Source: Mycobacterium pseudokansasii (lineage in GTDB: Bacteria; Actinomycetota; Actinomycetes; Mycobacteriales; Mycobacteriaceae). From it: a stretch of DNA of 64,000 nt. Position 1 is the first letter of the stretch. Every line of letters begins with the position of its first letter. Position numbers and translations under genes: made by a program. Below the pieces are notes generated by a model, which did no database searches, had not been told where the DNA came from, and worked only from the letters and a program-made list of their open reading frames with translations. Below are positions 1 through 64,000 of this stretch, in pieces. The stretch is from positions 4,216,325 through 4,280,324 of the forward strand of contig NZ_UPHU01000001.1 of NCBI RefSeq assembly GCF_900566075.1, in the 5' to 3' direction.

Positions 1-436
1 TGAGGCCGAAGGCGTCGACGGTGACGTTGGGCCGGCCCTCGTAGATCATCCCGACCACGCCGAGCGGGACGCGTTGCTGGCGCAGCTGCAGCCCGTTGGG
101 CAGGGTGTAGCCGCGCAGCACCTCACCGACCGGGTCGGGCAGCCCGGCGACCTGCCGCAGACCCGCGGCGATGCCGTCGATGCGTTGCGGATTGAGTGCC
201 AGCCGGTCGAGCATCGCGCTGGGCGTGCCGGCGTGTCGCGCCGCGTTGAGGTCTTCGGCATTGGCGGCCAGTATCTGGTCGGCGCGCGACAAGATCTCAT
301 CGGCGGCGGCATGCAACGCGCGGTCTTTGACGACCGTCGGCGTCGAGGCCAGCAGCCGCGCGGCCACCCGGGCCCGGCGTGCGGCGTTGTGCACCTCTTG
401 ACGCAAATCAGGCTGCGATGGTGCTTGCACACTCAT
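1..436 (-). CDS. proA: gamma-glutamyl phosphate reductase, N-terminal part (window edge)
   Basis: Catalyses the NADPH-dependent reduction of gamma-glutamyl phosphate to glutamate semialdehyde, second step of proline synthesis, in the cytosol. Only the first ~145 residues lie in the window. The protein begins [11 protein letters not shown] and shows the family's helical N-terminus followed by the [20 protein letters not shown] segment typical of ProA. The start is the ATG at 434-436. ProB, which makes its substrate, is encoded about 29 kb away at 29347-30453, so the pathway genes are unlinked here as in other mycobacteria. The gene is divergent from the amidohydrolase with about 180 bases between them. 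No sign of damage in the visible part. Confidence 0.93.
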
Positions 437-619
437 CATCCCAGGGTAACGGGCGTTAGCCGACCGGGCGCGGCCCGGTTCTGGTTGGGAGAACCTGCCG
501 CGAGCTGCGCCCAGCGACATGCAGCGGCATCCAGCCACATACATTGTGTGAGCGTCGGTGGGAGCCCCGCGAATGGAAAACCGGCGAACGGAAGAAAGAC
601 GGAAGAAGGGAAGACGTGG

Positions 620-2332
620 ATGCCTTGTGACGGATCCGCTGCCGGCGACGAGTCCGCCCGGAAGCTCACGCACCAAGAATTCGGCAAACTCACCGTCTTT
701 CCGGCGCGCGAGATCATCACCATGTGCGAGGCGATGCCCACGGCGACGGCAGTGGCCGTGGGTGGCGGCAAGATCGTGGCCGTCGGCACCATGGACACGC
801 TGCAGCCGTGGCTGGACCGCTATGAGTACGACGTCGATGACCGGATGAAGGACAAGGTCTTGATGCCCGGCTTCATCGATCCGCACGTTCATCCGTCCTT
901 GCCCGCCGTGCTGACGCAGTATCCGTTCCTGGCCCCCGACGACTGGACGCTTCCGACCGGCAAGTTCCCCGGCGCGAGAACTCCGGAGTCCTACCTGGCC
1001 GCGCTCGACAAACTGGTTGCGGCCCACCAGGACTGGACGGTGCCGTTCGTCTCGTGGGGCTACCATCCGCTGTGGCACGGACACCTGACGAGGGCCGACC
1101 TGACCCAGCGCTACCGCGACAAGCCGATCATCTTGTGGCATCGCTCATTTCATGAACTCCTGCTCAACGACGCGGCGCTCAACTGGACCGGGGTGGCCGA
1201 AGAACAGTTCAAGGACCATCCCGAGGCCGACTGGGCACAAGGTCGGTTCTGGGAAAACGCCGCCCAGAGCCTCATGAACACGCCCTTCGGCAAACTGCAC
1301 TTCGATCCGGCCGGCTACCGCAGGGGGATGCAGAACTTCCTGGAAATGGTGCATATGGGCGGCGTGACCACGTGCCTGGACATGGGAGTCGGTATCTTCG
1401 GTGATCCGGTCGGCGAGACCAAGCTCATCCGCGACACCGCCGAATCGATGGAGGCGCCGTGCCGCATCATTCTCACGCCCACCACGGCTGACTTCATCCC
1501 GCGCGGCATCCCGCCAGAAGAAGCGCTCCATGCGGCCGAAGAATGGGCAACCCACAACAGCCGGCGGGTGATGTTCGATCGCCATTTCAAGCTGCAGGTC
1601 GATGGCGCCATTTTCAGCGGGCTGTCCCAGTGCGACTTCCCCGGGTATCTGGACGGGCACACCGGCGTATGGATGGCCTCGCCGGATCAGTTGTACAGCT
1701 ACGCCGAGCCGTTCTGGAAGGCCGGCTACCAGCTGCACGCCCATATCAACGGCGACCTCAGCTCCCGGTTCTACATCGACCTCGTTCGGAGGCTGCAGGA
1801 CGTCAAACCCCGCTTCGGCCACCGCGCGACGCTGGAACACTATGCCTTCAACAGCGAGGACCAGTGCCGGCAAATGAACGAGATCGGCATGCTGGTCTCC
1901 TGCAACGCCTACTACCTGTACATGCTCAGCGACGTCTTCAGCGAGCAATGGCTGGGCCCGGACCGCGGAACGCAGATGGTGCGCATGGGGATGCTGGAGC
2001 GCATGGGTGTGCCGTTCACCGTGCACTCCGACTGTCCGATGGCGCCGTTGTCACCGCTCACCCTGGCCTGGGTGGCGGCCAACCGGGTGACGATCAACGG
2101 CAATCTGAACTGTCCGCAGGAGCGGGTGAGCGTGCACACCGCGCTGAAGGCGATCACCATCGACGCCGCCTGGATCCTGCGCAAAGAAGACGAGATCGGC
2201 TCCATTCGCGCCGGCAAGAAAGCCGATTTCGCGGTGCTCCACGAAAACCCGTATCACGTTGGCGCGGAAGGCCTCAAGGACGTCGGCGTCTGGGGCACGG
2301 TGTTCGAGGGAGAAGCGCATCCGCTCGGGTGA
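620..2332 (+). CDS. amidohydrolase family 3 (YtcJ-like) metal-dependent hydrolase
   Basis: A 570-residue member of the amidohydrolase superfamily, whose TIM-barrel enzymes hydrolyse C-N or C-O bonds with one or two bound metal ions. The HxH metal motif (FIDPHVHPS, about residues 85-93) follows a short beta-sandwich segment. Later metal-site candidates are visible: HAHINGD, the EHYAFNSED stretch and the [10 protein letters not shown] aspartate. The C-terminus has the usual [14 protein letters not shown] ending. The frame stays open far upstream, but ATG 620 has a purine-rich Shine-Dalgarno (agaaggg) and most upstream codons are low-complexity. Substrate is unknown; members include N-substituted formamide deformylases and AepA-like proteins. 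In H37Rv I remember oxyR/ahpC near this position, so it looks like an accessory replacement. Confidence 0.85.
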
Positions 2333-2383
2333 AGGCCACCGCAATGGGCGCCGGCGCGCACCTCGGTGCTCGGCAGCAGTTCC

Positions 2384-3787
2384 TCAGTTGAGCCATTCCC
2401 GATGCAGACTCTGGCGCACCTGGCTTTGCCGCTCTTCGAGGATGTGGCCGAAGTCCTGCAGCAGCAACGGCTGACGCATCACGAGATGCTCGACGTGCTC
2501 GCGACCGATCTCCACCGTGGTCACCTCGTCGATCGCGTAGGCGTTGGAGAGATTGGGCTGCCGGGTCAGCGCGGTCAGACCCAGGAAGCCGCCTTCTTCC
2601 AAGGTGGTGATCGGCACCACCGATCCGTCGTCGGCCGTCGCGGTCAGCCGCACTCGCCCGGTGGCGACGAACATCATCTCTGCGGGCACCTCGCCCGCGC
2701 ACTGCACGAGTTCGCCGGCACCGTATCGCAGTATCCTCGCGTGCGACAGCAACGACTGCTGGTCGGCGTCGCTGAGCCGCAATGCCGGTCCCACAACCGC
2801 TTTCAGGGCTTCTAGCAAGCGCTCGGTTGTCGAGAAGTCGTCGTCGGCACCGTCGAGGTGCAGGTTTTCCCGGCGTGCGGCATACCAGATCCACCGCAGA
2901 AATGTCGCTCGAGCGGCGTTTTCGTCAGCCGGTGACCGCAAGCCGATGGTGGTGCAGTACTCGGCGCCGCCGACCGGTTCGGAGGTGGGGACGAAACCGC
3001 TGTAGAGCTGCGGCAGCTCGGCGGCAATCCGCGTCAGCATGGCACAAACCCGGTCGGGCGAGTCTGCGTCGGAAAATGTGGTCTTGATCGCCAGTTGGTA
3101 GCCGCCCGCCGGCCGGCTCAGATTGGTGAACGGTGTGCTGGCCAGCACGGAGTTCGGCGTGATCCGCAAGCCACTGCCGGTGTCGATGTGGACGGCGCGC
3201 CAGTTCACCTCGACGATTCGTCCCCGCGCGGTGGCGGTGTCGAGCCAGTCGTCGATCTGAAAGGGCTGCTCGAACAACATGAACAGGCCGGACACGATCT
3301 GGCCGACGGAGTTCTGCAACATCAGGCCGATGACGACCGATGTCACACCCACGGCGGTGAACAGTCCGCCGATCCGCACACCCCAGACATAGGAGAGGAT
3401 CACCGCCAGCCCGGCTCCGATGAGCACGAACCGAGCCACGTCCAGGAAGATCACCGGTAGCCGCTTGCGCCAGGAACCTTGCGGAGCTGCGGCGAAGACG
3501 GTCGCATTGAGCCCGGATAACAGCAGCACCAGCACCAGGAAACCGAATACCGTGGTGAGAATACGGACGGCATTGTCGTGGGCCGGGACGCCCTCCGAAT
3601 TCACGATGAGCAGCAGCAGCGCGCCCAGCGGCAGCAAGTAGTTGCGGAGCAGGCTGATCTGCCTGGCGAGATGACTTCCCCTGCGGCGCAACGTGTGCTG
3701 CACCTCGGTGAGAATGACGATCAGCACGGGCAGTCCCAGCGCGACCGAGACGGCCCAGTAGAACCACGAGGCGCTGAAGATGTTCAT
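2384..3787 (-). CDS. MscS-type channel with C-terminal cNMP-binding-like domain, copy 1
   Basis: 467 residues, Rv2434c-like. Hydrophobic helices at the N-terminus (about 8-25, 46-62, 75-95, 110-140) are followed by an MscS pore/beta region (GLMLQNSVGQIVSGLFMLF, then the beta domain with PFQIDDWL). A cyclic-nucleotide-binding fold occupies about residues 340-455. Likely an inner-membrane channel of the bCNG family. The phosphate-binding cassette is degenerate: the usual Glu of the FGE motif is Leu404, and the segment that should carry the Arg reads PNLSNAYAID with none. Start chosen at 3787 because it overlaps the stop of the upstream cyclase-like gene by four bases (ATGA), implying translational coupling. 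The frame upstream of this ATG is the shadow of that gene. Function is inferred from domains only. Confidence 0.88.
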   Translation of the reverse strand: MNIFSASWFYWAVSVALGLPVLIVILTEVQHTLRRRGSHLARQISLLRNYLLPLGALLLLIVNSEGVPAHDNAVRILTTVFGFLVLVLLLSGLNATVFAAAPQGSWRKRLPVIFLDVARFVLIGAGLAVILSYVWGVRIGGLFTAVGVTSVVIGLMLQNSVGQIVSGLFMLFEQPFQIDDWLDTATARGRIVEVNWRAVHIDTGSGLRITPNSVLASTPFTNLSRPAGGYQLAIKTTFSDADSPDRVCAMLTRIAAELPQLYSGFVPTSEPVGGAEYCTTIGLRSPADENAARATFLRWIWYAARRENLHLDGADDDFSTTERLLEALKAVVGPALRLSDADQQSLLSHARILRYGAGELVQCAGEVPAEMMFVATGRVRLTATADDGSVVPITTLEEGGFLGLTALTRQPNLSNAYAIDEVTTVEIGREHVEHLVMRQPLLLQDFGHILEERQSQVRQSLHREWLN

Positions 3788-5967
3788 TGGCGTTCCACCA
3801 ACCGCCAGATTTGCTGCTCGGTACCGCCGACCGAGATGGTTCCGGCCGGCGCGAACTTCCAGATGTCGCGCATCGCGTCGTGTACCTGTGAAGTGACATA
3901 GATGCCGGGTTGCGGTGAGCCGCTGTGCATTTGGTAGGCCAGGCTTACCGCGGCACCCCACATGTCGTAAGCGAGGCTGGCGCGACCGACCAAGCCACTG
4001 ATGACCTTGCCGGTATTGATTCCGACCCGCAGCCGGAGCTTGTGTCGTGACCGGCTGTTGAATCTGTCGATGATGCGCTGGATCTCGATGGCGAAGTCGA
4101 CGCTTCGGTGGATGTTGTCCAGCCGCGGGGTGGTGGCACCGCAACTGGCCAGGTAGCCGTTGTGGAACGTTCGAATCCGCTCCACGCCGAGCGCTTCGGC
4201 CGCAGAGTCGAACTGCCGGAAGAGTTCGTTGACGACCGCGACCAGTTCGTCTCCGGACAGGTCGTCGGACATGTCGTCGAGCCCGACCATGTCGGCGAAG
4301 ATCACGGCGACGTCCTGGTGTTCCTGTGCGACGGTCTGCACGCCCTCGCGATACCGCTGCACGACCGGTTCGGGCATCAATGACAGCAGCAAGCGATCGT
4401 TTTCCTTGCGCTGCTCGTTGAGCAGCTCCTCTTTGATCTTGAGGTTGCGGCTCATCTCGTTGAAAGCCGCAGTGAGATCACCGAGCTCGTCGCGTGACCG
4501 CACCGGAACGGTCACCTCGTAGTCGCCGGCGCTGATCCTCTCGGTGCCGGCCTCCAGCCGCCGGATCGGGCGCACCAGCAGCTTGGCAAGCAGCATCGAT
4601 ACCACGCAGATCGCCAGGGTGATCCCCGCGACCGCTAGCACCAGAGTCTTGCCGAACGTGGACAGCCGCTGATAGGCATCCCAGTCGTCCCGGGTGGCCA
4701 AGATCGACCAGTGCAGATCGGAGTTCGGCACATCGACCGGCGCGTACGCCTGCAGCTCCCGATTGCCGAGGTAGTCGGTGTCTTTCGTGACGCCGGTCTG
4801 GCCGCGTTGGGCGTACCGAACCCCCGCGCTGGGAACCGGCTGCACCAGAACGGTGGTTCCCAGCCGGATCGCGCTGTCCACCACGTCGCCTGGAGTGCCG
4901 CCCGCCACCGCCTCCCGTCGATACTTGTCTCGGTCCTGCAGAAACAGCCGTGAATCGGAACGCATCAAGTTGTCCGGGCCCACCAGGTAGGTCTCGGTCG
5001 AGCGGCCCATACCGACGGCTTCCCAGTGCTTGTGCGCGTTCATGATGTCGTTGATCTTCGAGATCGGCAACGGCAACGCCATAACGCCTTCGATCTTGCC
5101 GGCCATCCCAATCGGCGACACCACCCATGCGGTGGGGGCGTCCAGCTGCGGTTGATACTGCTGGAAATCGGTGATCCATACGAAGTCAACGTTGTTGGAG
5201 CGCAACGCTTTCCGGTACGCGTCCCGCAAGACCGTTTCCCGATAGGGCCCGGTGAAGATGTTGGTGCCCAGGTCAGGGCCTTTGCTCACGGTGTAGACGA
5301 CATTGCCGTGAAGATCGAGCAACAACGCGTCACGATAGTCGAAGCGAGTGACGATCCCGCGGAAGAAGTCGTTGTAGCGGGCATTGGCTGCCGACCACGC
5401 GCTGCCGTCACCGGCGTCGCCACACAACACCGATTCGCTCGCCGACGCGCACTGTGCGGTGTAGTTGGCCTGAAGGTACTTCTGCGAGTTGGAGGTCGGC
5501 AGCAGCGCATTGACGTCGACATCGTCTCCGGTCAGCTGACTGATCGGTTTGACCACCGCAGTGCTGTAGTAATTGACGATCGACTCCTGCTGGGCCGGGC
5601 TGATCGTGGCGTTGGACAACTGGTTGAAGCCGTCGGTGAACGCCTCGATCGCCTGGACGGCACTGAAACCGCTGCTATACACCTCCAGGGAATTGGTGAA
5701 CTCGCCGAAAAGCCCCTCCAGCTGCCGCTTGTGCGACTCCCGCAACTCGAGCAACCGCTCCGTTGCCACTTGCTGTAACGCGTTGCGCCCGGTCACATAA
5801 CCGGTGAGGCCGACGACCGCCACCGACATGATGCTGCACAGCAACAGCGTCACCAACAACTTCGATTGGATGCCCATCCGGAACAACCGCAGTAGCCGCC
5901 GCCCTCGATTCCCGGTTGGGGCGGGCTCTCCTTGGGATACCGGTTCCGTTGGCTGCCCCGACGTCAC
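3784..5967 (-). CDS. HAMP / class III nucleotide cyclase-like membrane receptor, copy 1
   Basis: 727 residues, Rv2435c-like. Architecture: TM1 near 35-60, a large extracytoplasmic sensor of about 380 residues, TM2 near 440-465, a HAMP linker (LVRPIRRLEAGTERISAGDY), a short coiled coil, and a class III cyclase fold from about 540. Alignment by eye to canonical motifs shows D559 (first metal Asp) and D668 (YDMWG) kept. The lysine position is R599, the second metal Asp is N603, and the transition-state Asn/Arg pair is S675/Q679. It is therefore probably unable to perform canonical cAMP synthesis, though the fold is intact. GTG start with aaaggaag upstream. Translationally coupled to the MscS-like gene. 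A second copy lies at 15839-18046. Confidence 0.88.
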   Translation of the reverse strand: MTSGQPTEPVSQGEPAPTGNRGRRLLRLFRMGIQSKLLVTLLLCSIMSVAVVGLTGYVTGRNALQQVATERLLELRESHKRQLEGLFGEFTNSLEVYSSGFSAVQAIEAFTDGFNQLSNATISPAQQESIVNYYSTAVVKPISQLTGDDVDVNALLPTSNSQKYLQANYTAQCASASESVLCGDAGDGSAWSAANARYNDFFRGIVTRFDYRDALLLDLHGNVVYTVSKGPDLGTNIFTGPYRETVLRDAYRKALRSNNVDFVWITDFQQYQPQLDAPTAWVVSPIGMAGKIEGVMALPLPISKINDIMNAHKHWEAVGMGRSTETYLVGPDNLMRSDSRLFLQDRDKYRREAVAGGTPGDVVDSAIRLGTTVLVQPVPSAGVRYAQRGQTGVTKDTDYLGNRELQAYAPVDVPNSDLHWSILATRDDWDAYQRLSTFGKTLVLAVAGITLAICVVSMLLAKLLVRPIRRLEAGTERISAGDYEVTVPVRSRDELGDLTAAFNEMSRNLKIKEELLNEQRKENDRLLLSLMPEPVVQRYREGVQTVAQEHQDVAVIFADMVGLDDMSDDLSGDELVAVVNELFRQFDSAAEALGVERIRTFHNGYLASCGATTPRLDNIHRSVDFAIEIQRIIDRFNSRSRHKLRLRVGINTGKVISGLVGRASLAYDMWGAAVSLAYQMHSGSPQPGIYVTSQVHDAMRDIWKFAPAGTISVGGTEQQIWRLVERQ

Positions 5968-6100
5968 TCGGCTTCCTTTCGCTTACGGCGGCAAGACCGG
6001 CAGATCACGCAGCAGACTAACGCGAAAATGCGACGAAAAACGGGTTTGGCCGAAACATGCCGCCCCGGCCGCCGCACCTCAGACATGGCGGGGCGCCGTG

Positions 6101-6184
6101 TTGGCCTATGTTGGCCTATGTTGGTCGATGGCCCGGTTGGTCGATGGCCCGGTTGGTCGATGGCCCGGTTGGTCGACGACTCGG
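6101..6184. repeat. intergenic VNTR-like tandem repeat
   Basis: Two copies of the 10-mer ttggcctatg (6101-6120) run straight into three perfect copies of the 16-mer ttggtcgatggcccgg (6121-6168) and a fourth degenerate copy (6169-6184, four mismatches at its 3' part). It lies in the divergent gap between cyclase-like copy 1 and the MPT64-like gene. The layout resembles mycobacterial MIRU/VNTR loci and copy number is likely strain-variable. Confidence 0.93.
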
Positions 6185-6251
6185 TCGTCACCGTGGCCGG
6201 ACGCTGGTCCGTCACCCCGGTGCCGCAACTTTGCCTCGGAGGGAACCTCGT

Positions 6252-6932
6252 ATGCGAATCAAAGTGCCCCTGGTTGTCCTGGCCGTCGTAGCGCTCGGCA
6301 GTCCCGCAATCGCCGCGGCCGCGCCCAAGACCTACTGCGACGAGCTGAAGGGCACCACTAGCGGCCAGGTATGCCAGATCCAGATGTCGGACCCGGCATA
6401 CACCGTCAATATCAGCCTGCCGAGCAACTACCCCGACCAGAAATCACTGCAAAGCTACGTCGCCCAGACCCGAGACGACTTCCTCAACGTCGCCAAGTCG
6501 TCTGCGCCCCGCGATGCGCCCTACCAGTTGGAGATCACCTCGACCAACTACGAATCGGCGATACCGCCTCGCGGCACCCAGTCCTTGGTACTCAAGGTCG
6601 TTCAGAACGTCGGCAGCGGGCAGCCGACGACGAAGTACAAGGCGTTCAACTGGGATCAGGGATATCGCAAGCCGATCACCTACGACACGCTGTGGCAGCC
6701 CAAGACCGACCCGCTGCCGACCGTTTTCCCCATCGTGCAAACTGCACTGCAAAAGCAGACCGGACAGCAGGTAGCGCCCACAGCCGGTTTGGATCCGGCG
6801 AATTACCAGAATTTCGCGATCACCAATGACGGGGTGACCTTTTTCTTCAACCCGGGTGAGCTGCTGCCCGAGTCCGCCGGCCCCGTCCAGGCATTGGTCT
6901 CGCGCTCCGCGATCGACTCGATGCTGGCGTGA
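6252..6932 (+). CDS. MPT64-like secreted antigen (DUF3298/RsiV-type fold)
   Basis: 226 residues. An N-terminal signal peptide (about residues 1-24, ending in an alanine-rich AxA site) precedes the mature start PKTYCDELKGTTSGQ. The rest matches the MPT64/MPB64 family almost position for position, including YPDQKSLQSY, IPPRGTQ, YRKPITYDTLWQ, NYQNFAITNDGVTFFFNPGE and the RSAIDSMLA C-terminus. MPT64 in the M. tuberculosis complex is a secreted immunodominant antigen (Rv1980c, RD2); its biochemical role is unknown. The start at 6252 is supported by ggaggg upstream; the longer open frame would read through the tandem repeat. It is placed divergently from the sensor/channel pair. Family assignment is firm; orthology to MPT64 itself rather than another family member is not. 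Confidence 0.9.
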   Translation: MRIKVPLVVLAVVALGSPAIAAAAPKTYCDELKGTTSGQVCQIQMSDPAYTVNISLPSNYPDQKSLQSYVAQTRDDFLNVAKSSAPRDAPYQLEITSTNYESAIPPRGTQSLVLKVVQNVGSGQPTTKYKAFNWDQGYRKPITYDTLWQPKTDPLPTVFPIVQTALQKQTGQQVAPTAGLDPANYQNFAITNDGVTFFFNPGELLPESAGPVQALVSRSAIDSMLA

Positions 6933-6944
6933 GCCAGGTAGCGA

Positions 6945-6981
6945 CGACAGTTGGCTCGAGACTAAAGCGCCACAACTGTCG
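6945..6981 (+). terminator. possible hairpin terminator after the MPT64-like gene
   Basis: A 9-base perfect inverted repeat (cgacagttg at 6945-6953 and caactgtcg at 6973-6981) with a 19-base loop lies 13 bases after the stop codon of the MPT64-like gene. There is no T-tract, which is common for mycobacterial terminators. It could equally be a protein-binding palindrome. Confidence 0.4.
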
Positions 6982-7594
6982 AAGGTTGCCTTGAGGCCAT
7001 TGGCGCACCGGAAACGCTCCTTCGGCTGTTCGGTGAGTTTGGTCACCGGTGCGGCTCAACACTGCACCCGCGCCCGGGTTTTCGGCCTGGGGCACGACGC
7101 TTACGCTAAGGCCCGGCCTGGCTATGCCGATGCCAGCTGCCGAATCGGTGGTGCCAAAGGCTCCGAATCGGTGGTTGGCGCCGGTTGCACTGTTGTCACT
7201 GTTGTCTCCGAGTGGCCGAATCGGCTGAGTTGCATGATAGGGCGGTTCCGGTTTACTGAAGGCGTTCATTTTCACGATCGAGAGAGGCAGAAAGCCCATC
7301 GTTGAATTGAGGCTAAGTGGCTGGTGAGGGCCTCACACCAGCAGCGGGAAGGGGCTTTTCGGAACCGGCCAGGCCAAAGACCCTGTTCGACATGCCGGTG
7401 ATGGCAGCAGCTGCCCAGGGGCGGCCGGTCGCAATCTGGGCAAGCCCGGACCGACCCACGAGCTGGATCGGGCGTTGTTCGTGGGATCCGAGTGCCGATG
7501 CGTCGGGATGGTTTGTGGCGCGGGCGCGCGCAATGCGCCCGGCCGTCAGGGTTTCGCACTGAACGGTCAGTGCTCCTAGTTGGAGGTTGTTACT
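6982..7594. other. non-coding stretch before the MoxR-region operon
   Basis: No open frame here has a convincing start, ribosome site or recognisable product. The repeated word ccgaatcggtgg/ccgaatcgg occurs near 7140-7215. This presumably holds the promoter of the rightward operon beginning at 7595, but I cannot point to a specific -10/-35. Confidence 0.5.
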
Positions 7595-8857
7595 TTGACT
7601 GATTGGTCGGGTGGGCGGTTCGATGGCCCCAATCCGGTGGGTCGATCGGATCCCATCGATCCGGGCGCAGATCGCTGGCGACCGCAGCCCCCGCCATCGG
7701 GTCAATGGGCGCCCCAACAACCGCCCGCAGCGGGGCCGTGGCAGCCGCAGCAAGCGCCACCGCAGAGCGGTTGGGTCAGCCAGCAACCTCCCGCCGGCAC
7801 CGAGTGGCAGCCCCATCCGGGTGCACCGGCGCCCATCGGGCCGCCGTTGTTGGGGCAACCGCCGGGCTGGCCACCGGCACCGGGACCACGCAAGAACCGT
7901 AAGCCGTTATGGGTGACGCTGGGTGCTGGCGGCGCCGTGCTCGTGGTGGTGGCCATTGTCTTGGTCATCACCCTGGCCGGCCGAGGTGGCCCGGGCCGCG
8001 GCGGGTCGGCCGGCGATGCGGTCAAAGGTTATCTGCAGGCACTGGCCCGCGGGGATGCCGAGGCGGCTCTGTCCTACGGCGCTGACCAGCCGGCCACCAA
8101 AGAACTACTCACCGAGGAGATCCTCAAGAAGCAGATCGCGCAATGGCCGATCAGCAATATCAGGATCCTCAGCGATGACTCGACGGGGGCCGGTGCCGCG
8201 GTCGGCTTCGGTCAGGTGCATGTGGTGGTTAACTTCGGGGACAAGGTTTCCGACACCACCCTGTCGATGAAAAAGGACCACGGTAGCTGGAAACTCCCTT
8301 CGGCGGCGATCAAGGTCAAGCCCGGACTCGCCGGCGACAGGGATGCTGCCGGCAAGACGGTGACATTCTTCGGTACGCCCGTCGGTGACTCCACGGTGTA
8401 TGTGTTTCCCGGCTGGATCGACGTCGGCACGACCAACCCGTACATCACGGTGACGGCGAAACCAATTTTGCTGGACCAGGTTTCGCTGATCAGCGAAACC
8501 TGGATACAGCCGACCTTCGTGCTGTCGGATAAGGGCCGCGACGCGGCGCGGGACCAGCTCGCCGCGGCGATGGCCAACTGTCAGAAGTCCAACCTGCTGG
8601 CCCCACCCGGCTGCCCGATGAGTGTGGATCCCTACGGCTTGGCCGACGGCACCGCCGCGTGGGGGCCCGCGGATATCAGCGCAGTCAAATTCGACAGCTT
8701 CGATCCCTATCGGTTGGCGCTGATGTTTTTCGGCGAGGTCAAAGAGCCGATAGCGGTCAGGACCACCGGCGGCGCCACCAAGCAGGGCGAGGCAAGCCAA
8801 TTCCTTTCGGGCACCGCCGATCTGGCCAAGACACCGCCGGAACTCAATTTTCGATGA
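7595..8857 (+). CDS. proline-rich N-terminus, single-TM membrane protein of unknown function
   Basis: About 420 residues. The first ~105 residues are Pro/Gln/Trp-rich and unstructured, with repeated QQPPA/QWxPQ-type motifs. One strong transmembrane helix (about 115-135, GAVLVVVAIVLVITLAG) follows a basic RKNRKPLW anchor. The C-terminal ~280 residues are a predicted outside domain resembling the DUF4878-type start (AVKGYLQALARGDAEAALSY) found in mycobacterial envelope proteins. The start is taken as TTG 7595 because a clean tggagg sits 8 bases upstream; the longer TTG at 7580 would place that Shine-Dalgarno inside the gene. It lies 37 bases before moxR, so it is probably the first gene of that operon. 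No enzymatic motif seen. Confidence 0.72.
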   Translation: MTDWSGGRFDGPNPVGRSDPIDPGADRWRPQPPPSGQWAPQQPPAAGPWQPQQAPPQSGWVSQQPPAGTEWQPHPGAPAPIGPPLLGQPPGWPPAPGPRKNRKPLWVTLGAGGAVLVVVAIVLVITLAGRGGPGRGGSAGDAVKGYLQALARGDAEAALSYGADQPATKELLTEEILKKQIAQWPISNIRILSDDSTGAGAAVGFGQVHVVVNFGDKVSDTTLSMKKDHGSWKLPSAAIKVKPGLAGDRDAAGKTVTFFGTPVGDSTVYVFPGWIDVGTTNPYITVTAKPILLDQVSLISETWIQPTFVLSDKGRDAARDQLAAAMANCQKSNLLAPPGCPMSVDPYGLADGTAAWGPADISAVKFDSFDPYRLALMFFGEVKEPIAVRTTGGATKQGEASQFLSGTADLAKTPPELNFR

Positions 8858-8894
8858 GCCCCGATACCCCGTTCTTGACGTGTGGAAGGCCGCG

Positions 8895-9896
8895 ATGACC
8901 GCAATGCGAGTGCAACCCAACCATCACGACGTCGACGCCGCCCAGCGCAGCATCGCCGCGCTGTCACATGCGTTCAGCATCAAGGTGGTTGGGCAGGATA
9001 ACCTGCGTGAGTCGCTGTTGATCGGGCTGCTCGCCGGCGGTCATGTGTTGATCGAAAGCGTTCCGGGACTTGCCAAAACGACGGCCGCCAGGGTCATCGC
9101 CGAATCGATCCACGGCCGGTTCCAACGCATTCAATGCACGCCGGACCTGTTACCCAGCGATATTCTCGGTACCCAGGTGTACGAAGCGGAAACAAACTCG
9201 TTCGCCACCCAGCTGGGTCCGGTGCATGCCAACATCGTACTGCTCGATGAGATCAACCGCTCGAGCGCCAAGACTCAAAGCGCGATGCTCGAGGCGATGG
9301 AGGAACGCCAGACCACCATCGCCGGAACGGTCTACCCGATACCGCAGCCGTTCCTGGTGATCGCCACCCAAAACCCGGTGGACCAGGAGGGCACCTATCC
9401 GCTATCAGAGGCCCAGACCGACCGCTTCATGCTCAAAGACATCGTGCACTATCCGACTGCGCAGGAAGAAGTGGAGGTCATGGTCCGCCGCGACGCCGGT
9501 ATCTACGACAAAGACCGTCCGATCGATCCGGCGATCGGACGGGACGATGTGCGCCGGCTACAAGCGGTGGTGCGCGGCATCCACATGGACCCCGCCTTGA
9601 TGCACTACGCAAGCCAACTGGTTGCCGTCAGTCGCAACCCGTCGCAGTTCTTACCGCCGCAGCTGGCCCGAGTGATCGAATACGGCGCCTCGCCGCGGGC
9701 TACCATTGCGTTCTGCGAAAGCGCCCGCGCGCTGGCACTGCTGCGTGGCCGGAACCACGTGCGGCCGGAAGACATTCAGCATCTGGCCCATCGGGTGTTG
9801 GGACATCGGTTAATTCTGGGCTTCGAAGCCAGCAGCGCAAAAATCACCCCGCAAGTCGCGGTCGACGCAATCCTGCAAGCGGTGCGGGTGCCCTGA
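8895..9896 (+). CDS. MoxR-family AAA+ ATPase
   Basis: 333 residues. Walker A is ESVPGLAKT (residues 54-62), Walker B is VLLDE (115-119) followed by INRSSAKTQSAMLEAMEER. A sensor-1 type ATQNP, the EAQTDRF arginine-finger segment and a C-terminal lid domain are present. MoxR ATPases act as chaperone-like remodelling enzymes, usually on VWA-domain partners encoded next door, and that is the case here. ATG 8895 is preferred over GTG 8880 because ggaagg sits 5 bases before it. H37Rv has three MoxR loci that I recall, none at this position. Followed after 9 bases by the DUF58 gene. Confidence 0.92.
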   Translation: MTAMRVQPNHHDVDAAQRSIAALSHAFSIKVVGQDNLRESLLIGLLAGGHVLIESVPGLAKTTAARVIAESIHGRFQRIQCTPDLLPSDILGTQVYEAETNSFATQLGPVHANIVLLDEINRSSAKTQSAMLEAMEERQTTIAGTVYPIPQPFLVIATQNPVDQEGTYPLSEAQTDRFMLKDIVHYPTAQEEVEVMVRRDAGIYDKDRPIDPAIGRDDVRRLQAVVRGIHMDPALMHYASQLVAVSRNPSQFLPPQLARVIEYGASPRATIAFCESARALALLRGRNHVRPEDIQHLAHRVLGHRLILGFEASSAKITPQVAVDAILQAVRVP

Positions 9897-9905
9897 GCAC
9901 ACATC

Positions 9906-10778
9906 ATGGGCAAGCACCTCAATCGGGCCAAATTGTATTTCGGTACCGACACTCGTGGCCTTCTCGACGGAGGTCGTTACGCGTTGCTGCATACCCGCAG
10001 CCTGGAATTCGACGACCTGCGCCCCTATGTGGCCGGCGACGACATCCGCGACATCGACTGGAAAGCCTCCGCGCGCTCCGGGTCGGTACTGATCAAACGC
10101 TATGTCTCCGAAAGGCACCACAAGATCCTGCTGATCGCCGACACCGGCCGGAACATGACCGCGCTGGCACCCAGCGGCGAGGTCAAACGCGACGTCGCGC
10201 TGCACGTGATCGGCGCGATCGGGTTGATCACGCTGGGCCGTTCCGACGAGCTGGGCATCGTGTACGGGGATTCCCGCGGCAGCGCCAACATTCGGGCGCG
10301 CCGCGGCGAAACCCACATCGAGAGCCTGCTGCACCGCTTCTACACCCACACCTGCAGCCAGCCCGCCACCAGTGACATCGTTACCCAATTAACCTACGTG
10401 GCAACGGGTTATCGCCGCCGCATGCTGATCATCGTGATCTCTGATGAACCCGACGCTGATCGCCGGCTCGCCGTCGCGCTGCAACAGCTGTCCGGGCGTC
10501 ACGACCTGATGTGGGCGATGGTCTCCGACATGCCCGCCGTGGGATCCGCCGAGGGCGAACGTGACGGTTACGACGTGGCTACCGGGGGTTATGTCCTCAA
10601 CGGCGCCACTCTGGGGCCCCGCATCGTCGACGCCTATCGTCGCCGCGAAGCCGCTCGGGTCGCTGGACTGGACGAGTTCCTGACAACCCGGGGAGTGCAA
10701 TTCACCCGCATCGGCGGCAGCGCCGAAATACGCGCCAAGATCGTCGCACTGACCGAGGCGTTCCAGCATGCCGGGTGA
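9906..10778 (+). CDS. DUF58 (VWA-fold) protein
   Basis: 290 residues with the DUF58 hallmark EFDDLRPYVAGDDIRDIDWK (about 34-53) followed by a von Willebrand A-like fold. The MIDAS-like position where DxSxS is expected reads D79-T-G-R-N83, so the serines that ligate metal are absent. DUF58 proteins are standard partners of MoxR ATPases. The start is the first ATG in frame, 9 bases after the moxR stop. The last 11 bases overlap the next gene, indicating a tightly coupled operon. Likely cytoplasmic; no transmembrane segment is obvious. Confidence 0.88.
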   Translation: MGKHLNRAKLYFGTDTRGLLDGGRYALLHTRSLEFDDLRPYVAGDDIRDIDWKASARSGSVLIKRYVSERHHKILLIADTGRNMTALAPSGEVKRDVALHVIGAIGLITLGRSDELGIVYGDSRGSANIRARRGETHIESLLHRFYTHTCSQPATSDIVTQLTYVATGYRRRMLIIVISDEPDADRRLAVALQQLSGRHDLMWAMVSDMPAVGSAEGERDGYDVATGGYVLNGATLGPRIVDAYRRREAARVAGLDEFLTTRGVQFTRIGGSAEIRAKIVALTEAFQHAG

Positions 10779-11241
10779 CCTGCTGCGCTACCTCGGCGGG
10801 CCCACCGGGTACTCCGGCTGGTGGTGGCTTGTGGCCGGTGCGTGCGCCGGCGTCGTCATCTGCTACTACGCCGGGGTGTATGTGTGGACCCTGCCCGCCG
10901 CGCGGCTGCGTCGTGTCCCGGTCATCCGCAGCGTGCATTCCTATCTGCTGCGTCGGCGCTTCGCCCGAACGATCACCACTATCGGCGGCCAGTATGGAGC
11001 CGGTCAGCTGTCAGACGGTCAGGCCGCCGCAGCAATCAGCCGCGCGCTGCGCGGCTTCCTGTGCCTGTCCACCGGCGCAGGGGTGCAATACATGCACATC
11101 GACGACATCGCCAAGCATGGCCAACTGGCCTCGGCTACACCGGTATTCGCTGCCCTCAATGACGCCCGGTTCGCAACCGAAAGCATAGACATGCACGGCG
11201 TGATTCGTGCAGCGACGGAGGTGATCCGCACGTGGAGCTGA
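10768..11241 (+). CDS. small membrane protein of the MoxR operon
   Basis: 157 residues. One clear transmembrane helix (about 18-40, WWWLVAGACAGVVICYYAGV) is followed by a basic, probably cytoplasmic, domain of ~110 residues (RRRFARTITTIGGQYGAG, ISRALRGFLCL). Position and topology match the DUF4381-like/BatB-associated small membrane proteins of Bat operons, but I do not recognise the family by sequence. It overlaps the DUF58 gene by 11 bases and the next gene by 10 bases, so it almost certainly works with both. Confidence 0.78.
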   Translation: MPGDLLRYLGGPTGYSGWWWLVAGACAGVVICYYAGVYVWTLPAARLRRVPVIRSVHSYLLRRRFARTITTIGGQYGAGQLSDGQAAAAISRALRGFLCLSTGAGVQYMHIDDIAKHGQLASATPVFAALNDARFATESIDMHGVIRAATEVIRTWS

Positions 11242-12326
11242 GATGGTGGGTCGTTTTTGTCGTCGGCGCCTGCACACTGGCCGCGGTGGTCGTCGCGGCA
11301 CTGCTGGCGCCGATGGCCAAACTCACCAAGGTGCTACGGCCACTGGCCCACGTCGACCGGCTCACGGGGATGCCCGAATACGCTCGTGTGGCGCGCATTC
11401 AATTCTGGTCAATGCTGATCACGCTCGTACTGCTGCTTGCGGTGTTCGCCACAGCACTGGTGACCACCTCCCGACCGGTCGGGTTCTCCTCGGCCAGCCG
11501 CAATTTCGAGTCGGTGCACCCAGAAGACATCATGGTGTGCGTGGGCGAGCCGGTCACCGACCCCACCACCGCCGGACTCTTGGCATACTTCGCCCGGCAG
11601 GTCAAAACATACGACACCCAACGCATCGGTATGACCTCGCCGACGCTGCGTGTCGTGCCGTTGACCCGCGATTACGACTACGCTCGTGCCCAGTTCAGCC
11701 GCTACGCCGGCATGGCGGGCCTTCAGCACCAACTGGAGACCACCAAAGAGCTGCCCGGGCCCCAGGCCGAGGAACTACGCGCGGGTATCAACGGCTTCTC
11801 CCGAGAAGTCAGTTATGCCGACTATGCGCGCAGTGTGCAAGACGTCTTGGCCTTGTGTATGACCGGGTTTCCGTCTTTCGAGGACAAGAGCACCCGCCGG
11901 CGTTCGCTGATCTACTTGGGGTACAGCAGCTTCCGCGCGGCAGCGGAAACCCGTCCGGCGTTGTTTTCTGATCAGCAAGTGAAGGACATGGCCACCGCCG
12001 CGGGTGTGCAGATCAACGTCATCGCCCGCGCTGACGTGGTCAAGTCACCCGAGCAGTCCAATCAGGCGCTGGCTGCGATTGCCAACGCCACCGGCGGCCG
12101 CTACAGCGTCTACAACCCGGCGGGCACGGCCGGTGCCAATCCCGCCGGTACCGACCCCACCCTGGCTGCATTGCTGGACAAGATCCGCGCCAATCCCCCC
12201 AATGTCGTGTTGCCAAGCGGCACAATCATCACCAATCGTTCGTGGGATTACCCTAACGTGCCGCTACTTTGCTCGCTGGCAGTAGCGGGACTGTTGTTCA
12301 TCTCGTTGGCGGTGCTGCGGCGATGA
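11232..12326 (+). CDS. membrane VWA-like protein of the MoxR operon (BatA/B position)
   Basis: 364 residues. Transmembrane helices are near 6-27 and 58-78 at the N-terminus and near 343-360 at the C-terminus, the layout of BatA/BatB proteins. The central soluble region is predicted outside the membrane and has a late IYLGYSSFRAA / INVIARADV / ATGGRYSVYNP pattern similar to the second half of a VWA domain. No DxSxS MIDAS motif is visible (the corresponding strand reads DIMVCVGEPVTD). GTG start overlapping the previous stop by 10 bases. Its own stop overlaps the next ATG (ATGA). Assignment rests on operon context and topology more than sequence. Confidence 0.76.
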   Translation: MELRWWVVFVVGACTLAAVVVAALLAPMAKLTKVLRPLAHVDRLTGMPEYARVARIQFWSMLITLVLLLAVFATALVTTSRPVGFSSASRNFESVHPEDIMVCVGEPVTDPTTAGLLAYFARQVKTYDTQRIGMTSPTLRVVPLTRDYDYARAQFSRYAGMAGLQHQLETTKELPGPQAEELRAGINGFSREVSYADYARSVQDVLALCMTGFPSFEDKSTRRRSLIYLGYSSFRAAAETRPALFSDQQVKDMATAAGVQINVIARADVVKSPEQSNQALAAIANATGGRYSVYNPAGTAGANPAGTDPTLAALLDKIRANPPNVVLPSGTIITNRSWDYPNVPLLCSLAVAGLLFISLAVLRR

Positions 12327-13393
12327 CATTTCAGCCGATCGTGTCCGCCGGCGTGCTGGTCGTCGTCGCCGTCGCGCTCATCACCATCCGCATGGCCGCC
12401 CTCTACCGGGTGCTGGTCCGGACCGGCACCGGCCGTTACCTGCGGGTGGTGCTGCGCTGGGGTGCGCTCACCGCAGCCGGGCTGCTGCTGGTCCTTGCCG
12501 CGGCCCGCCCCGGCCTTCCGCAGGGCGACCCGCATGGGCGAGCCGACACCACGCCAGCCAGTGGCTCCTCGGCCAATGCCAATGTGTTCTTCGTCGTCGA
12601 CCGGTCAGTGGACGGACGCGTCGAGGACTACTCCGACGCCAAGTCACGCATGTCGGGCATCCGCAGCGACATCCTGGCGCTGATCGACCAATATCCGCGC
12701 GCCCGCTTCGAGGTCATCAGCTTTTCGGCCAAGGCCAGCCTGGACTGGCCGCTGTCCGACGATGTCTGGAGCCTCAAACCGTTCGTCAAAGGGCTGTCGA
12801 CTTACACCGAGGTCCCCCAGGATGCGATGTTTCAGGTCAACGTGGCAGCCGCTGACGACCTGCTGCGGACCAAGCTGGCCGAAGCCGGCCAGCAATACCT
12901 CGACTCGAAAAACCTCGTGTTCTATTTCGGCGAGGGCGCCGGCGGCTCACGAGCTGCCCAAGGCGACTTTGATATACCGCACGCAACGATCGCCGGTGGC
13001 GCCGTGCTGGGCTATGGAACCGCTGCCGGCGGACCCATCCCGCAGGCCTACGTCAACGGCGACCGCGTCTACATGTGGGACAAGCAAACCGACCGGGCCG
13101 CGCACTCGGGCCTCAACGAAGGCGCTCTCAAAGCGGTCGCCGGTCAGCTGGGCATGCCGTATTTTCACCGAGACAACGGCCCCATCACCCCCGTCGTGCC
13201 CGCCGTCGACTTGACTGGCTTCCGATCAACCGACTCGCCAGTGATCGCGTCGGCCACGGTGGAGCGCACTGAATTGTATTGGTTGTTCACCGGTCTGGCC
13301 GTCGTACTGACGCTGGGGGAAATCTTTTTGACACTGCGCGAATTCCGCCGCAACCGCATACCGCACCGAGCGAGGCCCGATGCTGCAACGTGA
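12323..13393 (+). CDS. membrane-anchored VWA-domain protein (BatA-like)
   Basis: 356 residues. Two N-terminal helices (about 7-30 and 45-62), a VWA-like domain from about 85 to 300, and a C-terminal helix (about 310-335) with a basic tail. The MIDAS strand reads VFFVVDRSVDG, that is D93-R-S95-V-D97, close to DxSxS but with Asp in the last place. ATG 12323 overlaps the previous stop (ATGA), so the upstream open frame is rejected. Its end overlaps the next gene by 14 bases. Expected to work with the MoxR ATPase and the neighbouring membrane proteins in envelope assembly or stress resistance; this is inferred from Bat-operon context. Confidence 0.82.
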   Translation: MTFQPIVSAGVLVVVAVALITIRMAALYRVLVRTGTGRYLRVVLRWGALTAAGLLLVLAAARPGLPQGDPHGRADTTPASGSSANANVFFVVDRSVDGRVEDYSDAKSRMSGIRSDILALIDQYPRARFEVISFSAKASLDWPLSDDVWSLKPFVKGLSTYTEVPQDAMFQVNVAAADDLLRTKLAEAGQQYLDSKNLVFYFGEGAGGSRAAQGDFDIPHATIAGGAVLGYGTAAGGPIPQAYVNGDRVYMWDKQTDRAAHSGLNEGALKAVAGQLGMPYFHRDNGPITPVVPAVDLTGFRSTDSPVIASATVERTELYWLFTGLAVVLTLGEIFLTLREFRRNRIPHRARPDAAT

Positions 13394-14351
13394 CCCCCGA
13401 ACCGCCGTGCGTCGCACCTGGCAACGCGCGGCGTGGTGGTGGCAGTGCGGGCCGTCCCGGTTGCGGCTGCGCCGACGCCTGGTCGCCTACTCCTCACCGA
13501 TCGCGCTGGTGGCGCTGCTGGCAATCGGAAAGGTCATCTCGACCATGCTGACCGGCGATGCGGCCGTATCGGATTTTGCTCGTCACGACATCGACGCGCT
13601 CCGCGCCGATGTCGCCACGCTGAGCACGCTGAATATCATCGAGCCCGGCCAAGCGGCGTATATCGCCGGTGATCTCGCCGTCCTCGAAGGCCGACTCGAT
13701 GACGCCGAAAGATACTTCACCGATGTCTTCGACCGCAGCAGCAACGCCGGCTCCTGCCCGGCCCGCGTCAACTTGGAGCTGGTTCGCGAGACCCAAGGCG
13801 ACCTGGCGGCTCGCAGTGCCGACATTTCCCGCGCCGAGCAACGCTACAACAGTGCACTGCAACTCATTTCCGGCGCACCGCCGCACTGCTTCCAAGACAA
13901 CACCGACCCCAACCCCGACCGCCGTCGCATCCGTAACGACGCCGCGGCACGGCTGACCGACAAGATCAAAGCGCTGCACCTCCCGCCGAGTCCCCCGCCG
14001 CCTCCACCGCAAACCGCCAACCCCCAGCCACCGCCAACCTCACTGACATCCACGTCACTGCCGGCGCCACCGCCACCCGGTGCCACGTCGACGCCGACAC
14101 CGCCGCCACCGCCGCCCGGGCCCGGCGGCAACGGGCCAGTTTTCGGTCCCGGCGGCGACGGATCAAACGGCGGTCCCGACGTCATCAATGACGTCAGCCC
14201 GGACCGCATCCCGGTGTCCGGCAACGGGTCTGCCCCATCGCACCGCCTCGGCACCGGAGCCGGCAACAATCCGCTCGATCGGCTTCAGAACGCTCTCGGC
14301 GCTGCCGACGCCACCGGCGCCAGCAGCGAAGACACCGCCGCTCACAGCTGA
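13380..14351 (+). CDS. TPR-like membrane protein with proline-rich C-terminus (BatE-like position)
   Basis: 323 residues. A basic N-terminus and one transmembrane helix (about 37-55) precede an alpha-helical region (about 65-200) with TPR-like periodicity (AAYIAGDLAVLEGRLDDAERYF). A low-complexity tail contains two polyproline runs and then a Gly/Asn/Ser-rich end. Last gene of the seven-gene rightward block; it overlaps the previous gene by 14 bases. TPR proteins commonly close Bat operons, which supports the operon reading. Convergent with the second channel gene, 87 bases away. Confidence 0.8.
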   Translation: MLQRDPRTAVRRTWQRAAWWWQCGPSRLRLRRRLVAYSSPIALVALLAIGKVISTMLTGDAAVSDFARHDIDALRADVATLSTLNIIEPGQAAYIAGDLAVLEGRLDDAERYFTDVFDRSSNAGSCPARVNLELVRETQGDLAARSADISRAEQRYNSALQLISGAPPHCFQDNTDPNPDRRRIRNDAAARLTDKIKALHLPPSPPPPPPQTANPQPPPTSLTSTSLPAPPPPGATSTPTPPPPPPGPGGNGPVFGPGGDGSNGGPDVINDVSPDRIPVSGNGSAPSHRLGTGAGNNPLDRLQNALGAADATGASSEDTAAHS

Positions 14352-14438
14352 ACGGCGGGAAAATGGCACCTATACACGCTTCGGGCAGCAGTTTCATTCC
14401 TTAGGGGGCGCCAAACGGCACCCTCAAAGGGCGATAGC

Positions 14439-15842
14439 TCAACCCACCCGCTCACGCCGAGTCACCCGCTGCGCCTTGCTTTGCCGTTCATCGATGAGCC
14501 GGCCCAGCTCTTGCAGCAACAGCGGCTTGTTCATGACCACGTGCTCGAGGTGTTCGCGGTCGATCTCGAGCGCGGTCATCTCCTCCAGTGCCACCGCACC
14601 GGCAGGGTTGGGTTGCCGGGTCAGCGCGGTTACCCCCAAGAACGCGCCCTCGTTGAGCGTGCCGATCGGGACAACCGAACCGTCCTCGGCCGTCGCGGTC
14701 AGGCGAACGCTGCCGGCGATGATGAAGGCCATCCCCTTGGGGACGACGCCCGCGTGCTGCACGATCTCGTCGGCGCCGTAGCGCACCACCCTCGCGTAGG
14801 GAACCAGTGACTGCTGCTCGGTCAGGCCCAGCCGCAACTCCGGGCCCACCACGGTGCGCAACGCGTCCCACACGCGTTCGGTCGTCGAGAATTCGTCGTC
14901 GGACTCGTCAAGGTGAAGGTCTTCTCGTCGGGCGGCGTACCAGACCCACGGCAAGAACGTCGCCTGTGCGGCACCGTCGTCGGCGGGTGATCTCAGCCGG
15001 ACCGTGGTTCGGTACTCGCCGCCGCCCAGTGCGACGGTTTCCGGAATGGTTCCGGGCTTGAGTTGCGGTAGCCCACCGGCTATCCGGGTCAGCATCGCAC
15101 ACACCTGGTTCGGCGCGTCGGCGACGGCGAATTTCGTGGTGATCGTGCACTTGTGCGAGCCACCCGGGCGGGACAAGTTCGTGAACGACGTGGTTGCCAG
15201 CATCGAGTTCGGGGTGATCCGTAAGCCGGTTCCGGTCTCGATGTGGACCGCGCGCCAGTTCACCTCCACGACTCGGCCCCGCGCAGTGGGCGTGTCGAGC
15301 CAATCGTCGATCCGGAACGGCTGCTCGAACAGCATGAACAGTCCCGACACGATCTGGCCCACGGAGTTCTGCAGCATCAGGCCGATGACGACCGAGGTTA
15401 CCCCCAGCGCGGTGAATATGCCCCCGACCCGGACTCCCCAGACGTAGGACAGGATCATCGCCAGGCCGACGCCGATCAGCGCAAACCGGGCCACATCGAG
15501 GAAGATGGTCGGCAGTCGCTTGCGCCAGCTGTCTTCGGGCGCTGATTGGAATACCGTGGCGTTGAGCGCCGACAACAGCATGACCAGCACCAAGAAGCCG
15601 AACAGGGTGGTCAGGATTCGCACCATGCCGTCTTCGGCCCGGATCTGGGACGCCTTCACCAGGAGCAGCAGCAGGGCACCGAGCGGCAGCAGATAGTTAC
15701 GCAGCAGGTTCACCTGCCTGGCCAGGTGGCTCTTGCGGCGCACCAGTGTGTTGTGCAACTCCGTGAGGATGATCAGCCCGGCCGGCAATCCGATGGCGAT
15801 GGCGACGGCCCAGTAGAACCACGGTGCACTGAAAACATTCAT
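14439..15842 (-). CDS. MscS-type channel with C-terminal cNMP-binding-like domain, copy 2
   Basis: 467 residues, the same length as copy 1 and clearly paralogous throughout (MNVFSAPWFYWAVAIAIGLP against MNIFSASWFYWAVSVALGLP). The pore/beta region is the most conserved part (GLMLQNSVGQIVSGLFMLFE). The nucleotide-binding fold again lacks the cassette Glu (V404) and any Arg in the loop (PNPAGAVALEE), so it has drifted independently but in the same places as copy 1. Start 15842 overlaps the stop of the upstream cyclase-like gene (ATGA). H37Rv has, as I recall, a single Rv2434c at this locus. Confidence 0.88.
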   Translation of the reverse strand: MNVFSAPWFYWAVAIAIGLPAGLIILTELHNTLVRRKSHLARQVNLLRNYLLPLGALLLLLVKASQIRAEDGMVRILTTLFGFLVLVMLLSALNATVFQSAPEDSWRKRLPTIFLDVARFALIGVGLAMILSYVWGVRVGGIFTALGVTSVVIGLMLQNSVGQIVSGLFMLFEQPFRIDDWLDTPTARGRVVEVNWRAVHIETGTGLRITPNSMLATTSFTNLSRPGGSHKCTITTKFAVADAPNQVCAMLTRIAGGLPQLKPGTIPETVALGGGEYRTTVRLRSPADDGAAQATFLPWVWYAARREDLHLDESDDEFSTTERVWDALRTVVGPELRLGLTEQQSLVPYARVVRYGADEIVQHAGVVPKGMAFIIAGSVRLTATAEDGSVVPIGTLNEGAFLGVTALTRQPNPAGAVALEEMTALEIDREHLEHVVMNKPLLLQELGRLIDERQSKAQRVTRRERVG

Positions 15843-18046
15843 GATCGCTCCGACAATCGGTAGATCGGCTGGTCCACGCCGCCGACGGAGATGGTGCCCG
15901 CCGGGGTGAACTGTCGCACATCTCTCATCGCCTCGTACACCGGTGCGGTGACGTAGATGCCGGGTTGCGGTGAGCCGCTGTGTGTTTGGTAGGCCAGGCT
16001 CACCGCTGCGCCCCACATGTCGTAGACGACACTGGATCGGCCGACGAGCCCGCTGATGACGTTGCCGGTGTTGATGCCGGCCCGCAGCCGAAGTTCGTGG
16101 CCGGTTTGGCGGTTGAACCGGTCGACGATGCGCCGCATTTCCAGGGCGAAGTCGATGGTCCGAGCGACATTGTCCAGCCGCGGCGTGGTCACCCCGCAGC
16201 TGGCCAGGTAGCCGTTGTGCAATGTGCGAATCCGTTCGACCCCATGGGATTCCGCGGCCGAGTCGAACTGCCGGAACAAGTCGTCGACGATTCCGACCAG
16301 CTCGTTGCCCGACAGGTCCTTGGAAATCTCGTCCAGCCCCAGGACGTCGGCAAAGATCACGGTGACGTCTTGGTGCTCCTGGGCGATCGTCTGCTCCCCC
16401 TCGCGATAGCGCTGTACCACCGGCTCGGGCATCATCGACAGCAGCAGCCGGTCGTTTTCTCTGCGCTGCTCGTTGAGCAAGCCCTCCTTGATTTCCAGGT
16501 TTCGGCTCATCGCATTGAAAGCCGCTGTGAGATCACCGATTTCGTCACGAGTCGTGACCGGAATGGTGACGTCGTAGTCGCCGGCGCTGATCTTCTGGGT
16601 ACCGGCTTCCAGCCGCCGGACCGGCCGCACCATCGCCTGGGCGATCAGCATCGAGGCGACACAGATACCGAGAATGATGGCCACGGTGACCAACACCAGC
16701 GCCTTGCTGAAGGCGGCAACCGCGGCGAATGCCTCGGAGTTGTCGCGTGTTGCCAGAATCGACCAGTGCAGGTCGGAATTGGGCACATCTAGCGGCGCGT
16801 AGGCCTCCAGCTCCTTGTTATCCGTGTAGTCGGTGGCGGTGATGGTTCCGGTCTGGCCGCGTTGGGCGGCACGCAAGCCCGCGCTTGCAACGGGTTGTAG
16901 CAGCGTCGTGCCACCGAGTTGGATCGCGCGGTTCACCACGTCGAGCGGAGTGCCTGCGGCCACCGATTGTCGCCGGTATTCATCGGGGTCCTGCACAAAG
17001 AGCCGCGAATCAGAACGCATGAGGCTGTCCGGGCCCGCGAGGTACGTCTCCGTGCCCCGGCCCATGCCCGCAGCCTGCCACTGCTGGTTGGCAGTCATGA
17101 TCCGGTTGATCTTGGCGATCGGCAGCGGTAGCGCGATCACCCCTTCGGTTCTCCCGTCGGCCTGAACCGGTGCCACCAGCCACGCCGTCGGCACGTCCAG
17201 TTGCGGCTGATACGGCTTGAAGTCGGTGATCCAGGTGAAGTCAACGGCGTTGGCGCCCAGCGCTTTAAGGTAGGCATCACGCAGGTTGGATTCTCGGTAG
17301 GGCCCGGTCAGGATGTTGGTGCCCAGGTCGGGATCCTTGCTCAGGCTGTAGACGATATTGCCGCGGGTGTCCAGCAATACCGCATCGTCGTAATCGAAGC
17401 GGGTGACGATTTCGCGGAAGTAGCCGTTGAATCGCGCGTTGGCGGCCGACCATGCGCTGCCGTCGCCGGCGTCGTCGAACCGCATCGAGTCCTGATCCGA
17501 CGTGAACGGCGCGGTGTAGTAGGCCTGCAGATACTTCTGGGCGGGCGAGGTCGGCAGCAGCGCGGTGATATCGAGCTTTTCGCCCGTCGTTCGCTCCACC
17601 GGTTTGATGAGCTGGTTGTTGTAGTAGTTGACAATGGCCTGCTGCTGGGCCGGGTTGATGGTCGCGTCGGCCAATTGGTCAAACCCGGTGGTGAACTGCG
17701 CGACCGCCTGCACCACCGTCAATCCCCGCGCATAGATGACCAACGAATTCGTCAGGTCGGCAAACAGCGTATCGATTGCCCGCTTCTGCGATTCGCGCAA
17801 TTCGGTCAACCGCTCATAAGCTGCTGTCTGCAGTGAGGCACGGCCGGTTTGATACCCGACGATGACGACCGCGGCCACCGACACGATGCTCGACAGCAAC
17901 AGCAGCACCATGAGCTTGGACTGGATGCTTGCCCGGAAACGCGGCCGGCGGCGCCCCCCACTCCTCAGGCTCTTGGGGATCCTGCGCTTGCGGACCGGGG
18001 CGGCGGATGCCTCCGGCACGGAATCTGTTGCCTCGCCCGATATCAC
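15839..18046 (-). CDS. HAMP / class III nucleotide cyclase-like membrane receptor, copy 2
   Basis: 735 residues, paralogue of 3784-5967 along its whole length: N-terminal basic cytoplasmic tail, TM1 near 45-68, ~380-residue outside sensor, TM2, HAMP, linker and class III fold. The same catalytic losses occur: D567 and D676 are kept, while the lysine position is R607, the second metal Asp is N611, and the Asn/Arg pair is S683/Q687. GTG 18046 is chosen because aggaagg lies 6 bases upstream; the frame stays open to 18142 without a better site. The sensor domains of the two copies differ in the loops around residue 165, where copy 1 has two cysteines and copy 2 none, hinting at different ligands. 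Divergent from rbsK. Confidence 0.87.
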   Translation of the reverse strand: MISGEATDSVPEASAAPVRKRRIPKSLRSGGRRRPRFRASIQSKLMVLLLLSSIVSVAAVVIVGYQTGRASLQTAAYERLTELRESQKRAIDTLFADLTNSLVIYARGLTVVQAVAQFTTGFDQLADATINPAQQQAIVNYYNNQLIKPVERTTGEKLDITALLPTSPAQKYLQAYYTAPFTSDQDSMRFDDAGDGSAWSAANARFNGYFREIVTRFDYDDAVLLDTRGNIVYSLSKDPDLGTNILTGPYRESNLRDAYLKALGANAVDFTWITDFKPYQPQLDVPTAWLVAPVQADGRTEGVIALPLPIAKINRIMTANQQWQAAGMGRGTETYLAGPDSLMRSDSRLFVQDPDEYRRQSVAAGTPLDVVNRAIQLGGTTLLQPVASAGLRAAQRGQTGTITATDYTDNKELEAYAPLDVPNSDLHWSILATRDNSEAFAAVAAFSKALVLVTVAIILGICVASMLIAQAMVRPVRRLEAGTQKISAGDYDVTIPVTTRDEIGDLTAAFNAMSRNLEIKEGLLNEQRRENDRLLLSMMPEPVVQRYREGEQTIAQEHQDVTVIFADVLGLDEISKDLSGNELVGIVDDLFRQFDSAAESHGVERIRTLHNGYLASCGVTTPRLDNVARTIDFALEMRRIVDRFNRQTGHELRLRAGINTGNVISGLVGRSSVVYDMWGAAVSLAYQTHSGSPQPGIYVTAPVYEAMRDVRQFTPAGTISVGGVDQPIYRLSERS

Positions 18047-18162
18047 CGGCTTCCTTCCTGTGACACACCGAATCACCTCGCACACTAGCGCCGACACGCG
18101 CGGGTAAACGGTGTTTGCCGACAATGTGATGACCAGGGCCAAGCGTTGTTAACGTCGGCACA

Positions 18163-19029
18163 ATGACGGCGCGACGAGTCTGTGTGGTGGGCAGCCTGAA
18201 CATGGATCTGACGTTCGCGGTCACCACGCTGCCGCACCCGGGCGAGACGGTGCTGGCGTCGGCACTGAACTGTGCGCCCGGGGGCAAGGGCGGCAATCAG
18301 GCGGTTGCCGCCGCACGCGCGGGTGCGCACGTCCAGTTCGTCGGCGCTGTGGGCGACGACGCGGCTGCCGACCAGCTGCGGGACCACCTGCTGGCCAACG
18401 GTGTCGGCATTGAAGGAATGGTGCGGGTGCCCGGCCCGAGCGGGACGGCGATCATTGTGGTCGACACCGGCGCCGAGAACATCATCGTGGTGGCTCCCGG
18501 CGCGAACGGGCAGCTGAAGCTGCCGCCCGCGGCGGTCGGCGACTGCGACGTGTTGCTGACCCAGTTGGAGATTCCGCCGCACGCGGCGGTGGCCGCGGCC
18601 CGGCAGGCCCGGTCGGCCGGGGCGGTCGTCATGGTCAATGCCTCCCCGGCCGCCCGGCTGCACAGCGCCGGACCCGACTTGGCGACGGTGGCCGACGTCG
18701 TGATCGCCAACGAGTCCGAAGCCCAGCAATGGCGTTGGCCGCCGGCCCACCTCGTGGTCACCCGCGGTGCGCGCGGCGCCCGCTACGTCGGCGTCGACGG
18801 CGAACTGGACGTGGCCGCCCCCGCAGTGACCGCGGTGGACACCACCGGAGCCGGTGACGTATTCGCCGGGGTCCTGGCTGCCCATTGGCCACCGGACCCG
18901 GCTTCGCCGGCCCAACGACTGCGCGCGTTGCGACGGGCCTGCGCGGCAGGGGCACTGGCGACCACGGTGGCGGGCGCCGGAGATTGTGCGCCGCCCGCCG
19001 ATGCGATCGAGGCGGCGCTGATCCGCTAG
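18163..19029 (+). CDS. rbsK: ribokinase (PfkB family)
   Basis: 288 residues, Rv2436-like. It phosphorylates ribose to ribose-5-phosphate in the cytosol, using ATP. Both PfkB signatures are visible: the N-terminal GGKGGNQAVAAARAGA (about 44-59) and the C-terminal DTTGAGDVFAGVLA with the catalytic Asp (about 227-240). NMDLT near residue 10 is the sugar-binding start. Slightly shorter than typical ribokinases (~300). ATG 18163 is used; the upstream gap of 116 bases is shared with cyclase-like copy 2. Its stop codon overlaps the convergent gntR stop by four bases (ctag). Confidence 0.92.
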   Translation: MTARRVCVVGSLNMDLTFAVTTLPHPGETVLASALNCAPGGKGGNQAVAAARAGAHVQFVGAVGDDAAADQLRDHLLANGVGIEGMVRVPGPSGTAIIVVDTGAENIIVVAPGANGQLKLPPAAVGDCDVLLTQLEIPPHAAVAAARQARSAGAVVMVNASPAARLHSAGPDLATVADVVIANESEAQQWRWPPAHLVVTRGARGARYVGVDGELDVAAPAVTAVDTTGAGDVFAGVLAAHWPPDPASPAQRLRALRRACAAGALATTVAGAGDCAPPADAIEAALIR

Positions 19030-19838
19030 GGCTCGCCGGGCACGTCGTGGGCGATCGCCAGACCGTCGGCGGCCTCGAGTTCATCGGAGGACTGCGTCAG
19101 CAGCACACGGCTGCGGCTCGGCGACAACAGCACCGACTGGTAGTAGTACGGCATGGCCGTCGCGAAGATGAGCCGGTTGATCCGCAGCAGCGCGGCGCCT
19201 ATCGCGGTCTCGAGAAGCTGCGCATTGCGGGGACCGGCGATCTCGGCGGTGATCTCATGCTGCACCCGGTCCACGACCGCCCCGGTTCGTTTCACCAGTT
19301 CGTACAGCGGCGCCTTGCGCAGCGCGGATGCGGTCAGCGTGCCGGCCAGTGCGGCCGGCAACCAGACATCGCTGACGATCAGCGGCTCGCCGGTGCGGCG
19401 TTGCCGCCGTACCCGCACCACGTGCAGCAGCTCGCCGGTCGTCTGCAGCACTTGGGCCACCGCCCGCGGCGGGCGCCGCACGCCGAGTTCGATGATCTCG
19501 GCTTCGGTTTCGAACTGGGTCTGCCGCAACCCCTCCAGATACGAGCGGCCCGGCGCTGACCGGTCCGCTGGAACCTCTTCGCGCACAAAGGAACCCACAC
19601 CGTGCCTGCGCTGGATATAGCCCTGCTCGGCCAAGTCGGCCAGGGCGCGCCGCACGGTGATCCGGGAAACTGCGAATTGCTCACACAACGCCTGTTCGGT
19701 GGGTAGCGCATCCCCGGGGGCGAGCACGCCACGCTCGATCTCGTCGTGCAGCACCAGGAAGAGCTGCCGGTGCAGCGGTACGCCGGCGCTGGCCGACACG
19801 GGTGCGGTTTTGCCGCTCGCCTGCTGCACGGTGTCCAT
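19026..19838 (-). CDS. GntR-family (HutC/UTRA) transcriptional regulator
   Basis: 270 residues. A winged-helix GntR domain (about 18-85: PLHRQLFLVLHDEIERG, then ALCEQFAVSRITVRRALADL, then HGVGSFV) is followed by a UTRA effector domain ending VLLSPSRSRVLL. ATG 19838 is chosen; an open frame continues upstream through the palindrome but would not be sensible protein. It is divergent from the lyase/hydro-lyase operon and separated by 80 bases containing a 26-bp palindrome, so it very likely represses that operon and itself in response to a pathway intermediate. Confidence 0.88.
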   Translation of the reverse strand: MDTVQQASGKTAPVSASAGVPLHRQLFLVLHDEIERGVLAPGDALPTEQALCEQFAVSRITVRRALADLAEQGYIQRRHGVGSFVREEVPADRSAPGRSYLEGLRQTQFETEAEIIELGVRRPPRAVAQVLQTTGELLHVVRVRRQRRTGEPLIVSDVWLPAALAGTLTASALRKAPLYELVKRTGAVVDRVQHEITAEIAGPRNAQLLETAIGAALLRINRLIFATAMPYYYQSVLLSPSRSRVLLTQSSDELEAADGLAIAHDVPGEP

Positions 19839-19870
19839 GCTTTCACATCTCTGCGGTTGCCCCCCGACCC

Positions 19871-19896
19871 AGGTTGTTATATGTATATAACAACCT
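19871..19896. promoter_or_regulatory. palindromic operator between gntR and the lyase operon
   Basis: Two perfect 12-base arms, aggttgttatat and atataacaacct, are separated by gt. The site lies 22 bases before the lyase start and 32 bases before the gntR start. The right arm contains a tataac hexamer that could be the -10 of the rightward promoter, so bound regulator would block it. A gagagga ribosome site follows at 19903-19909. GntR/HutC operators are typically AT-centred palindromes, which this is. Confidence 0.85.
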
Positions 19897-19918
19897 GCCA
19901 CAGAGAGGACCGACAGCC

Positions 19919-20806
19919 ATGCCAACGACACCGGCCCGCCGCCGACTGCGAGCCCTCCTGGACACCCACGAACTCGTGGTCGCCCCAGGGGTTTTCGATG
20001 GGATTTCGGCGCACTTGACCAAACGCACCGGTCACGTCGCGGCGTATCTGACCGGATCCGGGGTAGCCGCCTCCGGTTTCGGCCTACCCGACATCGGCCT
20101 GGTCACCGCGTCGGAAATGGCCGAGCGGGCGCGGATGGTCGCCGGCGTCCTGGGCGACATCCCGCTCATCGCCGACGCCGACACCGGCTACGGCGCCCCC
20201 AAGAACGTGGTGCGTACCGTCCGCTCCTACGACAACGCCGGTGTGGCCGCGATCCAGTTGGAAGACCAGGCATTTCCCAAGCGATGCGGCCATCTGCCGG
20301 ACAAACGGGTCGTGGACGCCGCGGTGTTCGAGCAGACGCTGGCGGCCGCGCTCGACACCCGCTCCGACGACGGCCTGCTGATCGTGGCGCGCACCGACGC
20401 GCGGGCCCCGCTGGGCCTGGATGCCGCCATCGAACGTGCCAACCGCTACGCCGCCGCAGGCGCCGACATCGTCTTCGTCGAAGCTCCACAGGACATCGGT
20501 GAAATCGAGCGTATCGCCCTCGAAGTCGAGGCCCCGCTATTGATCAATCTGGTCATCGGCGGCCTGACTCCGCAGGTGCCGATGACGCGGTTGCAGGAAT
20601 TGGGTTACGCCGTGGCCATACATCCGGGTCAGCTGGTGCGACGCGGGACGGCCGCCATGCTGGCGGCCCTGTGCGAACTCAACCGGACCGACCCCACGGC
20701 CCACCGGACCGGCACCCCCGCCGAATTCTTCAACCTGGTCGGTCTGGCGGAGTGGTCGGAAATCGAAGCCAGGTACGCGCCCGCCGAGGCCAGCGCATGG
20801 GCATGA
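19919..20806 (+). CDS. isocitrate lyase/PEP mutase superfamily lyase (2,3-dimethylmalate or methylisocitrate lyase-like)
   Basis: 295 residues. The superfamily TIM barrel is recognisable: GSGVAASGFGLPD, the metal-binding DADTGYG (D86/D88), QLEDQ (E115) and the lyase loop K121-R-C-G-H125. The cysteine and KxCGH loop indicate a C-C bond lyase rather than PEP mutase. These enzymes cleave 2-methylisocitrate, 2,3-dimethylmalate or related 2-hydroxy diacids to pyruvate (or glyoxylate) plus a second acid. ATG 19919 has gagagga upstream; longer frames run into the operator and gntR. First gene of a three-gene operon with an aconitase-type pair, the same gene set as dimethylmalate lyase plus dimethylmaleate hydratase in nicotinate fermentation. 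Substrate here is inferred, not shown. Confidence 0.85.
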   Translation: MPTTPARRRLRALLDTHELVVAPGVFDGISAHLTKRTGHVAAYLTGSGVAASGFGLPDIGLVTASEMAERARMVAGVLGDIPLIADADTGYGAPKNVVRTVRSYDNAGVAAIQLEDQAFPKRCGHLPDKRVVDAAVFEQTLAAALDTRSDDGLLIVARTDARAPLGLDAAIERANRYAAAGADIVFVEAPQDIGEIERIALEVEAPLLINLVIGGLTPQVPMTRLQELGYAVAIHPGQLVRRGTAAMLAALCELNRTDPTAHRTGTPAEFFNLVGLAEWSEIEARYAPAEASAWA

Positions 20807-22044
20807 CCATCATCGAGAAGATCTTCGCCCGCAAGACCGGTCAAAGCACGGTGTCGCCCGGCGACACCGTCGTCGTCGATGTCGACATGACCGTGTTGAT
20901 CGATCTCCAGTTCGCGCGAGAATGGGTACAGCCCAACCGGATTCATGACCCCGAGAAACTAGCGGTGGTGATGGACCACGCCGTACCGGCACCGACGGTC
21001 CGAGACGCCGCCGGCGGTCAACAAGCCCGGAAGTTCGTCGCCGACTTCGGTATCCGGCGCTTCTATGACGTCGGCAGGCATGGCATCAGCCATCAGGTTA
21101 TCGCCGAGAACGGACTGGCCCGACCGGGAGAAGTACTGGCGTGTAGCGATTCCCACACCTGCGCCGCCGGAGCCTACAGCACCGCGGCCCGCGGCCTGGG
21201 GACCGACGAGGTGTACTCGATCATGTGCACCGGCCAGACCTGGTACCAGATCGCACCGACCATCCGCTACGAGTTCTACGGCGTCAAACCGGACACCGTC
21301 AGCGGCAAGGACATCTTCCTGCACATCGCCAACCGCTACGGTGATGCCGTCAACCGGAATCTGGAATACGGCGGCAGCGGCCTGGCCAGTATCCCGATAC
21401 ACGATCGGCGCACGATCGCCACCCAAGGGGCCGAGTTATCCGCTGATTTTGCCATTTTCGAAGCCGACGACGTGTTGACCGGCCACCTGACCGCGCGCGG
21501 CATCGGTGGATACCGTGCTGCGGCACCGGATCACGACGCCGGGTACCACGACATCCGGCCCGTCGAGCTGGCCACGCTCGAACCGTATGTGGCTCTTCCG
21601 GGTACCGTCAGCCGCAATGGGCTGCCCGTTTCGCAATTAGGCAAACAGGAGGTCGACCAGGCGTTCATCGGATCCTGCGCCAACGGCCAGCTCGAAGACC
21701 TCGAAATGGCCGCACGGGTGCTGCGCGGCCGGAGCATCGCACCGGGCGTGCGGCTGCTGGTCACACCCGCGTCCCAAGCGGTGTACCGGAAGGCCATGCG
21801 GCTGGGCTACTTACAGGACATCGCCGACGCCGGCGCCGTCGTCACCAATTCCACCTGCGGCGCCTGCTTCGGCTACCACATGGGACTGGTCGGTCCCGGC
21901 GAAGTATGCATCACCTCGAGCACCCGCAACTTCACCGGGCGGATGGGCAGCACCGAGGCGCGCATCTTCATGGCCTCACCGGCGACCGTCGCCGCTTCGG
22001 CAGTCACCGGTTACATCACCGACCCGAGGAGTTTGGGAGCATGA
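20797..22044 (+). CDS. aconitase/3-isopropylmalate dehydratase-type large subunit
   Basis: 415 residues if started at ATG 20797. An internal ATG at 20803 overlaps the lyase stop as ATGA, but the gagg at 20786 is better spaced for 20797. [4Fe-4S] ligands are visible at C294 (GSCANG), C354 and C357 ([10 protein letters not shown]). [22 protein letters not shown] marks the LeuC-type N-terminal domains. At ~415 residues it is the short HacA/LeuC2/DmdA type, not the ~470-residue biosynthetic LeuC. Together with the small subunit it should interconvert a 2-hydroxy diacid and its unsaturated form by hydration/dehydration, feeding or draining the lyase encoded before it. Overlaps both neighbours. Confidence 0.87.
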
Positions 22045-22553
22045 CACTCACTTTCAGCGGCAGGGTGTGGCTTTTCGGCGACGACCTCAACACCGACGCC
22101 ATGTACCCCGCTTTTGCCATGAAGATGGATCGGCCCGAGGCGGCTCGGCATGTCTTCTATCAGCTCCGTCCCGGGTGGACCGACGAGGTGTCGCCGGGCG
22201 ATATCCTGGTGGCCGGCAAGAACTTCGGCGTCGGATCGTCGCGCCCGGTCGCGGCGCTGTTCGTCGAGCTTGGCATCGCTGGGCTGGTCGCCGAGGAATT
22301 CAACTCCCTGTTCTTCCGCAATGCGGTCAATGCCGGACTGCCCGCGATGACCGTGCCCCATGCCACCACCATCTTTGCCGAAGGCGATCAGGCAACGTTT
22401 GATCTCGCCGAGGGCAGCTGGCGCAACGACACCACCGGCGCCTGCGGAACGGCGCCCACCCTGCCGGCGTTGATCCTCGACATCATCGACAGCGGCGGTG
22501 TCCTACCACGGTTGGCCGCACAGGGTTATCTGCTGCTTTGCCATAAGGTTTAA
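22041..22553 (+). CDS. aconitase/3-isopropylmalate dehydratase-type small subunit
   Basis: 170 residues of the swivelling LeuD-like domain. [16 protein letters not shown] (about 10-25) corresponds to the family FGDNVDTDxIIP motif, and [40 protein letters not shown] carries the substrate-binding GSSR. ATG 22041 overlaps the large-subunit stop as ATGA, so subunits are made together. It is the last gene of the operon and converges on the DUF222 gene with only four bases between the stop codons. Confidence 0.87.
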
Positions 22554-22557
22554 CGCG

Positions 22558-23919
22558 TCAAACCGGTTCGTCGTCGCTGTCGCGTAGGAATCTTCCGGGG
22601 TGGTGGTAGGGGTTGGTCCGGGGTTGTCCGCGATCTAGATGGGCCGGGGGTATCCATTCGGTGTCGCCGTGGGCGTTTTTGCGGGTGATCCAGCCTTTTT
22701 CGACGAGTCGGTTGTCGACTCCGCAGGCCAGGGTCAGCTGATCGATGTCGGTGCGGCGGGTCGTGGCCCAGCCTTGGACGTGGTGGACTTGGCTGTGATA
22801 GGCAGGCGCATCACAGCCCGGTTTCGTGCATCCACGATCCCTGGCGTACAACATGATTCGCTGCCCCGGGGAAGCCAGCCGTTTGGTGTGATACAGCGCC
22901 AGGGCCTTGCCGCGATCAAAAATGGCCAAATAGTGGTGCGCGTGGCTGGCCAGGCGAATCACATCGCTGATCGGCAACAGCGTGCCGCCGCCGGTCAGGC
23001 CCTTCCCGGCGGCGGCCTCGAGGTCTTGGAGGGTGGTGGTCACCACGATCGACACCGGAAGCCCGTTGTGTTGGCCCAACTCCCCCGACGCCAACAGCGC
23101 ACGCAGTCCGGCGAGGAAGCCGTCATGGTTGCGTTGCGCTTGACTGCGCGTGTCACGGCGCACCGCATCCTCGTCGGGTGTTTCGTCAATGACGGGGGTC
23201 TGGTCGTCGGGGTTGCAGGCACCGGGGGCGGCCAGCTTGGCCAACACGGCCTCCACGGCCGCGCGCAACTCCGGGGTCAGCATGCCGCTGATGCGCGACA
23301 TCCCGTCGAATTCCTGCTTGCCCAGCATGATCCCGCGCTTGCGGGCCCGCTCCTGGTCGCGAAATTCCCCGTCGGGGTTGAGCCAGTCCATGATCCGCTG
23401 GGCGTATGTGGCCAACTCGTCGGGGCGATACTGGCAGGCTTTGCGGGCCAGGTCGGCTTCGGCGGCTTCCCGGGTACCCAGGTCTACCTCGGCGGGCAGG
23501 TGGGCGAAGAAGCTGCGGATCACCCGCACATGCCCGTCACCGACGAGCCCGTCGCGTTGAGCGGCCGCGGTCGCGGTCAACTGCGGCGCCAACGGCTCAC
23601 CGGTCAGCGCCCGCCGTTGACCAAGATCAGCTGCTTCGTCGATGCGCCGGCCCGCCTCGGCCTTGGTGATGCGCAGCCGGTCGGCCAGCGCCGAACGCAG
23701 TTTGGTGCCCAGTTCTTCCTCGCCGGCCTGCGCGCCGAGCTGATTGATCAGCGCGTGTTGGGGTGTCCGCAGCCGTCGTGCCACGCGCTCCAGGCGCTCC
23801 AAGGCCCGCAACCGTTCCGGGGTGGTGAGCACGTCAAAAGACAACTCGCACAAACGATCCAGATCTGAATCCAGCGCGTTGAAGACCTCGACAATGTCTT
23901 CACGACTGCTCGAACCCAT
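22558..23919 (-). CDS. 13E12-family DUF222 / HNH endonuclease-like protein
   Basis: 453 residues starting [17 protein letters not shown], which is how 13E12 repeat-family proteins of M. tuberculosis begin; therefore ATG 23919 is preferred although the frame is open to 23979. DUF222 spans most of the protein ([49 protein letters not shown]). The C-terminal HNH region has CTKPGC, HHV and ends [14 protein letters not shown], where many relatives have a His-His pair, so its metal site may be incomplete. Such genes are multicopy and mobile-like in mycobacteria. It sits at the end of the accessory block; no terminal repeats are evident. Confidence 0.9.
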
Positions 23920-24394
23920 GCCTGACATGTTACGAAGAGCTACCGACAAGAATCGTCGCGTTGTGACCACTGAAACCACAGTGACACAAGGGATTACCGG
24001 GATCTAATTCAATCAAAAGATGTTTCGGTATGTGTGGTGATTCATGGTTACGGAGAAAGGGCCGTGTGGGCGGGCAAGGCACGGGTCGTAGTTATACCCG
24101 ACCCGGTTGACCCTGGATTCGGTTGCGGCGCGGGCCTCCTCGATCGTGTCTGGACACAGGCCGACCAGGAAATTCCGGTGTCAGCGCGATGCAGTCTGCG
24201 CCGAAACGCCCAGCTATGTGTACTACGTCGATCTGACGCTTGCCGCGGGCGAACAATCGGCTGCAGCCGTGCGCCCGTCCTTGAGTTCTGAAAAATCAGG
24301 CCACACAGGCACTCTGGAGCCGTCCCGCCGGCTACCAGACTTTCCTGCCACAGATCCCACGCAACGACTCACCCTATTGCCGAATGAGTCGTGT
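23920..24394. other. non-coding gap between the DUF222 gene and nadE
   Basis: About 475 bases with no supported gene. Open frames exist on both strands, but they either run into the nadE 3' end or lack a start site, and none gives a recognisable protein. Local composition near 23990-24020 is AT-richer than its surroundings. Could hold decayed accessory DNA; I see no terminal repeats to prove it. Confidence 0.5.
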
Positions 24395-26437
24395 TCAGTC
24401 GTGCGGTACTTCCTGCTCGATCTGGTCGAGCCAGGTTCGCGCCGGCATGTCCGACGGGGCGCGCCAATCCCCGCGCGGGGACAACGCTCCCCCGTGCGAC
24501 ACCTTGGGCCCGTTGGGCAATGCCGAACGTTTGAACTGGCTGAAGGAATAAAACCGCTCGACGAAAACCTGTAGCCAGTGCCGGATCTCGGACAGCGAGT
24601 AGGACGGCCGCTTGTCGTGCGGGAAGCCGGGCGGCCAACTGCCGCGCTCGGAGTCACGCCACGCATGCCAGGCCAGGAACGCGATCTTCGACGGCCGGAA
24701 CCCGAAGCGCAGCACGTGGAATAACGAGAAATCCTGCAACGCAAAAGGTCCAACCTTTGCCTCGCTGCTCTGCAGCTCCTCCTCTTCGCCGGAAGGCACC
24801 AGTTCGGGAGTGATCTGGGTGTCGAGCACCGACTGCAGCACCTCGCACACCTGCTCGTCGAATTCGCCCGACGAGATGACCCAGCGGATCAGGTGCTGGA
24901 TCAGCGTCTTGGGCACCCCGGCATTGACGTTGTAGTGCGACATCTGGTCGCCGACACCGTATGTCGACCAGCCCAGGCCCAGCTCGGACAGGTCCCCGGT
25001 GCCCAGCACGATTCCGCCGCGCTGGTTGGCAATGCGGAACAGGTAATCGGTGCGCAGGCCGGCCTGCACGTTCTCGAAGGTGACGTCGTAGAGCTTTTCA
25101 CCGCGCGCGAACGGATGACCCATCTCGTTGAGCATCAGCGCAGCGGTGTCACGGATGTCGATTTCCTCGAACGTGGCCCCCAGCGCCCGCGCCAGCTTGA
25201 CCGCGTTGCTCTTGGTGCGCTCACCGGTGGCGAAGCCGGGCAGGGTGAACGCCAGAATGTCACTGCGCGGGCGTTCCTCGCGATCCATGGCACGGGCGGC
25301 GACGATCAGGGCGTGCGTGGAATCCAGCCCCCCGGAGACGCCGATCACCACCTTCGGGTAGTTCAGCGCCCGCAGCCGCTGCTCGAGACCGGACACCTGG
25401 ATGTTGTAGGCCTCGTAGCAATCCTGTTGCAGCCGTTGCGGATCGGCCGGCACGAACGGGAACCGCTCCACGGTCCGCCGCAACCCGATGTCGCCGGTGG
25501 GCGGATCGACCCGGAACTCGATGCGCCGCAACGACTCCACTGCCACCCGGTGGTGACGCCGGTTGTCGTCGAAAGTGCCCATCCGCAATCGCTCCGATCG
25601 GAGCAGTTCGGTGTCGACGTCGGCCACCGAACGGCGCTCGCCCTTCGGGAAACGCTCGGATTGCGCCAGCAGCACCCCGTTCTCCCAGATCATCGTCTGG
25701 CCGTCCCACGCCAGGTCCGTCGTCGACTCCCCTTCTCCGGCGGCAGCGTAGACGTAGGCGGCCAGGCAGCGCGCCGACGCCGAGCGGGCCAGCAAGCAGC
25801 GGTCCTCGGCGCGCCCGATCGTGATCGGGCTGCCGGACAGGTTGGCCAACACGGTCGCTCCCGCCAGAGCCGCCTCGGCGCTGGGCGGTACCGGGACGAA
25901 CATGTCCTCACAGATCTCCACATGCAGGACGAAGCCGGGCAGGTCCGACGCGGTGAAAAGCAGATCGGGGCCAAACGGCACGTCCGATCCGCAGATCCGC
26001 AGGCTGCCACGCTCGTCGTCGCCGGCCGCGACCTGCCGGCTCTCGTAGAACTCCCGATAGGTGGGCAGATAGGACTTCGGAACCACACCCAGCACGGCGC
26101 CGCGATGCACGACGACCGCGGTGTTGTAGATGCGGTGCCGATACCGCAGCGGCGCACCCACCACTAGGACCGGCAGCAGGTCGGCGGACTGCGCCACCAC
26201 GTCCAGCAGCGCGTCCTCGACCGCGTCGAGCAGGGCGTCCTGCAGCAGGATGTCCTCGATCGAATAGCCGGACAACGTCAGCTCGGGGAACACCGCCAGG
26301 GCGACGCCGTCGTCGTGACACTGGCGCGCCAGGCCCAGTACCGAGGCGGCATTGGCCGCGGGATCGCCGATCGTGGTGTGGTGCGTGCACGCGGCGACGC
26401 GCACGAACCCGTGCCGGTATGCGGAATAGAAGCTCAT
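24395..26437 (-). CDS. nadE: glutamine-dependent NAD+ synthetase
   Basis: 680 residues. It makes NAD from deamido-NAD, ATP and glutamine in the cytosol. The N-terminal carbon-nitrogen hydrolase (glutaminase) domain carries FPELTLSGYS (Glu), the VPKSYLPTYREFYE lysine and the VEICEDMFVP catalytic cysteine. The C-terminal synthetase domain has the P-loop VIGVSGGLDST and GTGDLSELGLGWSTYGVGDQ. Sequence is very close to M. tuberculosis NadE (679 residues as I recall). ATG 26437 has ggaggg just upstream. It is divergent from a sirtuin gene with 54 bases between starts. Confidence 0.96.
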   Translation of the reverse strand: MSFYSAYRHGFVRVAACTHHTTIGDPAANAASVLGLARQCHDDGVALAVFPELTLSGYSIEDILLQDALLDAVEDALLDVVAQSADLLPVLVVGAPLRYRHRIYNTAVVVHRGAVLGVVPKSYLPTYREFYESRQVAAGDDERGSLRICGSDVPFGPDLLFTASDLPGFVLHVEICEDMFVPVPPSAEAALAGATVLANLSGSPITIGRAEDRCLLARSASARCLAAYVYAAAGEGESTTDLAWDGQTMIWENGVLLAQSERFPKGERRSVADVDTELLRSERLRMGTFDDNRRHHRVAVESLRRIEFRVDPPTGDIGLRRTVERFPFVPADPQRLQQDCYEAYNIQVSGLEQRLRALNYPKVVIGVSGGLDSTHALIVAARAMDREERPRSDILAFTLPGFATGERTKSNAVKLARALGATFEEIDIRDTAALMLNEMGHPFARGEKLYDVTFENVQAGLRTDYLFRIANQRGGIVLGTGDLSELGLGWSTYGVGDQMSHYNVNAGVPKTLIQHLIRWVISSGEFDEQVCEVLQSVLDTQITPELVPSGEEEELQSSEAKVGPFALQDFSLFHVLRFGFRPSKIAFLAWHAWRDSERGSWPPGFPHDKRPSYSLSEIRHWLQVFVERFYSFSQFKRSALPNGPKVSHGGALSPRGDWRAPSDMPARTWLDQIEQEVPHD

Positions 26438-26491
26438 TGCCCTCCATTGTCGCGGTATCGCCATCTGGATCGGGTGACGGGGTAGCCGGCG

Positions 26492-27352
26492 ATGCCTAGG
26501 CTCGGCTACGTGCAAACCCCCGAACTCGTCGCGCTGCTGGCCGGCCGCCGGGTCGCGGTGCTCACGGGCGCGGGGATTTCCACCGACTCGGGCATACCCG
26601 ATTACCGGGGACCCGACTCACCGCCGAGCAATCCCATGACCATCGGCCAGTTCACCTCGGATCCGGCGTTTCGCCGGCGATACTGGGCCCGCAACCACGT
26701 CGGCTGGCGGCACATGGACGACACCGCACCCAACCCCGGCCACCGGGCACTGGCCACGTTGGAGCGGACCGGGGTGGTGACGGGCGTGATCACCCAGAAC
26801 GTCGATCTGCTGCATGCCAAGGCCGGCAGCCGCAACGTGGTCAACCTGCACGGCACCTATGCACAGGTGGTCTGCCTGAGTTGCGGTTACACCATCAGCC
26901 GGGCCGCGCTGGCCGAGCAGCTGGAGGCGCTCAACCCCGGGTTCATCGAGCGCGCCGCGGCGGTCGGCGGACTAGCGGTGGCTCCCGACGCGGACGCCGT
27001 CATCGCCTCGGCCGCCGACACCGATTCCTTCCGCTATCTCGATTGCCCGGGCTGTGCCGGCATGCTCAAGCCCGACATCGTCTACTTCGGCGAAAACGTG
27101 CCTAAAGACCTTGTAGCCCAAGCTTATTCGCTGGTTAATCAGGCCGAGGCGCTGCTCGTCGCCGGCTCGTCGCTGACGGTGTACTCCGGCTACCGATTCG
27201 TGCGCCGCGCCGCCGCCCTCGCGATCCCCATCGCCATCGTCAACCGGGGACCTACCCGCGGCGACGGCTTGGCCGCAGTCAAGGTCGACGGCGGCTGCTC
27301 GGAGACGCTGACCCTGTTGGCCGCTGAGCTGGCCAGCGCCGCGGCCCATTAG
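26492..27352 (+). CDS. Sir2-family NAD-dependent protein deacylase
   Basis: 286 residues. The sirtuin signatures are complete: GAGISTDSGIPDYRG (26-40), TQNVD (101-105), the catalytic H120 (NLHGT), a four-cysteine zinc site (C128, C131, C185, C188), and GSSLTVYSGYRFV for NAD binding. The Rossmann insert and absence of the class III Y/R pair suggest a class II/SIRT4-like enzyme rather than the CobB desuccinylase type. The start may be ATG 26492 or GTG 26510; neither has a strong ribosome site. It consumes the NAD that the divergent nadE product makes. I do not recall a sirtuin at this place in H37Rv. Converges on the P450 gene 9 bases away. Confidence 0.9.
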   Translation: MPRLGYVQTPELVALLAGRRVAVLTGAGISTDSGIPDYRGPDSPPSNPMTIGQFTSDPAFRRRYWARNHVGWRHMDDTAPNPGHRALATLERTGVVTGVITQNVDLLHAKAGSRNVVNLHGTYAQVVCLSCGYTISRAALAEQLEALNPGFIERAAAVGGLAVAPDADAVIASAADTDSFRYLDCPGCAGMLKPDIVYFGENVPKDLVAQAYSLVNQAEALLVAGSSLTVYSGYRFVRRAAALAIPIAIVNRGPTRGDGLAAVKVDGGCSETLTLLAAELASAAAH

Positions 27353-27361
27353 AGCCGCCCA

Positions 27362-28636
27362 TCAGAAGGTGCAGGACATGGTGCGGATAGCATGCACGAA
27401 GTTGCCCGGCACGTAGGCCGGATCGCCCGCCTGGATGTCGGGCAATTGCCGCAACAGCTCACCGAAAATGGCGCGCAGCTGCGCTCGGGCCACATGGGCG
27501 CCCAGGCAAAAGTGCACACCGCCACCCCCGAAGCCCACGTGCGGGTTGGGACTGCGGCTCAGCTCGAAGCGCTCTGGATACTCGAACGCGTCCTGGTCCC
27601 GGTTGCCCGACGCATAGAACATCACCACCTTCTCGCCCGCGGCGATGGTCTGGCCGGCCAGCTCGAAATCTTTTGCGGCCGTGCGACGAAACGTCATCAC
27701 CGGGGTGGCCCACCGGATGAACTCCTCGACCGCCGTGCCGATCCGATTGTCAAAATCCATTACTAGCCATGCCTTTTGGGCAGGAAAGTCGGTGAGCGCG
27801 CGCAGCGTGTGGCTGGTGGCTTGGCGAGTGGTGTCATTGCCGGCCACCGCAAGCAACACGAAGAACGCCGCCACATCGGCATCGGAGAGCCGGTCGCCGT
27901 CCACTTCGGCGTTCACCAGGCCGCTGAACAGGTCATCGCCGGGGTGGTCGCGCCGCTCGGCAGCCAGCTCGGCGGCAAGCTGATGCAGATAGGCCTGGTT
28001 CTCGAACAGCACTTGCAGCGGGTTGCGCCCGTCGAGGTAGACCGAGTCGGCCCAGGAGACCAAGGCGTCGGCGGCATGCGCCACCCGCTCACGTTCCGAT
28101 TCGGGAATCCCGACCATGTCCGACAAGGTGCGCATGGGCAGTTCCTTGGCGCAGTGCTCGACGAAATCGACACCGCTGCCGGCCGACCGCAGCTCTTCGA
28201 CGATGGCCTTGGCGTTGGTCTTGATCGAGTCCTCGATGCGGCGCACCTGCCGCGGCGTGAACGCCGCGCTGACCAGCTTGCGCAGCTTGGTGTGTCGCGG
28301 CGGGTCCATCGCCAGGAACGACTGCGATCCTTCCAGCAGTTCGACGGGCACGTTTTCGAAGAGCACGCCCTTGCCTGACAGGAACACCTCGTTGGCACGA
28401 CTGACCGTGACGATGTCGGAGCGCCGGGTGACCGCCCAGAAACCAGGGTCGTCGGGATCCTGGAGCAAGGCGTCGTCGACCGGTCGGTGCCAGCTCACCG
28501 GACGCTCGGACCGCAGCACCGCGAACGAGCGTTCCCGCTCGGCCGCGGTCAAGGCCCAGAACTTACGCGAGGACAGATCGATTGGGTCGTAGGCACGGAT
28601 ACCGGCAGCCACGCCCCCGACCATAGGATTAGACAT
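27362..28636 (-). CDS. cytochrome P450 monooxygenase
   Basis: 424 residues. The heme-binding loop FGGGGVHFCLGAHVAR places the thiolate at C377. The I-helix AGNDTTRQ (about 258-265) and the K-helix EEFIRW (ExxR) are present. Soluble bacterial-type P450 needing a ferredoxin partner, none of which is encoded nearby. Overall resemblance is to mycobacterial P450s acting on sterols or lipids, but I cannot assign a CYP family. ATG 28636 lies inside a palindrome and lacks a Shine-Dalgarno, so the mRNA may be leaderless. Divergent from a TetR gene that is the obvious regulator. Confidence 0.92.
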   Translation of the reverse strand: MSNPMVGGVAAGIRAYDPIDLSSRKFWALTAAERERSFAVLRSERPVSWHRPVDDALLQDPDDPGFWAVTRRSDIVTVSRANEVFLSGKGVLFENVPVELLEGSQSFLAMDPPRHTKLRKLVSAAFTPRQVRRIEDSIKTNAKAIVEELRSAGSGVDFVEHCAKELPMRTLSDMVGIPESERERVAHAADALVSWADSVYLDGRNPLQVLFENQAYLHQLAAELAAERRDHPGDDLFSGLVNAEVDGDRLSDADVAAFFVLLAVAGNDTTRQATSHTLRALTDFPAQKAWLVMDFDNRIGTAVEEFIRWATPVMTFRRTAAKDFELAGQTIAAGEKVVMFYASGNRDQDAFEYPERFELSRSPNPHVGFGGGGVHFCLGAHVARAQLRAIFGELLRQLPDIQAGDPAYVPGNFVHAIRTMSCTF

Positions 28637-28647
28637 AGTGTCTAGTC
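28627..28647. promoter_or_regulatory. probable TetR operator on the P450 start codon
   Basis: Core inverted repeat tagaca-tag-tgtcta (28630-28644) with a further matching ga/tc pair outside one mismatch. The P450 initiation ATG (28634-28636, minus strand) is inside the site. The TetR start is 59 bases to the right. TetR proteins usually bind such short palindromes in the divergent gap. Confidence 0.68.
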
Positions 28648-28705
28648 AAGATGTCGAATTCACGGTTATGCTCGCCCGAAGCCGAAGGGAGGCGCAGAAC
28701 GAGAC

Positions 28706-29344
28706 ATGCCATCGGTTACTCGCAACACCCAGGCCACCCGCCGGCAGCGACGAGAGCAGATGGAACGCCGGCTGTTGGACGCCACCGAACAGCTGATGAC
28801 CGAGGGCGCGAGCTTCACCGAGCTCAGCGTGGATCGGCTGGCGACCGCGGCCGGCATCTCCCGCGCCAGCTTCTACATCTATTTCGACGACAAAGGCCAC
28901 CTGCTTCGCCGGTTGGCCGGCCAGGTTTTCGACGACCTGGCGCACCGTGCCGCACAGTGGTGGGAGGTGGCCTGGCGACACAATTCCGAGGATGTCCGCG
29001 CCGCCATGGCGGGCATCATCTCCAGCTTTCGCCGTCATCAACCACTGCTTGTCGCGCTCAGCGAGATGGCCGGCTACGACCCGATGGCGGCACACACCTA
29101 TCGGGATCTGCTGACCGCCATCTCCGAGCGCCTGGCCCGTGTCATCGAGGACGGCCAGGCCGACGGCTCCATCCGTGCCGAACTGCCCGCGGCCACCACC
29201 GCCGATGCGCTGACCTGGATGGTCGAGCGGGTCTGTCAGCAGAGCCTGCCGGGCAAACCACCGGAGTTCGACACCGAGCTGGCCACCACGCTGACCGAAA
29301 TAGTCTGGGGCGCACTGTATCTCAAAACCGCGTCGGCTACCTGA
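28706..29344 (+). CDS. TetR-family transcriptional regulator
   Basis: 212 residues. The N-terminal helix-turn-helix is typical (ERRLLDATEQLMTEG, then LSVDRLATAAGISRASFYIYFDDKGHLLRRL, about 21-74). The C-terminal helical domain (about 80-205) has the EthR-like pattern ending in a hydrophobic LTEIVWGALYLK helix. ATG 28706 has a gggagg about 18 bases upstream, so the start is reasonable but not decisive. Divergent from the P450 gene, which it probably controls. Its stop and that of convergent proB are 2 bases apart. Confidence 0.9.
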   Translation: MPSVTRNTQATRRQRREQMERRLLDATEQLMTEGASFTELSVDRLATAAGISRASFYIYFDDKGHLLRRLAGQVFDDLAHRAAQWWEVAWRHNSEDVRAAMAGIISSFRRHQPLLVALSEMAGYDPMAAHTYRDLLTAISERLARVIEDGQADGSIRAELPAATTADALTWMVERVCQQSLPGKPPEFDTELATTLTEIVWGALYLKTASAT

Positions 29345-29346
29345 GG

Positions 29347-30453
29347 TTACTCGGGCACCAGGTCGTCGGCATGCACCGCGGGCCGGCGCAATTCACCGGG
29401 CAACTCCGAGGTGGACCGGCCCATCATCGCGGCCAGCTCGGCCGCGTCGTAGGCGACCACACCGCGGGCCACCGTGGTCGCGTCGGGTCCACGGAGTTCG
29501 ACGACGTCACCGGCGAAAAACTTGCCCGACACCGCGGTGATGCCGGCCGGCAGCAGCGACCGCCGTTGCCGCACGACGGCATGCACGGCACCCGCGTCGA
29601 GCGTCAGCCAACCCGCGGCCTCGGCGGCATACCGTACCCAGAACCGCCGCGCCGACATGCGCCCGGGCCGCGGTGCGAAGACCGTACCCACCGACGCATC
29701 GGTGAGCGCCGTCGCCGCGTCTGCCGCGGGAGCCAGCAGCACCGGCACCCCCGCGTCCGCGGCCAGCAACGCCGACGACACCTTGGACGCCATTCCGCCG
29801 GTACCCAGATGACTGCTGCGCCCGGCGACAACGCCGTCGAGATCCGCGAGGCCGGCCACTTCGGGGATAAACCGGGCCCCCCGGTGTTTTCGGGGATCGG
29901 TGTCGTAAAGCCCGTCGATGTCGGAGAGCAGCACCAGCGCCTCCGCGCCCACCAGGTGAGCCACCAGCGCCGACAGTCGATCGTTGTCGCCGAAGCGGAT
30001 CTCGTTGGTGGCCACCGTGTCGTTCTCGTTGACGATCGCCACCGCGTGCAGCGCCCGCAGCCGGTCCAGAGTGCGCTGGGCGTTGGTGTGCTGGACCCGC
30101 ATCGAGATGTCGTGGGCGGTCAACAGCACCTGGCCCACCGTGCGGCCGTACCGGGCGAACGCGGTGCTCCACGAGTTCACCAGCGCCACCTGCCCAACGC
30201 TGGCGGCGGCCTGTTTGGTCGCCAAATCCCTTGGGCGGCAGGATAATCCGAGTGGCTCGAGGCCCGCGGCGATCGCGCCCGAAGACACGATGACGACGTC
30301 AGTGCCCGCCTTCATCCGCGCCTCGATTGCATCGGCGAGCTCGGCCAGCCGGCCGGCGTCGAACATCCCCGACGGCGTGGTCAGCGCTGTCGTCCCCACC
30401 TTGACGACGAGGCTGCGTGCGGTCCGGATGACTTCCCGGTGCGGACTGACCAT
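29347..30453 (-). CDS. proB: glutamate 5-kinase
   Basis: 368 residues. First step of proline synthesis, phosphorylating glutamate at the gamma carboxyl. The amino-acid kinase domain shows [42 protein letters not shown] and [14 protein letters not shown]-terminal PUA domain (about 280-360) follows, as in full-length bacterial ProB. The start ATG shares one base with the obg stop (TGATG), so proB is translated behind obg. Feedback by proline is expected from the family, not seen directly. Confidence 0.95.
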
Positions 30454-31892
30454 CAGCTTTCACCGCGTTCACGTCGCTGCCGGCGGGCCGCCTTGCGTTC
30501 GGCGGCGCCGACCCGGTCGCTGCGCTCCAGGCGCGCATCGGTGCCCCGGCCCGACATCGCGACGTGACCGCCCGCGGGAGTTTGCGGCTCCCAGTCGAAA
30601 GTCATGTCACCGATCGTCACCGCGCACCCAGGCTGGGCGCACAGCCGCAGCAACTCGTCCTCGACACCCAGGCGCGCCAAGCGGTCCGCGAGATAGCCGA
30701 CCGCCTCGTCGTTGTCGAAGTCGGTCTGGCCGATCCAGCGCTCGGGCCGGGCACCGGTCACCACGAAGCCGCCGTGGCCGTCGGGCTGCACGTCGAAACC
30801 ACTGTCGTCGATGGGCACCGGGCGAATCACCGGCCGTCGCGGCACCACCTGAGGCCATGCGGCGTGGTATCGCGCCACCATGTGCCACAGCCCGAAGATC
30901 AACGGCTGCAGGTTCTCCCGGGTGACTGTGGACACCAGGAACACCGGCCAGCCGCGTTGGGCGATCTCGTCGCGAACGAACTCGGCGAGCTCACGGGCCT
31001 CGGGGACGTCGATCTTGTTGAGCACCACCGCCCGGGGCCGCTCGGTGAGATCGTCCAGCACCGCATCGCCTCGCAGCGTCGGTGTGTAGGCCGCGAGTTC
31101 GGCCTCCAGCGCGTCGATGTCGGAGATCGGGTCGCGGCCCGGCTCGTTGGTCGCGCAGTCCACGACATGCACCAGCACCGCGCAGCGCTCGATGTGCCGC
31201 AGAAAGTCCAGGCCCAGGCCGCGGCCCTGGGCAGCGCCCGGGATCAAGCCGGGCACGTCGGCGACGGTGTATGCGTGTTCGCCCGCCGAGACCACCCCGA
31301 GGTTGGGCACCAGGGTGGTAAACGGGTAGTCGGCGATCTTGGGTTTGGCCGCCGAAATGACCGACACCAGCGACGACTTCCCGGCCGACGGGAATCCGAT
31401 GAGCCCGACGTCGGCAACGGTCTTGAGTTCCAGGGTGAGATCCCGCGATTGTCCGGGTTCGCCGAGCAAGGCGAACCCCGGGGCTTTGCGGGCACGCGAG
31501 GCCAGCGCGGCGTTGCCCAACCCGCCGCGGCCACCGGCGGCGGCCGCAAAGCGGGTGCCGGCGCCGACCAGATCGGCCAGCAACCGTCCGTTTTCGTCCA
31601 GCACCACGGTGCCGTCGGGCACCTTGACCTCCAGGTCGGTGCCCGCGGCGCCGTCGCGGTTGCTGCCCATCCCGGGTTTGCCCGACGGCGCGGTGATGTG
31701 GGGATGGAAATGGAAGTCGAGCAGGGTGTGCACCTGCGGATCTACTACGAAGACGATGCTGCCGCCGCGACCGCCGTTGCCGCCGTCGGGACCGCCCAGC
31801 GGCTTGAATTTCTCCCGATGAACCGAGGCGCAGCCGTTACCACCCGAACCCGCCCGCACGTGCACGACGACTCGATCGACGAACCGAGGCAT
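30453..31892 (-). CDS. obg: Obg/CgtA GTPase
   Basis: 479 residues. Ribosome-associated essential GTPase of late 50S assembly and stringent-response signalling. The glycine-rich Obg fold (1-158, with [12 protein letters not shown]) is followed by the G domain: G1 GFPSAGKSS (166-174), the DYPFTT switch, G3 DVPGLI, G4 NKID. A C-terminal OCT domain and a basic tail ([15 protein letters not shown]) follow. ATG 31892. It lies behind rpmA and rplU in the classic rplU-rpmA-obg order and ahead of proB. Confidence 0.96.
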
Positions 31893-31927
31893 CGGCTACC
31901 AATCCTTCGAATGTAACGCCGCCGCGG

Positions 31928-31973
31928 AAAAAAGCCCGTCGGACCGCCTCTGCGTTACGCGCGCGAAGGGCTT
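31928..31973 (-). terminator. hairpin with T-run behind rpmA
   Basis: On the minus strand aagccc at the rpmA stop pairs with gggctt 30 bases later, followed by a run of six T. An inner/alternate pair gcgttac/gtaacgc (31952-31958 and 31913-31919) can form a competing stem. This could terminate or attenuate between rpmA and obg. Confidence 0.5.
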
Positions 31974-32226
31974 AGGACTGCGGCACGATGTTGACGGTCT
32001 TGCGCCCACGCTTGATGCCGAACTCGACCGCCCCGCCCGCCTTGGCGAACAGCGTGTCATCCCCGCCGCGACCGACGTTGACGCCGGGATGAAATTTGGT
32101 GCCACGCTGACGAACGAGGATCTCACCGGCCTGGACGACCTGGCCGCCGAACCGCTTGACACCCAACCGCTGCGCGGCCGAGTCCCGACCGTTGCGCGAG
32201 CTGGAAGCGCCCTTCTTGTGTGCCAT
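31972..32226 (-). CDS. rpmA: 50S ribosomal protein L27
   Basis: 84 residues beginning [20 protein letters not shown], the universally conserved L27 N-terminus that reaches the peptidyl-transferase centre, then [16 protein letters not shown] 32226 has ggaggcgac upstream; the frame continues upstream only as noise. Co-transcribed with rplU, 14 bases away. Confidence 0.97.
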
Positions 32227-32240
32227 TCTTGTCGCCTCCG

Positions 32241-32552
32241 CTACTTGATGCCGGTGACTTTCAGGACCGTCAGCTGCTGACGGTGGCCCTGCCGCTTGTG
32301 GTAGCCGGTCTTGTTCTTGAACTTGTGGATCCGGATCTTGGGACCCTTGACGTGCTCGAGGACCTCGCCCGTCACCGCGACCTTGGCCAGGGCCTTGGCA
32401 TCGGTGGTGACGGTGGCACCGTCGACGACCAAGGCGACCGGCAGCGACACCTTGGCGCCGGGGTCGGATTCGAGCTTTTCGACCTTGACCACGTCTCCGA
32501 CGGCAACCTTGTATTGCTTGCCGCCGGTCTTGACGATTGCGTAGGTCGCCAT
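32241..32552 (-). CDS. rplU: 50S ribosomal protein L21
   Basis: 103 residues starting [20 protein letters not shown], the L21 signature, and ending with the rRNA-binding [20 protein letters not shown] 32552 is preferred because it matches every L21 start and has cagaggtgc upstream; 15 extra in-frame residues upstream are not L21. The 213 bases between it and the rne stop should hold the operon promoter. Confidence 0.97.
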
Positions 32553-32765
32553 CGTGGGTGCACCTCTGCTCGTTGTCGTGCTTACTCTTGCGGGCACGCG
32601 TCAGCGGTGGCTTACGCGTGCGGGTCTGGTTCGCGATTCGGCACACAGCGCCACCGCAGGCGCGACTGGACCGGATCGCCGTCGTAGGCTGGCAGCCTGC
32701 CGACAACTGACCCAGGTTACGTGACCAGCGGCTACAGGGTCAAACCGGCGCAGCGGTTGTGGTGT

Positions 32766-35690
32766 TTAGTCCACATGGATCGGCGGACCTGCGGGCCTGC
32801 CCGCCGCCCGTCGCCGGCGCGGCCGTTCCGGCAACGAGGCCACCCCGACGGGGCCATGCGGGCCGTCGGCGCTGTCCCCGGGTTCGGAATCGATGTCCTC
32901 ATCGTCGGTGTCGGAATCGTCGACGTCGAGATCGTCATCCAGGTCGTCGTCATCGAGCTCGTCGTCATCGAGTTCCTCGTCGTCGAGTTCCTCGTCGTCG
33001 AGTTCTTCGTCCTCGTCGGTGTCCTCGTCGGTGTCCTCGTCGGCATCTTCGTCGGTGTCCTCGAAGTCTTCGATGTCGTCGGAGTCGCCGTTGTCTTCCA
33101 GGTCAGCTATGTCGCCGGACACCCCTCCCGCGGTCTCTTCGACGACCGCAGCCGCGAGTTCCTCGCCGGACTCCTCGGGTTCGCCGTCCCCGCGATCCGG
33201 TCCCAGAGACGAGCCGGCGGCCATCGCTTTGAACATCGGATGCTCGCCGGGGGCGTGAGCGGGGACCTTGGCCACGATCCCTTTCTCACCGGGCTCTTCG
33301 GCGCGGCTCTTCTTCGAGCGCCTATTCCGCCGGCCTCCGGCCTCCGACTTTCGCCCGGTCGCCGGCGCCGCATCCACCGGATCGGCATGCAGCAGGATCC
33401 CGCGACCACTGCACTGGGGACACGACGACGAGAAGGCCTCGATCAGGCCGGTCCCCAAGCGTTTGCGGGTCAGCTGGACCAAGCCCAGCGAGGTCACCTC
33501 GGACACCTGGTGACGGGTGCGGTCGCGGGCCAGCGCCTCGGTCAGCCGGCGTAGCACCAGGTCGCGGTTGGATTCCAGCACCATGTCGATGAAGTCGATG
33601 ACCACAATGCCGCCGATGTCACGCAGCCGCAGCTGACGCACGATTTCCTCGGCCGCCTCCAGGTTGTTCTTGGTGACGGTCTGCTCGAGATTGCCCCCGG
33701 AGCCGGTGAATTTGCCGGTGTTGACGTCGATCACCGTCATGGCCTCGGTCCGGTCGATCACCAATGTCCCGCCCGAGGGCAGCCACACCTTGCGGTCCAT
33801 CGCCTTGGTCAGCTGCTCGTCGATACGATGCACCGCAAAGACATCGGGGCGGGTCTGACCCTCAGCAAGCTCGGCCGACTCGTACTTGGTCAATTTCGAA
33901 ACCAGGTCGGGCGCAACGGAATTCACGTAGTCGTTGATCGTGGTCCAGGCCTCGTCGCCGGAAACGATGAGCCCAGCGAAGTCCTCGTTGAACAAGTCGC
34001 GGATGACCTTGACCAGCACATCCGGTTCTTCGTAGAGCGCCACCGCAGCGCCGGCCGCCTTTTGCTTGACCTCGGCGGCCTTGGCTTCGATCTGCTGCCA
34101 GCGCTCCTGCAGCCGGGCGACGTCGGCACGGATGTCGCCCTCTTTGACCCCCTCGGACGCGGTGCGGATGATCACTCCCGCGTCGGACGGCACCACCTCG
34201 CGCAAGATCTCCTTGAGCCGCTGGCGTTCGGTGTCGGGCAACTTGCGGCTGATCCCGGTCGACGACGCGCCCGGCACGTAGACCAGATAGCGGCCGGCCA
34301 GCGACACCTGCGTGGTCAGCCGTGCGCCCTTGTGGCCTACCGGGTCCTTGCTGACCTGGACGACGACGTAGTCGCCGGGTTTGAGGGCCTGTTCGATCTT
34401 GCGGTCGGCCCCGCCCAGTCCGGCTGCGTCCCAGTTGACTTCACCGGCGTAGAGCACACCGTTGCGGCCGCGACCGATGTCGACGAAGGCCGCCTCCATC
34501 GACGGCAACACGTTCTGCACGATGCCCAGGTAGATGTTGCCCACCAGGGAAGCCGAAGCCGCGGACGTCACGAAGTGCTCGACGACGATGCCGTCTTCGA
34601 GCACCGCGATTTGGGTGTAGCGCGTGCCTGGGTGCGGCGGCTCGGTGCGGACCCGGTCACGCACCACCATGACTCGCTCGACGGCCTCGCGTCTGGCCAG
34701 GAATTCGGCCTCGGTCAGTACCGGTGGACGGCGCCGCCCGGCGTCGCGGCCGTCCCGGCGGCGTTGCCGTTTGGCTTCCAGCCGGGTCGAGCCGTCGATG
34801 CCCTTGATCTCGTTGCCGCCGGATTCGTCGTCCCCGGAGCCGCCGTTGCGGGGCGCGCGTTCGTGCACGACGGTGTTGGGCGGATCGTCGGGCGCCGGGC
34901 CCTCGTCGCCGTCCTCTGCGGAACCCGACTTGCGCCGTCTACGGCGGCGGCGGCGACGGCTGGCGCCCTCTGCTGAACCGTCGTCATCGTCGCCGGCGTC
35001 GGTGTCGTCGGAGTCCGCTGAATCGTCACTCTCGGAGTCCTCGGAACGGGCAGAGTCCCCAACCGCCTTCCGGTCGGCTTCGTCGCCGTCATCTTCGCCG
35101 GGCCCGTCGGATCCACCCTGCTCACCGCGTCCCCGGCCACGGCCACGACGGCCGCGCCGACGCCGCCGACCGCTCGGCCGGTCGATCTGCTCCAGTTCGT
35201 CGTCATCGTCGGAATCGTCGGCCGCCTCGTCGTCCGTGCTGTCGTCCTCATCGATCGCCTCGGGAATCGGCTGCGGCGCGACGAACAGCGGCAGGTAATG
35301 CGGTCGCTCCACCCACGTCTCGACGACCTGCACCGTTTCCTGCGTTTCCAGCAGCAGCCGGGATTCGGGTTCCGGCGCTTCGTCAGCTTCTTCCTCCGGT
35401 GCAACAGCCGTCCCGGCGACACCGCGTTCAGGGCTTTCTTCTGGTTTGGCGTGGTTGGCGGGTTCTTCGGCGGGCGTTTCGGCCAGCAGGTCGCGCACCC
35501 GGACCGCGTCGACCCGGTCCACGCTGGAATGTGCGCTGCGGATTCGACCGTCCAGCGCATTGAGGGCATCGAGCACCCGCCTGCTGCTGGTCCCCAGCGT
35601 TCGTGCCAGCGAATGGACTCTCAGGCGGTCCGGCAGGTCCTCACGCTGTGTCGGCTCTTTTGGGTCTGAAGATGGGGCACCGTCTACCAC
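32766..35690 (-). CDS. rne: ribonuclease E/G
   Basis: 974 residues. Main endoribonuclease for mRNA decay and rRNA processing. The order is an N-terminal low-complexity acidic/basic scaffold (about 60-330, with RRRRGRRGRGRG), an S1 RNA-binding domain (about 360-450), the 5'-sensor and DNase-I-like catalytic region (VIDVNTGKFTG; GGIVVIDFIDM), and the zinc-link CPQC at C760/C763. A C-terminal tail is dominated by Asp/Glu (about residues 880-950). As in other actinobacteria the disordered regions flank the catalytic core on both sides. GTG start with ggagaatac upstream. The H37Rv protein is 953 residues as I recall; the difference lies in the acidic tracts. Confidence 0.95.
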   Translation of the reverse strand: MVDGAPSSDPKEPTQREDLPDRLRVHSLARTLGTSSRRVLDALNALDGRIRSAHSSVDRVDAVRVRDLLAETPAEEPANHAKPEESPERGVAGTAVAPEEEADEAPEPESRLLLETQETVQVVETWVERPHYLPLFVAPQPIPEAIDEDDSTDDEAADDSDDDDELEQIDRPSGRRRRRGRRGRGRGRGEQGGSDGPGEDDGDEADRKAVGDSARSEDSESDDSADSDDTDAGDDDDGSAEGASRRRRRRRRRKSGSAEDGDEGPAPDDPPNTVVHERAPRNGGSGDDESGGNEIKGIDGSTRLEAKRQRRRDGRDAGRRRPPVLTEAEFLARREAVERVMVVRDRVRTEPPHPGTRYTQIAVLEDGIVVEHFVTSAASASLVGNIYLGIVQNVLPSMEAAFVDIGRGRNGVLYAGEVNWDAAGLGGADRKIEQALKPGDYVVVQVSKDPVGHKGARLTTQVSLAGRYLVYVPGASSTGISRKLPDTERQRLKEILREVVPSDAGVIIRTASEGVKEGDIRADVARLQERWQQIEAKAAEVKQKAAGAAVALYEEPDVLVKVIRDLFNEDFAGLIVSGDEAWTTINDYVNSVAPDLVSKLTKYESAELAEGQTRPDVFAVHRIDEQLTKAMDRKVWLPSGGTLVIDRTEAMTVIDVNTGKFTGSGGNLEQTVTKNNLEAAEEIVRQLRLRDIGGIVVIDFIDMVLESNRDLVLRRLTEALARDRTRHQVSEVTSLGLVQLTRKRLGTGLIEAFSSSCPQCSGRGILLHADPVDAAPATGRKSEAGGRRNRRSKKSRAEEPGEKGIVAKVPAHAPGEHPMFKAMAAGSSLGPDRGDGEPEESGEELAAAVVEETAGGVSGDIADLEDNGDSDDIEDFEDTDEDADEDTDEDTDEDEELDDEELDDEELDDDELDDDDLDDDLDVDDSDTDDEDIDSEPGDSADGPHGPVGVASLPERPRRRRAAGRPAGPPIHVD

Positions 35691-36011
35691 GTATTCTCCT
35701 CAAGCCCCCGGGCGCGTCGTTTCGACGCGGCCACGCGAGGGCTCCGCTATGTGCCCGGGTCACTTCTCCCGGGCTTGTGATGGTCTTGCTCCGAGCCGCT
35801 CGGGCGAGCACACTCGGCGCCGTGCTGAATGACGGCTTGACACGCCGCGCCCCATCGGATGGCGATGGTCGCGCTTGCCGAAGTCTTCATTCGGGTGTTG
35901 GACGCCGGTCCGGCGACGTTCACCCGCAGTCAGTATCCCATATCACTGGGCCGGATCACCCTCGTCTGAGCCGTACACCGGTGAATCCGGCTCGCAAGCA
36001 CGCGTCCGGCG
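35691..36011. other. gap upstream of rne: probable long 5' leader
   Basis: 321 bases with no supported gene. On the rne strand it contains GC-rich inverted words (several cccggg/cccgggc copies around 35707, 35754 and 35768) able to form hairpins near the start codon. RNase E genes are often autoregulated through their leader; I infer that role here but cannot show it. Confidence 0.45.
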
Positions 36012-36422
36012 CTAGGCGCCGGGAAACCAGAGCGCGATCTCGCGCTGCGCCGACTCGGCCGAATCGGAGCCGTGCACCAGGTTGAACTGGGTTTCCAGGC
36101 CGAAGTCGCCGCGGATGGTGCCGGGCGTGGCCGTGTCCACCGGGTCGGTGCCGCCGGCGAGCTGGCGAAACGCTGCGACCGCTCGCGGCCCTTCTACGAT
36201 GGCCGCCACCACCGGACCCGACGTGATGAACTCGAGCAACGACCCGAAGAACGGCTTGTCTTCGTGTTCGGCGTAATGACGGCCGGCCAGCTCGTCGGTG
36301 ACGGTCCTGAGCTCCAGCGCCGCGATGGTCAGGCCTTTGCGCTCGATGCGGCCGATGATCTCGCCGATCAGTTGGCGTTGCACACCGTCCGGCTTGATCA
36401 GCACGAGGGTCCGTTCAGTCAC
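36012..36422 (-). CDS. ndk: nucleoside diphosphate kinase
   Basis: 136 residues, full length for the family. It transfers the gamma-phosphate of NTPs to NDPs via a phosphohistidine; the catalytic His is in NLVHGSDS near residue 117. Starts [15 protein letters not shown], the family N-terminus. The GTG start at 36422 has no obvious Shine-Dalgarno (tagccacc upstream), so it may be leaderless. Confidence 0.97.
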
Positions 36423-36471
36423 GGTGGCTAAGAGTAGATGGCCGATGCTGAACTCGCACGGCAGGCCCGGC

Positions 36472-36864
36472 TCAGCCTGGCGGCGACGCTCCCCCGCGCT
36501 CCCGCCGCCGGACCTCGGCCCGGAAGTACGCGATCAGCACCCATACCCCGGTGAACAGCACGCCGATGAAGCCGACGCCCGGGTACACGGCGAATCCGGC
36601 GAGCAGCACCAGCTGCACGCCGAGGTTCACCCAGATCGCCCACGGTCTGCGCTGCAGCCCGGCAAGCAGGATCAATGCGGCCGCCAGCCCGACCAGATAA
36701 GCGAGCGACGCCGGCCTCAGCCCGCCGCCCACCGCACCCACCACCGGGATGGCCAGCAGCACCACGATCGCCTCGAGCAGCAGTGTCGCGGCCATGACCG
36801 CGCCGAAGCTCTTCCACGGGTCCGCCCGTGGTGTGTCTGCCGGCTCGTGCGGCTGGCCGGTCAT
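36472..36864 (-). CDS. DUF4233 small membrane protein
   Basis: 130 residues, Rv2446c-like. Four hydrophobic helices (about 24-42, 50-68, 75-90 and 96-112) and a basic C-terminus. Function unknown; its position behind folC is conserved in actinobacteria. ATG 36864 overlaps the folC stop as ATGA, so it is translated from the valS-folC message. Confidence 0.9.
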
Positions 36865-38300
36865 TCTGGGTCACGTCCAAACAGACTGCGGGCGGCCCCG
36901 GCGGTGACGACCGATCCGGTGACGACGATCCCGGAACCGGAGAACGAGCCCACGTCGGCTCCCGCTGCGGCCGCCTCGTCGACCAGCGCGGTTGCCGTGT
37001 CGATGGCATCGCTCAGGTTCGCGGCGGACAGCACCCGATCGGGCCCGAACCGCTCCCGGGCCGCCGCGGCCAGCGACTCGACATCCAGCGCGCGCGGCGA
37101 CCCGTTGTGAGTCACCACAACCGAGTCGAACACCGGCTCCACCGCTTGCAGAATGCCGTCGACGTCCTTGTCGGCCAGCACACTGACCACCCCGACCAAC
37201 GTCTGGAAGTCGAACTCGCCGGCCAGCGTCCGGGCCAACGCAGCCGCCCCGGCGGGATTGTGGGCGGCGTCGATGAACACGGCAGGTGCGCTGCGCAACC
37301 GTTCCAGGCGGCCCGGGCTGGTGGCCGCGGCGAATCCCGTCCGCACCGCCTCGACGTCGAGCTGGCGCTGGGCGCCCGCGCCGAAGAATGCCTCGACGGC
37401 GGCCAGCGCCACCACCGCGTTGTGCGCCTGGTGTTCACCATGCAGCGGCAGGTAGATGTCGGAGTACACCCCGCCCAGGCCTTGCAGTTGCAGCAGCTGA
37501 CCGCCGACGGCGACCTGCCGGCCCAAGACGGCGAACTCCGAATCCTCCCGGGCGACCGCGGCGTCGGAGCGGACCGCCTGGCCCAGCAGCACCTCCATCG
37601 CTTCCGGGCGCTGACGCGCGATGACCGCGACCGTGTCGGGCGAGCCCTCGGCGGCTCGATGGATGATGCCCGCCTTCTCCCCTGCGATCCCGGCGATGTC
37701 GTGCCCGAGGTAGTCGACATGGTCCTTGCTGATCGGGGTGATCACCGCCACCGGCGCATTGATGACGTTGGTGGCGTCCCATCGTCCACCCATACCCACC
37801 TCGATCACCGCGACGTCGACGGGTGCGTCGGCGAACGCGGCGAACGCCATCGCGGTGAGCACCTCGAACTTGCTCATCGCCGGCCCGCCGGCATTCTGGG
37901 ACTGCTCATCGATCATCTGCACGAACGGCTCGATTTCTCGGTACGTCGCCACGTACTGTGCCGGGCTGATCGGCTTTCCGTCGATCGAGATCCGTTCGAC
38001 CACCGACTGCAGGTGCGGGCTGGTGGTGCGGCCGGTGCGTTGATGCAACGCGGTGACCAATGCATCGACCATCCGCGCCACCGACGTCTTGCCGTTGGTA
38101 CCGGCGATGTGAATCGAGGGATAGCTGAGTTGCGGTGAGCCCAGCAGGTCCAGCAGCGCACTGATCCTTGTCAGGCTCGGCTCGATGCGAGTCTCCGGCC
38201 AGCGCTGGTCCAGCAGGTGCTCGACCTGCAGCAGCGACGCAATCTCGTCCGGCGTGGGAGCCATGCCGGTGGATGGCCGGTCTGTCGACTCGAAACTCAT
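36861..38300 (-). CDS. folC: dihydrofolate synthase / folylpolyglutamate synthase
   Basis: 479 residues. Adds glutamates to dihydropteroate/folates. ATP-binding loop [12 protein letters not shown] (about 67-78), the Mur-ligase-type [16 protein letters not shown] and HNPAGA motifs, and the C-terminal Rossmann-like domain are all present. ATG 38300 overlaps the valS stop as ATGA, giving a coupled valS-folC-DUF4233 operon. Confidence 0.95.
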
Positions 38301-40957
38301 TGCAGCGCAGCCAGCCTGGCCGAGATGCGGTCGGTTTCCTCCTGCGCCAGCCGCTGACGGTCGCGGATCTTGTCGACAACAGCTTCGGGCGCCTTGGCCA
38401 AGAAATCCGCGTTCGCCAATTTGGCGCCGGTTGCTGACAGCTCCTTTTGCGCGGCGGCCAAGTCCTTTTCCAGCCGGCGGCGTTCAGCGGCCACGTCGAT
38501 CGTGCCGGAGGTGTCGAGTTCGACGACGACCCTTGCCCGGCTCAGCCGAACCTCCAATGACACCGACGGGCGGAAATCGGGACCCGCAGCGGTGAGCCAT
38601 GCCAGCGATGTCACGGCGGCAACCTGAGTGTTCAGGTCCGACTCGTCGATACCGGCCAGCCGGGCCGGTACTTTTTGCCGGTCGGCCAGACCCTGATCGC
38701 TGCGGAATCGCCGGATCTCGGTCACCAGCTTCTGCATATCGCTGATGCGCTGCGCAGCAACGGGATCCACAGTGATCCCGGAGGGCCGCGGCCAGTCGGC
38801 GATCACCAGTGACTCTTCCCGGGTCAAAGCCTGCCAGAGCACCTCGGTGATGAACGGGATCACCGGGTGCAGCAGCCGAAGCAGCGTGTCCAACGCCGCT
38901 GCCAGTACCGCTGTGGTATGCGAGAGTCCTTCGGCCAGTTGGGTTTTTGCCAGTTCGACATACCAGTCGCAGAACTCGTCCCAGGCGAAGTGATACAACG
39001 CTTCGCAGGCACGGCTGAACTCGTAGCTGTCGAAGGCCGAATCGACTTCGGCTCGAACCTCTTCCAGTCTTCCCAGGATCCAGCGGTCGGCATCGGTCAG
39101 CTCGGCCGGCACCGGCAAAGGCGCCTCGGAGGGCTTGGTGGCGCCGTTGAGCAGTGCGTAGCGCGTCGCGTTGAACAGCTTGGTGCTGAAGTTGCGCGAC
39201 GCGCGGACGGCATCCTCGCCGATCGCCAAGTCGCCACCGGGGCTGGCTCCACGGGCCAGCGTGAACCGCAACGCATCGGCACCGAACGTATCCATCCACT
39301 CCAGCGGGTCGATGACGTTGCCCTTGGACTTACTCATCTTGCGGCCGAACTCGTCACGAATCAGCCCGTGCAGGAACACGTCGGTGAACGGCACTTGGGG
39401 GCCGCGGCGGCCGTCGAGCGTGATGGCGTCGTCGCCGCCGACGAAGGTGCCGAACATCATCATCCGCGCCACCCAGAAGAACATGATGTCGTAACCGGTG
39501 ACCAGAACGCTTGTCGGATAGAACTTTTCCAGCTCCGGCGTCTTTTCGGGCCAGCCCAGAGTGGAGAACGGCCACAGCGCGGAGGAGAACCAGGTGTCCA
39601 GCACGTCCGGGTCCTGCTCCCAGCCCTCCGGAGGTGTTTCGTCCGGTCCGACACACACCTTTTCGCCGTCGGGCCCGTACCAGATCGGGATGCGATGACC
39701 CCACCACAGCTGTCGCGAGATGCACCAGTCGTGCATGTCGTCGACCCAGGTGAACCAGCGCGGTTCCAGGCTGGCAGGGTGAATCACGGTGTCGCCGTTG
39801 CGCACCGCGTCGCCGGCGGCCTTGGCCAACGACTCCACCCGGACCCACCACTGCAACGACAGCCGCGGTTCGATCGGCTCCCCGCTGCGCTCGGAATGTC
39901 CCACGCTGTGCAGGTAAGGGCGTTTCTCCTCGACGACGCGGCCTTGGGCGGCCAACGCCTCGCGCACCGCGACCCGTGCTTCGAATCGGTCCATGCCGTC
40001 GAATTGTGTTCCGGTGCCGGCGATCCGGCCCTTGGCGTCCATGATCGAGGGCATCGGCAGGCTGTGCCGCATTCCGATCTCGAAGTCGTTGGGGTCATGT
40101 GCGGGCGTGACTTTGACCGCGCCGGTGCCGAATTCGGGGTCCACATGCTCGTCGGCAACGATGATCAGGTCCCGGTCGACAAACGGGTGCGGCAGGCTGG
40201 TTCCGACCAGGTCGCGGTAGCGATCGTCGTCGGGATGGACCGCGATGGCGGTGTCGCCGAGCATCGTCTCCACGCGTGTGGTGGCGACCACGATGTGTGG
40301 TTGCGAGTCGTCCAGCGAGCCGTACCGGAACGAGACCAGCTCGCCTTCGACGTCGAGGTAGTTGACCTCCAGATCCGAGATCGCCGTCTGAAGCACCGGC
40401 GACCAGTTGACCAGCCGCTCGGCCTGATAGATCAGCCCGGTGTCGTAGAGCCTCTTGAAGATCGTCCGCACCGCCCGCGACAGCCCCTCGTCCATGGTGA
40501 AGCGGTCGCGGCTCCAGTCCACCCCGTCGCCGAGCCGGCGCATCTGGCCACCGATCGCCCCGCCCGACTCCCGCTTCCAGTCCCAGACCTTGTCGACGAA
40601 CAGCTCACGGCCGAAGTCCTCTTTGGTCTTGCCCTCGACAGCCAGCTGCTTTTCCACCACGCTCTGGGTGGCGATACCGGCATGGTCGGTACCTGGCTGC
40701 CACAGCACCTCGTAGCCCTGCATCCGTTTTCGGCGGGTCAGGGCGTCCATCATGGTGTGTTCCAGTGCGTGGCCCATATGCAGACTGCCGGTCACATTCG
40801 GCGGCGGCAGCACGATCGAGTAGGCGGGCCTGCTACTGGTGGGGTCCGCGGTGAAGTAACCGGCATCCAGCCATTTCTGGTAGATGGGGCCCTCCATCGC
40901 ACCCGGGTCCCACGACTTGGGCAGCTGGTCGGCGTCGGAGCGGGCGCGCGCGGTCAC
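38297..40957 (-). CDS. valS: valyl-tRNA synthetase
   Basis: 886 residues, class I synthetase. HIGH-type motif [14 protein letters not shown] near 50-63, an editing domain (about 180-380, including the [14 protein letters not shown] and [15 protein letters not shown] segments), the catalytic [14 protein letters not shown] motif, an anticodon-binding domain, and a C-terminal coiled coil ([24 protein letters not shown]). GTG 40957 is the start used; a shorter start at the conserved [11 protein letters not shown] segment is also possible. Confidence 0.96.
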
Positions 40958-41033
40958 CGGTCAATTCTAAGAACCGCCGCGTAGCGGCGTGTAGGCGCCT
41001 AAAACCGCAGGTGAACGGCTATCAAGGAGTGGA

Positions 41034-41654
41034 TCACGGAATCGTGAGGACCTGGCCGGGATGGATCAGGTCGGGATTGGGAATCGCATTGGCGTCGACC
41101 AACACCTGGTACTTGTTCCCGTCACCGTAGAAGCGTTCGGCGATGCCCCACAAGGTGTCGCCGGAGACCACAGTGTACGTGTTGGGAGCGGGCTCAGCAG
41201 GCTCGTCGGCGACCGCCTCCGCGATCGGCTCCGGCGCCGCTTCCCCGACGGGCTGCGCCGCCTGCGCCGCGCCGGTCACCTCCGGGGCGCCAACAGATTT
41301 CTGCAGTTCGGCTGGCGGCGTGTCGGTCTGCGTCCCGGTGGCCCAGGCCGGGCCGTCGGCCGCGTAGAGCACCAGGTTGCGGTCATCCTGGAGCACCAGC
41401 CTGACGCTCTTGCTGCCCACGGTGTCGCTGTGCCAGACCGGCCGCTCCGGCGTGTAGAGGACGAAGTTGCCATCAGTCTGCAGCTCGGCGCGCACCACGT
41501 CCTGGCCCTCGGTCGCGGTGGCCCATACCGGCGTGCCGTCAGCGGCGAGCACCAGGTTGCCGTCTTCTTGCAGGGTCAAGGTGTAGGCCCCGTTGTTGGA
41601 GACCAAGGATTCCCCTCGCTGCAGCCGCTGTCCTTCACCGAGCGTGTCTGACAT
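41034..41654 (-). CDS. bulb-type mannose-binding lectin fused to LysM
   Basis: 206 residues. The N-terminal ~110 residues are a B-lectin domain with three mannose-site motifs of QxDxNxVxY type: QEDGNLVLA (third position altered), QTDGNFVLY and QDDRNLVLY. An Ala/Pro/Glu-rich linker leads to a LysM domain (about 158-205, YTVVSGDTLWGIAERFYGDG ending PGQVLTIP), which normally binds peptidoglycan. No signal peptide or transmembrane helix is visible. Similar LysM-lectins are described in M. smegmatis. ATG 41654. Precedes valS with 76 bases between. Confidence 0.9.
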   Translation of the reverse strand: MSDTLGEGQRLQRGESLVSNNGAYTLTLQEDGNLVLAADGTPVWATATEGQDVVRAELQTDGNFVLYTPERPVWHSDTVGSKSVRLVLQDDRNLVLYAADGPAWATGTQTDTPPAELQKSVGAPEVTGAAQAAQPVGEAAPEPIAEAVADEPAEPAPNTYTVVSGDTLWGIAERFYGDGNKYQVLVDANAIPNPDLIHPGQVLTIP

Positions 41655-41698
41655 GCTGTGCCTTTCGTTGTCCGGTCCGGCCGACTGAATGTGCCGGG

Positions 41699-42283
41699 TT
41701 ACTTTTTGCCGCCGAGGAGCCCACCGATGATGTCGCCCAGCGCGCGGCCTCTGCCACCCAGCAGGTTGCCCAGGGACGTTTCATCATTTCCGCCCCCGAG
41801 GATCCCGCCGAGCAGCTGAGCCAGGCCGCCACCGGAGCCTGTTTCCTCGTGCTGGACGGCAGTACTCTGCAGTGCGCCGCCCGGCCTGAGCTGATTTCCC
41901 AGGTATGCCAGCACGATCGGGAGCACCAGCGGCAACAACCGCTGCAGAAGTTCTCTCCTTCCGGCCCCACCACTGGCCAGTGCCGATGCCACGCAGTCGC
42001 TGTCATTGCCGGCGAATAGCGTGGCGACGGCCTCTTCTCCGCCGCGCCGGTCAACCTGGTCGAGCGCCCCGCCCGCGTCGAGCAGGCCACGCGCGGCGTG
42101 GCTGCTGGCGGCTGACTCGATCCGGCCGGCGTGTTCGGGATCCTGCGAATGCTGGTGCAATCCGGTAAGCAGCACCGGTACCAGCGTGCGGACCGTCGCG
42201 TCCACCTCGGTTTCATCGGCGCCGAGCGTGCGCGCGATGTCAGACGTGGGAATCTGGGCGTAGAGATCATCAAGACCGGGCAT
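41699..42283 (-). CDS. DUF937 family protein
   Basis: 194 residues. MPGLDDLYAQIPTSDIARTLGADETEVDATVRTLVPVLLTGL is the DUF937 start. A later helix LLPLVLPIVLAYLGNQLR is hydrophobic enough for membrane association, and the C-terminus has Gly-Leu-rich repeats (LAQLLGGILGGG, LGDIIGGLLGGKK). Function unknown. 44 bases ahead of the LysM-lectin gene on the same strand, so probably co-transcribed. A frame overlapping on the same strand is only a shadow. Confidence 0.85.
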   Translation of the reverse strand: MPGLDDLYAQIPTSDIARTLGADETEVDATVRTLVPVLLTGLHQHSQDPEHAGRIESAASSHAARGLLDAGGALDQVDRRGGEEAVATLFAGNDSDCVASALASGGAGRRELLQRLLPLVLPIVLAYLGNQLRPGGALQSTAVQHEETGSGGGLAQLLGGILGGGNDETSLGNLLGGRGRALGDIIGGLLGGKK

Positions 42284-42355
42284 CGGTGCTGGCTGCCTTC
42301 GGAGTCGGATATCAAACCACCTCCCGTCTGACCCTAGACGTACGCCGGCACCGGC

Positions 42356-43612
42356 TCAGACCAGCCGCTCGGTGTGCAACGACACACCGGCGGCCGGGAA
42401 GCGAGCCAGCAGCGCATCACCCATCGCGACCGCCGGGGTCAGCACCCCGTGCAGATCCGAGAGCTTGTCGCGATCGAATGCCAGCGCCAGACCGCACTCC
42501 CCCAGCAACACCGACGTCGCCTTGTAGCCGGGATCGCCGTCCTGCTTCATCCGCGCCACATATCGGGCGCCCGAGGTTGTGGTGGTGTAGGTCTCGATCC
42601 GGTAGTAGCCACGCTCGCGAGCCGCCGCGCTTGGGCCGGTTCCCGGCTTGGGCGCCATCCGCTGCACCAACCCTTGCGGCAGCAGCCGGAAATATCGGCT
42701 GCCCAATCCGGTCGTCACGTTGCCGACCCCGCTGATCATCGCCGACGCCAGCGGCGCCAGCAGCGATGATCCCAGGCTCATGTGCTCGCTGTACCGGAAT
42801 CGCCTGCCGTAGGCCCAATCCAACAGCGCGTTGCTGCGGCGCACGATCCTGGTATTGGTCGGCGCCATCATGAACCCGGCCGTCCACAATCCACTCAATT
42901 CCGGAGCGAGTTGACTGCCGCGCCGCCATGGCAGATCGGGCTGCGGGCCGAGTTCGGGCTCGGCGGCGCGGTCGGTGCTCAGCGTGTACGGGTCGGTGAA
43001 TCGCCGGCGCAGGTCGGGGTCGGCGGAGACGGCACGCAGAATCTCCAGCATCGACGCGATAGTGCCGCCGGATAGCCCGCCGGCCAGGGACCGGACGACA
43101 AAATGCGTGTCGCCCAGTTCCCCGGCGCCGTCGTCGCACGCGGCGCGGTACAGGGCATACACGCTGAGGTCTGACGGGATCGAGTCGAAGCCGCAGGCAT
43201 GCACGATCCGGGCACCGGTGTCGGCGGCCTGCTTGTGGTGCTGATCGATGCTGTCGCGGACAAACGGTGGCTCGCCGGTCAGGTCGGCGTAATCGGTGCC
43301 GGCGGCGGCGCACGCGGCCACCAACGGCAGCCCGTAGCGCATGTAAGGCCCGACCGTGGTGACGACGACTCGGGTGCGGGCGGCCAAGTGCTCGAGGGTC
43401 GCGGGCGACCCGGCGTCGGCGGCGACGACTGACCAGGACTGCGCGGGTTCGCCCAACGTGTCGCGAACGGCGAGCAATCGCTCGGTCGACCTGCCGGCCA
43501 GCGCGATTCGGGCGTCCCCGCCGGCTCGAGCCAGGTATTCGGCGGTCAGCTTGCCGACGAAACCCGTGGCCCCGTAGAGGATGATGTCGAATTCACGCGG
43601 CGCTGCGGTCAC
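42356..43612 (-). CDS. saccharopine dehydrogenase-like / trans-acting enoyl reductase-type oxidoreductase
   Basis: 418 residues, Rv2449c-like. Rossmann NAD(P)-binding start FDIILYGATGFVGKLTAEYLA (8-28), then AGRS and VVTTVGPYMRYG, TDYADLTGEPPF, and HACGFDSIPSDL, all typical of the family that includes Rv2953. The paralogue acts in phenolic lipid synthesis; the role of this one is unknown. GTG 43612 start. Between it and rpfE lies a strong hairpin. Confidence 0.9.
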   Translation of the reverse strand: MTAAPREFDIILYGATGFVGKLTAEYLARAGGDARIALAGRSTERLLAVRDTLGEPAQSWSVVAADAGSPATLEHLAARTRVVVTTVGPYMRYGLPLVAACAAAGTDYADLTGEPPFVRDSIDQHHKQAADTGARIVHACGFDSIPSDLSVYALYRAACDDGAGELGDTHFVVRSLAGGLSGGTIASMLEILRAVSADPDLRRRFTDPYTLSTDRAAEPELGPQPDLPWRRGSQLAPELSGLWTAGFMMAPTNTRIVRRSNALLDWAYGRRFRYSEHMSLGSSLLAPLASAMISGVGNVTTGLGSRYFRLLPQGLVQRMAPKPGTGPSAAARERGYYRIETYTTTTSGARYVARMKQDGDPGYKATSVLLGECGLALAFDRDKLSDLHGVLTPAVAMGDALLARFPAAGVSLHTERLV

Positions 43613-43670
43613 CGGCCAAACGCTACCCGCGGTGCGCGGCCCGGCCCGCAGGCGACCCCGAATACGACCA

Positions 43671-43694
43671 GTGCCGGGCCCGAAGGCCCGGCAC
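43671..43694 (-). terminator. intrinsic-type hairpin after rpfE
   Basis: Perfect 10-base stem gtgccgggcc / ggcccggcac closed by a cgaa tetraloop, 32 bases past the rpfE stop and 58 bases before the next gene on the strand. There is no U-tract on the rpfE strand, as is usual in mycobacteria. Confidence 0.75.
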
Positions 43695-43726
43695 CCGGTG
43701 TTTTGCTATCACACCTGGCGGTGTGG

Positions 43727-45427
<1,701 letters not shown>

Positions 45428-46021
45428 TCAGCGCCGAGGCTGCGCCGGTACGCGCAAGTCGGACGCGGTATTGACATTCGACAGCGGCCCGGAATTCGCC
45501 ATCACGATCCGTTGAGCGTCGCAAGCATCGACGAAGGCGCTCATCCTGCGCTCACCGGCGGCAACTAATGCATCAACCCGATCGGCCAACTCGGTCCGGT
45601 ATACCGCAGCCAAGTAGTGACTGCGACCGTCCCACGGCAGCACCACTTCGGCATTGGTCTGCACCGCACGGCGCACCAGATCATCGATCAATTCGACGGT
45701 CAGCAAAGGCATGTCGACGGCACACACGAACGCAAGCCGGGCGCCGGCCGCGGCGGCCGCACGCAAGCCGCGCCCGGTCGCCGGCAACGGACCGAGCCCC
45801 CGCACTTCGTCGCGCAGCACGTCAGCCGGCAACGGGGGCAATGGTTGCCCAGGAGCCGCCATCACGAATAACGGGTCGCAGCGCGCTCCGACAACACCGA
45901 CCACGTGCTCGACCAGCGTTGTGGTCCCTCCTGGCAGCGGCAGCGTCGCTTTGTCACGACCCATCCGTCGCGACTCTCCGCCGGCCAGGACGACCCCGGC
46001 GAGTGACCCTGCGTCTGGCAT
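45428..46021 (-). CDS. mobA: molybdenum cofactor guanylyltransferase
   Basis: 197 residues, Rv2453c-like. Adds GMP to molybdopterin to form the bis-MGD-type cofactor. The nucleotide-binding [21 protein letters not shown] (about 8-28) and [16 protein letters not shown] are the family motifs. ATG 46021 matches the expected start and leaves 13 bases after korB; the frame open further upstream is the shadow of korB. Confidence 0.93.
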
Positions 46022-46034
46022 CGGTTCGCCCACG

Positions 46035-47126
46035 TCAGCCGACAGTCCAGGTGTCACGCCCGCGGAGCAGCGCTTGGAGCGCGGTGGCGTTGGACGGAGC
46101 CGCACTCTGGGCGGCGCTGACCTGAGAACGTGCCGCGTCATCGTAGGTGGGCCTGCTGATGTGGCGGAAGATTCCGAGCACAGTGTGCTCGAGGTTCTGA
46201 TCGGACAGCCGAGACAACGCGAACGCATAAGCTGCGTCGTCGGCGTGCGCGTCGTGTACCACGATCTCGTCGACAGCCACGTCGGCGGTCTTGGCCACGT
46301 CGAGGCTGAAGCCAGACCTCACGACGCAGTATTCACCGTTGGCGCCGAACACGATCGGTTCACCATGGCGGACGTTGATCACCCGCTCTTCCGCCCCCTC
46401 CTTGCGCAGCGCGTCGAAGGAGCCGTCGTTGAATATCGGGCAGTCCTGCAGGATTTCGACCAGCGCGGCACCGCGGTGCTGGGCGGCAGCGCGCAGCACC
46501 TCGGAAAGCCCGGCGCGGTCGGAATCCAGCGCGCGGCCGACGAACGTCGCCTCGGCGCCCAAGGCCAGCGAGACCGGGTTGAATGGAGTATCCAGCGAAC
46601 CCATCGGGGTCGACTTGGTGATCTTGCCGACCTCCGACGTCGGTGAGTATTGACCCTTGGTCAGCCCGTAGATCCGGTTGTTGAACAGCAGAACCGTGAT
46701 GTTGACGTTGCGGCGCATCGCGTGGATCAGGTGGTTACCACCGATCGACAACGCGTCACCGTCTCCGGTGACCACCCACACCGACAGGTCCTCGCGGGCC
46801 AGCGCCAGCCCTGTCGCGATCGCCGGCGCGCGGCCGTGGATCGAGTGGAATCCATAGGTCTCGAGGTAGTACGGGAAGCGGCTGGAACATCCGATGCCGC
46901 TGATGAACACGATGTTCTCGCGGCGTAATCCGAGTTCGGGCAGAAAGTTGCGAATGGTGTTGAGGATGACGTAGTCCCCGCATCCCGGGCACCAGCGGAC
47001 CTCCTGGTCACTGGTGTAATCCTTGGCCTTCTGCGGTTGGTCCGTCGTGGGCACCCGCGAGTTCTTGGTCAAACTCGGCGTTAGCCCGAGGTCTGTGCCC
47101 GCCAGATCGCCGGTCGCGCTAGTCAT
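46035..47126 (-). CDS. korB: 2-oxoglutarate:ferredoxin oxidoreductase beta subunit
   Basis: 363 residues. ThDP-binding subunit: WCPGCGDY (cluster cysteines), [26 protein letters not shown], and the ThDP/Mg motif [26 protein letters not shown] GDGD...N. With KorA it oxidatively decarboxylates 2-oxoglutarate using ferredoxin, an alternative to the 2-oxoglutarate dehydrogenase complex. ATG 47126. Operon order korA-korB-mobA. Confidence 0.95.
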
Positions 47127-47194
47127 GAGCGCCGCTCCTCCTCATTGCTTGGTCCCGCGCTGACAGGCGGCATCCCACTGGATCGCGCCGCCGG

Positions 47195-49156
47195 TCATTC
47201 GACAGCTCCCGCTCCAATGGGGGCCGCCCCCAATTTGGCGACCATCGTCTTGTCTTGCTCAATCTCGGCCAGCGTCCCGCCCAATGCCGCGCGGATAACT
47301 CGGCCAATTTCGTCGGCCAAGAAAGACAACCCCTGAACTTTGGTGACCGATTGAATGTCGACCAGATACTTGCCGCGCAGCACCAGCGCCAGCTGGCCCA
47401 GGTTCATCTCGGGCGCCACGACCTGCGGATAACGTCGCAGCACGTCGCCCAGGTTCGCCGGCAACGGGCTGAGGTACCGCAAGTGGGCATGCGCGACCTT
47501 GATGCCCTTGCGCCGCGCGCGTCGGCACGCCTCGCCGATCGGCCCGTAAGAACTGCCCCAGCCGATCAACAACAGCTCGGCGTCCCCCGTCGGGTCGTCC
47601 ACTTCGAGATCGGGCACTCGGATGCCGTCAATCTTGGCTTGGCGAATCCGAACCATGAGATCGTGATTCATCGGCTCGTAGGAGATGGCACCGGAGCCAT
47701 TGGCAGCTTCCAGCCCGCCGATGCGGTGCTCCAGACCGGGAGTGCCGGGAACGGCGAACTGACGGGCCAGAGTCTCGGGGTCGCGGTTGTATGGCTGGAA
47801 GGGCTCTTCCGGTTTGGCGAACTTGTGCACGATGGGCTCAAGGGTCGCGATGTCGGGAATTCGCCACGGTTCCGAGCCGTTCGCGATGGCCCCATCGGAC
47901 AAGACGATCACCGGGGTCTGGTAGGCAAGGGCAATCCGCACCGCCTCGACTGCGACCTCGAAGCAGTCGGCCGGCGACCGCGGCGCCAGCACCGCAACCG
48001 GCGACTCACCGTTGCGGCCATACAACGCCTGCAGCAGGTCGGCCTGCTCGGTCTTGGTGGGCAGGCCGGTCGACGGCCCACCACGCTGCACATCGATGAC
48101 GATCAACGGCAGTTCGGTCATCACGCCAAGGCCTAGCGCCTCGGACTTCAGCGAAATACCCGGCCCCGACGTGCTGGTGACACCGATCGCGCCGCCGTAG
48201 GCCGCGCCCAGGGCCGCGCAGATACCCCCGATTTCGTCTTCGGCCTGGAAGGTGATGACGTTGAAGTTCTTGTGCTTGGAAAGCTCGTGCAGGATGTCGG
48301 ACGCCGGGGTAATCGGATAGCTGCCCAGCACCACCGGAGCGTTGGCGCGCTGACCCGCTGCGACGATCCCGTACGCCAACGCGGTGTTTCCCGAGATCTG
48401 CCGGTATTCACCGGGCGGCAAGGCCGCTGCGGGAACTTCGTAGGTGGTGCCGAACGCCTCGGTGGTCTCGCCGTAGTTCCACCCCGCCTTGAGGGCCAGC
48501 ACATTGATCTCGGCGATGTCGGGTTTGCGCGCAAACTTCTCTCTGATGAAGTTTTCACTGGTCCGTATCGGCCGGCCGTACATCCACGACAACAACCCCA
48601 AAGCGAACATGTTCTTGGCGCGCTGGCCATCTTTCTTCGACGCGCCGACGGTTTCCACTGCCGCCAGGGTCAACGTGGTCATCGGGACGGAATGCACGAC
48701 GTACTCGTCCAACTCATCGGACTCCAGCGGATTGGTGACATAGCCAACCTTCATCAGGTTGCGCTTGGTGAACTCGTCCGAATTGGCAATCACCATGCCC
48801 CCGCGGGGCAGGTCACCGATATTGGCCTTCAGCGCCGCCGGGTTCATCGCAACCAGCACATCCGGCCGGTCACCTGCAGTCAGGATGTCGTAGTCAGCAA
48901 TCTGAATCTGAAAGGACGACACCCCGGGCAGGGTGCCCGCCGGTGCTCGGATCTCGGCGGGATAGTTCGGCTGGGTTGCCAGGTCATTGCCGAAGATGGC
49001 TGCTTCCGAAGTGAACCTGTCGCCCGTGAGCTGCATCCCGTCGCCGGAGTCCCCTGCGAAGCGGATGACGACATGTTCCAGGCGCCGCCGCTCGTGCCGG
49101 GCATGCGACGCCACGGCATGAGACTCTGACTCGGCTCCGCTGCCATTCGGATCCAC
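47195..49156 (-). CDS. korA: 2-oxoglutarate:ferredoxin oxidoreductase alpha subunit (gamma-alpha fusion)
   Basis: 653 residues. The N-terminal gamma domain (VVIRFAGDSGDGMQLTGDRF, about 30-49) is fused to the alpha domain (SYPITPASDILHELSKH, DEIGGICAALGAAYGGAIG, TSTSGPGISLKSEALGLG). Partner of KorB. GTG 49156 has ggcggagac upstream. Gap of 68 bases to korB. Three TAATCAGG words lie just before the start and may be a regulatory site. Confidence 0.95.
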   Translation of the reverse strand: MDPNGSGAESESHAVASHARHERRRLEHVVIRFAGDSGDGMQLTGDRFTSEAAIFGNDLATQPNYPAEIRAPAGTLPGVSSFQIQIADYDILTAGDRPDVLVAMNPAALKANIGDLPRGGMVIANSDEFTKRNLMKVGYVTNPLESDELDEYVVHSVPMTTLTLAAVETVGASKKDGQRAKNMFALGLLSWMYGRPIRTSENFIREKFARKPDIAEINVLALKAGWNYGETTEAFGTTYEVPAAALPPGEYRQISGNTALAYGIVAAGQRANAPVVLGSYPITPASDILHELSKHKNFNVITFQAEDEIGGICAALGAAYGGAIGVTSTSGPGISLKSEALGLGVMTELPLIVIDVQRGGPSTGLPTKTEQADLLQALYGRNGESPVAVLAPRSPADCFEVAVEAVRIALAYQTPVIVLSDGAIANGSEPWRIPDIATLEPIVHKFAKPEEPFQPYNRDPETLARQFAVPGTPGLEHRIGGLEAANGSGAISYEPMNHDLMVRIRQAKIDGIRVPDLEVDDPTGDAELLLIGWGSSYGPIGEACRRARRKGIKVAHAHLRYLSPLPANLGDVLRRYPQVVAPEMNLGQLALVLRGKYLVDIQSVTKVQGLSFLADEIGRVIRAALGGTLAEIEQDKTMVAKLGAAPIGAGAVE

Positions 49157-49536
49157 GTCTCCGCCTTCCGTCCGTAATCAGGCTTTTAATCAGGCTCTAA
49201 TCAGGAGAAGCACTCCGCTGCGGTTTCAGGTTACGCCGTCGGAATGGCTCCCCCACCTCACGTTTTGGTGTCACTGGCGGTATCAAGTATGACACTTGTT
49301 CCTACGCGTTTGGCCGTCACCGAACCTTGGCAGAGGGCCGTCGATTTGCCAAAAGCCGACGTCAGGGCGGAGATGGTTGCGATGGCAACCCAAACTGTGG
49401 TCTTGGTCACTTTCTCACCAACCACGCCTAAGACCGTCTAAGACCGATCGATCGCGTCGAAGCTGGGCGATGCACGGGTACAGGGCTTGGTCGCGACGGG
49501 CTCGGTTCGTGGCGTCGGGCCTGTATCTTCGCGACG
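49157..49536. other. gap between clpX and korA
   Basis: 380 bases without a supported gene. It holds the korA promoter region with the TAATCAGG repeats, then a stretch with no open frame of credible composition. In H37Rv I recall a transporter gene (Rv2456c) between korA and clpX; no remnant is recognisable. Confidence 0.5.
49175..49205. repeat. three direct TAATCAGG words ahead of korA
   Basis: taatcagg occurs at 49175, 49187 and 49198, spaced 12 and 11 bases, beginning 19 bases upstream of the korA start codon. About one helical turn apart, as expected of a repeated protein-binding site. Confidence 0.6.
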
Positions 49537-50817
49537 CTAGGCGCTCTTGTCGCGGCGCTCGGAACGGGACGGCTTGCGCGGCACGATCGTCGGCAGCACG
49601 TTGTCCTGCACGGTCTCCTTGGTAACCACCACTTTGGCGACATCGTCGCGGCTGGGGATGTCATACATGACCGGCAGCAGAACTTCTTCCATAATCGCCC
49701 GCAAGCCGCGAGCGCCGGTGCCGCGGTGGATCGCTTGGTCCGCGATCGCTTCCAGCGCATCGTCGGTGAACTCCAGCTCCACGCCGTCCATTTCGAAGAG
49801 CCGGGTGTACTGCTTGACCAAGGCGTTCTTCGGCTCGGACAAGATCTTGACCAACGACTCCTTGTCCAGGTTGGTGACCGAGGCAACCACCGGCAGGCGG
49901 CCGATGAATTCGGGAATCAGACCGAACTTGATCAGGTCCTCGGGCATCACTTCGGCAAAGTGGTCGGTGGTGTCGATCTCGGCCTTGGAGCGGACTTCGG
50001 CGCCGAAGCCCAAGCCGCGCTTGCCCACCCGCTCGTAGATGATCTTCTCCAGCCCGGCGAATGCGCCCGCGACGATGAAAAGCACGTTGGTGGTGTCGAT
50101 CTGGATGAACTCTTGATGCGGGTGCTTGCGGCCGCCCTGCGGGGGAACCGATGCCTGGGTGCCCTCGAGAATTTTCAGCAGGGCCTGCTGAACGCCTTCT
50201 CCCGAGACGTCGCGGGTAATCGACGGGTTCTCGCTCTTGCGGGCGATCTTGTCGACCTCGTCGATGTAGATGATGCCTGTCTCGGCGCGCTTGACGTCGT
50301 AGTCGGCTGCCTGGATCAGTTTGAGCAGGATATTCTCGACGTCTTCACCGACATAACCGGCCTCGGTGAGCGCCGTGGCGTCGGCGATGGCGAACGGCAC
50401 GTTGAGCATCTTGGCCAGCGTCTGGGCCAGGTAGGTCTTGCCGCAACCGGTCGGTCCCAGCATCAAGATATTGGATTTGGTCAGCTCGACCGGCTCGTGC
50501 CGGGAGTCGCGGCTCTTCTCGCCGGCCTGGATGCGCTTGTAGTGGTTGTAGACCGCGACGGCCAGGGTCCGTTTGGCGGTGTCCTGTCCGATGACGTAGC
50601 CCTCGAGGAATTCCCGGATTTCAACGGGCTTGGGCAGTTCATCGAGTTTCACATCGTCGGCGTCGGCGAGTTCCTCTTCGATGATCTCGTTGCAAAGGTC
50701 GATGCACTCATCGCAGATGTACACTCCGGGACCGGCGATGAGCTTCTTGACCTGTTTTTGACTCTTCCCGCAGAACGAGCACTTCAGCAGGTCACCGCCG
50801 TCTCCTATGCGCGCCAT
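49537..50817 (-). CDS. clpX: ATP-dependent protease ATP-binding subunit ClpX
   Basis: 426 residues. N-terminal C4 zinc-binding domain (CSFCGKS ... CDECIDLC, about 15-45), Walker A GPTGCGKT, Walker [11 protein letters not shown], the pore GYVG loop ([11 protein letters not shown]), sensor segment and the IGF-type loop region contacting ClpP. Unfolds substrates for ClpP1P2, encoded about 1.2 kb away on the same strand. ATG 50817. The 294 bases before it are shared with the divergent mmuM gene. Confidence 0.97.
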
Positions 50818-51111
50818 GATGGTGAGGGCCTACTTCCTGTTCGCCGTTCGTCTTACCGTGCCGCGTGTACTCCCCGACGCTACCCGCTTGCTGCGGCCCA
50901 CCGCGACTGTTGGCGCCGAATAGCGTCTTTGATATTCCTGGGTATTCATAGTCTCGTGTCTGAATGAAACATATCGCCCGGCGGCGCCCGGCACTCGTCG
51001 AGACGCGCAATCGGTGTCTCTGGCGTGTCGCGGTCGTGATGCAACCGATGCTCATCAACTGACGGACCCAGTGGCGGCCCACACCCCAGGCGACCACCCT
51101 ACAGTGACGTT

Positions 51112-51996
51112 GTGCGGCTGGCTGCTGATTCCGTGGTGATCAGCGACGGCGGCCTGGCCACCGAGCTCGAGGCCCGCGGTCATGATCTCACCGACCCGTT
51201 GTGGTCGGCGCGGCTGCTGACCGACGCGCCGCAGGAGATCACCGCGGTGCATGCGGCGTACTTTCGCGCCGGTGCCACGATCGCCACGACAGCCAGCTAC
51301 CAGGCGTCGTTCGAGGGATTCGCGGCGCACGGGATCGGCCGAGACGACGCGGTCGCGTTGCTGCGCCGCAGTGTTGAACTCGCCGCGAGCGCACGGCACG
51401 AGGTCGGCGCGGCCGGCCTTCGGGTGGCTGCCTCGGTCGGACCCTACGGCGCCGCGCTCGCCGATGGGTCGGAATATCGCGGCCGCTACGGGCTCAGTGT
51501 CAGGGCTCTGGCCCGGTGGCATCGCCCGCGGCTGGAGGTGTTGGCCACCGCCGGCGCGGACGTGCTGGCGCTGGAGACCATCCCCGATGTCGACGAGGCC
51601 GAAGCACTCGTCAACCTGGTGCGCCAGATGGGCGTGCCGGCCTGGCTCAGCTACACAATCGACGGGACTCGAACCCGAGCCGGGCAACCGCTGGCCGCGG
51701 CGTTCGCCGTGGCCGCTGGAGTTCCGGAGATCATCGCGGTGGGCGTCAATTGCTGCGCTCCCGATGACGTGTTGGCGGCAATCGCCTGCGCCGACGTGGG
51801 CAAGCCGGTGATCGTCTACCCCAACAGCGGCGAACGTTGGGACGGCCGGCACCGTGCCTGGGTAGGCCCGCGACGGTTTTCTGGTGAACTCGCCACGCAG
51901 TGGGTTGCCGCGGGAGCGCGCATCGTCGGCGGATGCTGCCGGGTTGGGCCGACCAACATCGCCGAGATCCGGCGGGCACTGGCCGTTGAGGCCTGA
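51112..51996 (+). CDS. mmuM: homocysteine S-methyltransferase
   Basis: 294 residues, Rv2458-like. Transfers a methyl group from S-methylmethionine (or SAM) to homocysteine, giving methionine. SDGGLATELEARGHDL at the N-terminus and the zinc-binding cysteines in GVNCCAP and GGCCRVGP are diagnostic. GTG 51112 is the only start that fits the family N-terminus; no strong Shine-Dalgarno. Its stop is 2 bases from the convergent clpP2 stop; H37Rv has jefA in between, as I recall. Confidence 0.93.
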   Translation: MRLAADSVVISDGGLATELEARGHDLTDPLWSARLLTDAPQEITAVHAAYFRAGATIATTASYQASFEGFAAHGIGRDDAVALLRRSVELAASARHEVGAAGLRVAASVGPYGAALADGSEYRGRYGLSVRALARWHRPRLEVLATAGADVLALETIPDVDEAEALVNLVRQMGVPAWLSYTIDGTRTRAGQPLAAAFAVAAGVPEIIAVGVNCCAPDDVLAAIACADVGKPVIVYPNSGERWDGRHRAWVGPRRFSGELATQWVAAGARIVGGCCRVGPTNIAEIRRALAVEA

Positions 51997-51998
51997 GT

Positions 51999-52634
51999 TC
52001 AGGCCTTCTGCGCGGACAGCTTCCGGTACTCCAGAACGGTGTCGATGATGCCGTAGTCCTTGGCGTCTTCGGCGGTCAGGATCTTGTCTCGGTCAGTGTC
52101 CTTGCGGATCACCGTGGCGTCCTTGCCGGTGTGGCGCGCCAGCGTGGTCTCCATCAGCGTGCGCATCCGCTCGATCTCGGCGGCCTGGATCTCCAGATCG
52201 GAGAACTGACCCTGGATCACCCCCGACAATGACGGCTGGTGGATCAGCACCCGCGCGTTGGGCAACGCCATCCGCTTACCCGGCGTCCCGGCAGCCAACA
52301 GCACCGCCGCCGCCGAGGCGGCCTGACCGAGGCACACCGTCTGGATGTCGGCCCGCACGTACTGCATGGTGTCGTAGATCGCCATCAGCGAGGTGAACCC
52401 ACCGCCGGGCGAGTTGATGTACATGGTGATATCGCGGTCGGGGTCCAGCGACTCGAGCACCAGCAGCTGCGCCATGATGTCGTTGGCCGATGCGTCGTCG
52501 ACCTGGACACCAAGGAAGATGATGCGTTCCTCGAACAGCTTGTTGTAGGGGTTGGACTCCTTGACGCCGAAGCTGGAGTGCTCGATGAACGACGGCAGGA
52601 TGTACCGCGCCTGGGGCTGGCTCTGAGGATTCAT
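51999..52634 (-). CDS. clpP2: ClpP2 protease subunit
   Basis: 211 residues. Serine protease of the mixed ClpP1P2 tetradecamer: catalytic Ser in [11 protein letters not shown], His in VLIHQPS, Asp in KDTDRDK. The hydrophobic handle [17 protein letters not shown] follows a short propeptide. ATG 52634 overlaps the clpP1 stop as ATGA, so both subunits are made together. Confidence 0.96.
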
Positions 52635-53239
52635 TGCATTTCTCCATTGGTGACGCTTGCGGCGCGGGTGATGATGTGGTCGACGAAACCGTATTCCAGG
52701 GCTTCGGGGGCGGTGAACCAGCGATCGCGATCCGAGTCCGCCTCGATGCGCTCGATCGGCTGGCCGGTGAATTCGGCGTTGAGCCGGAACATCTCCTTCT
52801 TGATGACCGCGAACTGCTCGGCCTGGATTGCGATGTCGGCCGCACTGCCGGTGACGCCGCCCAGCGGCTGGTGCATCAGGATGCGGGCGTGCGGCAGCGC
52901 GTAGCGCTTGCCCTTGGTGCCCGCGGCCAGCAGGAACTCGCCCATGGAGGCGGCCATCCCCATCGCGTAGGTGGCGATATCGCAGGGCGCCAAGGTCATG
53001 GTGTCGTAGATCGCCATGCCGGCGCTGATCGATCCTCCCGGGGAGTTGATGTACAGCGAGATGTCCTTGGTGGGGTCCTCGGCCGCGAGCAGCAGAATCT
53101 GCGCACACAGCCGATTGGCAACATCGTCGTTCACCTCTGAACCCAGGAAGATGATGCGCTCGGAGAGCAAACGCTCATAGACCGAGTCCGTCAGGGAAAG
53201 GCCCTGCGAGTTCGAACGCATGCCAGTCACTTGGCTCAC
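52631..53239 (-). CDS. clpP1: ClpP1 protease subunit
   Basis: 202 residues starting (V)[24 protein letters not shown], the mycobacterial ClpP1 N-terminus; hence GTG 53239 rather than the longer frame to 53293. Catalytic Ser in GMAASMGEF, His in ILMHQPLGG, Asp in EADSDRDRW. Essential in mycobacteria together with ClpP2. A ClgR-type site lies about 95 bases upstream. Confidence 0.96.
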
Positions 53240-53330
53240 AGTGGGACACCTGCTTTCTTGAGTTCCGTATGAACCGACCCTAACCAACCGCACTGGCTGT
53301 GTGGCGCTCCCGCACCCCTGAAATGGGCGC

Positions 53331-53344
53331 GTTCGCTTACAGCG
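53331..53344. promoter_or_regulatory. ClgR-type binding site upstream of clpP1P2
   Basis: gttcgc-ttaca-gcg matches the actinobacterial ClgR consensus GTTCGC-N5-GCG exactly. It sits between the tig stop codon and clpP1. ClgR is the known activator of clpP1P2 in mycobacteria. Confidence 0.68.
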
Positions 53345-54826
53345 TCACGCGCGGTGTTCGTGGCCGGCCGGATCGGTCGCGTCGGTCACGACTGGGGCAT
53401 CGACAGCCTCGGCCTGGACGCCGGAGTCTTCGGCTCCCGCATCTCTCTCTTCGGCTCCCGCATCTGTCTCTTCGGCGCCTGCGTCGGGCTCTTCCGAAGC
53501 CTCGGGGCTAGTGCCGAACAACTCGCCGGTGTCGATCGTGTTGCCGTCGCTATCGGTGACCGTTGCGGCCCGGGCGACGGCCCGTACCGCCAACTCGCGC
53601 CGAACGTCGGCGAACATCGACGGCAGCTGGTTGTTCTCCTGAAGGTAGGCGAACAGTTGTTGCGGCTCGACGCCGTACTGCCGCGACGTCGTCAACAGTC
53701 GTGCGGTGAGGTCCTCCTGGCCGACTTGGACTTTCAGCTCGTCGGCGAGGGCATCCAACAGTAGCTGCCTCTTGACATCCTTCTCCGATGCGCTGCGGGC
53801 CTCGGCGTCGAACGCCTCACGCGACGAGCCTTGCTCGGCGAGCAGCTCGTTGAACCTGGCCTCGTCGTGGTTGATGCCACTCAGCGCGCTGTGGATGACG
53901 CTGTCGTACTGCGCCTGGACATAAGACTCCGGCACCGGCACGTCGACCTGCTCGAGCAGGGTGTCGATGGTGGCGTCGCGGATCTGCTCCGCCTGCTGGG
54001 CTCGCTTTGCCTGCAGCACCTGCTCACGCAGGTTGGCCCGCAGCTCCTCGATGGTGTCGAACTCGCTGGCCAACTGGGCGAACTCGTCGTCGGGGTCGGG
54101 CAGCTCGCGCTCCTTGACGGACCTGACGGTGACGGTGACCTCCGCGTCACGCCCGGCGTGTTCGCTGGCTGCCAGCTTCGCGGTGAACACCCGGGACTCG
54201 TCGACGGACAGGCCGACAATCGCGTCGTCGAGCCCTGCGATGAGGCGACCGGAGCCGACCTCGTGGGACAGTCCCTCGGCGGCGGCGTTGGGTACCTCCT
54301 CCCCGTCGACGGTTGCCGACAGGTCGATAGTGACAAAGTCGCCGACCGCCACCGGCCGCTCGACCGGGTTGAGCGTGCCGAAGCGGACGCGCAGCGACTG
54401 CAGCTCGGTCTCGACGTCGTCGTCGCTGACCTCGATGGGCTCCACCGAGACCGTCAACTGGCCCAGGTCGGGCAGCGTGATGTTGGGACGGACGTCGACC
54501 TCCGCGGTGAAAGCCAGATCCTGGCCGTATTCCTTTCGGGTGACCTCGATGTCGGGCCGGCCCAGTGGCTGGATTTCCGACTCGGCCAGCGCCTGTCCGT
54601 ACCGGCTGGGCAGGGCATCGTTGACGATCTGATCGAGCATCGCCTCGCGGCCGAAACGCGCCTCGAGCAGCCGGATCGGCGCCTTGCCCGGCCGGAACCC
54701 AGGCAGCCGAACCTGTTTGGCCAGCTCCTTGTAGGCCCGCTGGAAATCGGGCTCGAGCTCTTCGAAGGGCACCTCCACATTGATACGAACCCGAGTGGGG
54801 CTCAAATGCTCGACGCTGCTCTTCAC
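53345..54826 (-). CDS. tig: trigger factor
   Basis: 493 residues. Ribosome-bound chaperone. Ribosome-binding domain with GFRPGKAP (residues ~44-51), PPIase (FKBP-like) domain around 155-235 ([20 protein letters not shown]), and the helical C-terminal chaperone domain. The last ~65 residues form an acidic tail containing a 7-residue repeat ([21 protein letters not shown]). GTG 54826 with gaggagcac upstream. Ahead of clpP1P2 on the same strand. Confidence 0.96.
53427..53489. repeat. 21-bp tandem repeat inside tig
   Basis: Three 21-base units, the first two differing at one base and the third diverged, encode the DAGAEE-type repeats of the trigger factor tail. In frame, so copy-number change would alter tail length only. 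Confidence 0.85.
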
Positions 54827-54862
54827 GGATGTGCTCCTCGATGGTCGGTCCGGACGGTCGGC

Positions 54863-54939
54863 TGGTCGGGGTGACAGGATTTGAACCTGCGGCCTTCCGC
54901 TCCCAAAGCGGATGCGCTACCAAGCTGCGCTACACCCCG
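54863..54939 (-). tRNA. tRNA-Pro (anticodon TGG)
   Basis: On the minus strand a full cloverleaf starts cggggtg and closes with caccccg. The anticodon arm is tccgc-tttggga-gcgga with TGG in the loop. T-arm ggttcaaatcc is present. Discriminator A and an encoded CCA follow (54863-54865). Confidence 0.95.
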
Positions 54940-55085
54940 CGCTGACCTCGCGATCCTACGGCCCGGCGGCACCGGGCCCGCAGCGACCTCCGGGGACCTG
55001 ACAGCGCATGCGACGCGCGTCACACAACTGCGTCGATTAGATTTGATCTCGGCCACCACGTAGAGTTTCGCTCGACTTAATGCAT

Positions 55086-55156
55086 GCGGGCGTAGCTCAA
55101 TGGTAGAGCCCTAGTCTTCCAAACTAGCGACGCGGGTTCGATTCCCGTCGCCCGCT
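55086..55156 (+). tRNA. tRNA-Gly (anticodon TCC)
   Basis: Acceptor gcgggcg / cgcccgc, D-arm with tagctcaatggtaga, anticodon arm ctagt-cttccaa-actag giving TCC, T-arm cgggttcgattcccg. The discriminator is T and CCA is not encoded (cag follows). 32 bases ahead of lipP. Confidence 0.95.
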
Positions 55157-55187
55157 CAGGCCACGCTGCACCCGGGGGGAATGCGCC

Positions 55188-56399
55188 ATGTGTAACGCCG
55201 ACGTCAAGGGCTCATGCGCAGCCGACTTCGGCAAAGTACGTGACGAGTTCGAGCGCAACTTCGAGTTGGGTCACGAAGTCGGCGCGGCAGTCGCCGTATG
55301 GGTGGACGGCAATCTCGTCGTCAACCTCTGGGGCGGTTCGGCGGACGCAGCCGGTACCCGGCCGTGGCGACAGGACACCCTGACCAACGTGCTGTCCGGC
55401 ACAAAGGGCCTGGCGGCCACCTGTATCCACCAACTCGCCGATCGCGGTGAGCTGGACCTACAGGCACCGGTGGCCCGCTATTGGCCCGAGTTCGGGAAAA
55501 AGGGCAAGGAAGCCGTGACCGTGGCCATGGTGCTGAGCCACCGATCCGGCGTGATCGGACCGAACAAGCGACTGAGCTGGGAGCAAGTCACTGATTGGGA
55601 CTTCGTCTGCGATCAGCTGGCTGCGGCGGAACCATGGTGGGAGCCGGGCACTGCTCAGGGCTACCACATGACCACGTTCGGTTTCATTCTCGGCGAAGTG
55701 TTTCGCCGGATCACCGGTCGCACGATCGGCCACTACTTGCGCACCGAGATCGCCGAACCGATCGGCGCCGACATCCACATCGGCCTGCCCCGATACGAAC
55801 AGCATCGCTGTGCCGACATGGTGAACGAGCCGAAGGTGCGCGGGATGCTCGCCGACGTGCAAGCCCCCGACTGCCCGGCCAGCCTGGACGAACACCCCAA
55901 GGCCGCGCTATCGGTCTCGATGGGATTCGCCCCCGCCGACGAAGTCGGCAACAACGACATGCAACTGTGGCGTGAGCTGGAGTTCCCCGGCACCAACGGC
56001 CTGGTCTCGGCCTTGGGTTTGGCGACGTTTTACAACGCGCTCGCTCAGGAGAAGCTGCTCAGCCGTGAACACATGGACCTGGTCCGAGTGTCGCAAGGCG
56101 GCTTCGACACCGATCTGGTGCTTGGTCCGCGGGTAGCCGATCACGGCTGGGGGTTGGGCTACATGCTCAACCAGCGCGCCGTCAACGGCCCCAATCCGCG
56201 AACATTCGGCCACGGCGGCCTGGGTGGTTCGTTCGGGTTCGTCGATCTGGAACACGGGATCGGCTACGCGTACGTGATGAACCGCTACGACGCCAGTAAG
56301 GCCAACGCCGACCCGCGCAGCGTCGCCCTGAGCAACGAGGTCTACGCGACGCTCGGTGTCGCGCCGCGCCGACCCGGCCTCGCGATTCGCCGACCATAG
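55188..56399 (+). CDS. lipP: serine beta-lactamase-fold esterase/lipase
   Basis: 403 residues, Rv2463-like. Class C beta-lactamase/family VIII esterase fold with the SxxK motif S70-G-T-K73 as nucleophile and base. HGGLGGSFGF near 345 is in the position of the KTG-type motif. Hydrolyses ester or possibly lactam bonds; natural substrate unknown. No signal peptide. ATG 55188 with ggggg upstream, directly behind tRNA-Gly. Confidence 0.9.
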   Translation: MCNADVKGSCAADFGKVRDEFERNFELGHEVGAAVAVWVDGNLVVNLWGGSADAAGTRPWRQDTLTNVLSGTKGLAATCIHQLADRGELDLQAPVARYWPEFGKKGKEAVTVAMVLSHRSGVIGPNKRLSWEQVTDWDFVCDQLAAAEPWWEPGTAQGYHMTTFGFILGEVFRRITGRTIGHYLRTEIAEPIGADIHIGLPRYEQHRCADMVNEPKVRGMLADVQAPDCPASLDEHPKAALSVSMGFAPADEVGNNDMQLWRELEFPGTNGLVSALGLATFYNALAQEKLLSREHMDLVRVSQGGFDTDLVLGPRVADHGWGLGYMLNQRAVNGPNPRTFGHGGLGGSFGFVDLEHGIGYAYVMNRYDASKANADPRSVALSNEVYATLGVAPRRPGLAIRRP

Positions 56400-56444
56400 G
56401 CCACGAAAGCCGTTCGGCAGCATGCGGTTTGACCGAACCTCGGC

Positions 56445-56609
56445 TTATCGTCCGCCCCCGGGCCCTCCCGGGCCAGGCCCTTCACTCGAGTGGGGTCCCC
56501 TTCCACGCCAGTTGTCGTGGCAGATGTTCCAGTCCCAGTTTTTGCCCCAGCCGGGATCCCAGAAGTCGCCCGGGCACCACCATTGCGGGATGGGCGATGG
56601 CTGCGCACT
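56445..56609 (-). pseudogene. possible remnant of a small secreted Cys/Trp-rich protein
   Basis: Directly after the glycosylase stop, in the same frame, codons read on for 54 residues to a taa at 56445. The stretch contains QWWCPGDFWDPG followed by WDWNICHDNW and a Gly/Pro-rich end. That WCPG...WD...CH.W pattern is what I remember from small exported mycobacterial proteins. There is no start codon or signal peptide, so it looks like a 3' fragment. Uncertain; could be coincidence or a readthrough extension. Confidence 0.4.
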
Positions 56610-57416
56610 TCACCGTTGGCAGGCCGGGCACCAGAACACGGTGCGGCCTTCCATCTCGGCAGCAAGCACCGTCGTCCCGCAGAGTCGGCATGGGTCGCCT
56701 GCGCGCCGATAGACGTAGGTGCGCGGCCGGCCCGGCTGGTACGACGGGGCGCCGTGATCGTGCTCGGCCCGGACGGCAATGATCTTGCCGCGCCGCAGAC
56801 CTACCTTCATCAACGCCACCAGGTCGGTCCACGCCGCGTCGAACTCTGCCTCGGTGATCCGCTGACCGGTCCGGTAGGGGTCGATGCGGTGACGGAACAG
56901 CAGCTCGCTGCGAAAGACGTTGCCCACCCCTGCCATCACCGTCTGGTCCATCAGGAGGGCCCCAATGGGCCTGCGGGACTTAATGATTCGGGCCCACGCC
57001 CACGACGGGTCAGCGTCCGGGCGCAACGGGTCGGGGCCTAGCCGGGCAACCACATCGGCGACTTGGCTCTCGTCGATCACCTCGCATACCGTCGGGCCGC
57101 GTAGGTCGGTGCCGTATTCGGCGCCGACCATGCGCATCCGCACCTGTCCCACCGGTTCGGGAAGATGATCGGCCGCCGGGCGTGCCCATTCGGTGAAGGT
57201 GCCGTAGAGCCCGAGATGCACATGGACGATCCCGCCGCCCTGGTAGTGATGGAACAGGTGTTTGCCCCACACGCTGGTTCGCCGGAGGACCCGGCCGTCC
57301 ACCGCGGCCGCCGATTCGGCGAAGCGGCCCTGTGGGCTGGATACCGCCACCGGCGCGCCGGCGAAACGGCGCTTATGCAGCCGGGCCAACCGGTGCAAGG
57401 TATGCCCTTCTGGCAC
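56610..57416 (-). CDS. nei: Fpg/Nei-family DNA glycosylase
   Basis: 268 residues, Rv2464c-like. Removes oxidised bases and nicks the strand. Catalytic Pro2-Glu3 (start PEGHTLHRLA), the helix-two-turn-helix NVFRSELLFRHRIDP, and a C-terminal four-cysteine zinc finger (CRLCG ... CPACQ). GTG 57416 start, required so that Pro is residue 2. 44 bases downstream of rpiB on the same strand. Confidence 0.94.
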   Translation of the reverse strand: MPEGHTLHRLARLHKRRFAGAPVAVSSPQGRFAESAAAVDGRVLRRTSVWGKHLFHHYQGGGIVHVHLGLYGTFTEWARPAADHLPEPVGQVRMRMVGAEYGTDLRGPTVCEVIDESQVADVVARLGPDPLRPDADPSWAWARIIKSRRPIGALLMDQTVMAGVGNVFRSELLFRHRIDPYRTGQRITEAEFDAAWTDLVALMKVGLRRGKIIAVRAEHDHGAPSYQPGRPRTYVYRRAGDPCRLCGTTVLAAEMEGRTVFWCPACQR

Positions 57417-57460
57417 GGCAGTCTTTGTCCGGTCTCAGGGTCTGGTCTCAGGGCCTGCTC

Positions 57461-57949
57461 TCAGGCCACCGCACCGGGTACCGGCGGCGCTTGGTGAGTG
57501 CGCTCGTATTCGGCGAGAATGTCGATTCGGCGCTGATGGCGTTCGGCTTTGGACCATTGCGCGGACACAAAGGCGTCGACGATCGCCAGCGCCTCGGCGA
57601 CGGTGTGCATGCGGCCGCCGATGCCGATCAGCTGAGCGTTGTTGTGTTCCCGGGCCAGCGACGCCGTCTCGACACTCCACGCCAGCGCGCACCGCGCGCC
57701 GGGCACCTTGTTGGCCGCGATTTGCTCACCATTGCCGGATCCCCCCAGCACGATGCCCAAGCTGCCCGGATCGGCCACCGTCCGTTCCGCGGCGGCGATG
57801 CAAAACGCCGGATAGTCGTCGTCGGCGTCGTAGCTGAAGGCGCCGCAGTCGACCGGTTCGTGTCCCGACGTTTTGAGGTGCTCGATGATGTGCTGCTTGA
57901 GTTCGAATCCGGCGTGGTCAGACCCCAGGTAGACGCGCATGCCCGACAT
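57461..57949 (-). CDS. rpiB: ribose-5-phosphate isomerase B
   Basis: 162 residues, same length as the M. tuberculosis enzyme. Interconverts ribose-5-phosphate and ribulose-5-phosphate. LGSDHAGFELKQHI carries the Asp-His pair. The GIVLGGSGNGEQIAANK loop has Ser where E. coli RpiB has its catalytic Cys and a downstream Glu, the mycobacterial variant. ATG 57949. 35 bases behind the nitroreductase homologue. Confidence 0.95.
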   Translation of the reverse strand: MSGMRVYLGSDHAGFELKQHIIEHLKTSGHEPVDCGAFSYDADDDYPAFCIAAAERTVADPGSLGIVLGGSGNGEQIAANKVPGARCALAWSVETASLAREHNNAQLIGIGGRMHTVAEALAIVDAFVSAQWSKAERHQRRIDILAEYERTHQAPPVPGAVA

Positions 57950-57984
57950 TGTGCCCGACCCGCCGCGGGTCGTTGGCGCCCGGC

Positions 57985-58596
57985 CTAATCGAACTCGGGG
58001 CGCTCGGTGCGAGTCCTCTTGAGCTCGAAGAAATGTGGGTAGGCGGCGAACGTCAAGGATGCGTCCCAGAGCTTGCCGGCCAGCTCGCCGCGAGGAATCT
58101 TCGACAGCACCGGTCCGAAGAACGCCACCCCGTTGACGTGAATGGTCGGCGTGCCCACGTCGTCACCCACGGCGTCCATACCAGCGTGGTGGCTCTTACG
58201 CAGGGTGTCATCGTAGGCATCGGTGGTAGCGGCTGCGGCCAGTTCGGCCGGAAGGCCGACCTCCGCCAACGATTGGGTGATGACCTCGTCGAGGTCCTTG
58301 TTTCCCTCGTTGTGAATCCGGGTGCCCATCGCGGTGTACAGCGGGGCCAACACGGCGGCGCCGTGGGCCTGCGCCGCGGCGATCGCCACCCGTACCGGTC
58401 CCCACGCCCTCTTCATGTTCTCGCGATACTGCTCAGGCAGCCCTTCGCGGTTTTCGTTGAGCACCGCCAAGCTCATGACGTGAAAATTCACCTCGATATC
58501 GCGGACCTTTCCCACCTCGAGAATCCAGCGCGACGTGATCCATGCCCACGGGCACAGCGGGTCGAACCAGAAATCGGCAACAGACTTTTCGGGCAT
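57985..58596 (-). CDS. mycothiol-dependent nitroreductase-like DsbA-family protein (Mrx-2/Rv2466c type)
   Basis: 203 residues of DsbA/thioredoxin fold. Rv2466c uses mycothiol to reduce oxidants and activates some prodrugs. The active-site segment [14 protein letters not shown] has CPWA where I recall CPWC in H37Rv, so only one redox cysteine remains there. cis-Pro loop GTPTIHVNG and ending [15 protein letters not shown] match the family. ATG 58596 is chosen for its ggagagg site. A SigH-type promoter lies about 55 bases upstream. Divergent from pepN. Confidence 0.92.
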
Positions 58597-58649
58597 ACTT
58601 GCGATCCTCTCCTGCAAAGTTCGAAGACGGTGAGAACACCGTCCAGCAC

Positions 58650-58676
58650 AACCCCGGCGGCGGTGCGGGTGTTCCC
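58650..58676 (-). promoter_or_regulatory. SigH-type promoter of the nitroreductase gene
   Basis: On the minus strand gggaaca (58670-58676) is followed after 17 bases by gtt (58650-58652), matching the mycobacterial SigH consensus gGGAAyA-N16/17-cGTT. 53 bases separate it from the ATG. Rv2466c is a known SigH-regulon gene. Confidence 0.72.
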
Positions 58677-58751
58677 GCGATCACGGCGATGCGGCGCCAC
58701 CCGAACCAGGAACCGTCGGAACCGGTGACGCCAGCCGATATGTTGGAGCCT

Positions 58752-61355
<2,604 letters not shown>

Positions 61356-61432
61356 CGCGCGCGTCGCGTCCGCGCCGGCAACGCGAACCGCCGCAGGTGC
61401 GCGCGGCCGCGCACGGTCGCGCGCGGGTGGAA

Positions 61433-61900
61433 TCACGCCGCCGAAATCCCGGCACTGATTACGCGGATCGCGCTGATCAGCCCGTCGATCAGGTGACCCT
61501 GCTCGAAGGCCGACGATGCGGCGGCCACGCCGAGCGGCGCCGCCGACTCGGCACCACGACCCCGCAGCGCCGAGCCGTAGACCACCTCGATGGCGGACTG
61601 GTTGGGCGAAACCGCGATCAGCACCGCGTCGTTGGGTGTGGGCACCTTCGCCAGAATCTCCCGCGCCCGTGCGGCGGTGTCATCACCCAGATCACCCAGG
61701 TAGACGGCGAAGCGAGCCCTGGACGCCCGCGAGCTGTAGACCAGCGCGTCGTCCAAAGCCACGAGGTCCTTGGTCGGGAACGGATAGTGCACCGACAGTT
61801 CCCCGGGCTCGGTGACCCCGGAGATCCGGCCGCTGCTGGTGATCACCCAGCCCTTCGGCAGATCGGTGGGTTCGATCGTCGCAACGTCACCACGTGCCAC
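61433..61900 (-). CDS. DUF5130/TPM-like conserved protein (Rv2468c type)
   Basis: 155 residues. [20 protein letters not shown] start, then a TPM-domain-like alpha/beta region ([42 protein letters not shown]) and a small C-terminal helix. GTG 61900 is chosen for ggaggtggcgcca upstream. It overlaps the end of the small membrane gene by 14 bases. Function unknown; the gene pair resembles accessory factors reported for the mycobacterial cytochrome aa3 complex, from memory only. Confidence 0.82.
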
Positions 61901-62114
61901 TGGCGCCACCTCCAACCGAGATCTCCGACGAAGCATGCCCAGCGTGGGAGCCACCGACATCTTCGTCGGTCGCGGCCCACAGGATCGGGGGATGTGTCCA
62001 ACGCTCCGGCATTTCATAGGTTGCCGGGTGCGGTCCCTTGCGGGTGAAGATCATCAATGCCAGCACGACCACCAGCAACAGCGGGATTCCGACGAACAAG
62101 AGGTGAATCTCCAT
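61887..62114 (-). CDS. small single-TM membrane protein
   Basis: 75 residues from ATG 62114 (GTG 62123 is an alternative). One transmembrane helix (about 5-24, [19 protein letters not shown]) then a conserved-looking [28 protein letters not shown] segment and a Gly/Ser tail. It shares 14 bases with the downstream DUF5130-like gene, so both are probably one functional unit. Possibly related to the CtaJ-type subunit of the cytochrome supercomplex; low certainty. Confidence 0.75.
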
Positions 62115-62177
62115 AGCGTTCACGACGCAAACCGTATCCCACCGAGGGCCGGTCAGGGCACTGAGGACAGCAGAAAA

Positions 62178-62852
62178 TCAGGCCGCGCCTTCACCGAGGT
62201 ATCGCTCCCACGACGGGTCCAGCTCTTTGACCGTCGACAGCAGCCGCCAGTGCTGCCCGGTCGGCGGCAGCGGCTTGCGGCGCAGTGACCAACCGAGTTC
62301 GGTCAGCAGCTTGTCGCCCTTGCGGTGATTGCATGTCGAGCAGCACGCGACGCAGTTCTCCCACGAGTGCTCACCCCCACGGCTGCGTGGCACCACATGG
62401 TCGACCGTATCGGCCTTTGCCCCGCAATAGGCGCAGCAGAAGCGATCGCGGTGCATCAGCGCAGCACGGGTCATCGGGACGCGGGCCCGATAGGGAACCC
62501 GGACGTAGGTTCGCAGCTGGATGACCGATGGCACCACGATCGAGCTGGTCGCCGAGTGGATGACCGGTCCGGCGGGGTCGTCGTGGACCACGTCGGCCTT
62601 ACCGCAGATCACCATCACGACCGCCCGGCGCATCGGCAACGCGGTGAGCGGCTCGTAGGTGGAGTTCAGCAGCAAGACCCGCCGGCGGTTCCAGATCGAT
62701 GCGCTCTCTGAGCGGTTGGGCGGATGGGTTTCGACCCCCAGGGCGGGTCGGTGGGAGTGGGCACTGTGCAGGCATGACGCGGTTGCAGGCCCTGTTCCGC
62801 CTGCCGCGGCACCGCTATTGCGGTGGCTGCGGCGCTTTTTGCCCTGCGCCAT
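62178..62852 (-). CDS. HNH endonuclease (Rv2469c-like)
   Basis: 224 residues. The C-terminal HNH motif is intact: FCCAYCGAKADTVDHVVPRS followed by GGEHSWENCVACCSTCNHRKGD, with DH, N and the CxxC pairs for zinc. The basic N-terminus (MAQGKKRRSHRNS) suggests nucleic-acid binding. Cellular role unknown; conserved as a single-copy gene in mycobacteria. ATG 62852 with gcggaggatct upstream; longer frames lack support. Confidence 0.92.
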   Translation of the reverse strand: MAQGKKRRSHRNSGAAAGGTGPATASCLHSAHSHRPALGVETHPPNRSESASIWNRRRVLLLNSTYEPLTALPMRRAVVMVICGKADVVHDDPAGPVIHSATSSIVVPSVIQLRTYVRVPYRARVPMTRAALMHRDRFCCAYCGAKADTVDHVVPRSRGGEHSWENCVACCSTCNHRKGDKLLTELGWSLRRKPLPPTGQHWRLLSTVKELDPSWERYLGEGAA

Positions 62853-63094
62853 AGATCCTCCGCGGAACAGTCCACCATGATTCTTGGCCGACCGCACGCC
62901 AATTGCCTGGACCACGCCGTGTCGATCGGGTGAACGCCGGGGTTCCTGGCCCGATCCCGGCCCGATCCTGGCCCGATCTTGCCCGACGGATACCGCCGGT
63001 GGCCGTCGGCAGCGGCGGTAGCGGAGTGCAACACTGGCATCACTTATCGAGATCCCGCTGTGCAATCCGGCGGTCAAGAAGAGGAGCTGACGAC

Positions 63095-63832
63095 ATGCCG
63101 GGTGGTGCGGGTCCGCCAGGTGATCCCGGTAATGAGGACACGACGGCAGAACGCTATCGCCACACCGCGCGAAACCCGCTCACTCCGCGTGCCGCCGTGG
63201 CGGAGCTGCTCGCCTCGATGAATCGCGTCATCGAAATCACCGAGCCAGACCCACAGTTGCCGGCAGCGCTGGGTTTCTCGCGATCCAGACAAGCCGCGCT
63301 GGCCGCCAAGCGCGGGATAACGAAAGGTTTGGCTGAACGAGATGCCGCCGATCGCGCCGAGCCGCGGCGCCGAGAACTGCCCGAACGGCTCCAGAGCGCA
63401 CTGCGAGCGATAGATGACTGCATTTCCGGGATGCAGCACCTCGACGGGAAAAGGTTGGAGATCGCCGCCGCCGCTCGCCAGGAAGGCTTCGTGGTGGCAT
63501 CAGACGGCTGCGTCAGCATCGGCACAGCACATCAGCGCTCGGTGGGCGACGAGGCCACCATGCGCCGCGCCCGCTACGAGCATCGCCTCATGTCAGTGCT
63601 CGCGGAGATGGCTGCGGTGCAGGAGCGCTCGGTGGCCACGATCACCGAACGATTGGGCGCCGACGAACCGGGCATACCCTGGTCCTTCGTCGAGTGCGCC
63701 AAGGCTGGGGTCGAACTGAGCACTTTCGAAACGGGTGGCGCAGGCCTGCCGCCGTCGCCGCTGCGCGATCTGTTGGACCGGCTTGCTGCCGACATGGCGA
63801 GCGCCAAGCGACGATTCGCCGCCAACCTCTAG
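63095..63832 (+). CDS. unrecognised helical protein upstream of glbO
   Basis: 245 residues, mostly alpha-helical and highly charged (about 35-130: RAAVAELLASMNRVIEI, AERDAADRAEPRRRELPERLQSALRAIDDCI). A middle beta-like part (GFVVASDGCVSIGTAHQRS) and a second helical hairpin (about 155-245) follow. The size, helical repeats and mid-domain recall ESX-associated secreted proteins, but no WxG or YxxxD motif is seen, so this is only a resemblance. Start ATG 63095 has gaggag upstream. I do not recall a gene here in H37Rv. 65 bases before glbO, same strand. Confidence 0.75.
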   Translation: MPGGAGPPGDPGNEDTTAERYRHTARNPLTPRAAVAELLASMNRVIEITEPDPQLPAALGFSRSRQAALAAKRGITKGLAERDAADRAEPRRRELPERLQSALRAIDDCISGMQHLDGKRLEIAAAARQEGFVVASDGCVSIGTAHQRSVGDEATMRRARYEHRLMSVLAEMAAVQERSVATITERLGADEPGIPWSFVECAKAGVELSTFETGGAGLPPSPLRDLLDRLAADMASAKRRFAANL

Positions 63833-63897
63833 GAATGGTCGGACCGGAGGCGAAGGTGAGATCGACATCACGCGACGTCGGCGATTCATAGACCACA

Positions 63898-64000
63898 ATG
63901 GAAGCAATGGAACCGCAACAACAATCCTTCTACGACGCCGTGGGCGGCGCCAAGACATTCGACGCGATCGTGTCACGCTTCTACGAACAGGTCGCCGAAG
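63898..64000 (+). CDS. glbO: truncated hemoglobin O, 5' end (window edge)
   Basis: Only 34 codons are visible. [24 protein letters not shown] is the trHbO N-terminus of Rv2470. Group II truncated globins bind O2 and NO at the membrane-associated respiratory chain. Start may be ATG 63898 or ATG 63907. Confidence 0.93.

What the first reader, a model, noticed from the sequence alone, without database searches (positions are those of the whole stretch)
2384..18046. Duplicated receptor/channel unit bracketing a MoxR operon
Seen: two cyclase-like receptor + MscS/CNBD gene pairs, same strand, same ATGA coupling, identical channel length, about 12 kb apart, with a seven-gene rightward envelope/MoxR block and an MPT64-like antigen between them. 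Known: H37Rv has one pair (Rv2435c/Rv2434c). Inference: an ancestral pair duplicated or the block inserted between copies, and the receptor, channel and MoxR machinery may form one envelope-stress system.
Basis: partly seen in the sequence, partly recalled or inferred. Interest (0 to 1): 0.8.

Follow-up and report, generated by a model that had tools for sequence, protein, structure and literature searches.

The report
Dead cyclase receptor wired to channel
Two copies of a linked gene pair, a membrane sensor with a broken messenger-making domain and an ion channel with a broken messenger-reading domain, flank an inserted gene block in a mycobacterium, and the pair may signal by direct contact instead of by a messenger molecule.

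Summary
In detail: two same-strand receptor + MscS/CNBD pairs (receptors 67%, channels 69% identical; both channels 467 aa; both ATGA-coupled) bracket an esterase-family gene and a seven-gene MoxR/DUF58 block. The block looks like cargo: M. innocens and M. attenuatum have the tandem without it, M. gastri and M. simiae JAL-560 have other genes at that junction, and of 25 block copies sharing a contig with a receptor in sampled Mycobacterium genomes only the window's is near. Counter-hint: three of five genomes of one distant genus have a related MoxR operon beside the pair. The two units are not sisters (AU tests), and receptor and channel trees disagree, so this is no simple recent duplication.

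The stronger finding is the pair. Of 136 near-full-length channel places, 134 lie directly behind a receptor. None of 105 receptors covering the domain keeps the full class III cyclase catalytic set; no channel (107 rows, 104 genes) keeps the Glu or Arg of the cAMP pocket, though folds look intact and the window's copies are under purifying selection. Unpaired rhizobial relatives keep the enzyme residues. Best reading, inferred: receptor and channel signal by direct contact, having dropped cAMP on both sides.

The parts
2384..3787 (-). channel 1: MscS pore + C-terminal CNBD-like domain, 467 aa, cAMP-pocket Glu and Arg absent
3784..5967 (-). receptor 1: TM + dCache-like sensor + HAMP + class III cyclase domain lacking catalytic residues
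6252..6932 (+).
   Evidence: NF043047, 311 bits, cut-off 200
7580..8857 (+). block gene 1: Pro-rich membrane protein (weak Rv0361_Cterm match, under cut-off)
8880..9896 (+). block gene 2: MoxR AAA+ ATPase (AAA_3)
9906..10778 (+). block gene 3: DUF58 protein
10768..11241 (+). block gene 4: small membrane protein, no family match
11232..12326 (+). block gene 5: membrane protein, no family above cut-off; VWA-like by position only
12269..13393 (+). block gene 6: VWA_2-like membrane protein (17.6 bits, under cut-off); true start may be near 12326
13380..14351 (+). block gene 7: TPR-like Pro-rich protein (sub-threshold TPR_12)
6933..14438 (.). cargo site: the stretch between the stop of the esterase gene and the stop of channel 2 differs between relatives (short spacer / MoxR block / another segment)
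14439..15842 (-). channel 2: MscS pore + C-terminal CNBD-like domain, 467 aa
15839..18046 (-). receptor 2: TM + Cache-like sensor + HAMP + degenerate class III cyclase domain
18163..19029 (+). PfkB-family kinase (rbsK-like), frequent neighbour of the pair on the receptor side

Best explanation
Each unit is a two-gene receptor-gated channel. An extracytoplasmic Cache-like sensor passes its signal through HAMP to a class III cyclase-fold domain that no longer makes cAMP. That domain acts as a protein module on the CNBD-like ring of the MscS channel translated right behind it, opening or closing the pore by direct contact instead of through a diffusible messenger. The two units in this genome are old paralogues kept side by side, not a recent copy. 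The junction between channel 2 and the esterase gene is a site where unrelated cargo has come and gone, and the MoxR block is one such cargo. Shown by computation: pairing, loss of catalytic and binding residues, purifying selection in the window's copies, predicted folds, different cargo at one junction. Inferred: direct contact, gating, and everything about the stimulus.
Against: No interaction was tested; AlphaFold2 ran on single chains only. A degenerate CNBD may bind another ligand: the Foldseek list includes trypanosome PKA regulatory subunits titled cAMP-independent, one bound to guanosine. The first metal Asp is kept in 77 of 91 and the substrate Asp in 91 of 91 Mycobacterium rows (less the four rows), so the domain may still bind nucleotide. 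In f39 the Asn and Arg are kept in 8 of 9, so the way of losing activity differs by family. In 10 of 144 receptor places no near-full channel follows; for eight of them one search shows a channel fragment or cut channel close by (read by eye), so some channels decay while the receptor stays. The three rhizobial controls are close relatives and count as about one lineage; only two MscS-CNBD controls were read, and one of them has lost the Arg without being paired.
Confidence: 0.5

Rival explanations
1. Repurposed ligand: the CNBD-like domain still binds a small molecule (a nucleoside or another nucleotide), and the receptor's cyclase-fold domain binds, releases or hands over that ligand. The link is chemical but not cAMP.
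Against: The lost residues are those that (recalled) hold the cyclic phosphate and ribose, and the Glu site is hydrophobic in 68 of 92 Mycobacterium channels (L 40, V 20, I 6, M 1, A 1; Q 21, S 2, one gap). No candidate ligand.
Confidence: 0.25
2. Separate functions: the receptor is a decoy or inhibitor of other class III cyclases of the cell and the channel is an ordinary tension-gated MscS; they are made together but do not touch.
For: Nineteen cyclase-domain matches are in the genome, and a degenerate partner could be dominant-negative; MscS channels can gate on tension without ligands (general knowledge).
Against: Does not explain why receptor and channel stay adjacent in 134 of 136 places and in other families, nor why the CNBD part is still constrained.
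Confidence: 0.15
3. One reading: receptor, channel and MoxR block are one envelope-stress system.
For: The block lies between the copies in the window and in M. persicum (L055); a related MoxR-DUF58 operon lies beside the pair, divergent from it, in three genomes of one distant genus.
Against: Block absent from the same tandem in M. innocens and M. attenuatum and replaced in M. gastri and JAL-560. Of 25 block copies on a contig with a receptor only the window's is near. In f39 16 genomes have both, 8 of them on one contig, and only G309 and G249 have them close (compared by eye). In the window the block's last gene converges on channel 2, so these two share no promoter region.
Confidence: 0.1

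Closest known systems
bCNG channels (MscS-superfamily channels with a C-terminal CNBD; Caldwell et al. 2010, seen only as a reference-list entry in PMC4560390; their gating by cyclic nucleotide is recalled)
   Same: MscS pore domain followed by a CNBD fold
   Different: pocket Glu and Arg absent in every channel row examined (107 rows), and found beside a cyclase-like receptor in 134 of 136 places
Rv2435c / Rv2434c of M. tuberculosis
   Same: recalled as the orthologous pair; Rv2435c is described as having a double Cache domain (PMC4822843, one passage seen) and as a mammalian-type cyclase (PMC3961136, passages seen)
   Different: two units in the window's genome, with cargo between them
Rv1625c-type class III adenylyl cyclases
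   Different: catalytic residues missing
MoxR-DUF58-VWA operons (Bat-like; name recalled)
   Same: order MoxR, DUF58, small membrane protein, VWA-like, TPR-like
   Different: here inserted at a variable junction between the two units

Membership tests
active class III nucleotide cyclase | class III catalytic domain fold | tested here: met
active class III nucleotide cyclase | two metal Asp, substrate Lys and Asp, transition-state Asn and Arg (roles recalled) | tested here: not met
   0 of 105 receptor rows keep all six; five rows keep four, the most
bCNG channel | MscS pore with C-terminal CNBD fold | tested here: met
bCNG channel | cyclic-nucleotide contact residues (Glu, Arg) of the phosphate-binding cassette | tested here: not met
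   none in 107 rows, one of them with a gap there
bCNG channel | opens on cyclic nucleotide | not testable with these tools
   needs electrophysiology
dCache receptor | extracytoplasmic double Cache domain | tested here: inconclusive
   33.3 bits in receptor 1, under the cut-off of 45; none listed for receptor 2; PMC4822843 reports it for Rv2435c
Rv3036c esterase family | NCBIfam NF043047 above cut-off | tested here: met
   311.4 bits against 200
MoxR/Bat-like operon | MoxR AAA_3 and DUF58 | tested here: met
   197.9 and 89.7 bits
MoxR/Bat-like operon | VWA and TPR partners | tested here: inconclusive
   VWA_2 17.6 bits, TPR_12 13.5 bits, both under cut-off

The most novel reading that the evidence does not exclude
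An actinobacterial lineage of signalling pairs in which a cyclase and its cAMP-reading channel became neighbours and then both lost their cAMP chemistry, turning a second-messenger circuit into a hard-wired receptor-gated MscS channel. In another class the unit is receptor-channel-receptor, suggesting two receptors per channel.
Probability: 0.4. Interest if true: 0.8.

Novelty: new variant of a known kind. Interest (0 to 1): 0.55.

Why it matters
If true it shows how a second-messenger circuit can collapse into a direct protein switch, gives a function to a receptor annotated as an adenylate cyclase, and predicts a receptor-gated MscS-type channel in mycobacteria that can be tested with purified domains. 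It also warns against counting this receptor among the cAMP-making enzymes of the genus.

Tried and rejected
1. Campbell-type integration as the origin of the tandem: predicted one switch of affinity at the receptor/channel junction in both units. The sliding-window comparison showed a mosaic: the receptor's first 270 or so columns closer to unit 1, most of the rest of the receptor and the first part of the channel closer to unit 2, the channel's end slightly closer to unit 1. Rejected as a clean event; recombination among copies or transfer from another lineage remains.
2. Active rec1/rec2 heterodimer: set aside, both lack the same catalytic residues.
3. MoxR linkage as a rule: looked for in Mycobacterium and in f39; close only in one genus there. 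G517 (two loci) and G291 of that genus lack it within the 20 kb read.
4. dN/dS rows 'ch2 vs G029' were out of frame and dropped.
5. The receptor count (109 rows) held four rows whose cyclase domain is cut off or broken; one search found them and I dropped them (105 left). None of the rows comes from other cyclases of the genome. The channel count has 107 rows; three are repeat views of two genes (read by eye), so 104 genes.
6. Literature: of 12 papers that name Rv2435c or Rv2434c I opened four; eight were seen as listing only. Shenoy et al. 2004 (PMC2447327) names Rv2435c ten times and Rv2434c three times by the listing, but only abstract and references are held; it may already report the adjacency or the missing residues. 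Searches gave nothing on this pair, 11 and 30 nothing in the listings. I do not claim that it is unpublished.
7. Viral, phage and E. coli collections were not searched for this pair.

Full report
Observation. The window lies at C1:4216325-4280324 of a 6.43 Mb genome in two contigs. Proteins of the tandem in M. innocens, M. persicum, M. gastri and M. attenuatum (recalled as members of the M. kansasii complex) are 93-97% identical to the window's receptors and channels. Receptors are 67% and channels 69% identical. In the own genome only these two full receptors match (next 29% identity over a part), and three MscS-type domains are found in all.

The space between the pairs. In M. innocens (L054) and M. 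attenuatum (L061) the order is rbsK-like gene, receptor 2, channel 2, esterase gene, receptor 1, channel 1, with no MoxR block; M. persicum (L055) has the block. Window and M. persicum match over the whole stretch, 8,959 columns at 84.8%. M. gastri (L056) and M. simiae JAL-560 (L057) share a different segment at the same junction (81% over 3.7 kb), which in M. gastri encodes a 1068-aa protein that I read as MFS transporter plus CNBD-like plus patatin-like parts, and a 596-aa FAD-oxidoreductase-like protein (by eye, no family search). The flanks diverge right after the stop of channel 2 and right after the stop of the esterase gene (compared by eye). G023 and G113 have the two units directly in tandem, with no room for the esterase gene. 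So the junction holds different cargo in different species.

Block elsewhere. Block protein 'i' has a match in 87 of 148 Mycobacterium genomes (E 1e-10); MoxR at E 1e-70 in 146 of 148, which includes other MoxR types at about 47% identity. Of the 87, 65 also carry a receptor. For these I pasted 74 block copies; 25 share a contig with a receptor and only the window's is near, the next being 111 kb away. The other 49 are on other contigs, so their distance is unknown. In family f39, 29 of 199 genomes have the receptor and 50 of 199 this MoxR type. Comparing the lists by eye, 16 have both, 8 of them on one contig, and the two are close only in G309 and G249 of genus g74; G510 of the same genus joins them. 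There MoxR and DUF58 lie about 1-5 kb upstream of the receptor and point away from it; two further g74 genomes, G517 and G291, lack this. This is the best remaining argument for a functional tie.

History of the pairs. In a tree of 62 receptor-channel units the window's two units fall in different clades; holding unit 1 and unit 2 rows together is rejected (AU p 0.0008; receptor alone 0.007; channel alone 0.0005). Receptor 1 groups with the single-copy receptors of a set that includes M. simiae- and M. gordonae-related species, and the alternative with receptor 2 in its place is rejected (p 0.010). For channels it is channel 2 that groups with that set (support 92.7, not starred), and the alternative with channel 1 is rejected (p 0.017). 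Affinity changes along the unit in a mosaic way. The split of the two units is therefore older than the tandem's present hosts, or one unit came from another lineage; losses and recombination followed. G105, G029 and G064 show only unit 2. These are quick trees with SH-aLRT support only, and the groups were named after seeing the first tree.

The pair. Of 136 near-full-length channel places in the genus sample, 134 have a receptor immediately 5'; the two others, in G003 and G111, are in genomes of 250 and 360 contigs and were not examined further. Ten of 144 receptor places have no near-full channel in the list; for eight a fragment or cut channel lies close by. Receptor and channel are adjacent in nine of nine f39 stretches. 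In G600 and G550 of another class the order is receptor, channel, receptor.

Loss of chemistry. Against the own genome's Rv1625c-like cyclase (L101), 91 Mycobacterium receptors that cover the domain show Lys>Arg 87 and Lys>His 4; second metal Asp>Asn 90 and >His 1; Asn>Ser 55, >Asp 8, kept 28; Arg>Gln 84, kept 5; first metal Asp kept 77; substrate Asp kept 91 (less four rows cut or broken). Nine of f39 lose the Lys and the second metal Asp and keep Asn and Arg in 8 each; five of the distant class differ again. None of the 105 keeps all six; five keep four. Among the channels neither the pocket Glu nor the Arg is seen (107 rows, 104 genes). Of four reference CNBDs of the own genome three keep both and one Crp-like protein has Asp and Pro. 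Relatives outside the pairing: three of three rhizobial receptors keep 6 of 6; the Azospirillum MscS-CNBD keeps Glu and Arg, the Rhizobium one Glu only. Both degenerate parts are constrained: dN/dS 0.067, 0.119, 0.050, 0.101 for the last 180 codons of the receptors and 0.085, 0.143, 0.116 for the CNBD part over the usable comparisons. AlphaFold2 models (mean pLDDT 78.8 for the channel, with weak transmembrane parts, and 84.2 for the receptor) match known CNBD and cyclase structures.

Mechanism. The residues needed to make and to hold cAMP are gone on both sides while folds, adjacency and constraint remain. Direct contact between the cyclase-fold dimer and the CNBD-like ring is the simplest account; a repurposed ligand is the main rival. 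The stimulus is unknown.

Literature. In the passages seen, PMC3961136 calls Rv2435c mammalian-type and says that five annotated cyclases of H37Rv have not been shown active, naming Rv1359. PMC11205783 (passages) reports Rv2434c up-regulated in a higA2 mutant and possibly involved in cAMP signalling. PMC4822843 (one passage) assigns Rv2435c a double Cache domain. PMC2447327: abstract and reference list only.

Noticed in passing
L186, L188, L194: MoxR-DUF58 operon about 1-5 kb upstream of and divergent from the receptor-channel pair in three genomes of one genus of family f39.
   Followed up: partly
L195, L196 (G600, G550): Receptor-channel-receptor triads with overlapping open frames, the two receptors degenerate in different ways.
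   Followed up: partly
L056:3584-8874: Alternative cargo in M. gastri: a 1068-aa MFS-CNBD-patatin-like fusion and a 596-aa FAD-oxidoreductase-like protein (read by eye); the segment is partly shared with M. simiae JAL-560.
   Followed up: partly
G009, G019, G043, G098, G106, G003, G032, G111: A more distant paralogue of the pair (channels 41-46% identical to the window's channel 2) in some mycobacteria, also paired with a receptor.
   Followed up: no
G045, G131, G046: Extra receptor copies followed by shortened channels, suggesting that the channel may decay first.
   Followed up: no
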